A DNA stretch of 40,810 nt from contig NZ_JAAHGO010000080.1 of assembly GCF_010672455.1 (NCBI RefSeq), positions 1 to 40,810 on the forward strand. Reading direction: 5' to 3'. The notes under the pieces are model-generated. The model worked only from the letters and a program-made list of their open reading frames with translations, did not search any database and had not been told where the DNA came from. Origin of the DNA: Okeania sp. SIO2C9. Its GTDB lineage: Bacteria > Cyanobacteriota > Cyanobacteriia > Cyanobacteriales > Microcoleaceae. Positions within the stretch are counted from its first letter, which is position 1; the number at the start of each line of letters is the position of its first letter. Of this stretch, positions 1 to 40,810 are shown piece after piece. A program made the position numbers and the translations under genes.

Positions 1-126
1 TCACATGAAGCAATGATACTCACTCCCCTGAGTGATGTACAGATTGTCGGGAGCCGGATGCACGGAAACGGGCACGTCCGGATCTAACTGGGAGTTGCCC
101 TGGGTAATACCAGGCTTCGACCCAAC
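1..126 (+). mobile_element. 3' end of a group II intron (domains V and VI)
   Basis: Positions 51-84 fold as a 34-nt domain V: GAGCCGGA pairs with TCCGGATC, a GAAA tetraloop caps the stem, and there is a two-base CG bulge on the 3' side. The catalytic AGC-like triad lies at 52-54, with one G/A mismatch in the basal stem. Positions about 86-125 form a domain VI hairpin (TGGG/CCCA outside, CCTGG/CCAGG inside). The 3' splice site should lie near 126-127, because the tandem-repeat sequence resumes at 128. The rest of the intron, including any reverse transcriptase/maturase, is outside the window. The class is recognised from structure; activity is not shown. Confidence 0.8.
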
Positions 127-127
127 C

Positions 128-1165
128 ATACTCACACCATCAAAGCACCAGAACAATTATCATCCTGTAAAGCACTCGGAAAACAACTAGCGACAGGAAA
201 AATTTTCATCCCCATCAATAGATTGATATTACATATTCACAAATCCAGCAAATTATCATCCTGTGAAGCTCAAAAAAAAGGCAAGGATATTCCTCTTGCA
301 TCCCCAAAAAAATTATAATAGTATGTAATCATTGGTTGCTATTCGCCCCTGTGCATGACTTTTTATTCAACGCAAAAACAGCATTTCGTTATTGAATATA
401 TATATAGAAGAGATACTCACACCATCAAAGCACCAGAAAAATTATCATTGTGTGAAGCACTTGGAGAAAAAAGTAAGCATCGGAAAATTTGCCCGCCCCA
501 TCAACAATACCGATATTATTCATGTAGAAGCGATCGCTATATTCACAAATCCAGAAAATCATCATCCTGTGAAGCTTAAAAAAAAGCGACAAGGTATTTC
601 CCCTTGAATTCCCAAAAAAATTATGAGACAATTTAATCATTGGGTGTAGCTCGCCCCTGTACATGACTTTTTATTCAACGCAAAAACAGCATTTCGTTAC
701 TGAATATATATAGAAGAGATACTCACACCATCAAAGCAACAGAAAAATTATCATTGTGTGAAGCTCAAAAAAAAGGCAAGGATTTTCCTCTTGCATCCTC
801 AAAAAAATTATAGTAGTATGTAATTATTGGGTGCAATTCGCCCCTGCGCATGACTTTTTATTCAACGCAAAAACGGCATTTCGTTACTGAATATATATAG
901 AAGAGATACTCACACCATCAAAGCACCAGAAAAATTATCATTGTGTGAAGCACTACTAGAAAAAGAACTGGCAACAGGAAAAATTTTTACCCCATCAACA
1001 GATTGATATTACTTATGCACAAATCCAGAAAATAATCATCCTGTGAAGCACCAAAAAACGGCAAGGTATTTCTCGTTGCATCTCCAAAAAAGTTATGATA
1101 TGATGTAATCATTAGGTACTGCTCGCCCCATGTATGACTTTTTATTCAACAAAGAAAAAGCTTAT
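128..1165 (+). repeat. Four-copy decayed tandem repeat (187-306 bp units)
   Basis: Units begin with ATACTCACACCATCAAAGCA at 128, 413, 719 (variant CAAC afterwards) and 906. They share an end section with CGCCCC, then ATGACTTTTTATTCAACG and GCATTTCGTTA before a TATATATAG spacer. The third unit lacks about 110 bp that lie between two internal half-repeats ending TGTGAAGC. Short open frames run through some units but change frame from copy to copy, so no conserved protein is supported. The first unit is split by the group II intron. Function is unknown; one HIP1 octamer lies at about 527-534. Confidence 0.75.
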
Positions 1166-1185
1166 ATTTTACGTTGATACTTAAT

Positions 1186-1452
1186 CTAAAAATCATTACC
1201 ACTCAGCAACGCCAAAAAATCTACTAATACCCAGTATTGCTCTTTGACAAATTCCTTTAATTCTAATAATTCCGATTTACGCCAAATCTCTTGTGAACTA
1301 TTCTCTTTCTTATAAACATGACGGCTAACAAACTTTTTCTCTGTTTTTGAAGGAGGGTAAACACCAAATCTAACTTCTGGCTGAACTAAAGTTGTATCTT
1401 TATACTGATAAACTAATTTAAAGTCACTACAAAGTAATTTAGAGGGTAACAT
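1186..1452 (-). CDS. Small hypothetical protein (88 aa)
   Basis: I do not recognise this protein. The ATG at 1452 is preferred over the TTG at 1500 because an AAAGGA box sits 9 nt upstream of it. The sequence is soluble-looking, basic in the middle (KTEKKF, RHVYKKE) and ends in a hydrophobic helix-like stretch around YWVLVDFLALL. It has no signal peptide, cysteine motif or known domain that I can see. It is transcribed away from rca and lies between the tandem repeat and rca, so it may be a real small gene or a remnant. Composition looks coding-like, but there is no independent support. Confidence 0.4.
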   Translation of the reverse strand: MLPSKLLCSDFKLVYQYKDTTLVQPEVRFGVYPPSKTEKKFVSRHVYKKENSSQEIWRKSELLELKEFVKEQYWVLVDFLALLSGNDF

Positions 1453-1740
1453 CGAATTTGTTCCTTTAACTTGACACTTGCTAGAGTGTTTTTCAAGCAA
1501 GCGTTAGACACTCAAAACATAACTATTAATTATATCGCAGTTACTGTAGAATCTCCTGTATTAGACAAAAACCCTACATCCACAGAAAATTTCAAATTCT
1601 TCTTAAAGCTTAAACGAAGGAAATTCAATTCCCAAGAGTAATCTTAAACCTCAACAAATATTAACTCGATAAATATTGCCATAAAAATGATATGGTGACT
1701 AAGAAATAAGGTTTGAAACCTACGCTTTAAAGCTGAGTTG

Positions 1741-1764
1741 CTAATAACTAATAACTAATAACTG
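1741..1764 (+). repeat. 7-bp satellite abutting the rca start codon
   Basis: Three copies of CTAATAA followed by CTGAAATG run directly into the rca start codon at 1767. No Shine-Dalgarno sequence is left in the 25 bases before it. The same TAACTGAAATG end is seen on another repeat near 34942. Confidence 0.7.
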
Positions 1765-1766
1765 AA

Positions 1767-3035
1767 ATGTCATATTACATATCACCCAGATTTATAGATA
1801 AACTAGCAGTTCACATTACCAAAAATTTCTTAGACTTACCTAGAGTAAGAGTACCTTTAATATTAGGAATACACGGACGAAAAGGAGAAGGAAAAACTTT
1901 TCAATGCCAATTAGTATTTGAAAAAATGGGAATAGAACCTGTCACAATATCTGGTGGAGAATTAGAAAGTAAAGATGCGGGAGACCCAGCACGTTTATTA
2001 CGTTTACGTTATCGAGAAGCGTCGGAAAAAATCAAAGTTCAAGGTCGAATGTGCGTCTTATTTATTAATGACTTAGATGCAGGTGCTGGTAGATTTGATG
2101 GGGGTACTCAATATACGGTAAATACTCAATTAGTAAATGCTACTTTGATGAATATTGCTGATAATCCTACTAATGTACAATTGCCTGGTAGTTATGATGA
2201 AACTCCCCTACATCGAATACCGATTATTGTGACTGGAAATGATTTTTCTACCCTCTATGCACCTTTAATTAGAGATGGTCGAATGGAGAAATTTTATTGG
2301 GAGCCAAATAGAGAAGATAGAATTGGTATAGTGGGTGGTATTTTTAAAACTGATGAACTTTCTGCGGGAGATATTGAAAATTTAGTAGATGAATTTTCTG
2401 ACCAAGCTATAGATTTTTTCAGTGCTTTACGCAGTCGGATATATGATGAACAGATTCGTGATTTTATTCATCAAGTAGGAATAGAAAATATTTCCAAGCG
2501 GGTAGTTAATTCTGTAGAAAAAGTTCCAGATTTTCCCAAACCTAATTTTAATCTCTCCCATCTTCTAGAATATGGAAAATTTATGGTTAGGGAACAACAA
2601 AGAATTCGAGAATTACGATTAGTTGAAGAATATAATCAATCTCGATTATTCGGTGGTAATCATGTAGAGCGCTCGGAAAAAGTTGCGCCAAATTCTAACT
2701 ATTTATCTCCAGAAACAGCTACATCTAATCAGTTAATAGAAAATAGGATTAATCATAACGTTAAAAATAATAATCTCAGTTCAGAAGTTAGACAAAAAGT
2801 GCAACAAATTCTCCAAGATGGTTTGAAAATTGGAATGGAATATGCAGATAAACGTAGATATAAAACTGGCTCATGGAAAAGTTGTGGAACAATAGATAGT
2901 CAGGGAGAAAAAGAAGTCATAAATGCTGTAGAAAATTGTTTAGCTGAACATCAAAATGATTATGTGAGGTTGATTGGAATTGACTCTAATATAAAGCGCA
3001 GATTAGTTGAGAAAATAATTCATAAACCAAATTAG
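1767..3035 (+). CDS. rca: Rubisco activase with RbcS-like C-terminal domain
   Basis: AAA+ ATPase that remodels inhibited Rubisco in the Calvin cycle. Residues 1-270 are the AAA+ core, with Walker A GRKGEGKT at 37-44 and Walker B CVLFINDLD at 96-104. The N-terminus (MSYYISPRFIDKLAVHITKN) matches cyanobacterial Rca, which supports this start although no Shine-Dalgarno is visible. A polar linker of about 60 residues leads to a small-subunit-like module at about 335-422, recognised by RYKTGSWKSCGT. In cyanobacteria this module tethers the activase to Rubisco/carboxysomes. The 422-residue length is normal for the family. No Rubisco genes are adjacent, so it is a stand-alone gene here. The spacer upstream ends in a 7-bp satellite. 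Confidence 0.95.
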   Translation: MSYYISPRFIDKLAVHITKNFLDLPRVRVPLILGIHGRKGEGKTFQCQLVFEKMGIEPVTISGGELESKDAGDPARLLRLRYREASEKIKVQGRMCVLFINDLDAGAGRFDGGTQYTVNTQLVNATLMNIADNPTNVQLPGSYDETPLHRIPIIVTGNDFSTLYAPLIRDGRMEKFYWEPNREDRIGIVGGIFKTDELSAGDIENLVDEFSDQAIDFFSALRSRIYDEQIRDFIHQVGIENISKRVVNSVEKVPDFPKPNFNLSHLLEYGKFMVREQQRIRELRLVEEYNQSRLFGGNHVERSEKVAPNSNYLSPETATSNQLIENRINHNVKNNNLSSEVRQKVQQILQDGLKIGMEYADKRRYKTGSWKSCGTIDSQGEKEVINAVENCLAEHQNDYVRLIGIDSNIKRRLVEKIIHKPN

Positions 3036-3906
3036 ATATTTGAAGGAAGAAGGAAGAAGGAAGAAAAAAGAGGGAAGAAAAAAGAGGGAAGAAGGAAGAA
3101 GGAAGAGGGAAGAAAAAAGAGGGAAGAAAAAAGAGGAAAGAAGGAAGACGGGGTAAATATTAAAAACAAGGGATAAACGATAGAAATAAATATCTAAAAT
3201 GAACTGGATAGACTATTTTTAAGCATATCCTCCTGACTCATGACTCCTGACCAAAAAATAAGGTCTCAACCCTCCCCTTTCAAGCTATCCCTTATAAGGA
3301 ACTCCTGAAAACCTTTTGGAGAGGAGGGGAGAAGGGAGAAAGAATCATAGTAGATAGGAAAAACTACTTAAGTTATCAAAAAAAATGTACTTTGTTAATA
3401 CACTTTTTCTCTGACAAAAATCTTTTCAAAGCTTGTACATAACTTGTCTATTTTGTCAATTTTTATGTTAAGTAAAGATGTTTATAAAGCATAGTCTTTC
3501 AAGGGGATGAAAAAGCGGTCAAGGGATGGCGAGGTCTCCTCGCCATATCCAATCGACCAAGATAAAATAAAGTTCAATATTTAAGCCTTCTGACTTTAAC
3601 TAGAGGTACTGATAACTGATAACTGTTAACGAAGTTCCTCCGGAGGAGGCTAACTCAAATGACTCCTCCTAAATTTTAACTAGAGCTTGCTGAATAAACC
3701 TGAAAGTATTGACTGATACTGGTTTTAGCATTTTAGATTTGAAAAAAGTATCAGCTTTTCGGCGGAAAAAGCTCAAAAAGCTAGTATTTTGAGATGATTA
3801 TGACAGAAAAATTGAGAGACAATTCTTACTCTTACCTCCCCTCTCATTCCCATTTCTCCTGTCTCCTGTCTCCTACAAAGAGCAAAAAGACTTTATTCAG
3901 AAAACT
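3036..3906. repeat. Gene-free spacer: purine satellite and dispersed repeat
   Basis: Positions 3043-3150 are a purine-rich array built on GAAGGAA and 14-base derivatives. Further 7-bp arrays are CTCCTGA (about 3230-3252), CTGATAA (about 3608-3624) and TCTCCTG (about 3856-3876). A partial copy of dispersed repeat R1 lies at about 3480-3560, with GCGGTC and AATCGACC arms around a GGCGAGG/CCTCGCC hairpin. I see no gene or RNA. Confidence 0.6.
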
Positions 3907-4767
3907 CTAACTATCTTTCTGTACAGAACTTTCATGCCAATCTTTTAATAGAAAATCTGATAAAACTGTAAACAAAACAAAAATAACTATTCCTAAACCT
4001 GTAGTTAAAAATAAAGCAGCAAACATTCTGGGAATTTCTAAGTTGTAACTAGACATTAAAATTTGATAAGCAATACCGGAACGAGTACCTCCTGTACCTG
4101 CAACAAATTCTGCTACTACAGCTCCAATTAATGCTAAACCGCCACTAATTCTTAACCCACCTAAAAAATAAGGTAAAGCACTAGGAAATCTCAAATAAAT
4201 TAGAGTTTGCCAACGAGATGCTCCATATAGCTTAAACATATCGCTCAAGTTTTTATCAACACTATTTAATCCCAAAGTAGTATTAGAAATAATCGGAAAA
4301 AATGCGACAATCCAAGCACAGAGAATTAAAGCTGCAAAAGTATTATTTTTGAGCCAGATAATAATTAGAGGAGCAATAGCAACAATAGGAGTAGTTTGTA
4401 AAACTACCGCATAGGGAAACAAACTTCTTTCAATTAATTTATTCTGAGCAAATAACATGGAAATGAACACCCCTGAAACTACTGCCACTGCTAAGGCCAC
4501 AACTGTAATTTTGATGGTAATTAGCAGAGAACCAAATAATTGATTCCATTCCTGAATCATTGCCTGAAATACTAATATTGGGCTTGGTAATAAATAGGGA
4601 GGAATATTCATTACTCTCACGGAAATTTCCCAGGTTAGCAGTACGATAATTCCTAAGATGACTGGAGCAATTATCTCAAGAGAAAGGAGCTTATTCAGAA
4701 TTTTATTTTGTGGTTTGGTTTGTGTTAATAGTTGTTTTTTGTTCTTAGTAATTTCAGTAGGTATCAT
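3907..4767 (-). CDS. ABC transporter permease, NitT/TauT-SsuC type
   Basis: Inner-membrane permease subunit of an importer of the SsuC/TauC/NrtB-like group. About six transmembrane segments are visible. The cytoplasmic EAA loop is read in LYGASRWQTLIYLRFPSALP, with the conserved glycine and the closing LP. Length (286 aa from the ATG at 4767; a TTG lies one codon upstream) is typical. No ATPase or binding protein is adjacent on either side, so it is an orphan and its substrate (nitrate, sulfonate, thiamine precursor or other) cannot be told from sequence. Long spacers flank it on both sides. Confidence 0.85.
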   Translation of the reverse strand: MIPTEITKNKKQLLTQTKPQNKILNKLLSLEIIAPVILGIIVLLTWEISVRVMNIPPYLLPSPILVFQAMIQEWNQLFGSLLITIKITVVALAVAVVSGVFISMLFAQNKLIERSLFPYAVVLQTTPIVAIAPLIIIWLKNNTFAALILCAWIVAFFPIISNTTLGLNSVDKNLSDMFKLYGASRWQTLIYLRFPSALPYFLGGLRISGGLALIGAVVAEFVAGTGGTRSGIAYQILMSSYNLEIPRMFAALFLTTGLGIVIFVLFTVLSDFLLKDWHESSVQKDS

Positions 4768-6036
4768 CAAAGACTAAATTCTATTCTGTATCTGTAGTTT
4801 TTTTTGTATAATACCAATTTATCTAAAAGAAGGCTACAAAAAGGACATTGAAAAATTACAGCGTATTTCATCAAGGGTGAGGTACACCCGTCGCGGGCAA
4901 GATGTCCGTACTACAAACACTCGATAGTTCATATTTGTACCTTATGTACCTGCAAAAGGAAAGATAAAAATGAAACCTTATTATTTACTAAATGCTGTTA
5001 CTTTACCAATTAGTCGTGCAAAGGGCTGTAATTTTGTTTTTATGCGAAAGATATGATCGTAAAAAAATCAAAATTAATTTATTATTGTGCTTCTTCCCAG
5101 AAAATGTTTACCTGATTATGTATAAGTATAATGATATTAGTAGACTAAGATGAGTTGTCACTAAACTTTATGGCCAAAAACTCAAGTGTAAGTATCATTA
5201 AGCATCTTAAGCTAGTATCTAGATTTTGTTACCTTCCATCCAAGTGCAACAAAGCCTAAAATAACTCTGATGATAGCTGAATTATCAAAATTACAGATAT
5301 AAAATACACTCACTTTAACAAAAACTTTCATCTGAAAGACATATTAATCAGAGAACTGTATGAATGTGGTGCTTTGGAGAAAAAACTGAAAATTAATGAA
5401 CCTATCCCACTATTTTTAACAGGCTTATTGATTTAAGTAAAATGTGTTTGAAAAGCTTAATTTTTCGTTTTTAACTCTCAAAATATTTAGGGTTTTTAGC
5501 AAAAATCTTATTACTGGGATAAGTCCATATCTTTTAATATGCTTTAAACCAATTAACAAGAAATCAGGTGAAAATCTTACATTTTGTTTTGACAACAATC
5601 TGATGCACTAACCTCAATATTAAGTAACTTAAAATCTTATAAAATAGTAGGACATTACAAACTTTTATTTATCTTTAAAATATCGGGAGAAGACCTGCGC
5701 CATAAGGTAAATTAGTGTGACTGTTGAATCCCGACCAGCAAAAAAATTAATTAGGAGGTTCTTGCTGTTCAATATATTCTTTGAGTTTTTCAAGTGGTGC
5801 GCCACTACAACTAGAAATTTAATATCTGCTGGTCTAAAGCACTTTTTTAATCCAATAAACCTTGTTAATGGAACTTAGACAAAAATTATGCAAAAAAAGT
5901 CCTTTGGTGTTGGGTACTTCACAAGTCCTTAAATTACATAAACAATCGAATTACAGTTATTAGCCTGAAAGAGGCCAATTCCACTCCTCTTCTCTCTGAA
6001 AATGTCTACTCTATCAGATTATCTAGTAGGAAAAAA
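4768..6036. other. 1.27 kb gene-free spacer, AT-rich
   Basis: Apart from the transposase remnant at 5747-5817 I see no gene. A half-repeat with GGGTGAGGTACACCCG near 4876-4891 and a GCGGGCAAGATGTCCG segment nearby resemble small dispersed palindromes. Several short frames exist but none has a ribosome binding site together with coding-like content. The end near 6005-6036 (TCTATCAGATTATCTAGTAGG) should hold the 5' leader of the protease gene; AGGAAAAAA precedes its ATG. Confidence 0.5.
5747..5817 (-). pseudogene. C-terminal remnant of an IS200-type TnpA transposase
   Basis: The minus strand reads SSCSGAPLEKLKEYIEQQEP and then a stop. This resembles the conserved C-terminal tail of Y1 (HUH) IS200/IS605 transposases, in which a CGGxxxxxLKxYIEQQ-like segment closes the protein. 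Only about 22 codons remain; a stop codon lies just upstream in the same frame and the catalytic part is absent. It is a relic. The recognition rests on a short stretch, so confidence is moderate. Confidence 0.55.
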
Positions 6037-7248
6037 ATGACTTTATCCTTCAAGCAATTGACTTTATATTTTTCTCTATTATCTATTGGTGGTGGTACAG
6101 GATGGTTAGGTCATCGTTATGTCCAAACCAAAGGTTTGACTATAGACTCTAATGTAATACCTGTAGTTAAGCAGCAACCGACAGATTACCCGTCACATTC
6201 AAACTCTGAAAATGCTTTACTCGAACCGACTAACTATAACTTTATTGCTCAAGCAGTAGAAAAAGTTGGTCCAGCAGTAGTCCGTATAGATGCAGCTAAA
6301 AAATTAACAACTCAAGTTCCAGAAGCTTTTCAAAATCCCTTATTTAAACGTTTCTTTGGAGAAAATTTACCTATTCCAGAAGAACGCGTTAAACGTGGTA
6401 CTGGTTCTGGGGTAATTATTAACTCTAATGGTCGCTTAATTACAAATGCTCATGTAGTTAGTGGAGCTGATACAGTTCAGGTAACACTCAAAGATGGCCG
6501 AGTTTTTGAAGGTCAGGTTAAAGGTGTAGACTCACTAACAGATGTGGCTGTAATTGAAATTGAGGCCACAGGTCTACCAGAAGTGTCCATTGGTAAATCA
6601 GAAAAATTAATTCCGGGACAATGGGCGATCGCTATTGGCAATCCTCTCGGTTTAGACAATACTGTAACGGTAGGAATTATCAGTGCTATTGGTCGTAGTA
6701 GTTCTCAAGTAGGTATTCCAGACAAACGAGTCCGTTTTATTCAAACAGATGCCGCAATTAATCCTGGCAACTCTGGTGGACCACTTTTGAATAGTCGTGG
6801 TCAAGTAATTGGCATCAATACAGCTATTAGAGCTGACGCCCAAGGATTAGGATTTGCTATTCCCATAGAAACTGCAAAAAGAATTGCGGATGAGTTATTT
6901 GATAATGGAAAAGTAGAGCATCCATTTTTAGGTATTTCAATGGTCGATTTAACTCCAGAAGTCAGACATGAAATTAATAAACGACTAGAGACGAATATTC
7001 AGCAAAATCAGGGTGTTGTGATTATGCGAATTATAGAAGATTCTCCGGCAGCTAAAGCTGGTTTACGTCAAGGAGATGTAATTCAAAAAGTAGGTGGAGT
7101 AGCAGTTAAAAGTCCAGTAGAAGTTCAGCAACAGGTAGAACAAAGTTTAGTTGGAAAAGATTTAGCAGTAGAAGTAATTCGTAATCGTAAAATTGCTAAA
7201 ATTCTCGTGAAACCCGATACTTTTCCCCTCTCAGTCGAATCTGAATAA
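6037..7248 (+). CDS. HtrA/Deg-type serine protease (HhoA/HhoB-like)
   Basis: Periplasmic or thylakoid-lumen quality-control protease. An N-terminal hydrophobic segment (residues 7-24, LTLYFSLLSIGGGTGWLG) acts as signal or anchor. The trypsin-like domain spans about 66-285 with the catalytic triad His139 (TNAHVV), Asp169 (SLTDVAV) and Ser246 (NPGNSGGPL). A single PDZ domain follows at about 295-395, with its core in SPAAKAGLRQGDVI. The 403-residue length and single PDZ fit the three cyanobacterial paralogues HtrA/HhoA/HhoB; I cannot choose among them. The AGGAAAAAA upstream supports the start. A MITE begins 2 bp after the stop codon. Confidence 0.93.
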   Translation: MTLSFKQLTLYFSLLSIGGGTGWLGHRYVQTKGLTIDSNVIPVVKQQPTDYPSHSNSENALLEPTNYNFIAQAVEKVGPAVVRIDAAKKLTTQVPEAFQNPLFKRFFGENLPIPEERVKRGTGSGVIINSNGRLITNAHVVSGADTVQVTLKDGRVFEGQVKGVDSLTDVAVIEIEATGLPEVSIGKSEKLIPGQWAIAIGNPLGLDNTVTVGIISAIGRSSSQVGIPDKRVRFIQTDAAINPGNSGGPLLNSRGQVIGINTAIRADAQGLGFAIPIETAKRIADELFDNGKVEHPFLGISMVDLTPEVRHEINKRLETNIQQNQGVVIMRIIEDSPAAKAGLRQGDVIQKVGGVAVKSPVEVQQQVEQSLVGKDLAVEVIRNRKIAKILVKPDTFPLSVESE

Positions 7249-7250
7249 AT

Positions 7251-7352
7251 AGACATCTCCATAAAATAGGGAATAGGGAGTAGGCAGTAGGGAGAAATAA
7301 TTGATAATTTCTGTGTGAGAATTGATTTTATTTTTGATTTTTGGAGATGTCT
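7251..7352. mobile_element. MITE, AGACATCTCC family
   Basis: Terminal inverted repeats AGACATCTCC (7251-7260) and GGAGATGTCT (7343-7352) enclose 102 bp with no coding content. Each end sits in a TA dinucleotide, which suggests TA target duplication as in IS630/Tc1-like elements (inference). A half-copy, AACATCTCC, follows at about 7357. Further copies lie at 16625, 17174, 37975 and 38059. Confidence 0.7.
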
Positions 7353-8375
7353 AATAAACATCTCCAAAAAAGAATAGACTTTTTGCAGAAGTAGGCAAAA
7401 GCTTATCTGGAAACAGGGAAGAAAATTTATGAAAAAAGTACATAAAACATAATCCATAAGTGTAATTTTCACTCCTATATCTAATGTTGATTTAATTAAT
7501 AATAATAGAGTTTGTCTTACATTTAATCTTAACTTAATACTTAAGTAGGTAGGTGCAATTAAATGTAGGATTTATGATCATAAAAATAGTAGGGACGTTC
7601 CATGGAGCGTCCCTACAAAGGTTTCAGAAGAAGTTTCTTTTGGAGATATAGCACAAGGAAGAAGGTAAAATTAGGCGTTATTTGAGTTTTAAGCTTTTGA
7701 TATGTCTTAACCTTTCCTTAGACTTCTATATCTATGTTTGACTATTATAGAAATACAGAAACTAAGTATTTTTTAAGTTTAACATTAGCTATTTATCAAT
7801 ATTTATCTTTTTTTTTGGTTTAATACCAAGCGTGAAAAAAGAATGTTACGAATAATAATAGGAATAAAAATACTTTACCGAATTATTAATAATTAATTCT
7901 TAATAATTAAATAATTCTGGTTTAAAGCCTCCCCTTTTAAGGGGAAAAAAGCGGTCGATCTTCGCAGCTTCCCGAAGGGTGGGATGGATGGGTTTCCTAA
8001 CCATATCCAATCGACCAAGAGAAGAAATAATATTTCCTTATATTAAATTCCGTAACGGTTAAAACCCGAGGTAATTATCAATTATCCATTAATGAAAGGA
8101 TATTCGATTTGACAAAAAAAATGATTTTTGACCTTAAAAATGGTATTGAAGCCATTCCCATACAAATCCTGACTCCTGACTCCTAAGAAATATCCTAGTT
8201 ATTTGTAGCAAAAATTTATCAATTTGGTTTAATACCCCGCTGTCTACACGGTGTTTATAATTGGTTGGGGTTTGAGTCTCCATCCACTTTTTCCTCCCCC
8301 CTTTCAAAGGGGAGCAAGGGGGAATGCCTTCTTCCTTATTCCTTCTTCAGCAAATATCAACTAAAACCATAAATT
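7353..8375. repeat. Gene-free spacer with palindrome and full R1 repeat
   Basis: A 28-bp near-perfect palindrome lies at 7589-7616 (arms GTAGGGACGT, core TCCATGGA, one mismatch). A full copy of dispersed repeat R1 spans about 7920-8097. It starts CCTCCCCTTTTAAGGGG, carries GCGGTCGAT paired with AATCGACC about 60 bp later, and ends in GAGGTAATTATCAATTATCC. AT-rich 7-bp arrays (AATTATT, TTAATAA types) flank it at 7878-7920. Nothing else is recognisable. Confidence 0.6.
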
Positions 8376-10001
8376 ATGACAACAATTATTACCAGCTCCC
8401 AGTTAGAATTAACATTAACAGAAGTCGCAGGAACAATATTTTCTATTACTGGTAATGATACTTTTATTTTGACCGCTGACAATGGTCAAAACTTTTTTGT
8501 TGACCTCATAGATGAACTAAATACTTCAATCTTAGGCTTACAAATTGGTCAATCAATCACAGTAACAGGGTTTATAAACTTAGAAGATAACCGATTAAAT
8601 CTAATAAATACTATTCTGATTAATGATGATTCAACCAGACCTCCACCACCAATTGTCGGACTACAAACTATATTTGGAACTGTTGGTTTTGTAGTTGACG
8701 ATCGCCAATTTATTTTAAATTCTAATGGTCAAATATACTTTGTTAACTTATTAGATGAATTTAATGCCATAGCTTTAAATTTACAGCCAAATCAACCCAT
8801 CGCAATTTCTGGAACTGTAACTCTAGAAAATGGCAGAATAGATGTTAATAGTACCAGTATTATTGATGGTGTAAATATTCCTACTCCACCTCCTTTTATA
8901 CCAGACGGTCAATTTCCACCAGGTTCCATTATTGGCAATAATACTCCTCAGTTTATTCAAGGCACCCCTAACAATGACACCGTTTTTGGACTAGGTGGTA
9001 ATGATACAATTGATGGGCAAGCAGGTCAAGATAGTTTGTTTGGTAGTCCCGGGAGCGATAGTATCTTTGCGGGTATAGGCAATGACACCATTTTTGGCAA
9101 TGAAGGAGCTGATACCATTAATGGCGAAATAGGAGATGATAGTATTCTGGGCAACCAAGATAACGATCTTCTAGGTGGTGGTGAGGGCAATGATACTGTC
9201 GTAGGTAATGAAGGTAGTGATGAGATAGATGGGGGTGGGGGTGATGATAGTCTGGTCGGTAATGTTGGTAGTGATAGTATATTTGGTAATGTCGGCAATG
9301 ATAGTATTGGTGGGAATGAAGATAGCGATCGCCTGGATGGTGGAATAGGGAATGATAGTGTTGCTGGAAATGAAGGAAATGATAGTATTTTTGGCAATGA
9401 TGGTAACGATAGTATTTTTGGTAATCAAGATAATGACCGTCTGGAGGGAAATTCAGGTAATGATACTATTCGTGGAGGTAAGGGTAACGATATAGTTGAT
9501 GGTGGTTTTGATTCTGATTTCATTTTAGGAGAGTTGGGTAATGATGAATTGAGTGGTGGAGAATCTGAAGATTTGATATTTGGTGGTAAAGATAATGATT
9601 TTCTTGATGGTGGTGGAGGAAATGATACCCTCAGTGGAGATTTGAGTAATGATACTATTGTTGGTGGTATTGGTGATGATTTTATTATTGGTGCAGGTCG
9701 TCAGTCTGGAGAAAATGAGATTGATTTTTTGACGGGTAGTGCAGGTGCTGATACATTTGTTTTGGGTAATAGTGATGTTGCTTTTTACAGTGGTGCAGGT
9801 AGTAGTGATTATGGAGTAATTGTTGATTTTAATAATCTCGAAGGTGATGTAATTATTGAATTTGGTGGTGATGGAGTTGTGTTGGGTCCTTCTCCTATAG
9901 AGACTCAAGGAGGTACTGGAATTTTTGTGAATGGGGATCTAATTGCGATTTTTATTGGTGTCACGGAATTGGAAGTTCAAAGTGGATTAATTTTGATTTA
10001 G
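8376..10001 (+). CDS. RTX calcium-binding protein with two N-terminal beta domains
   Basis: Predicted extracellular protein exported by type I secretion; there is no N-terminal signal peptide. Residues about 10-85 and 95-165 are two related beta-rich domains (TLTEVAGTIFSITGNDTF; QTIFGTVGFVVDDRQF) that look like OB-type folds and are joined by proline-rich linkers. Residues about 195-450 hold some 25 nonapeptide repeats of the GGxGxDxUx type, often with Asn in place of the first Gly (GNEGNDSIFGN). The C-terminal 90 residues (FLTGSAGADTFVLG onward) are the usual cap and secretion region. No secretion genes are nearby. The ligand or enzymatic role is unknown. No clear ribosome binding site precedes the ATG. 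Confidence 0.85.
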   Translation: MTTIITSSQLELTLTEVAGTIFSITGNDTFILTADNGQNFFVDLIDELNTSILGLQIGQSITVTGFINLEDNRLNLINTILINDDSTRPPPPIVGLQTIFGTVGFVVDDRQFILNSNGQIYFVNLLDEFNAIALNLQPNQPIAISGTVTLENGRIDVNSTSIIDGVNIPTPPPFIPDGQFPPGSIIGNNTPQFIQGTPNNDTVFGLGGNDTIDGQAGQDSLFGSPGSDSIFAGIGNDTIFGNEGADTINGEIGDDSILGNQDNDLLGGGEGNDTVVGNEGSDEIDGGGGDDSLVGNVGSDSIFGNVGNDSIGGNEDSDRLDGGIGNDSVAGNEGNDSIFGNDGNDSIFGNQDNDRLEGNSGNDTIRGGKGNDIVDGGFDSDFILGELGNDELSGGESEDLIFGGKDNDFLDGGGGNDTLSGDLSNDTIVGGIGDDFIIGAGRQSGENEIDFLTGSAGADTFVLGNSDVAFYSGAGSSDYGVIVDFNNLEGDVIIEFGGDGVVLGPSPIETQGGTGIFVNGDLIAIFIGVTELEVQSGLILI

Positions 10002-10002
10002 C

Positions 10003-10030
10003 GTAGGGGCGAATGGCCATTCGCCCTTAC
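10003..10030. repeat. 28-bp palindrome, CGAATGGCCATTCG core
   Basis: GTAGGGGCGAATGG is followed by its near-perfect reverse complement (one mismatch), 2 bp after the RTX stop codon. As a hairpin it could end transcription, but it has no T-run. The copy at 23828-23855 is the same sequence in the opposite orientation. Confidence 0.8.
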
Positions 10031-10080
10031 AGGTTTTTGGTCGCCCTTACAGGTTTTTGGTCGCCCTTACAGGTTTTTGG
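10021..10080 (+). repeat. Three perfect 20-bp tandem repeats
   Basis: The unit TCGCCCTTACAGGTTTTTGG occurs exactly three times without change. The first unit overlaps the right arm of the 10003 palindrome, which suggests the array grew from that palindrome's edge. Confidence 0.95.
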
Positions 10081-10199
10081 TTATGACGATGTGGTTCAAA
10101 GATCGGTAAAAGTAAGCGAGGGCGAATACCATTCGCCCCTACAGCAGAGACTCTACATATAGGGAGAGAGAGGGCGAATACCATTTACCCCTACAGATG

Positions 10200-10290
10200 C
10201 AAGACTTACGCAGAGATTCTACATATAGGGAGGGCCAATACCATTCGCCCCTACAAATGGTGGTTTCAAAGTCAATTTGCGTAAGTCTTG
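10200..10290. mobile_element. 91-bp MITE with CAAGACTTACGCA ends
   Basis: Perfect 13-bp inverted ends, CAAGACTTACGCA at 10200-10212 and its complement at 10278-10290. The interior holds a partial CGAAT-type palindrome. No clear target duplication is seen. The ends differ by one base from those of the 585-bp element at 12797. Confidence 0.7.
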
Positions 10291-10476
10291 ATTTAAGTTT
10301 TTTCAGGCTTTTATATCAAACCCGCTCAATTCAGCAACGCTAAAAAAGGTTCCATCAGAGCGCCATTGCCAAATCTTTCTCCATCTCCCGACATTCCCCA
10401 TACCTCCCACACCTCCCACACCTCCCACACTCCCCACACTCCCCACACTCCCCTACTCCCCATCTCCCCATCTCCC
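10291..10476. repeat. Pyrimidine-rich satellite downstream of the flavoprotein gene
   Basis: From about 10394 to 10466, CCTCCCACA (9 bp) and ACTCCCCAC (10 bp with a C) units repeat, complementary in character to the GAGTGTGGGG array at 14545. No gene is seen. Confidence 0.6.
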
Positions 10477-11712
10477 TCAACCCCTAATCTTCATCCCCTG
10501 ACCTGCTAACCATCCAGTTGTCCATGCACTTTGAAAATTAAAACCCCCTGTAACTCCATCAATATCTAATATTTCACCAGCAAAATATAACCCCTGACAA
10601 CAACGACTTTCCATAGTTTTAAAATTAATTTCTTTCAAACTCACCCCACCACAAGTAACAAACTCTTCCTTAAAAACCCCTTTACCCTGAACTTGATATT
10701 TACCTTGAGTTAATTCTAGAATCAACTTGTTAATAGCTTTCTTTGATAACTCCCCCCAACGTTTTTGCGGGTCAATATCCGCAGCAATAATTAAACTTTC
10801 CCACAAACGACGTGGTAAAGAAAACGGACAACTATTAACGATCGCTTTCTTTTCCTGAGTTTTAAGTGCTAATAACTGTGTTCGTACATCTTCTGGGTTA
10901 AGGTGAGATAACCAATTAATCAATAAATTAGCTTGATAGTCATTTTCATGGAGAAATCTTGCACCCCAAGCAGATAATTTCAAAACTGCCGGACCACTTA
11001 AACCCCAGTGAGTAACAAGTACAGGTCCGATTTGTTTTAATTTAGCCATCGGCAATTGTAAACAAACATTCTCAACCGAAATACCTGCCAATCCTTGGAA
11101 ACGTGGGTCAGAAATCTTGAAAGTAAATAGAGAAGGTACAGGTGCTGCAACCTGATGACCCAATGCTTTTGCCCAACGATAACCAAGAGGACTACTGCCA
11201 GTTGCTAAGAGTAGGCGATCGCATTCCACAATTTCTCCCGATTTTAATCTGATTTCAAATAAATTATTATCCCCCACCGTTGACTTTCGTGCTACAGAAA
11301 CCACTGCTGCACCCGTGCGAATATTCACACCTCGGTCTAATGCGACCCTAGTTAAACACTCAACAATTGTAGCAGAATCATTAGTAGTAGGAAACATCCG
11401 TCCATCTGCTTCTGTTTTTAACTGTACCCCTCTCGCAGTAAACCATTCCACAGTATCACGAGCCTGAAATTGACTAAATGCACCCCGAAGCGCTTTACTT
11501 CCCCTGGGGTAATTTTGAACAAAAATCCCTGGATCGAAGCAAGCGTGAGTAACATTACAACGACCACCGCCAGATATACGCACTTTAGCCAGAGTTTGCC
11601 GCCCTGCTTCTAAGATGGTCACATTAGTGTGGGGGGTGCTACAGGCGATTGCTCCAAAAAAACCTGCTGCTCCCCCACCTACAACTACAATTTTAAGAGA
11701 TGGAAAAGACAT
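10477..11712 (-). CDS. HI0933-family FAD flavoprotein (BaiN/YhiN-like)
   Basis: NAD(P)/FAD-dependent oxidoreductase of the HI0933/YhiN family (411 aa, the usual length). The N-terminal dinucleotide-binding fold has GGGAAG at 12-17. The family signature SGGGRCNVTH lies at 47-56, and the C-terminal FAD-binding segment GEILDIDGVTGGFNFQ at about 378-393. The physiological substrate is not established for most members, so I give no symbol. The start codon lies 2 bp from a MITE (11715-11863), and the MITE's target duplication includes the ATG, so no native ribosome binding site remains next to the gene. Confidence 0.88.
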   Translation of the reverse strand: MSFPSLKIVVVGGGAAGFFGAIACSTPHTNVTILEAGRQTLAKVRISGGGRCNVTHACFDPGIFVQNYPRGSKALRGAFSQFQARDTVEWFTARGVQLKTEADGRMFPTTNDSATIVECLTRVALDRGVNIRTGAAVVSVARKSTVGDNNLFEIRLKSGEIVECDRLLLATGSSPLGYRWAKALGHQVAAPVPSLFTFKISDPRFQGLAGISVENVCLQLPMAKLKQIGPVLVTHWGLSGPAVLKLSAWGARFLHENDYQANLLINWLSHLNPEDVRTQLLALKTQEKKAIVNSCPFSLPRRLWESLIIAADIDPQKRWGELSKKAINKLILELTQGKYQVQGKGVFKEEFVTCGGVSLKEINFKTMESRCCQGLYFAGEILDIDGVTGGFNFQSAWTTGWLAGQGMKIRG

Positions 11713-11714
11713 TT

Positions 11715-11863
11715 GGCGTTGCTGAATTAGTGTATGATATTAGTCTTAATCACTTAGGAGTCAGGAGTCAGGAGTCAGGAGGGAAGAAAGAGGAGTAGAA
11801 GGAGAAAGTTTTTTGCTCGCTCTCTTATCCGGACATGACATCATACCTCAAATCACCAACGCC
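11715..11863. mobile_element. MITE, GGCGTTGCTGA family, at a start codon
   Basis: It starts GGCGTTGCTGAATTA and ends ATCACCAACGCC, a diverged inverted end. GACATTT is duplicated on both sides (11708-11714 and 11864-11870). The interior has expanded into a GAGTCAG 7-bp array and a CCGGACATGA segment, unlike the copies at 26819 and 28814. Confidence 0.7.
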
Positions 11864-11880
11864 GACATTTTATATATATT

Positions 11881-12010
11881 AGACATCTCCAATAATAAAA
11901 AATAAAATTAATTATCGTAAATAAATAATCAATTCTTTTCCTTTACTCTGTACGGACGTTGCATGCAACGTCCCTACTCCCTACTCCCTCTTTTCCAGAG
12001 AGGTTTATTA
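11881..12010. mobile_element. Degenerate AGACATCTCC MITE with a palindrome
   Basis: The left end AGACATCTCC at 11881 is intact. The right end near 11990-12005 (CTCTTTTCCAGAGAGG) is decayed. A 28-bp palindrome with core TGCATGCA lies inside at 11950-11977. The element stops next to the rubredoxin stop codon. Confidence 0.5.
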
Positions 12011-12011
12011 G

Positions 12012-12176
12012 TTACTCTTCTACTGGTTCAAAATCATCTTTACCAACCCCGCAAACTGGGCAAACCCAATCATCGGGAATTTCTTCAAAAGGTGTTCCTG
12101 CTGCTATTCCTGAATCTTCGTCTCCTTCTTCTGGGTCATATATATATCCACAAGCATTACAGACATATTTTTTCAT
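12012..12176 (-). CDS. Rubredoxin (54 aa)
   Basis: Small iron-sulfur electron carrier. The minus strand reads [20 protein letters not shown] onward. Fe-binding cysteines sit in CNACG (Cys6, Cys9) and CPVCG (Cys39, Cys42), with the typical acidic loop between them and DDWVCP before the second pair. The length is that of a free soluble rubredoxin, without the C-terminal membrane anchor of the photosystem-associated RubA. AGAGGA upstream of the ATG at 12176 is a good ribosome binding site. The redox partner is unknown. The neighbouring flavoprotein gene is on the same strand 300 bp downstream, but repeats separate them, so a shared operon is doubtful. Confidence 0.92.
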
Positions 12177-12796
12177 TTTAATCTATTCCTCTCTAATAGT
12201 TCACCTGGATTTTACAAGTTTGTGGGTTAGAGGTTCCACTGTCAAATTGCAAAGTTTTGTTAATTTTTTGGGTTGTCCTGCTCGCGTAATGGTGAAGAGA
12301 TATATTTTTTAATTTCTTCCCAAATTCCCCACATTCCCCTCTCAGGAAAGGTTAGGGGTGGGTCTCCAAACTCCCTACACTCTCTCTAACATTACTATGT
12401 ACCACCAGCACTTTTTGATGGTCTTTTACTCACTTCGGTCAAAGTAGACCAAAGCAAGAATGTTTTCCGGAATGTCTGTACTGTTAATTGTAGTTTTGGA
12501 TTTGTGGTTTATCTATCTGAAAAATGGGGGATGAAGGGTCAACAATTAATAATTAATAATTACCTCTGCTTGAAAACGGATAGGATTGACGTGGTAGGGA
12601 AAATTTTTTCTTTTTTCTCCTTTAAAGAAGAGGCTTTATACCTTAATGATTCAGTAATTTTTACTACTATCTTCTGACTCTTTTTTTCCAGATATCTAAA
12701 TATGTGTTTTTACAGGCAGATGTATGAATTTAATTTTAATTTGCGACAATTATTAATTGTTAAATTAAATCAGCTTTGACCAGAATTTAATTCTAA
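12177..12796. other. Gene-free spacer upstream of the rubredoxin
   Basis: AT-rich sequence with short AATTAAT arrays near 12541-12560. It should contain the rubredoxin promoter, but I cannot place it. No gene, RNA or complete repeat is recognised. Confidence 0.4.
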
Positions 12797-13381
12797 CAGG
12801 ACTTACGCAAATTATTAGACAATACGCTATCCGTAGGGGTTCATTAATTGATAATGGATAATTGATAATTACTTCTGGTTAAAACCGTCCTTGATTGAAG
12901 ATAAGGAAATATGATTTATTCTCTTGTTCGATTGGATATGGTTAGGAAACCCATCCATCCCACCCTACGGGAAGCTACGAATATCGACCGTTTTTTCCCC
13001 TTAAAAGGGGAGGCTTCAAGGCGCGAATTATTTAATTAGGGTTTGCTTAAAAAGTCTCATGGGTAAGGGTAGGATACAGGATACAGGATACAGGATAAAT
13101 GGGAATTATAGAGGAGGTAGGAGGAAGAATAATCCCTTGATTATTCTGCACAACTATGAGCCTAAAATATGCTTTTTTTTGAGCATTAAGAGCTGAATAA
13201 AAGGCACTTTTCTCGACCTCAAAAAGGCTAAAACATTTATCTGTCAATCCTTTGATATTTAATCAGCAAGCCCTAATTATTAATTATTAATTATTAATTA
13301 TTAATTATTCGGTAAATGCCTATGTGTAGAGGGCGAATGCCATTCGCCCCTACTAGATATAACGGTTCTGCGTAAGTCCTG
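12797..13381. mobile_element. 585-bp non-coding element with 13-bp TIRs and TCTAA duplication
   Basis: Ends CAGGACTTACGCA (12797-12809) and TGCGTAAGTCCTG (13369-13381) are perfect inverted repeats. TCTAA directly flanks both sides (12792-12796 and 13382-13386), a 5-bp target duplication. Inside are an inverted R1 copy (about 12860-13020), a GGATACA 7-bp array (about 13068-13098), an AATTATT array (about 13275-13310) and a CGAAT palindrome (13326-13353). No transposase is present. It lies 35 bp upstream of the RTX-CAP start. Confidence 0.85.
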
Positions 13382-13416
13382 TCTAAGTAAAAAAAAACTA
13401 ATAAAACAGGTAACAA

Positions 13417-14523
13417 ATGGAAACTGAACTCACGCCTAATGGCAATAACTTACTCGCCACCGATAATGCAGAAGCGATCGCTCTTTCCTCTGGAGAACTC
13501 GCTAATTTTCCCGATGGGTTAGCTGCTCTTGGTGGCAACGATACAGTTACGGGGTCTTCAGACTCAGAAGTTATCATGGGAAACCGGGGTGAAGATAGTA
13601 TTGTTGGTGGAGGAGGCAATGATACTTTAATGGGTGGTAAAGACAATGATACAGTAGAAGGAGGTAATGGTAACGACTTAGTCCGTGGCGATCGCGAAGC
13701 TGATGTTGTTAGAGGGGGCAATGGTGGGGATAGTTTATTTGGTGGCAAAAATAACGACCGCCTCTTTGGGGATGGGGGCAATGATATTTTATTTGGCGAT
13801 CGGGATAATGACACTCTCAGTGGTGGTTTGGGGCAAGATACTCTTAATGGTGGAGCAGGTAGCGATGTCTTTGTCTTAGAAAATGGTGCAGGTGTGGATG
13901 AAATAGCTGACTTTGAAAATGGTATTGATATAATTCAACTACCTAATGGTTTAAGTTTTGACAATATCAGTTTACAAAATAGTGGTGGTAGTCAGCAAAA
14001 TACTGCGATAGTCGATCGTCTCACTGGAGAAACTATAGCGCTAGTAAATAATGTATCTGCAGAGAGTCTCAGCAGCGGCAATTTTTTATTTGAAGGGGGT
14101 TCAAATACTGAAACAGATAATCAAAATTTCATTAATAGAGTTGTCGATCTGACCAACCAAGAACGCACCCAGTTGGGTTTGTCTCCCCTGAGTACAGACC
14201 CATTGTTAGGTCAGGCAGCGCAGACTCACACAGAGAATATGGCACTGCAAGACTTTGTTGAGCATACAGGGTTAGATGGTTCGTCGGCAGGCGATCGCAT
14301 TGAAGCTACCGGTTATGATTTTTCAGCTTGGGCAGAAAATATTGCGGCAGGGCAGTTGACACCGGAAGAAGTAGTAGAAGGATGGATGAATAGTCCAGGA
14401 CATCGTGCCAACATTCTCGATCCAAATTTGCAGGAAATTGGTGTTGGTTACTATTTCTTAGAAAATGATACTGGTAACGTTAATTTCAATCATTATTGGA
14501 CACAAGTATTTGGAACACCTTAG
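13417..14523 (+). CDS. RTX-CAP fusion protein
   Basis: Predicted secreted calcium-binding protein with an extracellular CAP/SCP domain. Residues about 38-155 hold some 12 RTX nonapeptides (GGNGNDLVRGD, GGAGSDVFVL). A beta-rich region follows at 155-225. Residues about 240-368 are a complete CAP domain: VDLTNQERTQLGLSPLS, His in FVEHTG, the AENIAAG segment, WMNSPGHRANIL and the closing HYWTQVFG. CAP proteins without RTX are common in bacteria; RTX in front points to type I rather than Sec export, and no signal peptide is present. The activity of bacterial CAP domains is mostly unknown. A 585-bp mobile element ends 35 bp upstream, so the promoter may lie in that element. Confidence 0.88.
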   Translation: METELTPNGNNLLATDNAEAIALSSGELANFPDGLAALGGNDTVTGSSDSEVIMGNRGEDSIVGGGGNDTLMGGKDNDTVEGGNGNDLVRGDREADVVRGGNGGDSLFGGKNNDRLFGDGGNDILFGDRDNDTLSGGLGQDTLNGGAGSDVFVLENGAGVDEIADFENGIDIIQLPNGLSFDNISLQNSGGSQQNTAIVDRLTGETIALVNNVSAESLSSGNFLFEGGSNTETDNQNFINRVVDLTNQERTQLGLSPLSTDPLLGQAAQTHTENMALQDFVEHTGLDGSSAGDRIEATGYDFSAWAENIAAGQLTPEEVVEGWMNSPGHRANILDPNLQEIGVGYYFLENDTGNVNFNHYWTQVFGTP

Positions 14524-15067
14524 CGGAGGAGCGGGGGAGTAGGGGAGTGTGGGAGTGTGGGGAGTGTGGGGAGTGTGGGGAGTGTGGGGAGTGTGGGGAG
14601 TGTGGGGAGTGTGGGGAGTGTGGAGACCCACCCCTCGCCCCTCCCCCTCCCAGGAGGGGAAGATGGGGAGATAAAGAAAGATTTGACGGCGCTATGAGTG
14701 GAATACCCCACACCTCATCCGCAGTGTCTACAAGCTTACCCTTGGATCGATCCAGTGGAGCTGCAACTTTTCAGTATCCCCATCCACTTTTCCAGTCTTT
14801 CCTTCTTCCTTCTTTCTTCTTCCTTCTTGCTTCTTTAAGATATAATTTAGAGCAAAATAACTTCCATTTATCAAAATAATTGGGTCACGCAACCCCACCT
14901 TTTAAGGCGAAATATTTTTGGAGAGTTGCTCAAATCCCCTACTTCCCCTCCTGGGAGGGGGAGGGGCGAGGGGTGGGTTAACTTCTGACTCTCTTGGTGC
15001 GCGTTCCCTTGCGACTGGCGTCGTCGCGGGGTCGCACCGCTTCTAACTTCTAACTTCTGACTTCATT
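14524..15067. repeat. Spacer with a 10-bp GAGTGTGGGG satellite
   Basis: About eight near-perfect copies of GAGTGTGGGG run from about 14545 to 14622. Open frames on both strands here only reflect the repeat. A CTTCTAA 7-bp array (15040-15063) ends 4 bp before the next start codon. No gene is seen. Confidence 0.7.
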
Positions 15068-15754
15068 ATGGCACTAGCACCTTTATTTCCTATTTTACAT
15101 CCAATATTAAAATCGGCTTTTCCTAATTGTTTATGGCAAGGAAATACACAAAAATCAGAAATTACTCTTACTTTTGATGATGGACCACACCCAGAATATA
15201 CACTTCAATTATTAGAAATTCTGGATAAATATCAGATTAAAGCTAACTTTTTTTGGTTAGGTATATGTATAGATCGTTATCCAGAAGTAGCTAAAGCTGT
15301 ATATGAAAAAGGTCATTGGATTGGTTTACATGGCTACGAACATATATCATTTCCTAAACTAACTCCTATTCAACTTAAATCTAGTTTAAAAAAAACACAG
15401 CTTTCTATTTACAATGCTTGTGGATTAGAAGCAAAATTAGTTTGTGATGTTCGTCCTCCCAATGGCGTATTTCTACCTCAAACTTTAAAACTCTTACAGG
15501 AATGGGGATATCGAAATGTTATGTGGAGTGTAGTACCTGAAGATTGGGTCAGACCAGGAATTTCAGTTGTAGCTAATCGAGTAGTTCAGCAAACCTCTAA
15601 TGGTTCTATTATTGTTTTGCATGATGGATGTTATGGTGGTCAAGATGTGGCAAAAATAGCTGCGGAAATAATTCCAATTTTACTAGAAAAAAATTACGAT
15701 TTTATTACTATAGACCAAATGTGGCAAACAAATAAAGCAGATAGAATTAAGTAA
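15068..15754 (+). CDS. Polysaccharide deacetylase (NodB homology domain)
   Basis: Carbohydrate esterase family 4 enzyme that removes acetyl groups from an N-acetylated polysaccharide such as chitin-like or peptidoglycan glycans; the substrate is not determined. Motif 1 TFDDGP (Asp37, Asp38), motif 2 HGYEH with metal-binding His88 and His92, motif 3 RPPNG at 129-133, and motif 5 VLHD with His185 are all present. The length of 228 aa is essentially the bare catalytic domain. No strong signal peptide is visible; residues 1-20 are mildly hydrophobic. The 7-bp satellite directly upstream leaves no obvious ribosome binding site. Confidence 0.88.
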   Translation: MALAPLFPILHPILKSAFPNCLWQGNTQKSEITLTFDDGPHPEYTLQLLEILDKYQIKANFFWLGICIDRYPEVAKAVYEKGHWIGLHGYEHISFPKLTPIQLKSSLKKTQLSIYNACGLEAKLVCDVRPPNGVFLPQTLKLLQEWGYRNVMWSVVPEDWVRPGISVVANRVVQQTSNGSIIVLHDGCYGGQDVAKIAAEIIPILLEKNYDFITIDQMWQTNKADRIK

Positions 15755-16624
15755 GGAAAGATAGATCGATAAATAAATATATTTATCATCTTTCTCTTCT
15801 TGCCTCTTATACCAAGCGTGAAAAAAGAATGTTTAGAATAATCAGGACGCTCAAAAAAATCTACAGGAAATTTTCCTGTGACTAAAAAGATAAGTTACGA
15901 CCTAAAAAATGGTATCAAAGCTATTCATTCCGAATCTTGACTCCTAAGAAGTAGCCTAGTTATATCATATTCGGACGGGTCAGTTATAAATAAAATTTAA
16001 GAACTGATAGTACCGAAGAAATACTGAAATTATCTTTACCAAATAATTAATAATTAATAATTAAATAATTCGTAAGCATTCAGCGGTCAGCTATTAGCTA
16101 TCAGCTATTAATTTTGGGGAAGGTAAAAATAATTGAGAAATTGAGACAGAATAAAAGTTACTGTTAAAGTCACCGGACTAAACCTGAGAAGTAATTATTC
16201 ATTACTAATTGCTGTTTGCGTAGCATTCCGTAGGAATAGCTGACTGCTAATAGCTGTTTGCGCAGCAGTCCGTAGGAAATGCTTACAATAATTCGTGCCT
16301 TGAAGCCTCCCCTTTTAAGGGGAAAAAGCGGTCGATATTCGTAGCTTTCCGTAGGGTGGGATGGTGAGGTCTCGGAGCCATATCCAATCGACCAAGAGAA
16401 AAGAAAATATTCCTTATATTCAATTCCGTAACGGTTTTAACCAGAGGTAATTATCAATTATCCATTATCCATTATCAATTAATGAATTTTGTTCCTTCCT
16501 TCTTTCTTCCCTACTGACTTCTGAGGACTGACTCCTAACTCCTCGCTAATTTATTTATAAGTATTCAACCAAACATGATATTATTTGTAGCAAATAATTG
16601 TCAAATTGGTATTACTTATTCAAT
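15755..16624. repeat. Gene-free spacer with a full R1 repeat and heptamer arrays
   Basis: CAGCTAT/TAGCTAT 7-bp units lie at about 16090-16112. Two TTTGCGNAGCANTCCGTAGGA words occur at about 16215 and 16258. A full R1 copy runs from about 16300 to 16450, followed by TTATCAA/TTATCCA 7-bp units at about 16453-16482. Near 15960 is a relic related to the ATATCATGTCCG MITE. No gene is recognised. Confidence 0.55.
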
Positions 16625-16956
16625 AGACATCTGGTGATCATAAAAAATCAAATCAACTATCGCACAGAAATTATCAATTCTTTACCGAAAAATTGTGGTT
16701 TAAAGCCTCCCCTTTTAAGAGGATAATAAGCGGTCGTTTGCGCAGCATGACCTAGGATGGGATGGCGAGGTCTCGGAGCCATATCCAATCGACCAAGAGA
16801 AGAAAAATTTCCATGAATTTGTCAATCCTCTTCAATTCATAGAGAGGTAATTATTCATTATTTATTATTCATTATTAATTGTTGAACCTACGACCTACGG
16901 ACGTTGCATCCAACATCCCTACCTACTCCCTACTCCCTCTTTTGGAGGAGATGTCT
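16625..16956. mobile_element. AGACATCTCC MITE carrying an R1 repeat inside
   Basis: The left end AGACATCTGG (16625) and right end GGAGATGTCT (16947-16956) enclose 332 bp, about three times the size of the simple copy at 7251. The extra sequence is an R1 copy (about 16693-16855), ATTATTC-type 7-bp units and a degenerate TGCATCCA-core palindrome (16895-16922). This is a nested arrangement. Confidence 0.6.
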
Positions 16957-17173
16957 AATAAATAGAACTCTCCATAAATTATCGAATAATTAAGTTTTAA
17001 AATCTCTCCTTCGCTGGGATATTGGTTGTCGCCCTACAACGATAAAAATCTTTTTAATCAATCCTACAATTTCAAGAAAAGGTAATTATTAATTGTTGAA
17101 ATAAGCCTTTTCTCATAATCCCGAATTAAACATTCTAAACAGCACCCTTTTTTTTGATTGACAAATGTCTAAT

Positions 17174-17282
17174 AGACCACTCCAAAAATCAAAAATAAAA
17201 TCAATTATTATCCATAAATTATTAATTACTTCTCCCTATTGCCCATTGCCTATTCCCTATACCTTATTTTCTGGAGATGTCT
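17174..17282. mobile_element. AGACATCTCC-family MITE, diverged left end
   Basis: The left end AGACCACTCC and right end GGAGATGTCT (17273-17282) enclose a CCCATTG/CCTATTC-type array. The 16957-17173 stretch before it looks like another decayed member plus an R1-like fragment, with no gene. The 17283-17452 stretch is the presumed leader of the SLH gene. Confidence 0.6.
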
Positions 17283-17452
17283 AATGAAAATGGAACCAAA
17301 TATAATTTTATTTGGTCAGAGATAGAATAAACTGGCTAGAATAAGGAATTGTCAGTCTGTAATCAAAGCTTTCTTCTCAAGGTAGTCTTGAGTAGTTCAG
17401 ATGACAAAAGTTGAGCTATTTTTTAGAACTCAAAAGTGGTGGAGGAAAATTA

Positions 17453-20314
17453 ATGATAAAAATTTATAAATGGCATCCTGTAGTTGCTTTAGTCGTAGCA
17501 TTAAGTACCATAATCAATCCCAAATTATTTGACCATAAAATTATCAAACCAGCACTTGCTGAAACGACCTTAAAAGATATACAAAATCATTTTGCTCAAA
17601 CTTGTATTGAAGATTTATTAGACCGAAAAATAATATCTGGCGACTATGAAAGTCAAACATTTCGCCCTAATGCACCTGTAACTAGAGCGGAATTTGCTGC
17701 AATGATTACTAGGGCTTTTCCAGATGCAAAATTAGTGCGCGATCCGATTAAATTTGTAGATATTCCTCAAAATTATTGGGCTTATAATGCAATTCAAAAA
17801 TCTTATGAAATGGGTTTCCTCTCAGGATATATTGGCAAAACCTTTAACCCTACTCTCAAGATTACAAGATGGCAGGTATTAACAGCTTTAAGTCAAGGAT
17901 TAAATTATCGAGCAAGTGCATCTGTAGAACGAAATTTAAACGCAATTTTTGAAGATGCAGAAGCAATTCCTGAAGAAGCAAAAAAATCTATTGCTGCAGC
18001 AACAGCAAAAGGTATTGTTGTAAATTATCCAAATGTGAGGAAACTAAATCCTAATCGAGATGCTACTCGCTCAGAGGTGGCTACTTTTCTCTGTCAATCT
18101 ATTGCAAATTTTGAAACAAATAATGATAGTTTAGTTTCTAAAGTTCCCTCAGAATACATTGCCAAAATTGATATAGATACTCAATCAACAACTACCGCAA
18201 CTGCACCAGAAACTACTCCAGAATCTACGGCAAATGCTAACTCAGAAACTACTCCAGAATCTTCTACAGAAAATACAGAACCACCAGGAATTGTAGAAAG
18301 GTTTGGCAATGGTAATTTACAAGCAGAAATTATTTACGAACAAGCAAATAATACAGACTTAGTAAGTAACTTAAATCTGAAAATTATCAGAGGTGGAGAA
18401 ATTATTTTAAATGAACCAATACCAGTTAAATCTTTAGCAGGTGACTCAGAATCTGAGACTGAAATGGAAGTATTAGCAGGTAGATTTGTGAAAGTACAGT
18501 TACTAGACTTAGATGGAAATGGAGAATCAGAAGTATTAGTAGATTTAGTAACTATAAATAATAGTGATGTTGTATTTGATAGTGGTACTTATTCATTGAT
18601 TTATCTCTACGAAGCAACACGAAATAAATATTCTATGTTGCGTCATTTCTGGGGAAATGTAAATTATAGACTGACAGATTTAGATCAAGATAATATTCCA
18701 GAATTTAAAAGTGTTGATGGTAGATTTGCTAAGGTATTTTCTAATAGAAATAATGCTCGATTACCTATTCGTATTTGGCAGTATCGTCAAGGAGAAATGG
18801 TAGATGTTACCAGGCAATATCCAGTACAAATAAATACTAGCGCTTCAGAACTTTGGCTAGAATTTTATCAGCGTTCTAGTCAAAATCAAAATGTCAAAGG
18901 AGTTTTGGCAGCTTATCTAGCAAATAAATATTTGTTAGGTCAAAAAGAAGATGGTTGGAAATTAATAGAAAAGGTATATCAAAACAGCGATCGCGAAGTA
19001 TATTTTGATAATTTGCGTCAATTTTTAGTAGATAAAGGTTATGATAGCGATCGACAAATTAGAGGAAATGTAGTTGCGCCTGAAAATACTGCTACAGAAA
19101 ATCAAGAAACCGTTACCTTTGCGACTAATGATACGGAAGAAATTTCACCTCAAGCAACCACAGAAACAGAAAATACACTGCCACCAAGAACACTTACACC
19201 AGAAACAACAGAAACAGAAGACAATACTGAAACACAACAACCCGAAACTTCACCTCAAACAACCACAGAAACAGAAAATACACTGCCACCAAGAACACTG
19301 ACACCAGAAACAACAGAAACAGAAGACAATACTGAAACACAACAACCCGAAACTTCACCTCAAACAACCACAGAAACAGAAAATACAGAAACTCAGCCAG
19401 ATATTAGTAACGATCTAGTGCTAGCACCAAGGTTAGTTCGCTCTCTATCTAATCCGCAAGCAGATTCTGCTTTCTCTGTAACCATTAGTTTTGATGGAGA
19501 AATATTAGCTAGTAGTCGTGGTCAAGATATCCTACTGTGGAACTTACAAACAGGCACATTGCTAGATACTTTATCCAGTCATCAAGGCAATGTGCGCTCA
19601 GTAGCAATTAGTCCAGATGGAAAAACTCTAGCTAGTGGAAGTGGAGATGGCACAGTCAAATTGTGGGATATTCCTACAGGAGAAATGCTCGTCAGTTTCT
19701 GGCATTCTGGCGTTGTGACTGCTGTTGGTTTCACTGCTGATGGCAGGGCAGTAATAGGATGCAGCGCCGATCGCGGAATGAAATCTTGGGATATTTATAC
19801 AGGGCAACTACTGCACAGGATGAATGGTACTCAACCTATTGCTTTTGGTGCTGGTGGCCTGCGCATGGCAGCTAGTGGAGGACCGAGGTATATTCGACTG
19901 TGGAATGCAGAGCAAGGGCAATTGTTGAGAAATCTTTCTATACCCAATACAAATAATAATCGTGGCATAGAGGCGATCGCTTTCAGTGAAGATGGGCAAA
20001 CTATTGCTCATGCGATGAAAGGAGAAAGTAAGATTTTAGTCTGGGATGTGGAAACCTGGAAAGTACGTTATACTCTAGAAAAACATTCTCAGGCAATTAA
20101 GGCGATCGCAATTAGTCCAGATGGAAAAATACTTGCTAGTAGTAGTGAGGATGGTAATATTAATCTATGGGATCTTGGTACTGGAAAATTGTTGAGAAGT
20201 ATCAAAGGTGATGGTGCAATTGTTTTTAGTCCAGATAGCAAACAACTTGTAAGTGTTTCGCAAGATAATCTTATTCAGCTCTGGCAAATTTATGGGTCTG
20301 CGATCGAACAGTAG
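17453..20314 (+). CDS. Secreted SLH protein with C-terminal seven-bladed WD40 propeller
   Basis: The start at 17453 is chosen because GGAGG lies 7-8 nt upstream; a TTG 14 codons earlier lacks a ribosome binding site. A signal peptide ends at about ALA36. Three S-layer homology domains span about 40-220 (FRPNAPVTRAEFAAMI; YWAYNAIQKSYEMGFLSGY; LNPNRDATRSEVATFL) and should bind the cell wall. A Thr/Glu-rich linker (about 245-280) leads to a middle domain (about 280-540) with two Ca-binding-like loops (DLDGNGESEV, DLDQDNIPEF). A second TE-rich linker with 35-residue repeats follows, then residues about 660-950 form seven WD40 repeats ending LWNL, LWDI, SWDI, LWNA, VWDV, LWDL, LWQI. The ligand is unknown. 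The combination suggests a surface scaffold. Confidence 0.85.
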   Translation: MIKIYKWHPVVALVVALSTIINPKLFDHKIIKPALAETTLKDIQNHFAQTCIEDLLDRKIISGDYESQTFRPNAPVTRAEFAAMITRAFPDAKLVRDPIKFVDIPQNYWAYNAIQKSYEMGFLSGYIGKTFNPTLKITRWQVLTALSQGLNYRASASVERNLNAIFEDAEAIPEEAKKSIAAATAKGIVVNYPNVRKLNPNRDATRSEVATFLCQSIANFETNNDSLVSKVPSEYIAKIDIDTQSTTTATAPETTPESTANANSETTPESSTENTEPPGIVERFGNGNLQAEIIYEQANNTDLVSNLNLKIIRGGEIILNEPIPVKSLAGDSESETEMEVLAGRFVKVQLLDLDGNGESEVLVDLVTINNSDVVFDSGTYSLIYLYEATRNKYSMLRHFWGNVNYRLTDLDQDNIPEFKSVDGRFAKVFSNRNNARLPIRIWQYRQGEMVDVTRQYPVQINTSASELWLEFYQRSSQNQNVKGVLAAYLANKYLLGQKEDGWKLIEKVYQNSDREVYFDNLRQFLVDKGYDSDRQIRGNVVAPENTATENQETVTFATNDTEEISPQATTETENTLPPRTLTPETTETEDNTETQQPETSPQTTTETENTLPPRTLTPETTETEDNTETQQPETSPQTTTETENTETQPDISNDLVLAPRLVRSLSNPQADSAFSVTISFDGEILASSRGQDILLWNLQTGTLLDTLSSHQGNVRSVAISPDGKTLASGSGDGTVKLWDIPTGEMLVSFWHSGVVTAVGFTADGRAVIGCSADRGMKSWDIYTGQLLHRMNGTQPIAFGAGGLRMAASGGPRYIRLWNAEQGQLLRNLSIPNTNNNRGIEAIAFSEDGQTIAHAMKGESKILVWDVETWKVRYTLEKHSQAIKAIAISPDGKILASSSEDGNINLWDLGTGKLLRSIKGDGAIVFSPDSKQLVSVSQDNLIQLWQIYGSAIEQ
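19141..19388 (+). repeat. 105-bp in-frame tandem repeat (about 2.3 copies)
   Basis: The segment encoding TETENTLPPRTLTPETTETE is repeated with a period of 105 bp (CCACCAAGAA at 19181 and again at 19286) and then partially a third time. Being a multiple of three, copy-number change would lengthen or shorten the linker between the middle domain and the WD40 propeller without frameshift. Confidence 0.9.
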
Positions 20315-20910
20315 ACATAAGCTTCAAGAATTTAGAATTTAGAATTTAGAATTTAGAATTTAGAATTATCTCTTCTTTTCAAGGAGAGGATTGACTAATC
20401 ATGAAAATTTTTATTTATTATCCCCTTAAAAGGGGAGGCTTTAAACCACTATCCAACAGTTATTACTCTGCTGATTTGCGTATGCTCTGTTTCTATAGAA
20501 CGAATACATAACAATAAGATAACTACCATATTTTATACTTTAAAGGAAAACTTCAATTCTCACATCTGATTCCTGATTGCTATATATAAGTTTTGATTGG
20601 GAATAGAGTAAACTAAGACGCATTTAGATTTTATGTTCTCTGTTCCCTTTTTCCTTTCAAAAAAATCGTATAGCAGGGAAGGCGCACAAAGATAGGCAAC
20701 AGGCAAATAGGGAAAAGCATTGATTTCCCTGTCGATCGTCAGTCTATGTCAAACACTAACTCGTTATTTGCTATATTATATATTATATAGTTTAAATGCT
20801 GAACAGATTACATAAAAAATAGCTTGAAGTCAGAAGTTATGTACTCCAAAATCAAACAATTAACCTCTATATTTTCTATATATAATTTGAGTAAACAAAT
20901 AAATAAAACT
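20315..20910. repeat. Gene-free spacer with TAGAATT heptamers and an R1 fragment
   Basis: Five TAGAATT-type 7-bp units lie at about 20330-20366. An inverted R1 fragment (CCCCTTAAAAGGGGAGGC) is near 20424. AT-rich sequence follows with TATATTATATATTATATAG near 20773. No gene is seen; in-frame start codons at 20824 and 20839 precede the chosen lipoprotein start. Confidence 0.5.
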
Positions 20911-21804
20911 ATGTTACGACGCTATTTTCTTGGGTATATTCTCCTCTTTGTTGCTGGTTGTACTACAGTTACAAACAATCAGCGTAGCAACTCTAATAAT
21001 TCTCTTCTTAAAGATCAAGAAAAACTACGATTTGCGGTGAGCGGTATTCAAAGTCTAGCAAATTGGCAGCGTGATTATGCCCCATTTAGAATTGCCTTGG
21101 AAGAAGTATTAGAGACAAAAATTGAGTTTGTTCCCATTGATAGTTTGATGGAAGCAACAGCATTACAGTTGGCTTTAGTAGATATAGTTCTGGCGGGGCC
21201 ATCAGAATATGCGATCATTAAAGCAAGAACTAATGCAGTGCCTATTGTCGCGGTAACACGACCTACTTACCGTGCAGTCATCGTCGTTCGTAAAGACAGT
21301 GAGATTAAGTCATTAGCTGACTTAAAAGACAAAACAATTGAGTTAGGTAAGATTGGTAGCACGGGGAGCTATCTTGGACAAATTAAAATGCTGATGGATG
21401 CTGGATTAAATATACAATCTGATGTGAACATTCTCAACTCAAAAGAGTATAATTTCAAAGCATTAAAAAATGGTGAAGTTGATGCATGGGGAAGAACTTC
21501 GCACAGATATGAAAAAACTATGCAAAAAGAAGGTGTCTACCAGAATGATTACCTCCTACTTGCCGAAAGTCCGCGACTGCCCAATGATGTATTTATTGCT
21601 AGTAGCAAACTGGAACCGATGCTGGTGGCAGAAATTCGCGAGCGGATGCTGAAAAATAAGGAAAAAATGCTGCAAGCAATCCTATCTATACCACCTTTAC
21701 CTTCTAAGTATGAGGGTGGTACCTTGGTTGCTGCTGAAGATAGTGATTACGACATGATTCGCGAGGTGTATAAAGCTATCGGAGAAGAGAATTTTATTAA
21801 GTAA
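20911..21804 (+). CDS. PhnD-like periplasmic substrate-binding lipoprotein
   Basis: Type 2 periplasmic binding protein of the phosphate/phosphonate (PhnD/TctC-like) group. From the ATG at 20911 a compact lipoprotein signal is read, MLRRYFLGYILLFVAGC, with the lipobox cysteine at 17; in-frame starts at 20839 and 20824 would give an unusually long n-region. The core runs LRFAVSGIQSLANWQRDYAP, then LAGPSEYAII, and DLKDKTIELGKIGSTGSYLG, a typical second-lobe segment. No permease or ATPase gene is adjacent. A sensor kinase starts 35 bp downstream in the same direction, so this protein more likely serves as its ligand sensor than as part of an importer (inference). The ligand is unknown. Confidence 0.82.
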   Translation: MLRRYFLGYILLFVAGCTTVTNNQRSNSNNSLLKDQEKLRFAVSGIQSLANWQRDYAPFRIALEEVLETKIEFVPIDSLMEATALQLALVDIVLAGPSEYAIIKARTNAVPIVAVTRPTYRAVIVVRKDSEIKSLADLKDKTIELGKIGSTGSYLGQIKMLMDAGLNIQSDVNILNSKEYNFKALKNGEVDAWGRTSHRYEKTMQKEGVYQNDYLLLAESPRLPNDVFIASSKLEPMLVAEIRERMLKNKEKMLQAILSIPPLPSKYEGGTLVAAEDSDYDMIREVYKAIGEENFIK

Positions 21805-21839
21805 TTAGGAATATATAGTTTACTGATGAGGTACAGAGT

Positions 21840-23618
21840 ATGAAAACAGGGAAACTTTTTTCGGCGATCGATAAGTGGAGTAGAGGCTTAAGTATTGCCA
21901 AAAAAATTGGCTATGGCTATTCCCTGGTGATTGGTATTTCTGTGCTAGGGACAAGTTTAGGGCTAATGGTAGGAGACTACTATCAAAGACAGGCCCAAGA
22001 GCAGCTAAGATTAGTACAAAAAAATTATGGTCTGTTAAAAGAGTTAGAAAGTGCTACTTGGGAGGCGCAATCTCATCCCCAACAGCTAGCTGCTGTAGTT
22101 GGTAACCCTGTATGGTTTCAGTATGAAACGACTAAATTTTTGGCTCGGAGTAAACAATTAAAACAAGTAATAAACTCTCTCAAGAATATAATTGATTTTC
22201 AATCAAGTCAATTAGTAGCAGAACCAGAAAAATTTAAGAAAATATTACAAAGTTACACTCAGACATGGAATTCATACACTCAGTTAATACAGGGAATTTG
22301 GCAGGAGACAAATCCAGCTAATTTGCAACCAGAAGATATCCCAGTTGCCAAGCAAAGAGTGTTGGCAGCTAACACGGGGAAAAAGGCAATTGAGATTCGC
22401 ATTGAGTTTGAAAAACTATCAGAAAGCTTAAATCAGTTAATAGATATTGTAGAAAAACAACAAAATCAAGCTAACAAACGATTTATGCATTCACAAATAT
22501 TACGAATCCAAATTATTATTGGTAGTATGACACTATCAGTAGCGATCGCTGCTTGTTTAGCATTTTATACCAGCAAAGCGATCGCCAGTCCACTCAAAAC
22601 GTTAACTAAGACTGCCCAAAGGGTGACAGCAGAATCGGATTTTAACCTGCAAGCTCAAGTCACCACTACTGATGAAGTTGGCTTATTAGCTATATCCCTA
22701 AATCAGCTTATACGATGGGTAGGAGAGTATACTCGAGAATTAAAGTTAACTCATCAAAAACTAGAAAAACGTAGTACTGAACTCACACAAGCTTTGCAAG
22801 ACCTAAAACAAACTCAGACGCAATTAATTCAAACAGAAAAAATGTCTAGTCTTGGGCAAATGGTGGCGGGAGTTGCCCATGAGATTAACAACCCAATCAA
22901 TTTTATTTCTGGTAACATCAACCCACTTCAGGATTATATACAAGAACTTTTGGATTTACTAAATCTTTATCAAAAACTATATCCTGACTTACATCCAGAA
23001 ATAGAAAATTTAATCAGCGAGATCGATCTTAATTATATAATCAATGATTTGCCCCAGATAATTTATTCTATACGGATAAGCACCAACCGAATTAAAAATA
23101 TTGTACTCTCGCTACGGAATTTTTCTCGTCTAGATCAAAAAAACGTGAGGCCAGCAGACCTTCACATAGGGATTGATAGCACTCTATTAATCCTCAGTCA
23201 TCGTCTCAAAAAGGGAATTGAAATTATCAAAAACTATGGAGATTTACCTTTGGTAGAATGTTATCCAGCTCAATTAAATCAAGTGTTTATGAATATCATT
23301 GCTAATGCTATTGATGCGATGCTAGAGTCAGATATTCAACCAAAACAGATTGTGATTCAAACAGAAAAGGTGGCTGAAGATAAAGTCATGGTGAAAATCC
23401 AGGATAATGGCCTGGGAATACCACTAGAAGTCAAAGATAAGATTTTTGATCCATTTTTTACGACAAAACCATCAGGGAAAGGAACAGGTTTGGGTCTTTC
23501 TATTTGTTATCAAATTATTGAAAAGCATAGAGGTAGCATAGAAGTAATCTCCGAACAAGGAAAGGGTACAGAGTTTGCGATCGCTCTTCCTATTCATTCT
23601 AGCAATCTATTGACTTGA
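21840..23618 (+). CDS. Membrane sensor histidine kinase (HAMP, HisKA-like, HATPase)
   Basis: Transmembrane segments at about 22-45 and 222-243 flank a helical periplasmic domain. HAMP spans about 244-296, a coiled coil about 297-335, and the dimerisation domain has the phospho-acceptor His347 in [14 protein letters not shown]. The ATPase domain carries the N box [16 protein letters not shown]1 DNGLGI and G2 KGTGLGL. This is the class common in cyanobacteria, with a long insert after the H box. It probably forms an operon with the PhnD-like lipoprotein upstream (35-bp gap), which suggests the periplasmic domain reads the lipoprotein's ligand. No response regulator gene is adjacent. Confidence 0.9.
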
Positions 23619-23638
23619 AGAAGGAGGAGTCAGGAGTC

Positions 23639-23775
23639 ATATCATGTCCGTTGGTATCGTTTGTGTATAAAGTTGGGGAAATATCTAGCGCCATATCAAG
23701 GTTTTTCCTTCTCTTAAAGCTTCTTCCTTCTTCCTTACCTTCTCTATACAATACCGATGCTACCGGACATGATAT
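23639..23775. mobile_element. MITE, ATATCATGTCCG family (uninterrupted copy)
   Basis: Perfect 12-bp inverted ends, ATATCATGTCCG at 23639-23650 and its complement at 23764-23775, enclose 137 bp. The interior has CTTCTTCC-rich sequence. It is the simple form of the element interrupted at 34718-34989. Related end fragments occur near 11828, 26689 and 37819. Confidence 0.8.
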
Positions 23776-24095
23776 CATATCACGTTGGCTTCGGAGTAAT
23801 ATAATTCCGTCGATTGTCATACAATGCGTAAGGGCGAATGGCCATTCGCCCCTACAATCTTAGGTGGTGGTGCATAGTAATGGTAAAGGAAGTGTGGGGA
23901 GATGGGGACTCACCCGCGCACCCCTCCGGTGGAGGGGAATGTGGGGAGATGGGGAGTGTGGGAAAAATTAAAAAATATATATCCTCACCATTACCATGCA
24001 GGACTACCCAATCTTAATAATGCTGAATAACACCGATGCTACCGGATTTGACATGACTCCTGATTCCTAACTCCTGACTTGCGCGTAGCGCCATA
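23776..24095. repeat. Spacer with palindrome and inverted repeat
   Basis: The 28-bp palindrome at 23828-23855 is the reverse orientation of that at 10003. GCATAGTAATGGTA near 23871 is inverted as TTACCATGCA near 23991, enclosing GTGTGGGGAGATGGGG-type sequence. The region lies downstream of both flanking convergent genes. No gene is seen. Confidence 0.5.
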
Positions 24096-26306
24096 TCATC
24101 CTCTCAAAGATAGCGCTGACGATCTTTCTACAGAATACTCTGATTCCATCAAATCTTCCATAGCAGCAGTTTCAAATTTAATTGGCCTCAACTGCACCGC
24201 ACAAGCTTTTAACTCTGGTTGCCCAGACTCAGGACAAACTTGAGGATGAGTCAAAGCATTTGCCTCTGCTTGATTTGCCCATAGTGCTCCCCAGTGCATC
24301 GGCACAAATACAGTACCTGGAGTAATAGCTTTAGTCACTTTTGCGGGAAATCTTGCCCAACCTCGTCGCGATCGCACTTCTACCCAATCATTTTCTTCAA
24401 TCTCTAACTTCTGAGCATCCTTTGGATGAATTTCTAGAAAAGGCATCGGGTGCATTTTTCTAATTTTATCAATGCGTCCTGTGCGTGTTTGAGTATGCCA
24501 ATGACCATATAAACGCCCTGTTGTCAACACAAAAGGATAATCAAAATTTGGTGGTTCTGCTAAACCTTGGGAGTAAAATGCAGCAAACCGTGCCCTGCCA
24601 TCAGGAGTATTAAATCGTAAATCAGTATACAGACGCTCCTGAGATACTCCACTACTATCAGGGCAAGGCCACTGGACCGGACCCTTTTCCCGTAACCGCT
24701 CGTAGGTAATATCAGTCTGGTCGCAAGGACGATCGCGTGTCAATTCAATAAATTCAGCTCTCACTGCTTCCGAATCAGCAAAATCAAACTGATTTGTAAA
24801 TCCTAAACGACGACCCACCTCTGCAAAAATTTCCCAATCTGCTTTTGCTTCTCCCAAGGGTTCGCGGAATGCAGAACACAAAGTCACCATTCGCTCGGAG
24901 TTTGTCATCGTTCCTGTTTTTTCTCCCCACTGAGCAGCAGGTAACAACAGATGAGCATATTCCGCTGTTTCAGTAGGATAATAAGCATCCTGATAAACAG
25001 TAAAAGGCGATCGTAACAAAGCGGCCTTAGTCCGCTCTAAATCTGGCATACTCACAGCAGGATTAGTCGCTGCAATCCACAAACAACCTAATTCCTGGCG
25101 TTCCAAAGCCGTAATCATCTCCCAAGCAGTACGACCAGGAACAGCAGAAATTTGCCCAGGAGTCAATCCCCATAACTTTTCCAAATCAGCCCGATGTTGG
25201 GGATTTTTCACTGCCCGATAACCAGGCAAAATATGAGCCAGTCCTCCTGCTTCCCTACCACCCATAGCATTAGGTTGACCAGTCAGTGAAAACGGTCCTG
25301 CACCCGGTTTACCAATATTACCTGTCATCAAATGCAGATTAATCAGAGTCCGGACTTTGGCCGTCCCCTCAGAGGACTGATTCATCCCCATTGACCACAA
25401 AGATAAAACTTGCTTTGACTCACTCCAATAACGAGCTGCCTTTTCCAAATCATCTAAACGAATACCGCAGTGCCGTGCAACTAAGTCAGGTGGGGAATGA
25501 CGAATCACATCAGTGTATTCAGGAAAACCAGTTGTACATTCATCAATGAATGTTGCATCGATCGCTCCCCAACGCATGAGTAGATTAGCGATACCGTTGA
25601 GTAGATCGATATCAGTACCTGGTCGAATTGCCAAATGCAAATCTGCTGCTTCTGCTGTTTTAGTACGACGGGGGTCTACCACAATCATTTTCACTTTCTT
25701 ATTTTTCTTGTGGTAAACCCGCAGACGATTAAATACAATGGGGTGACATTCAGCTGTATTAGTACCGATTAAAAATGCACAGTCTGTTTTTTCTAGATCG
25801 TCGTAGCAACAGGGGGGACCGTCGGAACCAAAACTTTGAATATACCCCGATACTGCCGAAGACATACAGAGACGAGAGTTAGCATCAAAGTTATTAGTTC
25901 CCAGACATCCTTTGAGTAACTTCTGAGCTACATAATAATCCTCTGTTTGAAACTGACCAGAACCGTACATACATATTGCATCTGGTCCTTGAGTGAAGCG
26001 TACAGTTTGAATCCGATTAACAATCCGATTAAAAGCTTGATCCCAAGTAACACGACGAAAAGGCTCATCTAGAGTATCACGCATCATTGGATATTTGAGG
26101 CGACCTTTATCCAATGCTTCAGCAACAGTGGCACCTTTAACACAAACTTTGCCTTGACTTGAGGGATGAGAGCGATCGCCCACTACTCGCCAAATAGGAT
26201 TACCTTTGCTATCTCGATTTGTTGCTTTTCCAGGAATTGCTGGCGGTAATACATCTAAGCCACAGCCAACTCCACAATAAGGGCAAAGAGTTTTGGTAGG
26301 TTCCAT
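24096..26306 (-). CDS. narB: Ferredoxin-nitrate reductase
   Basis: Cytoplasmic molybdopterin enzyme that reduces nitrate to nitrite with electrons from ferredoxin. The N-terminal [4Fe-4S] cluster is bound by Cys8, Cys11, Cys15 and Cys55 (LCPYCGVGC and GKVCVKG). The molybdenum ligand is probably Cys147 in [13 protein letters not shown]. The C-terminal molydopterin dinucleotide-binding domain begins near [19 protein letters not shown]. Length 736 aa and lack of an FAD/NADH domain fit the cyanobacterial NarB type. It is the last gene, in transcription order, of the minus-strand nitrate block after nirA and nrtP, but 0.9 kb of mobile repeats separates it from nrtP, so it may have its own promoter. 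Confidence 0.95.
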
Positions 26307-26576
26307 AGTTTACTTTAAAAATAATTTTCTTGGCAGACGAATGAGTGAAATTCAAGCGAATATCATTTATACTTAGATGCTAAATCATTTAATTTTGTAT
26401 TCCAGCAGAAGTTATTCTCCTGCTAAATTTTCCCTGATTTTTTGCTATTTATAATTAATATAATATAATGCTTAATCTCAATATTTAAGTTTAATGGTAT
26501 AGAATTTAATTTTTGTTTATTATTGAAGACTTTATGAAAAATTATCTGTCACATTGGATACGTTTTCATAAATTAT
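26307..26576. promoter_or_regulatory. narB upstream region; weak NtcA-like site
   Basis: A relaxed NtcA motif GT-N10-AC is present at 26548-26561 (plus strand GTCACATTGGATAC), 240 bp from the narB start. No TAN3T -10 box is found at the canonical distance on the narB strand, so support is weak. Otherwise the region is AT-rich with TATAATTAATATAATATAAT near 26451 and no gene. Confidence 0.25.
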
Positions 26577-26683
26577 TACCCGCTTTTCCTATACGGTAGA
26601 CCACAGTAGGGACGTTGCATGCAACGTCCCTACTGGGTTTTATTTATGGCAATGTGGTTGATCAATTTGAAAAGCGCTGTCAA
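26577..26683. mobile_element. MITE, TTACAGCGCTTTTC family, with 28-bp palindrome
   Basis: Imperfect inverted ends (TTACCCGCTTTTCC left; GAAAAGCGCTGTCA right) enclose a perfect 28-bp palindrome at 26606-26633 (arms GTAGGGACGT, core TGCATGCA). GGTAGACCACA precedes the palindrome. The related copy at 39925 has the same context in the opposite orientation, with the core TCCATGGA. Confidence 0.6.
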
Positions 26684-26818
26684 ATAATATCATGTCCGGT
26701 TGAACAGTTATAAATAAACTACTCAGGAGTCAGAATTCAGGAAGAAAGAAGAAGATAAGGAGAAAGGCTCTAGATATAGTTAACGGCCGTTAACCCCTAC
26801 AAATGGTATATAATTTCC

Positions 26819-26970
26819 GGCGTTGCTGAATTGAAGTATGAATGCGCGATTGTTTGGTTCTCGCCTTCGCCCCCGCGCATCCCCCAACTTTGGGGGACTT
26901 TTAGAGTTTTATTCCCCCCCAAAATTGGGGGGTTAGGGGGGCTTGCATCATACCCAGAATCAGCAACGCC
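26819..26970. mobile_element. MITE, GGCGTTGCTGA family, with 8-bp target duplication
   Basis: Ends GGCGTTGCTGA (26819-26829) and TCAGCAACGCC (26960-26970) are perfect inverted repeats. TAATTTCC flanks both sides exactly (26811-26818 and 26971-26978). The interior has an inverted CCCCCAA/TTGGGGG region. The element shares most of its sequence with the copy at 28814. Confidence 0.9.
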
Positions 26971-26984
26971 TAATTTCCTGTTTG

Positions 26985-27165
26985 GCTTGACATCCTCCCC
27001 GGCCTAAAGGCACGGGGATTCCTACTAAGCCGTAGCTCCTCGGCGGGTTGACGCTTCACAGGGTGCTGCTTCCTTGGCGGTAGTCTAACGCTTCCCTCCA
27101 CGTCCGCGCACGAGTTTCCGAGTGCCCCCCGGCAACTAATGACACAATAGCATATATTCAATTCA
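26985..27165 (-). ncRNA. Solo omegaRNA / right end of an IS605-type element, tnpB absent
   Basis: On the minus strand the segment runs from an AT-rich left edge (ATATATGCTATTGTGTCATT near 27156) straight into GGCACTCGGAAACTCGTGCG, then a structured region, and ends GGGGAGGATGTCA at about 26988. The final hairpin CCCCGTGCC-TTTA-GGCCGGGG is the typical 3' end of cyanobacterial tnpB elements, where the RE doubles as the guide-RNA scaffold. No tnpB reading frame is present. It looks like an internally deleted element that keeps left end, scaffold and right end. Assignment is by recognition of the conserved end; transcription is not shown. Confidence 0.65.
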
Positions 27166-27176
27166 CTTGCATGCTC

Positions 27177-27203
27177 AAATAAAAAGTCGCCCTACAAGGG
27201 CGA
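27177..27203 (-). terminator. Rho-independent terminator of nrtP
   Basis: On the minus strand, stem TCGCCCT, loop TGT, stem AGGGCGA is followed by CTTTTTATTT. It lies 38 bp after the nrtP stop codon. Confidence 0.7.
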
Positions 27204-27240
27204 GGCTTTAAACCCAATTTTTCGGTAAGTTCTATTAGTA

Positions 27241-28758
27241 TTAGTCTTCAGCAAATATAGGAGCAGATTCTAGATTCACTTCCTCTTCATCCTCTTCATC
27301 CTTATGGTGTTCAGCAAATGAACCCTCTGGCTCTTTCAAGAAGAAAGCACACAGGAACGCAACAATTATTGACATTACACCGAGAACTTCAAAGAAAATT
27401 CTGTTACCAACAGCACCTTCAGGCAATAAACTAAACGTAGTCAGATAAACCACCGCACCTACGTTACCATAAGCACCAACATTACCAGCAATTTGACCTG
27501 TAACTCGGCGCTTAATTAAAGGAACTATAGCAAAAGTAGAACCTTCAGCCGCTTGCACAAAGAAAGAACACATCATAGTAAGTACCACAGCAATAGGTAG
27601 CCACCAACCTCCAGTTACACGACCAAATGTGAGATAACCAATTCCCATCCCAGCAGTCAATACTGTCATTGTCAACTTCCGACTACCAAGTTTGTCTGAA
27701 ATTAAACCACCACCAGGACGAGATGCCAAATTCATAAAAGCATAGCTAGCTGCTATCATCCCCGCCAAGGCTTTATCCAGGCCAAAAGTATTTTCAAAGA
27801 AAGCAGGAAGCATAGAAACTACTGCTAGCTCAGAACCGAAGTTAACAAAATAAGTAAGTTCTAAAATTGCTACTTGGGAAAACTGATAGCGGTCAGCAGG
27901 AGGATAACGCTTCTCACCTGCTACCAATTCTTTATTAACTGCCCAACAGTTATAAGTTTGGAAAGCGTACAAACCTAAGAGCAATAGCCAGACAATATAA
28001 AGTTGACCTTGAGATAGGAAACCAACTTTACTCAAGCGCCAAGCTAGTAAACAAAGAACTCCTGTTAAAGGAAGATTCATCAAAATTAGGAAGAGAAAAT
28101 CTTTCTGGGTAGTAACTTCTAAACCTGTGGCACGCTTAGGCTTTTTATAGACCTTACCAGGAGGGGTATCTTGAACATTGAAGAAATAAAACGCACCATA
28201 AGCAGCGGCGATAATACCTGTTAGAGCGATGGATAACCGCCAGTTCAATATCTCACCGCCACTAAAAGTTAACACAGCAGCTACAGTAGGAAGGGTAAAA
28301 GCAGAAGCAGCAGAACCAAAGTTACCCCAACCGCCGTAAATACCTTCTGCCAAACCTATTTCTTTAGGGGGAAACCATTCAGCTACCATACGGATACCAA
28401 TAACGAAACCAGCACCGACAATACTCAGTGCTAGACGGCTGATAACTAACTGGCTGAAGTTTTGGGCAAGAGCAAAACCTATACAGGGAATAGCTGCATA
28501 CATTAGTAGCAGCGAATAGGTAATTCTTGGTCCATATTTATCTAACAACATCCCAATGATAATTCGGGCAGGTACTGTTAGTGCAACGTTACAGATAGCA
28601 ATAGTTCTTATTTGAGAAGTTTCTAAACCAAAATCTGCTTTTATTGATGTTGCTAATGGGGCTAAATTAAACCAAACAACAAACGATAGAAAAAAAGCAA
28701 ACCAAGTAAAATGGAGGATACGATAACGGCCTCGAAAAGACCAAAGTTCTGTTAACAT
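27241..28758 (-). CDS. nrtP: Nitrate/nitrite permease of the major facilitator family
   Basis: Single-polypeptide MFS transporter of the NrtP/NapA type used by marine cyanobacteria in place of the NrtABCD ABC system. About twelve transmembrane segments are visible. Signature segments include the N-terminal WFNLAPLATSIKADFGL and the NNP-family glycine-rich motif AEGIYGGWGNFGSAASAFTL, with a second AGNVGAYGNVGAVVYL in the C-terminal half. Length 505 aa; an acidic tail (KDEEDEEEVN) ends the protein. It lies between narB and a hypothetical ORF plus nirA on the same strand. A MITE lies 56 bp upstream of the start and a terminator downstream. No clear ribosome binding site or NtcA site was seen directly upstream. 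Confidence 0.93.
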   Translation of the reverse strand: MLTELWSFRGRYRILHFTWFAFFLSFVVWFNLAPLATSIKADFGLETSQIRTIAICNVALTVPARIIIGMLLDKYGPRITYSLLLMYAAIPCIGFALAQNFSQLVISRLALSIVGAGFVIGIRMVAEWFPPKEIGLAEGIYGGWGNFGSAASAFTLPTVAAVLTFSGGEILNWRLSIALTGIIAAAYGAFYFFNVQDTPPGKVYKKPKRATGLEVTTQKDFLFLILMNLPLTGVLCLLAWRLSKVGFLSQGQLYIVWLLLLGLYAFQTYNCWAVNKELVAGEKRYPPADRYQFSQVAILELTYFVNFGSELAVVSMLPAFFENTFGLDKALAGMIAASYAFMNLASRPGGGLISDKLGSRKLTMTVLTAGMGIGYLTFGRVTGGWWLPIAVVLTMMCSFFVQAAEGSTFAIVPLIKRRVTGQIAGNVGAYGNVGAVVYLTTFSLLPEGAVGNRIFFEVLGVMSIIVAFLCAFFLKEPEGSFAEHHKDEEDEEEVNLESAPIFAED

Positions 28759-28813
28759 TTTCTGTTGAATTATAATTATTAAGGCGATGTAAGGTCACAA
28801 ACAAAGATTAATT

Positions 28814-28961
28814 GGCGTTGCTGAATTGAAGTATGAATGAGCGATTATTTGGTTGTGATCAAGCCCCCTAAATCCCCCAATTTTGGGGGACTTTTAGAGT
28901 TTTATTCCCCCCAATTTTGGGGGGTTAGGGGGGCAAAATCATATCCAGAATCAGCAACGCC
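28814..28961. mobile_element. MITE, GGCGTTGCTGA family, upstream of nrtP
   Basis: Ends GGCGTTGCTGA and TCAGCAACGCC are perfect inverted repeats, and GATTAATT is duplicated exactly on both sides (28806-28813 and 28962-28969). It sits between nrtP and its upstream neighbour. The interior matches the 26819 copy, including the CCCCCAATTTTGGGGG inversion. Confidence 0.9.
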
Positions 28962-29236
28962 GATTAATTTTGCTGACAAGTCTAACTAAAAATAATTTTA
29001 GGCAGTTATGAAATTAGTGTCAGAGTTAGGTATTAGTTTAAAGCGAACAATTCAATTTTTTTCTGATAACATAGTAGGCTAGCAAAAATTCTAATTTATG
29101 TATTTTGCAGATTTTTCAGCACTTTAGCATTAAAAAGTTTCTTACTTTCATCACCATCAGTGCAATTTTTAGTTAGTAGTGAATTATATATAAATTTCTA
29201 CCTAAAACCTACTATGTATCACTCCAAACAAAAGAC
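28962..29236. other. Spacer between the 227-aa ORF and nrtP
   Basis: AT-rich, no gene recognised. I searched for GTA-N8-TAC and found no good match, so independent NtcA control of nrtP is not supported here. Confidence 0.4.
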
Positions 29237-29920
29237 CTATTTGGTTACCCATTGGTTAACTTGAAGTACACCATTGGGAGTTAGTAGCACTAAATATTCT
29301 GCTGTTGGTTTGTTAGCATCAACAGTGCTAGAGTTAGTCAACTTAGCTAGAGGAGTTTCTCCAATGTAGTCGGAAGCTGCTTTATTGATATGTTCACACT
29401 TGGCAACCATTCCTGCGGAGTTAACTGTGACTCGATAGGCTAAATTTTCAGAAAAAGTTGGATATTGTTTCCAAGCTTGGTCGATCTGGTTGTACAGCAT
29501 CGAGTTTAATTTCTCAAGAGTATTTGAGTCAGTAATAACTTTTGGTGCTGCTTTAGTTTCTGGAACTGCCAAAGTTACTTCAGTTTGTATTGGTGCAGTT
29601 TCTGCAACAGGTACTGTATTGACTGCTGAGACTGACTCGGTAGTATTAACTGCGGAAGAAACTACAGCAGTTGATGGAGCAGTAGTAGGTTTTGATGTGG
29701 GTGCGCTGGCTATAATAGTAGGAGTATCAGTAGTAGATGTAGCAACTATTGTTTCTTCTGCTTCTTGTTCTTGTTGTTGAGCATATTCTGCTAGAGAACG
29801 CTGCCAACTATTGACATAAAAACCAGCAAATAGTGTTAAACCGACTACAGATAGAATTTTCATACCCAGAGATTTTGCAGTTTCGGGTGAATTGTTAGAA
29901 GTATTAACTGTAGTAGACAT
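29237..29920 (-). CDS. Membrane-anchored protein of unknown function in the nitrate block (227 aa)
   Basis: I do not recognise the family with certainty. One transmembrane segment lies at about 20-38 (MKILSVVGLTLFAGFYV). An Ala/Thr/Val/Pro-rich linker covers about 55-125, and a compact C-terminal domain about 130-227 (NQIDQAWKQYPTFSENLAYR; VLLTPNGVLQVNQWV). The architecture (anchor, proline/alanine linker, small C-terminal domain with a helix then V-V strands) recalls TonB-like proteins, but that is only a structural impression. GGAG lies 10-11 nt before the ATG. Position between nirA and nrtP on the same strand suggests a role in nitrate/nitrite uptake or its co-expression. Two cysteines are not visible; only Cys174-like CEHI is present. 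Confidence 0.75.
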   Translation of the reverse strand: MSTTVNTSNNSPETAKSLGMKILSVVGLTLFAGFYVNSWQRSLAEYAQQQEQEAEETIVATSTTDTPTIIASAPTSKPTTAPSTAVVSSAVNTTESVSAVNTVPVAETAPIQTEVTLAVPETKAAPKVITDSNTLEKLNSMLYNQIDQAWKQYPTFSENLAYRVTVNSAGMVAKCEHINKAASDYIGETPLAKLTNSSTVDANKPTAEYLVLLTPNGVLQVNQWVTK

Positions 29921-30069
29921 TTTTGAGATTCTCCTTGTTGTTTTTTTGCTTTGAGTGTAATAAATAAATTTTTGCTGTGAGACTAAATTTGAGAGGCTAT
30001 TTAAGCTTCTCCATTTATGGAGAAAAAAGAAAAAAAATCCTTTGCTCCAATCCTCTTAACTCTATCAGA

Positions 30070-30109
30070 AGAGGTAATTCTAAATTCTAAATTCTTAATT
30101 CTTAATTCT
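30070..30109. repeat. AATTCTA/AATTCTT 7-bp satellite after nirA
   Basis: Five 7-bp units occupy the 40 bp next to the nirA stop codon, after an R1-like edge (GAGGTAATT). Confidence 0.7.
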
Positions 30110-31642
30110 TCAATTTGGTTGACCACCAAAATTTTCAATTAGCAAATTCCGCAAAACAGGTTTGAGGTCTTCACAGGCAATGCCTTTTTGAACGCAATTG
30201 CCAAGTTTAGCATCTTTGCCAACTGTGCCTCCCATGTATAGGTCAACACCCTCAACCATTTTGCCATCTTTGCGTGCTTTAGTTCCCATCAAACCGATAT
30301 CTGCAACCTGTGGCTGTCCACAAGAATTGGGGCAACCAGTCCAGTGAATGCGTACTGGTTTTGGTATTGACAGTTCAGCTTCGAGTTCCTTTACCATTGC
30401 CATGGCACGATTTTTGGTTTCAATCAGAGCAAAGTTACAAAACTGTGCCCCCGTGCATGAAACTACGGCCCGAGTTAATGGTTGAGGATTAATAGAAAAT
30501 TTTTCTAGGAGTGGTTCTCCAAGGAATGGTTCTATTCTAGACTCAGGAACATTAGGAATAATAGCATTTTGTTCCACAGTCAGCCGAATTTCTCCATTGC
30601 CATAAACCTCAGCTAGCCGTGCTAGGTCAAACATATTGTCAGCATACAGCCTACCAACCGGAATGTGCAACCCAATATAGTTTAAACCTGGTTGTTTTTG
30701 TTTGTAAACCCCTATATGGTCCCGTTTTTCCCAGATAATTTCGTCTTTTGGAGCTTCTGTCTCTAGAGTTTGCCCCATTTGTTGCTGAACTTCTGAGCGG
30801 AATTTATCCAGACCCCACTCATCTATCAGCCACATTAACCTTGATTTTTGGCGATTTCCTCGGGAGCCATTATCGCGAAATACTTCTAGAATAGCTCGAC
30901 AGATGGCAACAACTTGATTTGGTTCTACCCAAGCTTTAAGGGGTATAGCTGCTGCACAACGTTTGGCCGAGAAAAAGCCACCAACTAGAACATTAAAGCC
31001 AAATTTATCGTTTTTGTAGGCAGGAACAAAAGCAATATCATTTATTTCCGCATGGACAGAATTATCACGGCATCCGGCGATCGCTATATTGAATTTCCGT
31101 GGTAAATTGGTAAATTCGGGGTTGCCTTTGCTATTGCCAGTGATCATGTCTTGGACTTGCTGCACTAACTCACGGGTATCGTACAGTTCCTCTGCATCTA
31201 TTCCAGCTACTGGGGAACCTGTGATGTTGCGTACATTATCCATACCTGATTGAACGGTGGTTAAACCTACTTGTTCAAATCGACGGAAGATGTCTGGGAT
31301 ATCTTCTATTCTAATTCCCCGCAGTTGCAAGTTTTGTCTGGTGGTGATGTCGGCGCTACCGTCTTCCCCGTAACGTTGGACTATTTCTGCCAAGACTCGC
31401 ATTTGTTGACTGGTAATTACTCCATTTGGCATCCGCATCCGCAACATAAATTTGCCTGGAGTTACTGGTCGGAAGAATACACCTAACCATTTTAGTCTGT
31501 GGTCGCGGTCAGTTTTATCTATTGCTTCCCAGCCAATATTGGCAAATTTTTCTAGTTCTGTTTTCACTGCCAGACCATCTTTTTCTGCTTTAAATTTCTC
31601 AAATTTATTTAGTTTTTCTTGGCGCTCTACTGTGCCAGTCAT
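30110..31642 (-). CDS. nirA: Ferredoxin-nitrite reductase
   Basis: Cytoplasmic siroheme/[4Fe-4S] enzyme reducing nitrite to ammonium with six electrons from ferredoxin. The cofactor cysteines are Cys396 and Cys402 (SCTGAQFCNF) and Cys437 and Cys441 (TGCPNSCGQ). The CTGAQFC form is typical of nitrite rather than sulfite reductases. Two ferrodoxin-like half domains are visible (MRMPNGVITSQQMRVLAEIV; HIPVGRLYADNMFDLARLAE). The 510-residue length is normal. GAGG upstream of the ATG supports the start. It is the first gene of the minus-strand nitrate block and has a canonical NtcA-activated promoter 177-218 bp upstream. Confidence 0.95.
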   Translation of the reverse strand: MTGTVERQEKLNKFEKFKAEKDGLAVKTELEKFANIGWEAIDKTDRDHRLKWLGVFFRPVTPGKFMLRMRMPNGVITSQQMRVLAEIVQRYGEDGSADITTRQNLQLRGIRIEDIPDIFRRFEQVGLTTVQSGMDNVRNITGSPVAGIDAEELYDTRELVQQVQDMITGNSKGNPEFTNLPRKFNIAIAGCRDNSVHAEINDIAFVPAYKNDKFGFNVLVGGFFSAKRCAAAIPLKAWVEPNQVVAICRAILEVFRDNGSRGNRQKSRLMWLIDEWGLDKFRSEVQQQMGQTLETEAPKDEIIWEKRDHIGVYKQKQPGLNYIGLHIPVGRLYADNMFDLARLAEVYGNGEIRLTVEQNAIIPNVPESRIEPFLGEPLLEKFSINPQPLTRAVVSCTGAQFCNFALIETKNRAMAMVKELEAELSIPKPVRIHWTGCPNSCGQPQVADIGLMGTKARKDGKMVEGVDLYMGGTVGKDAKLGNCVQKGIACEDLKPVLRNLLIENFGGQPN

Positions 31643-31818
31643 CTATATTATCCTCATTTGTAGGCAGTCTCATAAATTTTTGGGCAACTCACTTAAGATG
31701 CTTTAATTAACTCAATTACTAATTTTTTTGAGCCGACAACTAGAAAATCAAAATGTTTAAAATTTCTGCATCTGTTGTCACCATCTAACGTCAAATTCTT
31801 ATTAATTTGTTGTTGAAT

Positions 31819-31860
31819 AATGTAAATGAGTTTGAATGAAATATTCGTATCATTTGTTAC
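31819..31860 (-). promoter_or_regulatory. NtcA-activated promoter of nirA
   Basis: GTATCATTTGTTAC at 31847-31860 is an exact GTA-N8-TAC NtcA site (GTAACAAATGATAC on the nirA strand). Exactly 22 nt downstream on that strand lies TACATT (31819-31824), matching the TAN3T -10 box at the spacing known for NtcA-activated promoters. This implies nitrogen-control activation of nirA. Confidence 0.8.
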
Positions 31861-32275
31861 AAAATATATAGTTTTATGAACTTAATGTATATATTTAATG
31901 CGTTTATTGCATTTTAGATGTAAAAGAGATAAAGAGATTATAGGGACAAAGCCTACTAACTGTTCCATATTTTTTGTGCTGTAATTAAGATGTGGGTCAG
32001 CTAAGAAATCTAGAAGCTACAAGTCAGTCGTCATTATTAATCAGACAAACAGCGAAATAGCCAAATTGTAAATATACAGAACTTTTTAGGGTGCTCAGGC
32101 GCACTCTAATAATAGTCGAAGGAAAGAGCGCGGACATATCAAAAGCTTAAAACTGAGACAACACAAGGTTTTTCCTCCTCTCCTAGATAACTAAAGCCTT
32201 CTCCCTTCTTTCTTCTGCTATAAAATTTATCTCTTTGTCGCTGTTTCCTTTTCCCTATTGCCTTTCACAAAAAAT
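31861..32275. other. Divergent spacer between nirA and the ethylene-receptor-like kinase
   Basis: AT-rich sequence plus CTTCTCCCTTCTTTCTTC near 32194. A TTG at 32258 could extend the kinase by six codons but has no ribosome binding site. No further gene or repeat is recognised. Confidence 0.4.
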
Positions 32276-34198
32276 ATGTTTAAATATATTCCTCATGGAC
32301 ACTGCTATCTATGGAACCCTAGTTTAGTCAGCTTGCATTTAGTCTCAGATATTCTGATTGCTATTGCTTACTTCTCTATCCCTCTAATGTTGGTTTACTT
32401 TATCCAGCAAAGACAAGATTTACCTTTTCCTTATATATTCTGGCTATTTAGTGCCTTTATAGTTTCCTGTGGGACAACTCATCTTCTAGATGTGTGGACC
32501 TTATGGCATCCCACTTATTGGTTTTCAGGAACTTTGAAGGCTATAACTGCCATAATTTCATTGTTTACAGCTTTTGAACTCCGTATTCTCATACCTCAAG
32601 CTTTAGTATTGCCTAGTCCAGCAGAACTAGAAAAAGCAAATCAGGAACTACACAGACAAATAGTAGAACGCCAGGTTATAGAAACTCAATTACGAGAAAG
32701 TGAAGTTAAATTTCGTGCTGCTGCAGAAGCAAGTTTAGATAGTTTATTTATATTTAATACTCTGCGGGATAAAACTGGACGTATTGTCGATTTTATTTTT
32801 GCAGAGCTAAACTCCCGTGCCGAACAACTCATTTCTATGCCTAAATCAGAAGTATTGGGACAAAGACTCTCCGAACTAATTCCTATCAACGGTACCGGAG
32901 ATTTCTTGGAAAAATACGTTCAGGTTGTGGAAGCAGGTAAAGTTTTCCAAGAAGAGTTTTCCACAAATATTTTTACCCCCAATATCTCCTGGTTGCAACA
33001 CATGGTAGTTCCTCTAGCAGATGGTATTGCTATTACTGCTAGAGATATCACCGAACGCAAACAGATGGAAAAAATATTGCAAGAAAGAGAACAACGCTTC
33101 CGTCTAGCTTTTGACGATGCACCTATTGGTATGGCCCTGGTATCACTAGATGGAGATTTTCTCGAGGTTAACCATGCTTTGTGCGAAATGATAGGTTACA
33201 GTGAAGCTGAATTGATCCAGTTAACTTTCCAAGAAATTACTTATCCTGATGATCTAGCTGCTGACCTTGCCTTTGTGCATGAACTCTTAGAAGGAAAAAA
33301 AAGCAAATACAATATGGAGAAGCGCTATATTAGCAAGCAAGGTAATATTGTCTGGGCAATTTTGAGTGTTTCTCTAGCAAAAGATCCATCAGGCGAACCT
33401 CTGTATTTTATTGCTCAAATTCAAAATATTACTCCCCGCAAGCAAAATGAAGCTCAACAGCAAAGACTGATTACTCAGCTAAAAATCAGTAACCAAGAAC
33501 TAGAAGATTTTGCTTATGTAGCTTCCCACGACTTGCAGGAACCACTGCGGAAAATTCAGACCTTTGGCGATCGCGTCAAAGCTAAATATAGGGAAGTGTT
33601 GGATGAAAAAGGGCTAGACTATCTACAAAGAATGCAGAGTTCTGCCAACAGGATGCAAATTCTAATTAGGGATTTATTAGACTTCTCACGCATTACGACC
33701 AAAGCGCAACCCTATGTACCTGTAACCCTTTCTCAAATAGTAGCAGAAGTTATTGAGGACTTAGAGAACCGCATTGAACAAACAAAAGCTCAGGTGGAAG
33801 TAGAAGAATTACTTACTATTCAGGCCGACTCGATACAAATGCGACAATTGTTCCAAAACTTAATTGGCAATGCACTTAAATTTCATCTACCAGAAAATCG
33901 CCCCATTGTCAAGGTAGAAGCAATTTTACAGTCGGAAACTAATCAAGTTCAAATTATGGTATCCGACAATGGAATTGGTTTTGAGGAAAAATATTTAGAC
34001 CGAATATTTACACCTTTCCAACGCCTGCATAGCAAGCAACAATATCAAGGCACTGGTATAGGACTGGCAATATGTCGTAAAATAGTAGAAAGACACAATG
34101 GTAATATTACTGCTCGTAGTATCCCTAATCAAGGAACTACTTTTGTGATTACTTTGCCCATTGAACAAAGTTTAGATAAGCAAAAGGAGCATATCTAA
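32276..34198 (+). CDS. Ethylene-receptor-like sensor histidine kinase
   Basis: The N-terminal three-helix membrane domain closely resembles that of plant ETR1 and cyanobacterial SynEtr1. SDILIAIAYFSIPL and FIVSCGTTHLLDVW carry Asp25, Tyr32, Ile35, Pro36, Cys65 and His69, the same numbers as in Arabidopsis ETR1 when counted from the ATG at 32276; Cys65/His69 bind Cu(I) there. A helical linker (about 110-140) leads to two PAS domains (about 145-260 and 270-390), the dimerisation domain with His418 (YVASHDLQEPLRKI), and an ATPase domain with N box LFQNLIGNAL and G boxes DNGIGF and GTGIGLAI. Unlike SynEtr1 no GAF domain is seen. It is followed 2 bp later by an Rcp-type receiver gene. Binding is inferred from residues, not shown. 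Confidence 0.93.
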   Translation: MFKYIPHGHCYLWNPSLVSLHLVSDILIAIAYFSIPLMLVYFIQQRQDLPFPYIFWLFSAFIVSCGTTHLLDVWTLWHPTYWFSGTLKAITAIISLFTAFELRILIPQALVLPSPAELEKANQELHRQIVERQVIETQLRESEVKFRAAAEASLDSLFIFNTLRDKTGRIVDFIFAELNSRAEQLISMPKSEVLGQRLSELIPINGTGDFLEKYVQVVEAGKVFQEEFSTNIFTPNISWLQHMVVPLADGIAITARDITERKQMEKILQEREQRFRLAFDDAPIGMALVSLDGDFLEVNHALCEMIGYSEAELIQLTFQEITYPDDLAADLAFVHELLEGKKSKYNMEKRYISKQGNIVWAILSVSLAKDPSGEPLYFIAQIQNITPRKQNEAQQQRLITQLKISNQELEDFAYVASHDLQEPLRKIQTFGDRVKAKYREVLDEKGLDYLQRMQSSANRMQILIRDLLDFSRITTKAQPYVPVTLSQIVAEVIEDLENRIEQTKAQVEVEELLTIQADSIQMRQLFQNLIGNALKFHLPENRPIVKVEAILQSETNQVQIMVSDNGIGFEEKYLDRIFTPFQRLHSKQQYQGTGIGLAICRKIVERHNGNITARSIPNQGTTFVITLPIEQSLDKQKEHI

Positions 34199-34200
34199 AG

Positions 34201-34650
34201 TTGAATAAAACACCAGTACCAATTCTCATAGCTGAAGATGATGAGGACGATCGTCTCCTGGTAATGGAAGCTTTTGAGGAAAGTAAATTACTGAATAAAT
34301 TATATATTGTTGAGGATGGGGAAGAATTATTAGATTTTTTATATCATCGAGGTGCTTATACAGATATCACAACTTCACCTCAGCCAGGAATAATTTTGTT
34401 AGACTTAAATATGCCTAAAAAAGATGGCAGAGAAGCTCTCAAAGAAATTAAAACTGACCCTAATTTACGTTTGATTCCTGTTGTAGTTTTAACTACTTCT
34501 AAAGAAGAAGAAGATATCTATACTTCTTATAAATTAGGAATTAGTTCATTTATTGTCAAGCCAGTAACATTTGAGGAATTAATAGCAGTAATTCAAGGTT
34601 TGAGTAGATATTGGTTTGAAATTGTTGAACTACCTGCTCGAAAAGATTGA
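34201..34650 (+). CDS. Rcp1-type single-domain response regulator
   Basis: Receiver-only protein of 149 aa. The acidic pocket EDDEDD lies at 12-17, phospho-acceptor Asp68 in ILLDLNMPKKDG, conserved Thr98 in LTTS, and Lys120 in FIVKPVTF. The long loop after helix 2 (FLYHRGAYTDI) is typical of Rcp partners of phytochrome-like kinases. The start is TTG at 34201, with GGAG 11 nt upstream inside the end of the kinase gene. The 2-bp gap to the kinase makes them one transcription unit and a probable phosphotransfer pair. With no output domain, its target must be another protein. Confidence 0.9.
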   Translation: MNKTPVPILIAEDDEDDRLLVMEAFEESKLLNKLYIVEDGEELLDFLYHRGAYTDITTSPQPGIILLDLNMPKKDGREALKEIKTDPNLRLIPVVVLTTSKEEEDIYTSYKLGISSFIVKPVTFEELIAVIQGLSRYWFEIVELPARKD

Positions 34651-34717
34651 ATCTGCTGGGGCAATTTTTCCATCTATTATTTCTTGGAAAAATTATATGT
34701 CTTAGATGATTTATGTT

Positions 34718-34989
34718 ATATCATGTCCGTTGGTATTGTTTGTGTAAAAGTTGGGAAAATATCTACTGCCATATAAGTAAAATTTTTCCTTCTCTTAAAG
34801 CTTCTTCCTTCTTCCTTCTTCCTTACCAAAAAATGAGGGTATGTGCCTCCCCTTTTAAGGGGATGAAAAAATATTCAGTTCAGTATTTCAAGCCTCCAGC
34901 TTTAGTCGGAGGTACTGATAACTGATAACTGATAACTGATAACTGAAATGACCTTCTCTATACAAGACCGATGCTACCGGACATGATAT
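34718..34989. mobile_element. ATATCATGTCCG MITE interrupted by another repeat
   Basis: The 12-bp ends ATATCATGTCCG (34718-34729) and its complement (34978-34989) match the simple copy at 23639. Between TTCCTTACC and TTCTCTATACAA, which are contiguous in that copy, this one has 126 extra bases (34828-34953). Without them it would be 146 bp. Confidence 0.85.
34828..34953 (+). mobile_element. R1-type repeat inserted in the MITE
   Basis: The insert contains CCTCCCCTTTTAAGGGG, AAGCCTCCAGCTTTAG and a CTGATAA 7-bp array (about 34914-34943), and ends AACTGAAATGACC. ACC is present on both borders and may be a 3-bp target duplication. Confidence 0.7.
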
Positions 34990-35058
34990 TAGTTACAATG
35001 ACAATTGTTTAACTGAATATAACGATGATTCATAGTATATAAATTCAAGCAGATTTTT

Positions 35059-37719
35059 ATGCAAAAATACACTATTAATATTCTACTAATAGAAGATGAT
35101 GAAGATGATTTTATCGCCATCAATGACATTTTATCAGAAGTAGAGTCACCAAAAATATCTCTGGATTGGAAAAATACTTATGAAGAGGGATTAGATGCAA
35201 TACAAATAGGAGAATATGACGTTTGTTTGCTTGACTATCGTTTAGGAGAAAAAGACGGAATAGAATTACTAAAAACAGCAATAGAACTTAATTGTCAGAC
35301 ACCAATTATATTCATTACAGGTCAAGGCGATCGAGAATTAGACCTGCTGGCCATGAGAATAGGAGCAGCAGATTACTTGAATAAATTAGAAATTCGAGAA
35401 CATACATTAGAGCGAGTAATTCGTTATGCAATTGAAAGAAATAAAAATTTAATTGCCCTCCAAGAAATTCAAGCCAAACTACAAGAAGCTCAAAAAATTC
35501 CTCATTTAGGTAACTGGGAATTAAACCTAAAAACACAGAAAATAACTTGGTCTGATGAAGTATTTCGGATTTTTGGTCTGAGTGGGACTCAAAAGCAGCC
35601 AACTTATGCAGAATTCCTGCAAATGTTCGTTCCCGAAAGTAGAAAATTATGGTCAGAAAATATGACTTTAATCTTAGAGAAAACACAAAAGTGTGAATGT
35701 GAATATGAAATAATTCGCCCGGACGGAACACTGAGATATCTTTATACTAAGACGACTGTAATCACAAATAGTAACTTAGAATCAATCAAAATATTTGGCA
35801 CAATTCTAGATATTACAGAGCGCCAACTAGCCGAATTAGAAGTCAAAAAAATTAGAAAACAAGAGCATTTATTAAGTCTGGTGATAGACAGAATTAATCG
35901 GTCTTTAAACTTAGAAGAAATATTAGAAACTACAGTAGAGTCAGTGAGAGAGTTTTTGCAATGCGACCGCGTAATAATTTACCGTTTCTTATCAAATGGT
36001 CATGGTCTTGTAGAAAAAGAATCTTTAGCACCAAATTGTCTTTCACTGTTAGGAATGACAATAGTCGATCCATGTTTTCGCAACAGCGATATTTTAGAAC
36101 GTTATAAACAAGGATATTTTAGTATTATTCATAATATTAATCAATCGGAGATGCAACAATGTCATATTGATATGCTCAGGGATTTTCAGGTGCAAGCAAA
36201 TATAGTACTACCTATCTTAATTACAAACGAAACTGAAAACAAAAATCATACTGACAAATCAGAAATTAATGTATGGGGGTTATTAATAGCTCATCATTGT
36301 CGAGAAAATAGACAGTGGAAAATATCGGAAACCGACTTATTAAGACGCTTGGCAGCTCAGACAGCGATCGCTATTCAACAAGCTCAACTTTATCAACGCT
36401 TAGAAAAACTTAATCAAGAATTAGAAGCAATTGCATATATTGATGATTTAACAGGAGTGTTTAACCGTCGTCATTTTGAGCAAAAATTTAAACAAGAATG
36501 GAGAAGGTTGGCGCGAGAAGAAGCTCTCATCTCAATTATTATGTTAGATATAGACTACTTTAAACCTTATAACGATACCTACGGCCATCAACAGGGAGAT
36601 AAATGTTTGCAACAAGTAGCTAAAACTATTAAAGCGACAGTGAAACGACCAGGAGATTTTGTCGCCCGATATGGTGGAGAAGAGTTTGTAGTTGTGTTGC
36701 CAAATACCCCCATGGAAGGAGCACTTAAGGTGGCAGAAAATATCAGAACAGAAATTGAAGCTTTAAAAATTCCTCATCAAGCTTCAGCAACAAGTCAGTG
36801 GGTGACAAGTAGTTTAGGAGTTGCAGATACTAATTGCTCAAAAACATCTAATCCAGATAGATTGCTAAAAGCAGCAGATACTGCTCTCTACAATGCTAAA
36901 ACTTCTGGCAGAAACCGTATAGGGATTTATTATGTATGTATGGAAAGTCTAGAGAAACAACAGCAAGAAATTAATTTAGTTACACAACTACGAGATGCTT
37001 TAAGAGAAAATGGTTTTTGTCTGTTTTCACAAGCAATTGTCCCATTGCATGAAGGTGTACAAGCAAGACTTTATGAAATTTTGCTCAGATTTAGATATCC
37101 TTCAGGTAAAATTGTTTCACCAGCTGCTTTCCTACCAGTAGCGGAGCGCTATCATCTAATGCCAAGAATTGACCGTTGGGTCGTAAAAAATCTACTATAT
37201 TTCCTGTCTTCGCAGAAAATTGATAATTCACACCTAGATTGTATTTTTACTGTTAATCTTTCTGGTGCTAGCATCAACGACAGCCATTTTCTAGAATTTA
37301 TCGAACATCAATTTGCCTATTTTGAAGTGCCCCCCCAAAAAATTTGTTTTGAGATTACTGAGACCATAGCCATTACTAATTTAGATAAAGCAGCAAAATT
37401 TATTCACTCTCTCAAACAAGTTGGTTGTAGTTTTGCTTTAGATGATTTTGGCAAAGGAATGTCTTCTCTTTCTTATCTCACAAACTTGCCAGTAGATTAT
37501 CTCAAGATTGACGGGATGTTTATTAAGAAGATGGAAAAAGATACTGTCACTCAAGCAATAGTAGAAGGTATTCATCATATTGGCAGGGCAATGAATTTAA
37601 AAGTAATAGCTGAATATATAGAAACAGAGTCAATTCTCAACAAAGTCAGTAGTTTAGGAATAGATTATGGTCAAGGCTTTTATCTTGACAAACCCAGCGC
37701 ACTTTTGTCTTCTGTTTAA
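35059..37719 (+). CDS. REC-PAS-cyanobacteriochrome GAF-GGDEF-EAL protein
   Basis: Bifunctional-looking cyclic-di-GMP enzyme. Receiver 1-125 with Asp59 (CLLDYRLGEKDG); PAS about 145-255; GAF about 280-445; GGDEF about 455-625; EAL about 640-880. The GAF has the cyanobacteriochrome canonical Cys368-His369 (EMQQCHIDMLRDFQVQAN) and a DXCF motif, DPCF at 337-340 with Cys339, so a covalently bound bilin is predicted. GGEEF (539-543) is intact and preceded five residues upstream by an RPGD inhibitory site (530-533). EAL keeps the key residues: Glu673 (as EIL), Asn733, Glu765, Asp795-Asp796, Lys816, Glu852, Gln872, with DFGKG instead of the usual DFGTG. It may be light-controlled and phosphorylation-controlled. 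It lies 0.4 kb after the Rcp gene. Confidence 0.92.
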   Translation: MQKYTINILLIEDDEDDFIAINDILSEVESPKISLDWKNTYEEGLDAIQIGEYDVCLLDYRLGEKDGIELLKTAIELNCQTPIIFITGQGDRELDLLAMRIGAADYLNKLEIREHTLERVIRYAIERNKNLIALQEIQAKLQEAQKIPHLGNWELNLKTQKITWSDEVFRIFGLSGTQKQPTYAEFLQMFVPESRKLWSENMTLILEKTQKCECEYEIIRPDGTLRYLYTKTTVITNSNLESIKIFGTILDITERQLAELEVKKIRKQEHLLSLVIDRINRSLNLEEILETTVESVREFLQCDRVIIYRFLSNGHGLVEKESLAPNCLSLLGMTIVDPCFRNSDILERYKQGYFSIIHNINQSEMQQCHIDMLRDFQVQANIVLPILITNETENKNHTDKSEINVWGLLIAHHCRENRQWKISETDLLRRLAAQTAIAIQQAQLYQRLEKLNQELEAIAYIDDLTGVFNRRHFEQKFKQEWRRLAREEALISIIMLDIDYFKPYNDTYGHQQGDKCLQQVAKTIKATVKRPGDFVARYGGEEFVVVLPNTPMEGALKVAENIRTEIEALKIPHQASATSQWVTSSLGVADTNCSKTSNPDRLLKAADTALYNAKTSGRNRIGIYYVCMESLEKQQQEINLVTQLRDALRENGFCLFSQAIVPLHEGVQARLYEILLRFRYPSGKIVSPAAFLPVAERYHLMPRIDRWVVKNLLYFLSSQKIDNSHLDCIFTVNLSGASINDSHFLEFIEHQFAYFEVPPQKICFEITETIAITNLDKAAKFIHSLKQVGCSFALDDFGKGMSSLSYLTNLPVDYLKIDGMFIKKMEKDTVTQAIVEGIHHIGRAMNLKVIAEYIETESILNKVSSLGIDYGQGFYLDKPSALLSSV

Positions 37720-37974
37720 AGAGTCAGGAGTCAGGAGTCGGGAGTCAGGAGTCAGGAGTCAGGAGGAAATAAAAAGAAGAAGGAAGAAGAGGAGAAAATT
37801 TTTTCATCACTAATTATCCGGACATGATATAAATATTATACCAAATTGAAATGAAGCTGCATAGAATAATACTTAAAGCACAATTGACTGTAGATAGGCA
37901 TAGATAAATATAGATTAATGAATGAATTTCGTAATTCTATGCAACCTCATATAAAATTGGTATTAGATATCTCC
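37720..37974. repeat. GAGTCAG 7-bp satellite and spacer
   Basis: Six GAGTCAG-type units (37721-37764, one with GAGTCGG) begin 1-2 bp after the stop codon, then AAGAAGGA-rich sequence. CCGGACATGATATAAAT near 37818 is an end fragment of the ATATCATGTCCG MITE. No gene is seen. Confidence 0.7.
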
Positions 37975-38055
37975 AAAAATCAATTCTCATAAAGAAATTA
38001 TCAATTATTTCTCTCTACTGCCTACTGCCTACTGCCTCTTTTGGAAGAGATGTCT
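37975..38055. mobile_element. AGACATCTCC-family MITE (81 bp)
   Basis: Left end AGATATCTCC and right end AGAGATGTCT, with CTACTGC 7-bp units inside (about 38015-38036). It lies 3 bp before the next member. Confidence 0.65.
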
Positions 38056-38058
38056 ATT

Positions 38059-38189
38059 AGACATCTCCAAAAATCAAAAATCAAATTAATTCTTATCCAT
38101 AAATTATCAATTCTTCCTCCCTATTCCCTGTTCCCTGTTCCCTGTTCCCTGTTCCCTGTTCCCTGTTCCCTCTTTTGGAGGAGATGTCT
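38059..38189. mobile_element. AGACATCTCC-family MITE with a TTCCCTG array (131 bp)
   Basis: AGACATCTCC (38059-38068) and GGAGATGTCT (38180-38189) are perfect inverted ends. Inside, CCCTGTT 7-bp units repeat about six times (38124-38171). An open frame here is only repeat. The 177 bp up to the next gene hold nothing recognisable. Confidence 0.75.
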
Positions 38190-38366
38190 ATTGTATTTTA
38201 TCAAGATTTCTGCTATTGAATTACCAATATAAGCACCTCTTCCAAAAAATAGAAAATTAAAGCATAGTTCTCAGGGGACGAGGGTCTGAAGGATGAAAGT
38301 AGTCTTTTAGACTTTAGCTAAATTAGAAAAAAAGTAGTATAAAAATGAGAATAGGGAAAAAATATT

Positions 38367-39785
38367 ATGAGCAAGCAACACTGGTTAGATATAAGTGAAT
38401 ATGTCTGCCTAGCAGGTTCAGTTTTAGGAACCATTGCTTCAGTTACTTCTGGACAGGCAATATACACAGCAGCACCTTTAACTTTGGCCTTATCTGCAAG
38501 TGTAGCGAATAGAAAGCGGATAGATAAATTGCAACAACAAGAACAAAGACTAGCGCTTACAGATATTCAGAAAACCTTCTTAGAAGATGTGGATAGAGTT
38601 GATAGTCAAACATCTAAATTGCAAGAAAAACTGAATCTTCAAACTGAGGAACAAGAAAAGAAATTAGAAGTAATAACAGAACAGCTGAATCAAAAATTAG
38701 TCGCTGAAAGGGAAACCTTACAGTGGCAAACTCAGCAACAAAGGAATAAATTACAAGAAGTTATAGAGTTAATACCAACTGAACTAGAACAACTCATTCA
38801 ACGTTTAGATCCATTAGAACGTCAGCAGAAAGAAATCATCAGTCAACGCTTACCTTGGGCAGTTTCAGCCATTGAGGAGTTGCAAGATAAAGCTGCTGCC
38901 ATAGCACCCTTAGAAAGTAACTTTGGTCATATTAGCAGAAATCTGCAAATTTTGAATAAGCGTGTTGGGAGTCTGCCTCAACCAGAGTTTTTTAGTAAAA
39001 TTGAAACAGCTATTACTTCAGTAGAGAAGCGACTTGATTTGAATCCTATCAATCTTCAAGGTGCAGTGCTGACAGATGCAGATTTCAGTGATATTTATCT
39101 CAAGAATGCAAAACTAACAGATGCTAATCTCAGTGGTGTTAACTTGGGTGGTGCTTGTTTAAATAATGCCAATCTCACAGATGTTAACCTCAGCAATGCT
39201 AATTTAACAGGTGCAGACTTGGCAGTTGCTAATCTATCCTACGCAAACTTGAATCATGCTGAACTTGGTGAAGTTGATTTGTCTGGTGCTAATCTTAGTG
39301 GAGTAGATTTATCCTCAGCTAATCTCAGTGGTGTTAATCTTTCGTCTGCTAATCTCACAGATGCAGATTTATCCTCAGCTAACCTCAGTGGTGCAAACCT
39401 AACTAACGCTAACCTCAGTGGAGTTATTCTCAGTCATGCAGATTTAAGTAATGCTAACCTCATTGGTGCTAACTTGTCTCATGCAGGTTTAAATAATACT
39501 AATCTTAGTAATGCAAATCTTTGTGCTGCACAATTGTGGTGTCCTGATATAAGTAACGCTGACTTAACTGGTATATTAATAGATCGTAACACTAAATTAG
39601 ACGAAAAAACTCAAGAGCAATTGCAAAGAGCAAGTCATAAAACAAAGAATCAAAATCTTCGTCGTTATGGTACGAAAGTAACTAATATTAATCATAATGG
39701 CGTTCATCTGATGGGTCCTAATTTTTTGGAAGGAAAATCAAATGATAGCGTTGTGATTCAACCTTCAATTATTGATACAAAATAA
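38367..39785 (+). CDS. Membrane-hairpin, coiled-coil, pentapeptide-repeat protein
   Basis: Residues about 10-48 form a hydrophobic hairpin (YVCLAGSVLGTIASV; IYTAAPLTLALSASV) ending in a basic stop, NRKR. A long Gln/Glu-rich coiled coil covers about 50-150 and further helices lead to about 220. Residues about 225-405 contain some 35 pentapeptides of the A(D/N)LSx type, which fold as a right-handed quadrilateral beta helix. The last 65 residues are basic and polar (RASHKTKNQNLRR). Pentapeptide proteins are abundant in cyanobacteria with mostly unknown roles; the anchor plus coiled coil suggests a membrane-associated scaffold (inference). Neither gyrase-type resistance nor enzymatic motifs are visible. 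Confidence 0.85.
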   Translation: MSKQHWLDISEYVCLAGSVLGTIASVTSGQAIYTAAPLTLALSASVANRKRIDKLQQQEQRLALTDIQKTFLEDVDRVDSQTSKLQEKLNLQTEEQEKKLEVITEQLNQKLVAERETLQWQTQQQRNKLQEVIELIPTELEQLIQRLDPLERQQKEIISQRLPWAVSAIEELQDKAAAIAPLESNFGHISRNLQILNKRVGSLPQPEFFSKIETAITSVEKRLDLNPINLQGAVLTDADFSDIYLKNAKLTDANLSGVNLGGACLNNANLTDVNLSNANLTGADLAVANLSYANLNHAELGEVDLSGANLSGVDLSSANLSGVNLSSANLTDADLSSANLSGANLTNANLSGVILSHADLSNANLIGANLSHAGLNNTNLSNANLCAAQLWCPDISNADLTGILIDRNTKLDEKTQEQLQRASHKTKNQNLRRYGTKVTNINHNGVHLMGPNFLEGKSNDSVVIQPSIIDTK

Positions 39786-40139
39786 GACCTCTTATATCAT
39801 TAAGACTTACCGAATAATTAAGGTTTCAAGCCTCTCCTTGGCTGCGCCACGAGCTGTCGCTCTACAAGGAGAAGCAAGAAAAAATTTTCAAGGAGAGGTA
39901 ATTGTTAATTATTAATTATTAATTATTACAGCGCTTTTCGCTCTTGATGAACCACATCTTCACAAGCAAAACTTTGTAGGGACGTTCCATGGAACGTCCC
40001 TACTGTGGTCTACCCAAATGAAAACCGCTGTAATTGTTGAAGCACCTGCAACGTATTTTCCTCTGAAGCGACCGACAGGGTTTGCGGAGCAGTCCGGAAC
40101 GGAAAGCAATCTCAAATCCTAGTTTTTCAAACCTCATGG
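39786..40139. repeat. Spacer with R1-like repeat and TTACAGCG MITE
   Basis: An R1-related segment spans about 39828-39905, followed by AATTATT 7-bp units. A MITE with inverted ends ATTACAGCGCTTTTC / GAAAACCGCTGTAAT spans about 39925-40034 and encloses a perfect 28-bp palindrome at 39976-40003 (core TCCATGGA). Near 40080, GCGGAGCAGTCCGGAACGG is a variant of the word seen at 16258. No gene is seen. Confidence 0.6.
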
Positions 40140-40293
40140 GTAAGTCCTGATCATCACAAAAAGTCGGGAAGTTGGAAACCAGAAAGTTTCAACGGCTGGA
40201 TGAAAACGACGGGCGCGGGTTTTAACCCGTAGTCACATTGACAGTTCGAGTTCTTAGTCGCTAATATAGGTATTATACAGCGAAAACGAAACT
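40140..40293 (+). other. Structured end region of an IS605-type element
   Basis: GGGAAGTTGGAAACCAGAAA and nearby sequence can fold, and CGGGTT-TT-AACCCG at 40216-40229 is a strong hairpin of the sort found at the ends of IS200/IS605 elements. It may be the left end of the tnpB element that follows, or the right end/omegaRNA of a lost one. I cannot decide between them. Confidence 0.45.
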
Positions 40294-40638
40294 ATGTACC
40301 TAACCCAAAAGAACAAAATTAGAAATTTGTCTATCACTGAATTTAAAGCCTTAAAAGAATTGTGCAGATTGTCTAAAAATATGTACAATGTCGGCCTGTA
40401 TTCTGTGCGACAGTTTTATTTTTCTGAGGGAGGGTATCTGAGGTATGAGTCAAATTACCATTACTGCAAAGAAAATGAAAATTACCGGCTACTTCAAACC
40501 GATATTGCACAGCAAATTTTAAAAGTTGTTGATAGGTCTTTCAAGTCATTTTTTAATTTGATTGAGAAGGCAAAAGAAAGTGTATATCGGTTTGAACAAA
40601 TACGAATGCCTAGATACCTCAAGAAAGAGGGTGGTTAG
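40294..40638 (+). pseudogene. tnpB: 5' fragment of tnpB (IS605/OrfB family)
   Basis: The first 113 codons of an RNA-guided TnpB nuclease are intact: the N-terminal helices KALKELCRLSKNMYNVGLYS, YLRYESNYHYCKENENYRLL and AQQILKVVDRSFKSFFNLI. The frame stops after MPRYLKKEGG, where family members of about 400 aa continue, so the RuvC catalytic part is missing. The sequence just after the break is a different element's left end, which suggests insertion or deletion at about 40633. Whether the 3' part resumes outside the window is unknown. It cannot encode a working nuclease as it stands. Confidence 0.85.
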
Positions 40639-40733
40639 CTGTTGAATGAAAATTGTATAAAATAGTGGCTATTTGTAACAAATGTGTGTTAATATTAAAT
40701 AGGCAACTAAAGCTTAGGAAATAATTCATGTGA

Positions 40734-40810
40734 ATGCGACTTGTTGACAGACATATTATTAACCGAACACATAACTTTTGGCGAGTGTGTGATGAGTTAG
40801 CCTTTAAGTC
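40734..40810 (+). CDS. Second tnpB-like gene, 5' end only
   Basis: From the ATG at 40734 the frame reads MRLVDRHIINRTHNFWRVCD and continues to the window edge. This resembles the start of another TnpB/OrfB subgroup (M-x-V-x-RH-I-I-x(3)-H). It is not similar to the N-terminus of the tnpB fragment 95 bp upstream, so it belongs to a different element. Only about 25 codons are visible, so confidence is modest. Confidence 0.6.
   Translation, partial: MRLVDRHIINRTHNFWRVCDELAFK

Follow-up and report, generated by a model that had tools for sequence, protein, structure and literature searches.

A putative DXCF cyanobacteriochrome with receiver, GGDEF and EAL domains in Okeania sp. SIO2C9 and the relatives that share its sensor module

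The 886-amino-acid protein described here is most likely an enzyme with a photoreceptor that belongs to the DXCF class of cyanobacteriochromes (CBCRs), in which light and phosphorylation would both act on the turnover of cyclic-di-GMP (c-di-GMP). The window, i.e., the whole stretch of 40,810 nucleotides that was analysed, corresponds to contig C297; the genome it belongs to comprises 10.9 Mb and 317 contigs. Translation and Pfam analysis confirmed a single ORF at 35059-37719 on the forward strand with a receiver, a PAS, a GAF, a GGDEF and an EAL domain in the order given in a preliminary description of this DNA, and all five domains scored above the gathering thresholds. The DPCF motif (residues 337-340), Cys368-His369, Asp59, GGEEF, RxxD and DFGKG were all located by script, in agreement with that description. 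The features of the gene and of its upstream region are as follows (positions in the window):

32258..34198, + strand: ETR1_N-PAS-PAS-histidine kinase, ethylene-receptor-like (Pfam ETR1_N 4.1e-40, HisKA, HATPase_c)
34201..34650, + strand: single-domain response regulator after the kinase (Pfam Response_reg 1.9e-18; Asp68 in LLDLN)
34989..35058, + strand: 70-base upstream stretch, homologous to that of other Okeania cyclase twins and not to that of the c-di-GMP twin
35059..37719, + strand: predicted REC-PAS-DXCF cyanobacteriochrome GAF-GGDEF-EAL protein, 886 aa (ORF, ATG to stop)
35080..35400, + strand: receiver domain, residues 8-114 (Pfam Response_reg 4.6e-14)
35233-35235, + strand: codon of the receiver Asp59, located in LLDYR
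35539..35802, + strand: PAS_3 domain, residues 161-248 (Pfam)
35908..36375, + strand: predicted cyanobacteriochrome GAF domain, residues 284-439 (Pfam, PDB sequence search, alignment, tree, predicted structure)
36067..36078, + strand: DPCF motif, residues 337-340, with the second cysteine Cys339 (sequence, alignment)
36160..36165, + strand: canonical chromophore site Cys368-His369 (sequence, alignment)
36433..36918, + strand: GGDEF domain, residues 459-620 (Pfam, alignment)
36646-36657, + strand: RPGD inhibitory site, residues 530-533 (motif position by script)
36673-36687, + strand: GGEEF, residues 539-543 (motif position by script)
36985..37695, + strand: EAL domain, residues 643-879 (Pfam, alignment)
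37441-37458, + strand: DDFGKG, residues 795-800 (motif position by script)

The placement of the GAF domain among the cyanobacteriochromes is well supported by sequence comparison and by the predicted structure. A PDB sequence search with this domain yielded 48 matches, headed by 6oap (E 5e-35) and including RcaE and TePixJ (E 5e-24), all of which we take, by the depositors' names, to be CBCRs, phytochromes or fluorescent proteins derived from them. The AlphaFold2 model, built from 16 sequences, reached a pLDDT of 86.3 and a pTM of 0.84. The best 50 of its 740 Foldseek matches were exclusively CBCR or phytochrome chains and fluorescent proteins, the latter presumably made from CBCRs or phytochromes as well, and TePixJ (4glq) matched the model with a TM of 0.88 by target length. 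The preliminary description had named an HMM or structure model placing the domain outside the CBCR lineage as a refutation; this did not occur, since in both kinds of search, sequence and predicted fold, the matches listed lay inside the CBCR/phytochrome lineage.

For the alignment of the GAF domain we used the GAFs of the own genome, those of a Thermosynechococcus-like genome (G410) and four PDB chains. TePixJ and the SesA-, SesB- and SesC-like proteins of G410 have their two chromophore cysteines in the columns of Cys339 and Cys368; the three Ses labels were assigned by protein size, architecture and position. The GAF is 37-40% identical to the GAFs of these three proteins, all of which contain a DXCF motif. 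The two-cysteine hallmark which had been proposed for this protein therefore stands in matching columns with TePixJ and the SesA-like protein. With a GAF of the CBCR lineage, no PHY domain listed by Pfam in the 886-aa protein, a canonical Cys-His and a second cysteine in DPCF, the domain has the features of a DXCF representative. The canonical cysteine of CBCRs is usually found in Cys-His or Cys-Tyr. Compared to TePixJ one additional residue lies between the two cysteines and the loop ahead of the last strands is longer, so that the absorbed colour is not readable from the sequence. In the own genome, the bilin reductase family is matched three times above the Pfam cut-off.

A maximum likelihood tree of 48 GAFs gives weaker support for the CBCR kinship than the sequence and fold searches. 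The twelve rows of the family described below form one clade (support 100/100), the cysteine-less GAFs of distant relatives form another (100/99), and every group with several rows is its own clade. The base of the tree is one open fork, so that the nearest kin of the family are not separated. This fork also bears the SesA-, SesB- and SesC-like rows, 6oap, RcaE, the cysteine-less GAFs and two further DXCF GAFs of the own genome; the DXCF label requires at least six changes, and the family is joined to no characterised DXCF protein in this tree. Two rows are absent from tree and alignment: own_L160, because it duplicates the GGDEF-only paralogue, and L166, which failed the filter of the script.

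Both enzymatic domains retain the residues expected of active enzymes. In the GGDEF domain, GGEEF, the pattern DID..FK..ND..GH..GD and K614/R618 line up with the SesA-like protein, which is the closest of the three Ses-like proteins in this domain (44% identity); GGEEF and the RxxD site, here RPGD, are present as had been claimed. The signature of the EAL domain reads E-I-L (residues 673-675), and E673, N733, E765, E768, D795, D796, K816, E852 and Q872 match 5xgb and the EAL domains of the SesB- and SesC-like proteins (33% and 31% identity, respectively). Almost all catalytic EAL residues had been reported to be there; every one we checked was, by the list of positions generally regarded as catalytic in EAL enzymes. 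The GGDEF-EAL part aligns over its full length with 5xgb, PA0861 (1.6e-100), which we take to be RbdA. Judging from these residues, synthesis and breakdown of c-di-GMP are both possible. The DFGKG change, which the preliminary description regarded as potentially affecting activity, is real; as a sign of decay in this copy it did not hold. An EAL domain inactivated by DFGKG in this copy was rejected, since the motif is invariant in six of six aligned orthologues and thus a trait of the family. Among 79 loci 44 had FGTG, 30 FGKG and two FGSG, a count biased by DDFGKGM being one of the two scan patterns; of 29 loci picked independently of the motif 24 had FGSG, one FGAG and none FGKG. By these sequences FGKG is a lineage trait, and uncommon in the 29-locus sample.

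The REC-PAS-GAF-GGDEF-EAL family looks narrow. The nearest named records are those of O. hirsuta (93% identity) and several Okeania MAGs, followed by Hydrocoleum, a Trichodesmium MAG and a Microcoleaceae MAG with 62-69% identity to the 886-aa protein. Matches at E <= 1e-150 occurred in nine of 59 genomes, including the own genome, some of them partial or paralogues, and a profile at E <= 1e-200 detected two of 291 genomes from the order (the own genome and G002). Twelve proteins were aligned: six with GGDEF-EAL, three with GGDEF only and three cyclases, the last being the cyclase twins treated below. D337, P338, C339, F340, C368 and D59 are invariant in all twelve. Because this invariance extends over three outputs while the other eleven proteins show only 55-93% identity to the 886-aa protein over the aligned part, DPCF and Cys368 are more than a chance occurrence. 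Cys368 is followed by His in eight and by Tyr in four members; GGEEF was present in 9/9 members with a GGDEF domain and RxxD in 8/9 (G025 has RSGS), and the six orthologues all combine DDFGKG with both enzyme domains. Left out of the alignment were the c-di-GMP twins of G004 (gap) and G002 (contig end), the GGDEF-only L019 of G001, whose translation was out of frame, L016 and L044 of G034, in which the GAF start occurs twice in different frames, and the fragment L020 of G021. DPCF and the canonical Cys are present in L019, L016, L044 and L020, with an Asn after the Cys in L020. In L014/L027 the canonical Cys is present and the contig begins past the DXCF position.

For the GAF domain, dN/dS between the window gene and three orthologues was 0.19-0.38, which fits purifying selection. 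Compared with G021, the window gene showed 0.19 for GAF, 0.15 for GGDEF and 0.20 for EAL. Of the 54 domain comparisons with a defined value, 47 gave less than 0.5. Values of 0.5 or more came from the closest pair, window/G003 (EAL 0.63, with few changes; linker 0.50), from G021/G025 (REC 0.68, PAS 0.50), from the G001 twins (GAF 0.61), from the cyclase twins of G004/G002 (linker 0.58) and from the GGDEF-only pair (PAS 0.70).

The receiver pocket of the 886-aa protein is complete, with E12/D13, the predicted phospho-acceptor D59, T87 and K109; at position 109 the orthologue of G021 has lost the Lys in favour of His. In a single search 6oap aligned with both the receiver (1e-8) and the GAF domain (8e-34), so that the idea of phosphorylation and light being integrated in one chain has a structurally solved precedent. 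The kinase and regulator genes lie upstream of the enzyme gene on the same strand, and the two occur in the same order ahead of the twins in L025 and L028. Within the ETR1_N kinase a Cys..His pair is found in SCGTTH, starting at residue 70, which we take to be a copper site. In O. hirsuta (G003) only a fragment of 183 aa is left of the kinase, and a regulator ORF of at least 140 aa is missing, while the enzyme keeps D59 and its receiver has a dN/dS of 0.21 against the window. The persistence of the receiver beside a fragmented kinase makes an essential, fixed partnership of kinase and enzyme unlikely; the kinase is a possible partner of the enzyme receiver.

The domain order, the residues, their conservation and the CBCR resemblance in sequence and predicted fold are observed; beyond them, the proposed mechanism comprises a putative chromophore, its colour, a direction of the light response, two enzyme activities and a phospho-input. 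In the DXCF class, phycocyanobilin is described as bound at the canonical Cys and usually isomerised to phycoviolobilin, and the second Cys as adding reversibly to C10; the dark state is typically blue and the photoproduct green (PMC11284453, PMC4223177). The GAF domain would likewise bind phycocyanobilin at Cys368 and probably convert it to phycoviolobilin. Through the reversible addition of Cys339 to C10 its dark state would absorb blue light, and its photoproduct would be green (or teal). The change could then travel down the helix between GAF and GGDEF and shift synthesis (GGEEF, with RxxD feedback) against breakdown (EAL). SesC would be the model for this step: it is described as bifunctional (PMC9090330, PMC5871770, PMC8846402), with blue light raising DGC and green light raising PDE activity (PMC5871770, PMC8846402). 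The receiver would contribute a second input through phosphorylation of Asp59, on the pattern of the REC-GAF kinase PPHK.

A serious competitor of this mechanism, which we rate as somewhat short of probable, accepts the light-sensing GAF and assumes a one-way enzyme, either a PDE like SesB with the GGDEF domain as a GTP-binding regulator, or a cyclase whose EAL domain is weak. For SesB, teal light and GTP are reported to increase the PDE activity, and DGC activity is reported to be absent (PMC5871770); moreover, the GGDEF-only paralogue of the own genome could supply the synthesis. The same source describes the SesB GGDEF domain as devoid of residues needed for DGC activity, whereas those checked are kept in the 886-aa protein. 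Furthermore, its GGDEF domain is nearest to the SesA-like cyclase, its EAL catalytic set is complete and none of the six aligned orthologues has given up either domain, all of which speaks against a one-way enzyme. Very improbable is a loss of bilin binding in this lineage, with the protein driven by phosphorylation alone: the DXCF and canonical cysteines are indeed absent from eight of eight aligned distant GAF-GGDEF-EAL relatives (records of Calothrix, Rivularia, Richelia, Mastigocoleus, Pleurocapsa and Xenococcaceae), but in the twelve close members both cysteines and DPCF are fixed, and the GAF dN/dS values given above point the same way. Near the DXCF place of the cysteine-less kin, L053 reads DYCC and L093 DYLC.

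Phosphorylation of Asp59 by the ETR1-type kinase itself, through which an ethylene-type signal would join phosphate and light in acting on c-di-GMP, appears unlikely to us. The position of kinase and regulator directly upstream on the same strand, repeated before the twins of L025 and L028, and the ETR1_N domain with the Cys..His pair would suit such a role, and UirS of Synechocystis is described as combining ethylene and light sensing (PMC5812497). However, a more natural partner of the kinase is the single-domain regulator next to it, D59 has been kept in G003 despite the fragmented kinase and the lost regulator ORF, and for G021, G011 and G025 the short stretches analysed contain no ETR1-type kinase next to the gene.

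Among the systems known, SesB (Tlr1999) of Thermosynechococcus is likewise a DXCF GAF-GGDEF-EAL protein. The SesB-like protein, a label inferred as stated above, comprises about 800 aa and has a GAF with 40% identity, but differs by DSCF, Cys-Tyr and a missing RxxD. Its receiver match is weak and partial (E 0.058, 49 aa) and ends about 20 residues before the GAF, which leaves no room for a PAS domain. SesC (Tlr0911) also combines a DXCF GAF with GGDEF and EAL; the GAF of the SesC-like protein is 37% identical, but this protein has 1240 aa and no receiver match, and its GAF (about 512-686) is separated from the GGDEF domain by about 130 residues. It reads SGDEF without RxxD, whereas an RxxD is reported in SesC by PMC5871770, which makes the label uncertain. 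In the SesA-like protein (SesA is Tlr0924 of Thermosynechococcus; label inferred) a DPCF GAF of 40% identity immediately precedes the GGEEF domain, but EAL and receiver are missing and the N-terminal domains are different. PPHK of Leptolyngbya JSC-1 (PDB 6oap), a dual-sensor kinase according to the PDB title and the title of the paper, shares a receiver and a CBCR GAF in one chain; it differs by its histidine kinase output, the missing DXCF cysteine (EDQYF) and the absence of a PAS domain between receiver and GAF.

Three kinds of output follow the REC-PAS-GAF module, namely GGDEF-EAL, GGDEF without EAL, and GAF-PAS-class III cyclase. The GGDEF-only paralogue of the own genome, at L033:8740-10623, has 627 aa and is 66% identical over residues 1-645. 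The cyclase twin occurs in Okeania G001, G002 and G004 (983-988 aa, 81-87% identity over residues 1-456). Its C-terminal half was identified as GAF-PAS-class III cyclase by Pfam in one of the three and by alignment in the other two, and the cyclase carries KIKTIGD and DLWGD, which we take to be of the adenylyl cyclase type. This half is 73-77% identical to a receiver-GAF-PAS-cyclase-like protein (671 aa, C282 of the own genome), a type which also occurs in G001, G002, G004 and G011, with a fragment in G003. The resemblance makes the cyclase twin look like a fusion of the sensor module to an older cyclase output. By description alone it can be likened to the cyanobacteriochrome-adenylyl cyclases (cPAC; PMC8892541), in which a CBCR also drives a cyclase. 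Unlike the window protein, the Okeania twin adds a GAF and a PAS domain to the REC-PAS-GAF module.

In L025 (G004) the cyclase twin, at 7862-10828, and a c-di-GMP twin stand in tandem behind the kinase and the regulator. L028 (G002) backs this order, its contig ending after the cyclase within the start of the second twin. The c-di-GMP twin of L025 contains a run of N inside the GAF; before this run it is 99-100% identical to the adjacent twin, down to the Cys-Tyr, and in its first 150 bases only 91%. The near-identity of these two may be an effect of gene conversion or of assembly.

Comparison of these arrangements suggests that the twins have probably exchanged sequence by recombination. For the 70 bases upstream of the window gene and for its opening codons (MQKYTIN), the match is to the cyclase twins of L025 and L028, and less closely to that of L029; similarity to the c-di-GMP twins (MEKQIIN) sets in only at the start codon. 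The window genome has no cyclase twin, its closest cyclase output being the C282 protein; it is this combination of a cyclase upstream sequence and a missing cyclase twin that argues for recombination. The downstream flank of the c-di-GMP twin of L025/L027 sits at G000:C235 without that gene, so that a simple deletion does not explain the arrangement. Within the sensor, diagnostic sites were counted with the G001 twin as the only c-di-GMP pole. Unpolarised sites of residues 1-342 favoured the cyclase twin (39 vs 15 for the window, 50 vs 5 for G003); in the window those of residues 343-380 (2 vs 7) and 419-456 (1 vs 6) favoured the c-di-GMP twin, and those of residues 381-418 did not (4 vs 0). 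After polarisation with six outgroup rows, cyclase- against EAL-derived sites of residues 1-342 amounted to 6 vs 9 for the window and 9 vs 6 for G003, and those of residues 343-456 to 0 vs 6 and 1 vs 6. Segment trees of the sensor gave no resolution of the exchange. The evidence for a single clean crossover within the sensor is thus mixed; the sensor history rather appears to be a mosaic, for which we give no single breakpoint, and it is mainly the upstream sequence and the first codons that speak for an exchange.

Between the twins, segment 351-385 around the canonical Cys shows 0.19-0.21 nonsynonymous changes per site, compared with 0.03-0.12 in the other segments. Since synonymous changes are also high (0.26-0.34 vs 0.05-0.28), this segment may have escaped the exchange rather than having been selected to differ. 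A joint reading, tentative and doubtful as a whole, would be that in Okeania one receiver-PAS-DXCF GAF module serves a cAMP-type cyclase, an enzyme making and breaking c-di-GMP and a c-di-GMP maker, and that the twins swap sensor sequence except for about 35 residues near the chromophore Cys, which stay different and by which light would be read differently. The window gene would then be a product of the exchange, a c-di-GMP enzyme behind the upstream region of a cyclase that is gone, and one light input would have moved between messengers.

DXCF CBCRs on GGDEF-EAL (SesB, SesC), CBCR-driven cyclases (cPAC) and the combination of REC and CBCR (PPHK) are already known. In titles and abstract openings of the papers listed by our searches of mainly open-access literature we found no description of the 886-aa protein or of the twin arrangement. 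With its receiver intact in the chain, the protein offers a clean, testable case of light control over c-di-GMP in a large filamentous marine cyanobacterium. The family with its three outputs represents a natural experiment on how a near-identical sensor drives different enzymes (cAMP-type cyclase, GGDEF-EAL, GGDEF alone), and parts of it may serve optogenetics. The most noteworthy aspect around the gene, if true, would be that two messenger outputs have exchanged a light module.

Relatives of the window protein comprise cyclase twins from other Okeania, which share its REC-PAS-GAF module, and a paralogue encoded in the same genome:

L025:7862-10828, cyclase twin
L028:8469-11420, cyclase twin
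L029:420-3380, cyclase twin
L033:8740-10623 (G000:C190, the window's own genome), GGDEF-only paralogue

Within the three twins a near-identical REC-PAS-DXCF GAF module is followed by a GAF-PAS-class III cyclase portion, and the canonical Cys precedes Tyr, not His. The GGDEF-only paralogue retains both cysteines. A further copy (loci L044:3450-4212 and L016) looks broken, because the start of its GAF domain is present twice, in differing frames. The doubled start is identical to the letter in Hydrocoleum CS-953 and genome G034; these two are perhaps one genome. Moreover, contigs C262 and C275 of the window's genome encode proteins with several cyanobacteriochrome-like GAF domains, some of which contain DXCF.

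The following elements were located in the window around the gene (35059-37719):

8376-10001, second RTX-repeat protein
13417-14523, RTX-type calcium-binding repeats fused to a CAP domain
20824-23618, periplasmic protein of phosphonate-binding-like type and, immediately after it, a histidine kinase ATPase-domain protein
24096-31642, minus strand, Molybdopterin oxidoreductase, MFS transporter, NIR_SIR reductase and a 227-aa protein of no assigned family
32258-34198, histidine kinase resembling ethylene receptors (ETR1_N-PAS-PAS-HK)
34201-34650, single-domain response regulator, next after this kinase
34800-35000, 37720-37770 and 38020-38170, short tandem repeats in the spacers flanking the gene

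The spacer repeats are of the CTGATAA, GGAGTCA and CCCTGTT types. In O. hirsuta the counterpart of the ethylene-receptor-like kinase is shrunk to a fragment. The minus-strand genes, among which we take narB, nrtP and nirA to be represented, look like a nitrate assimilation cluster.
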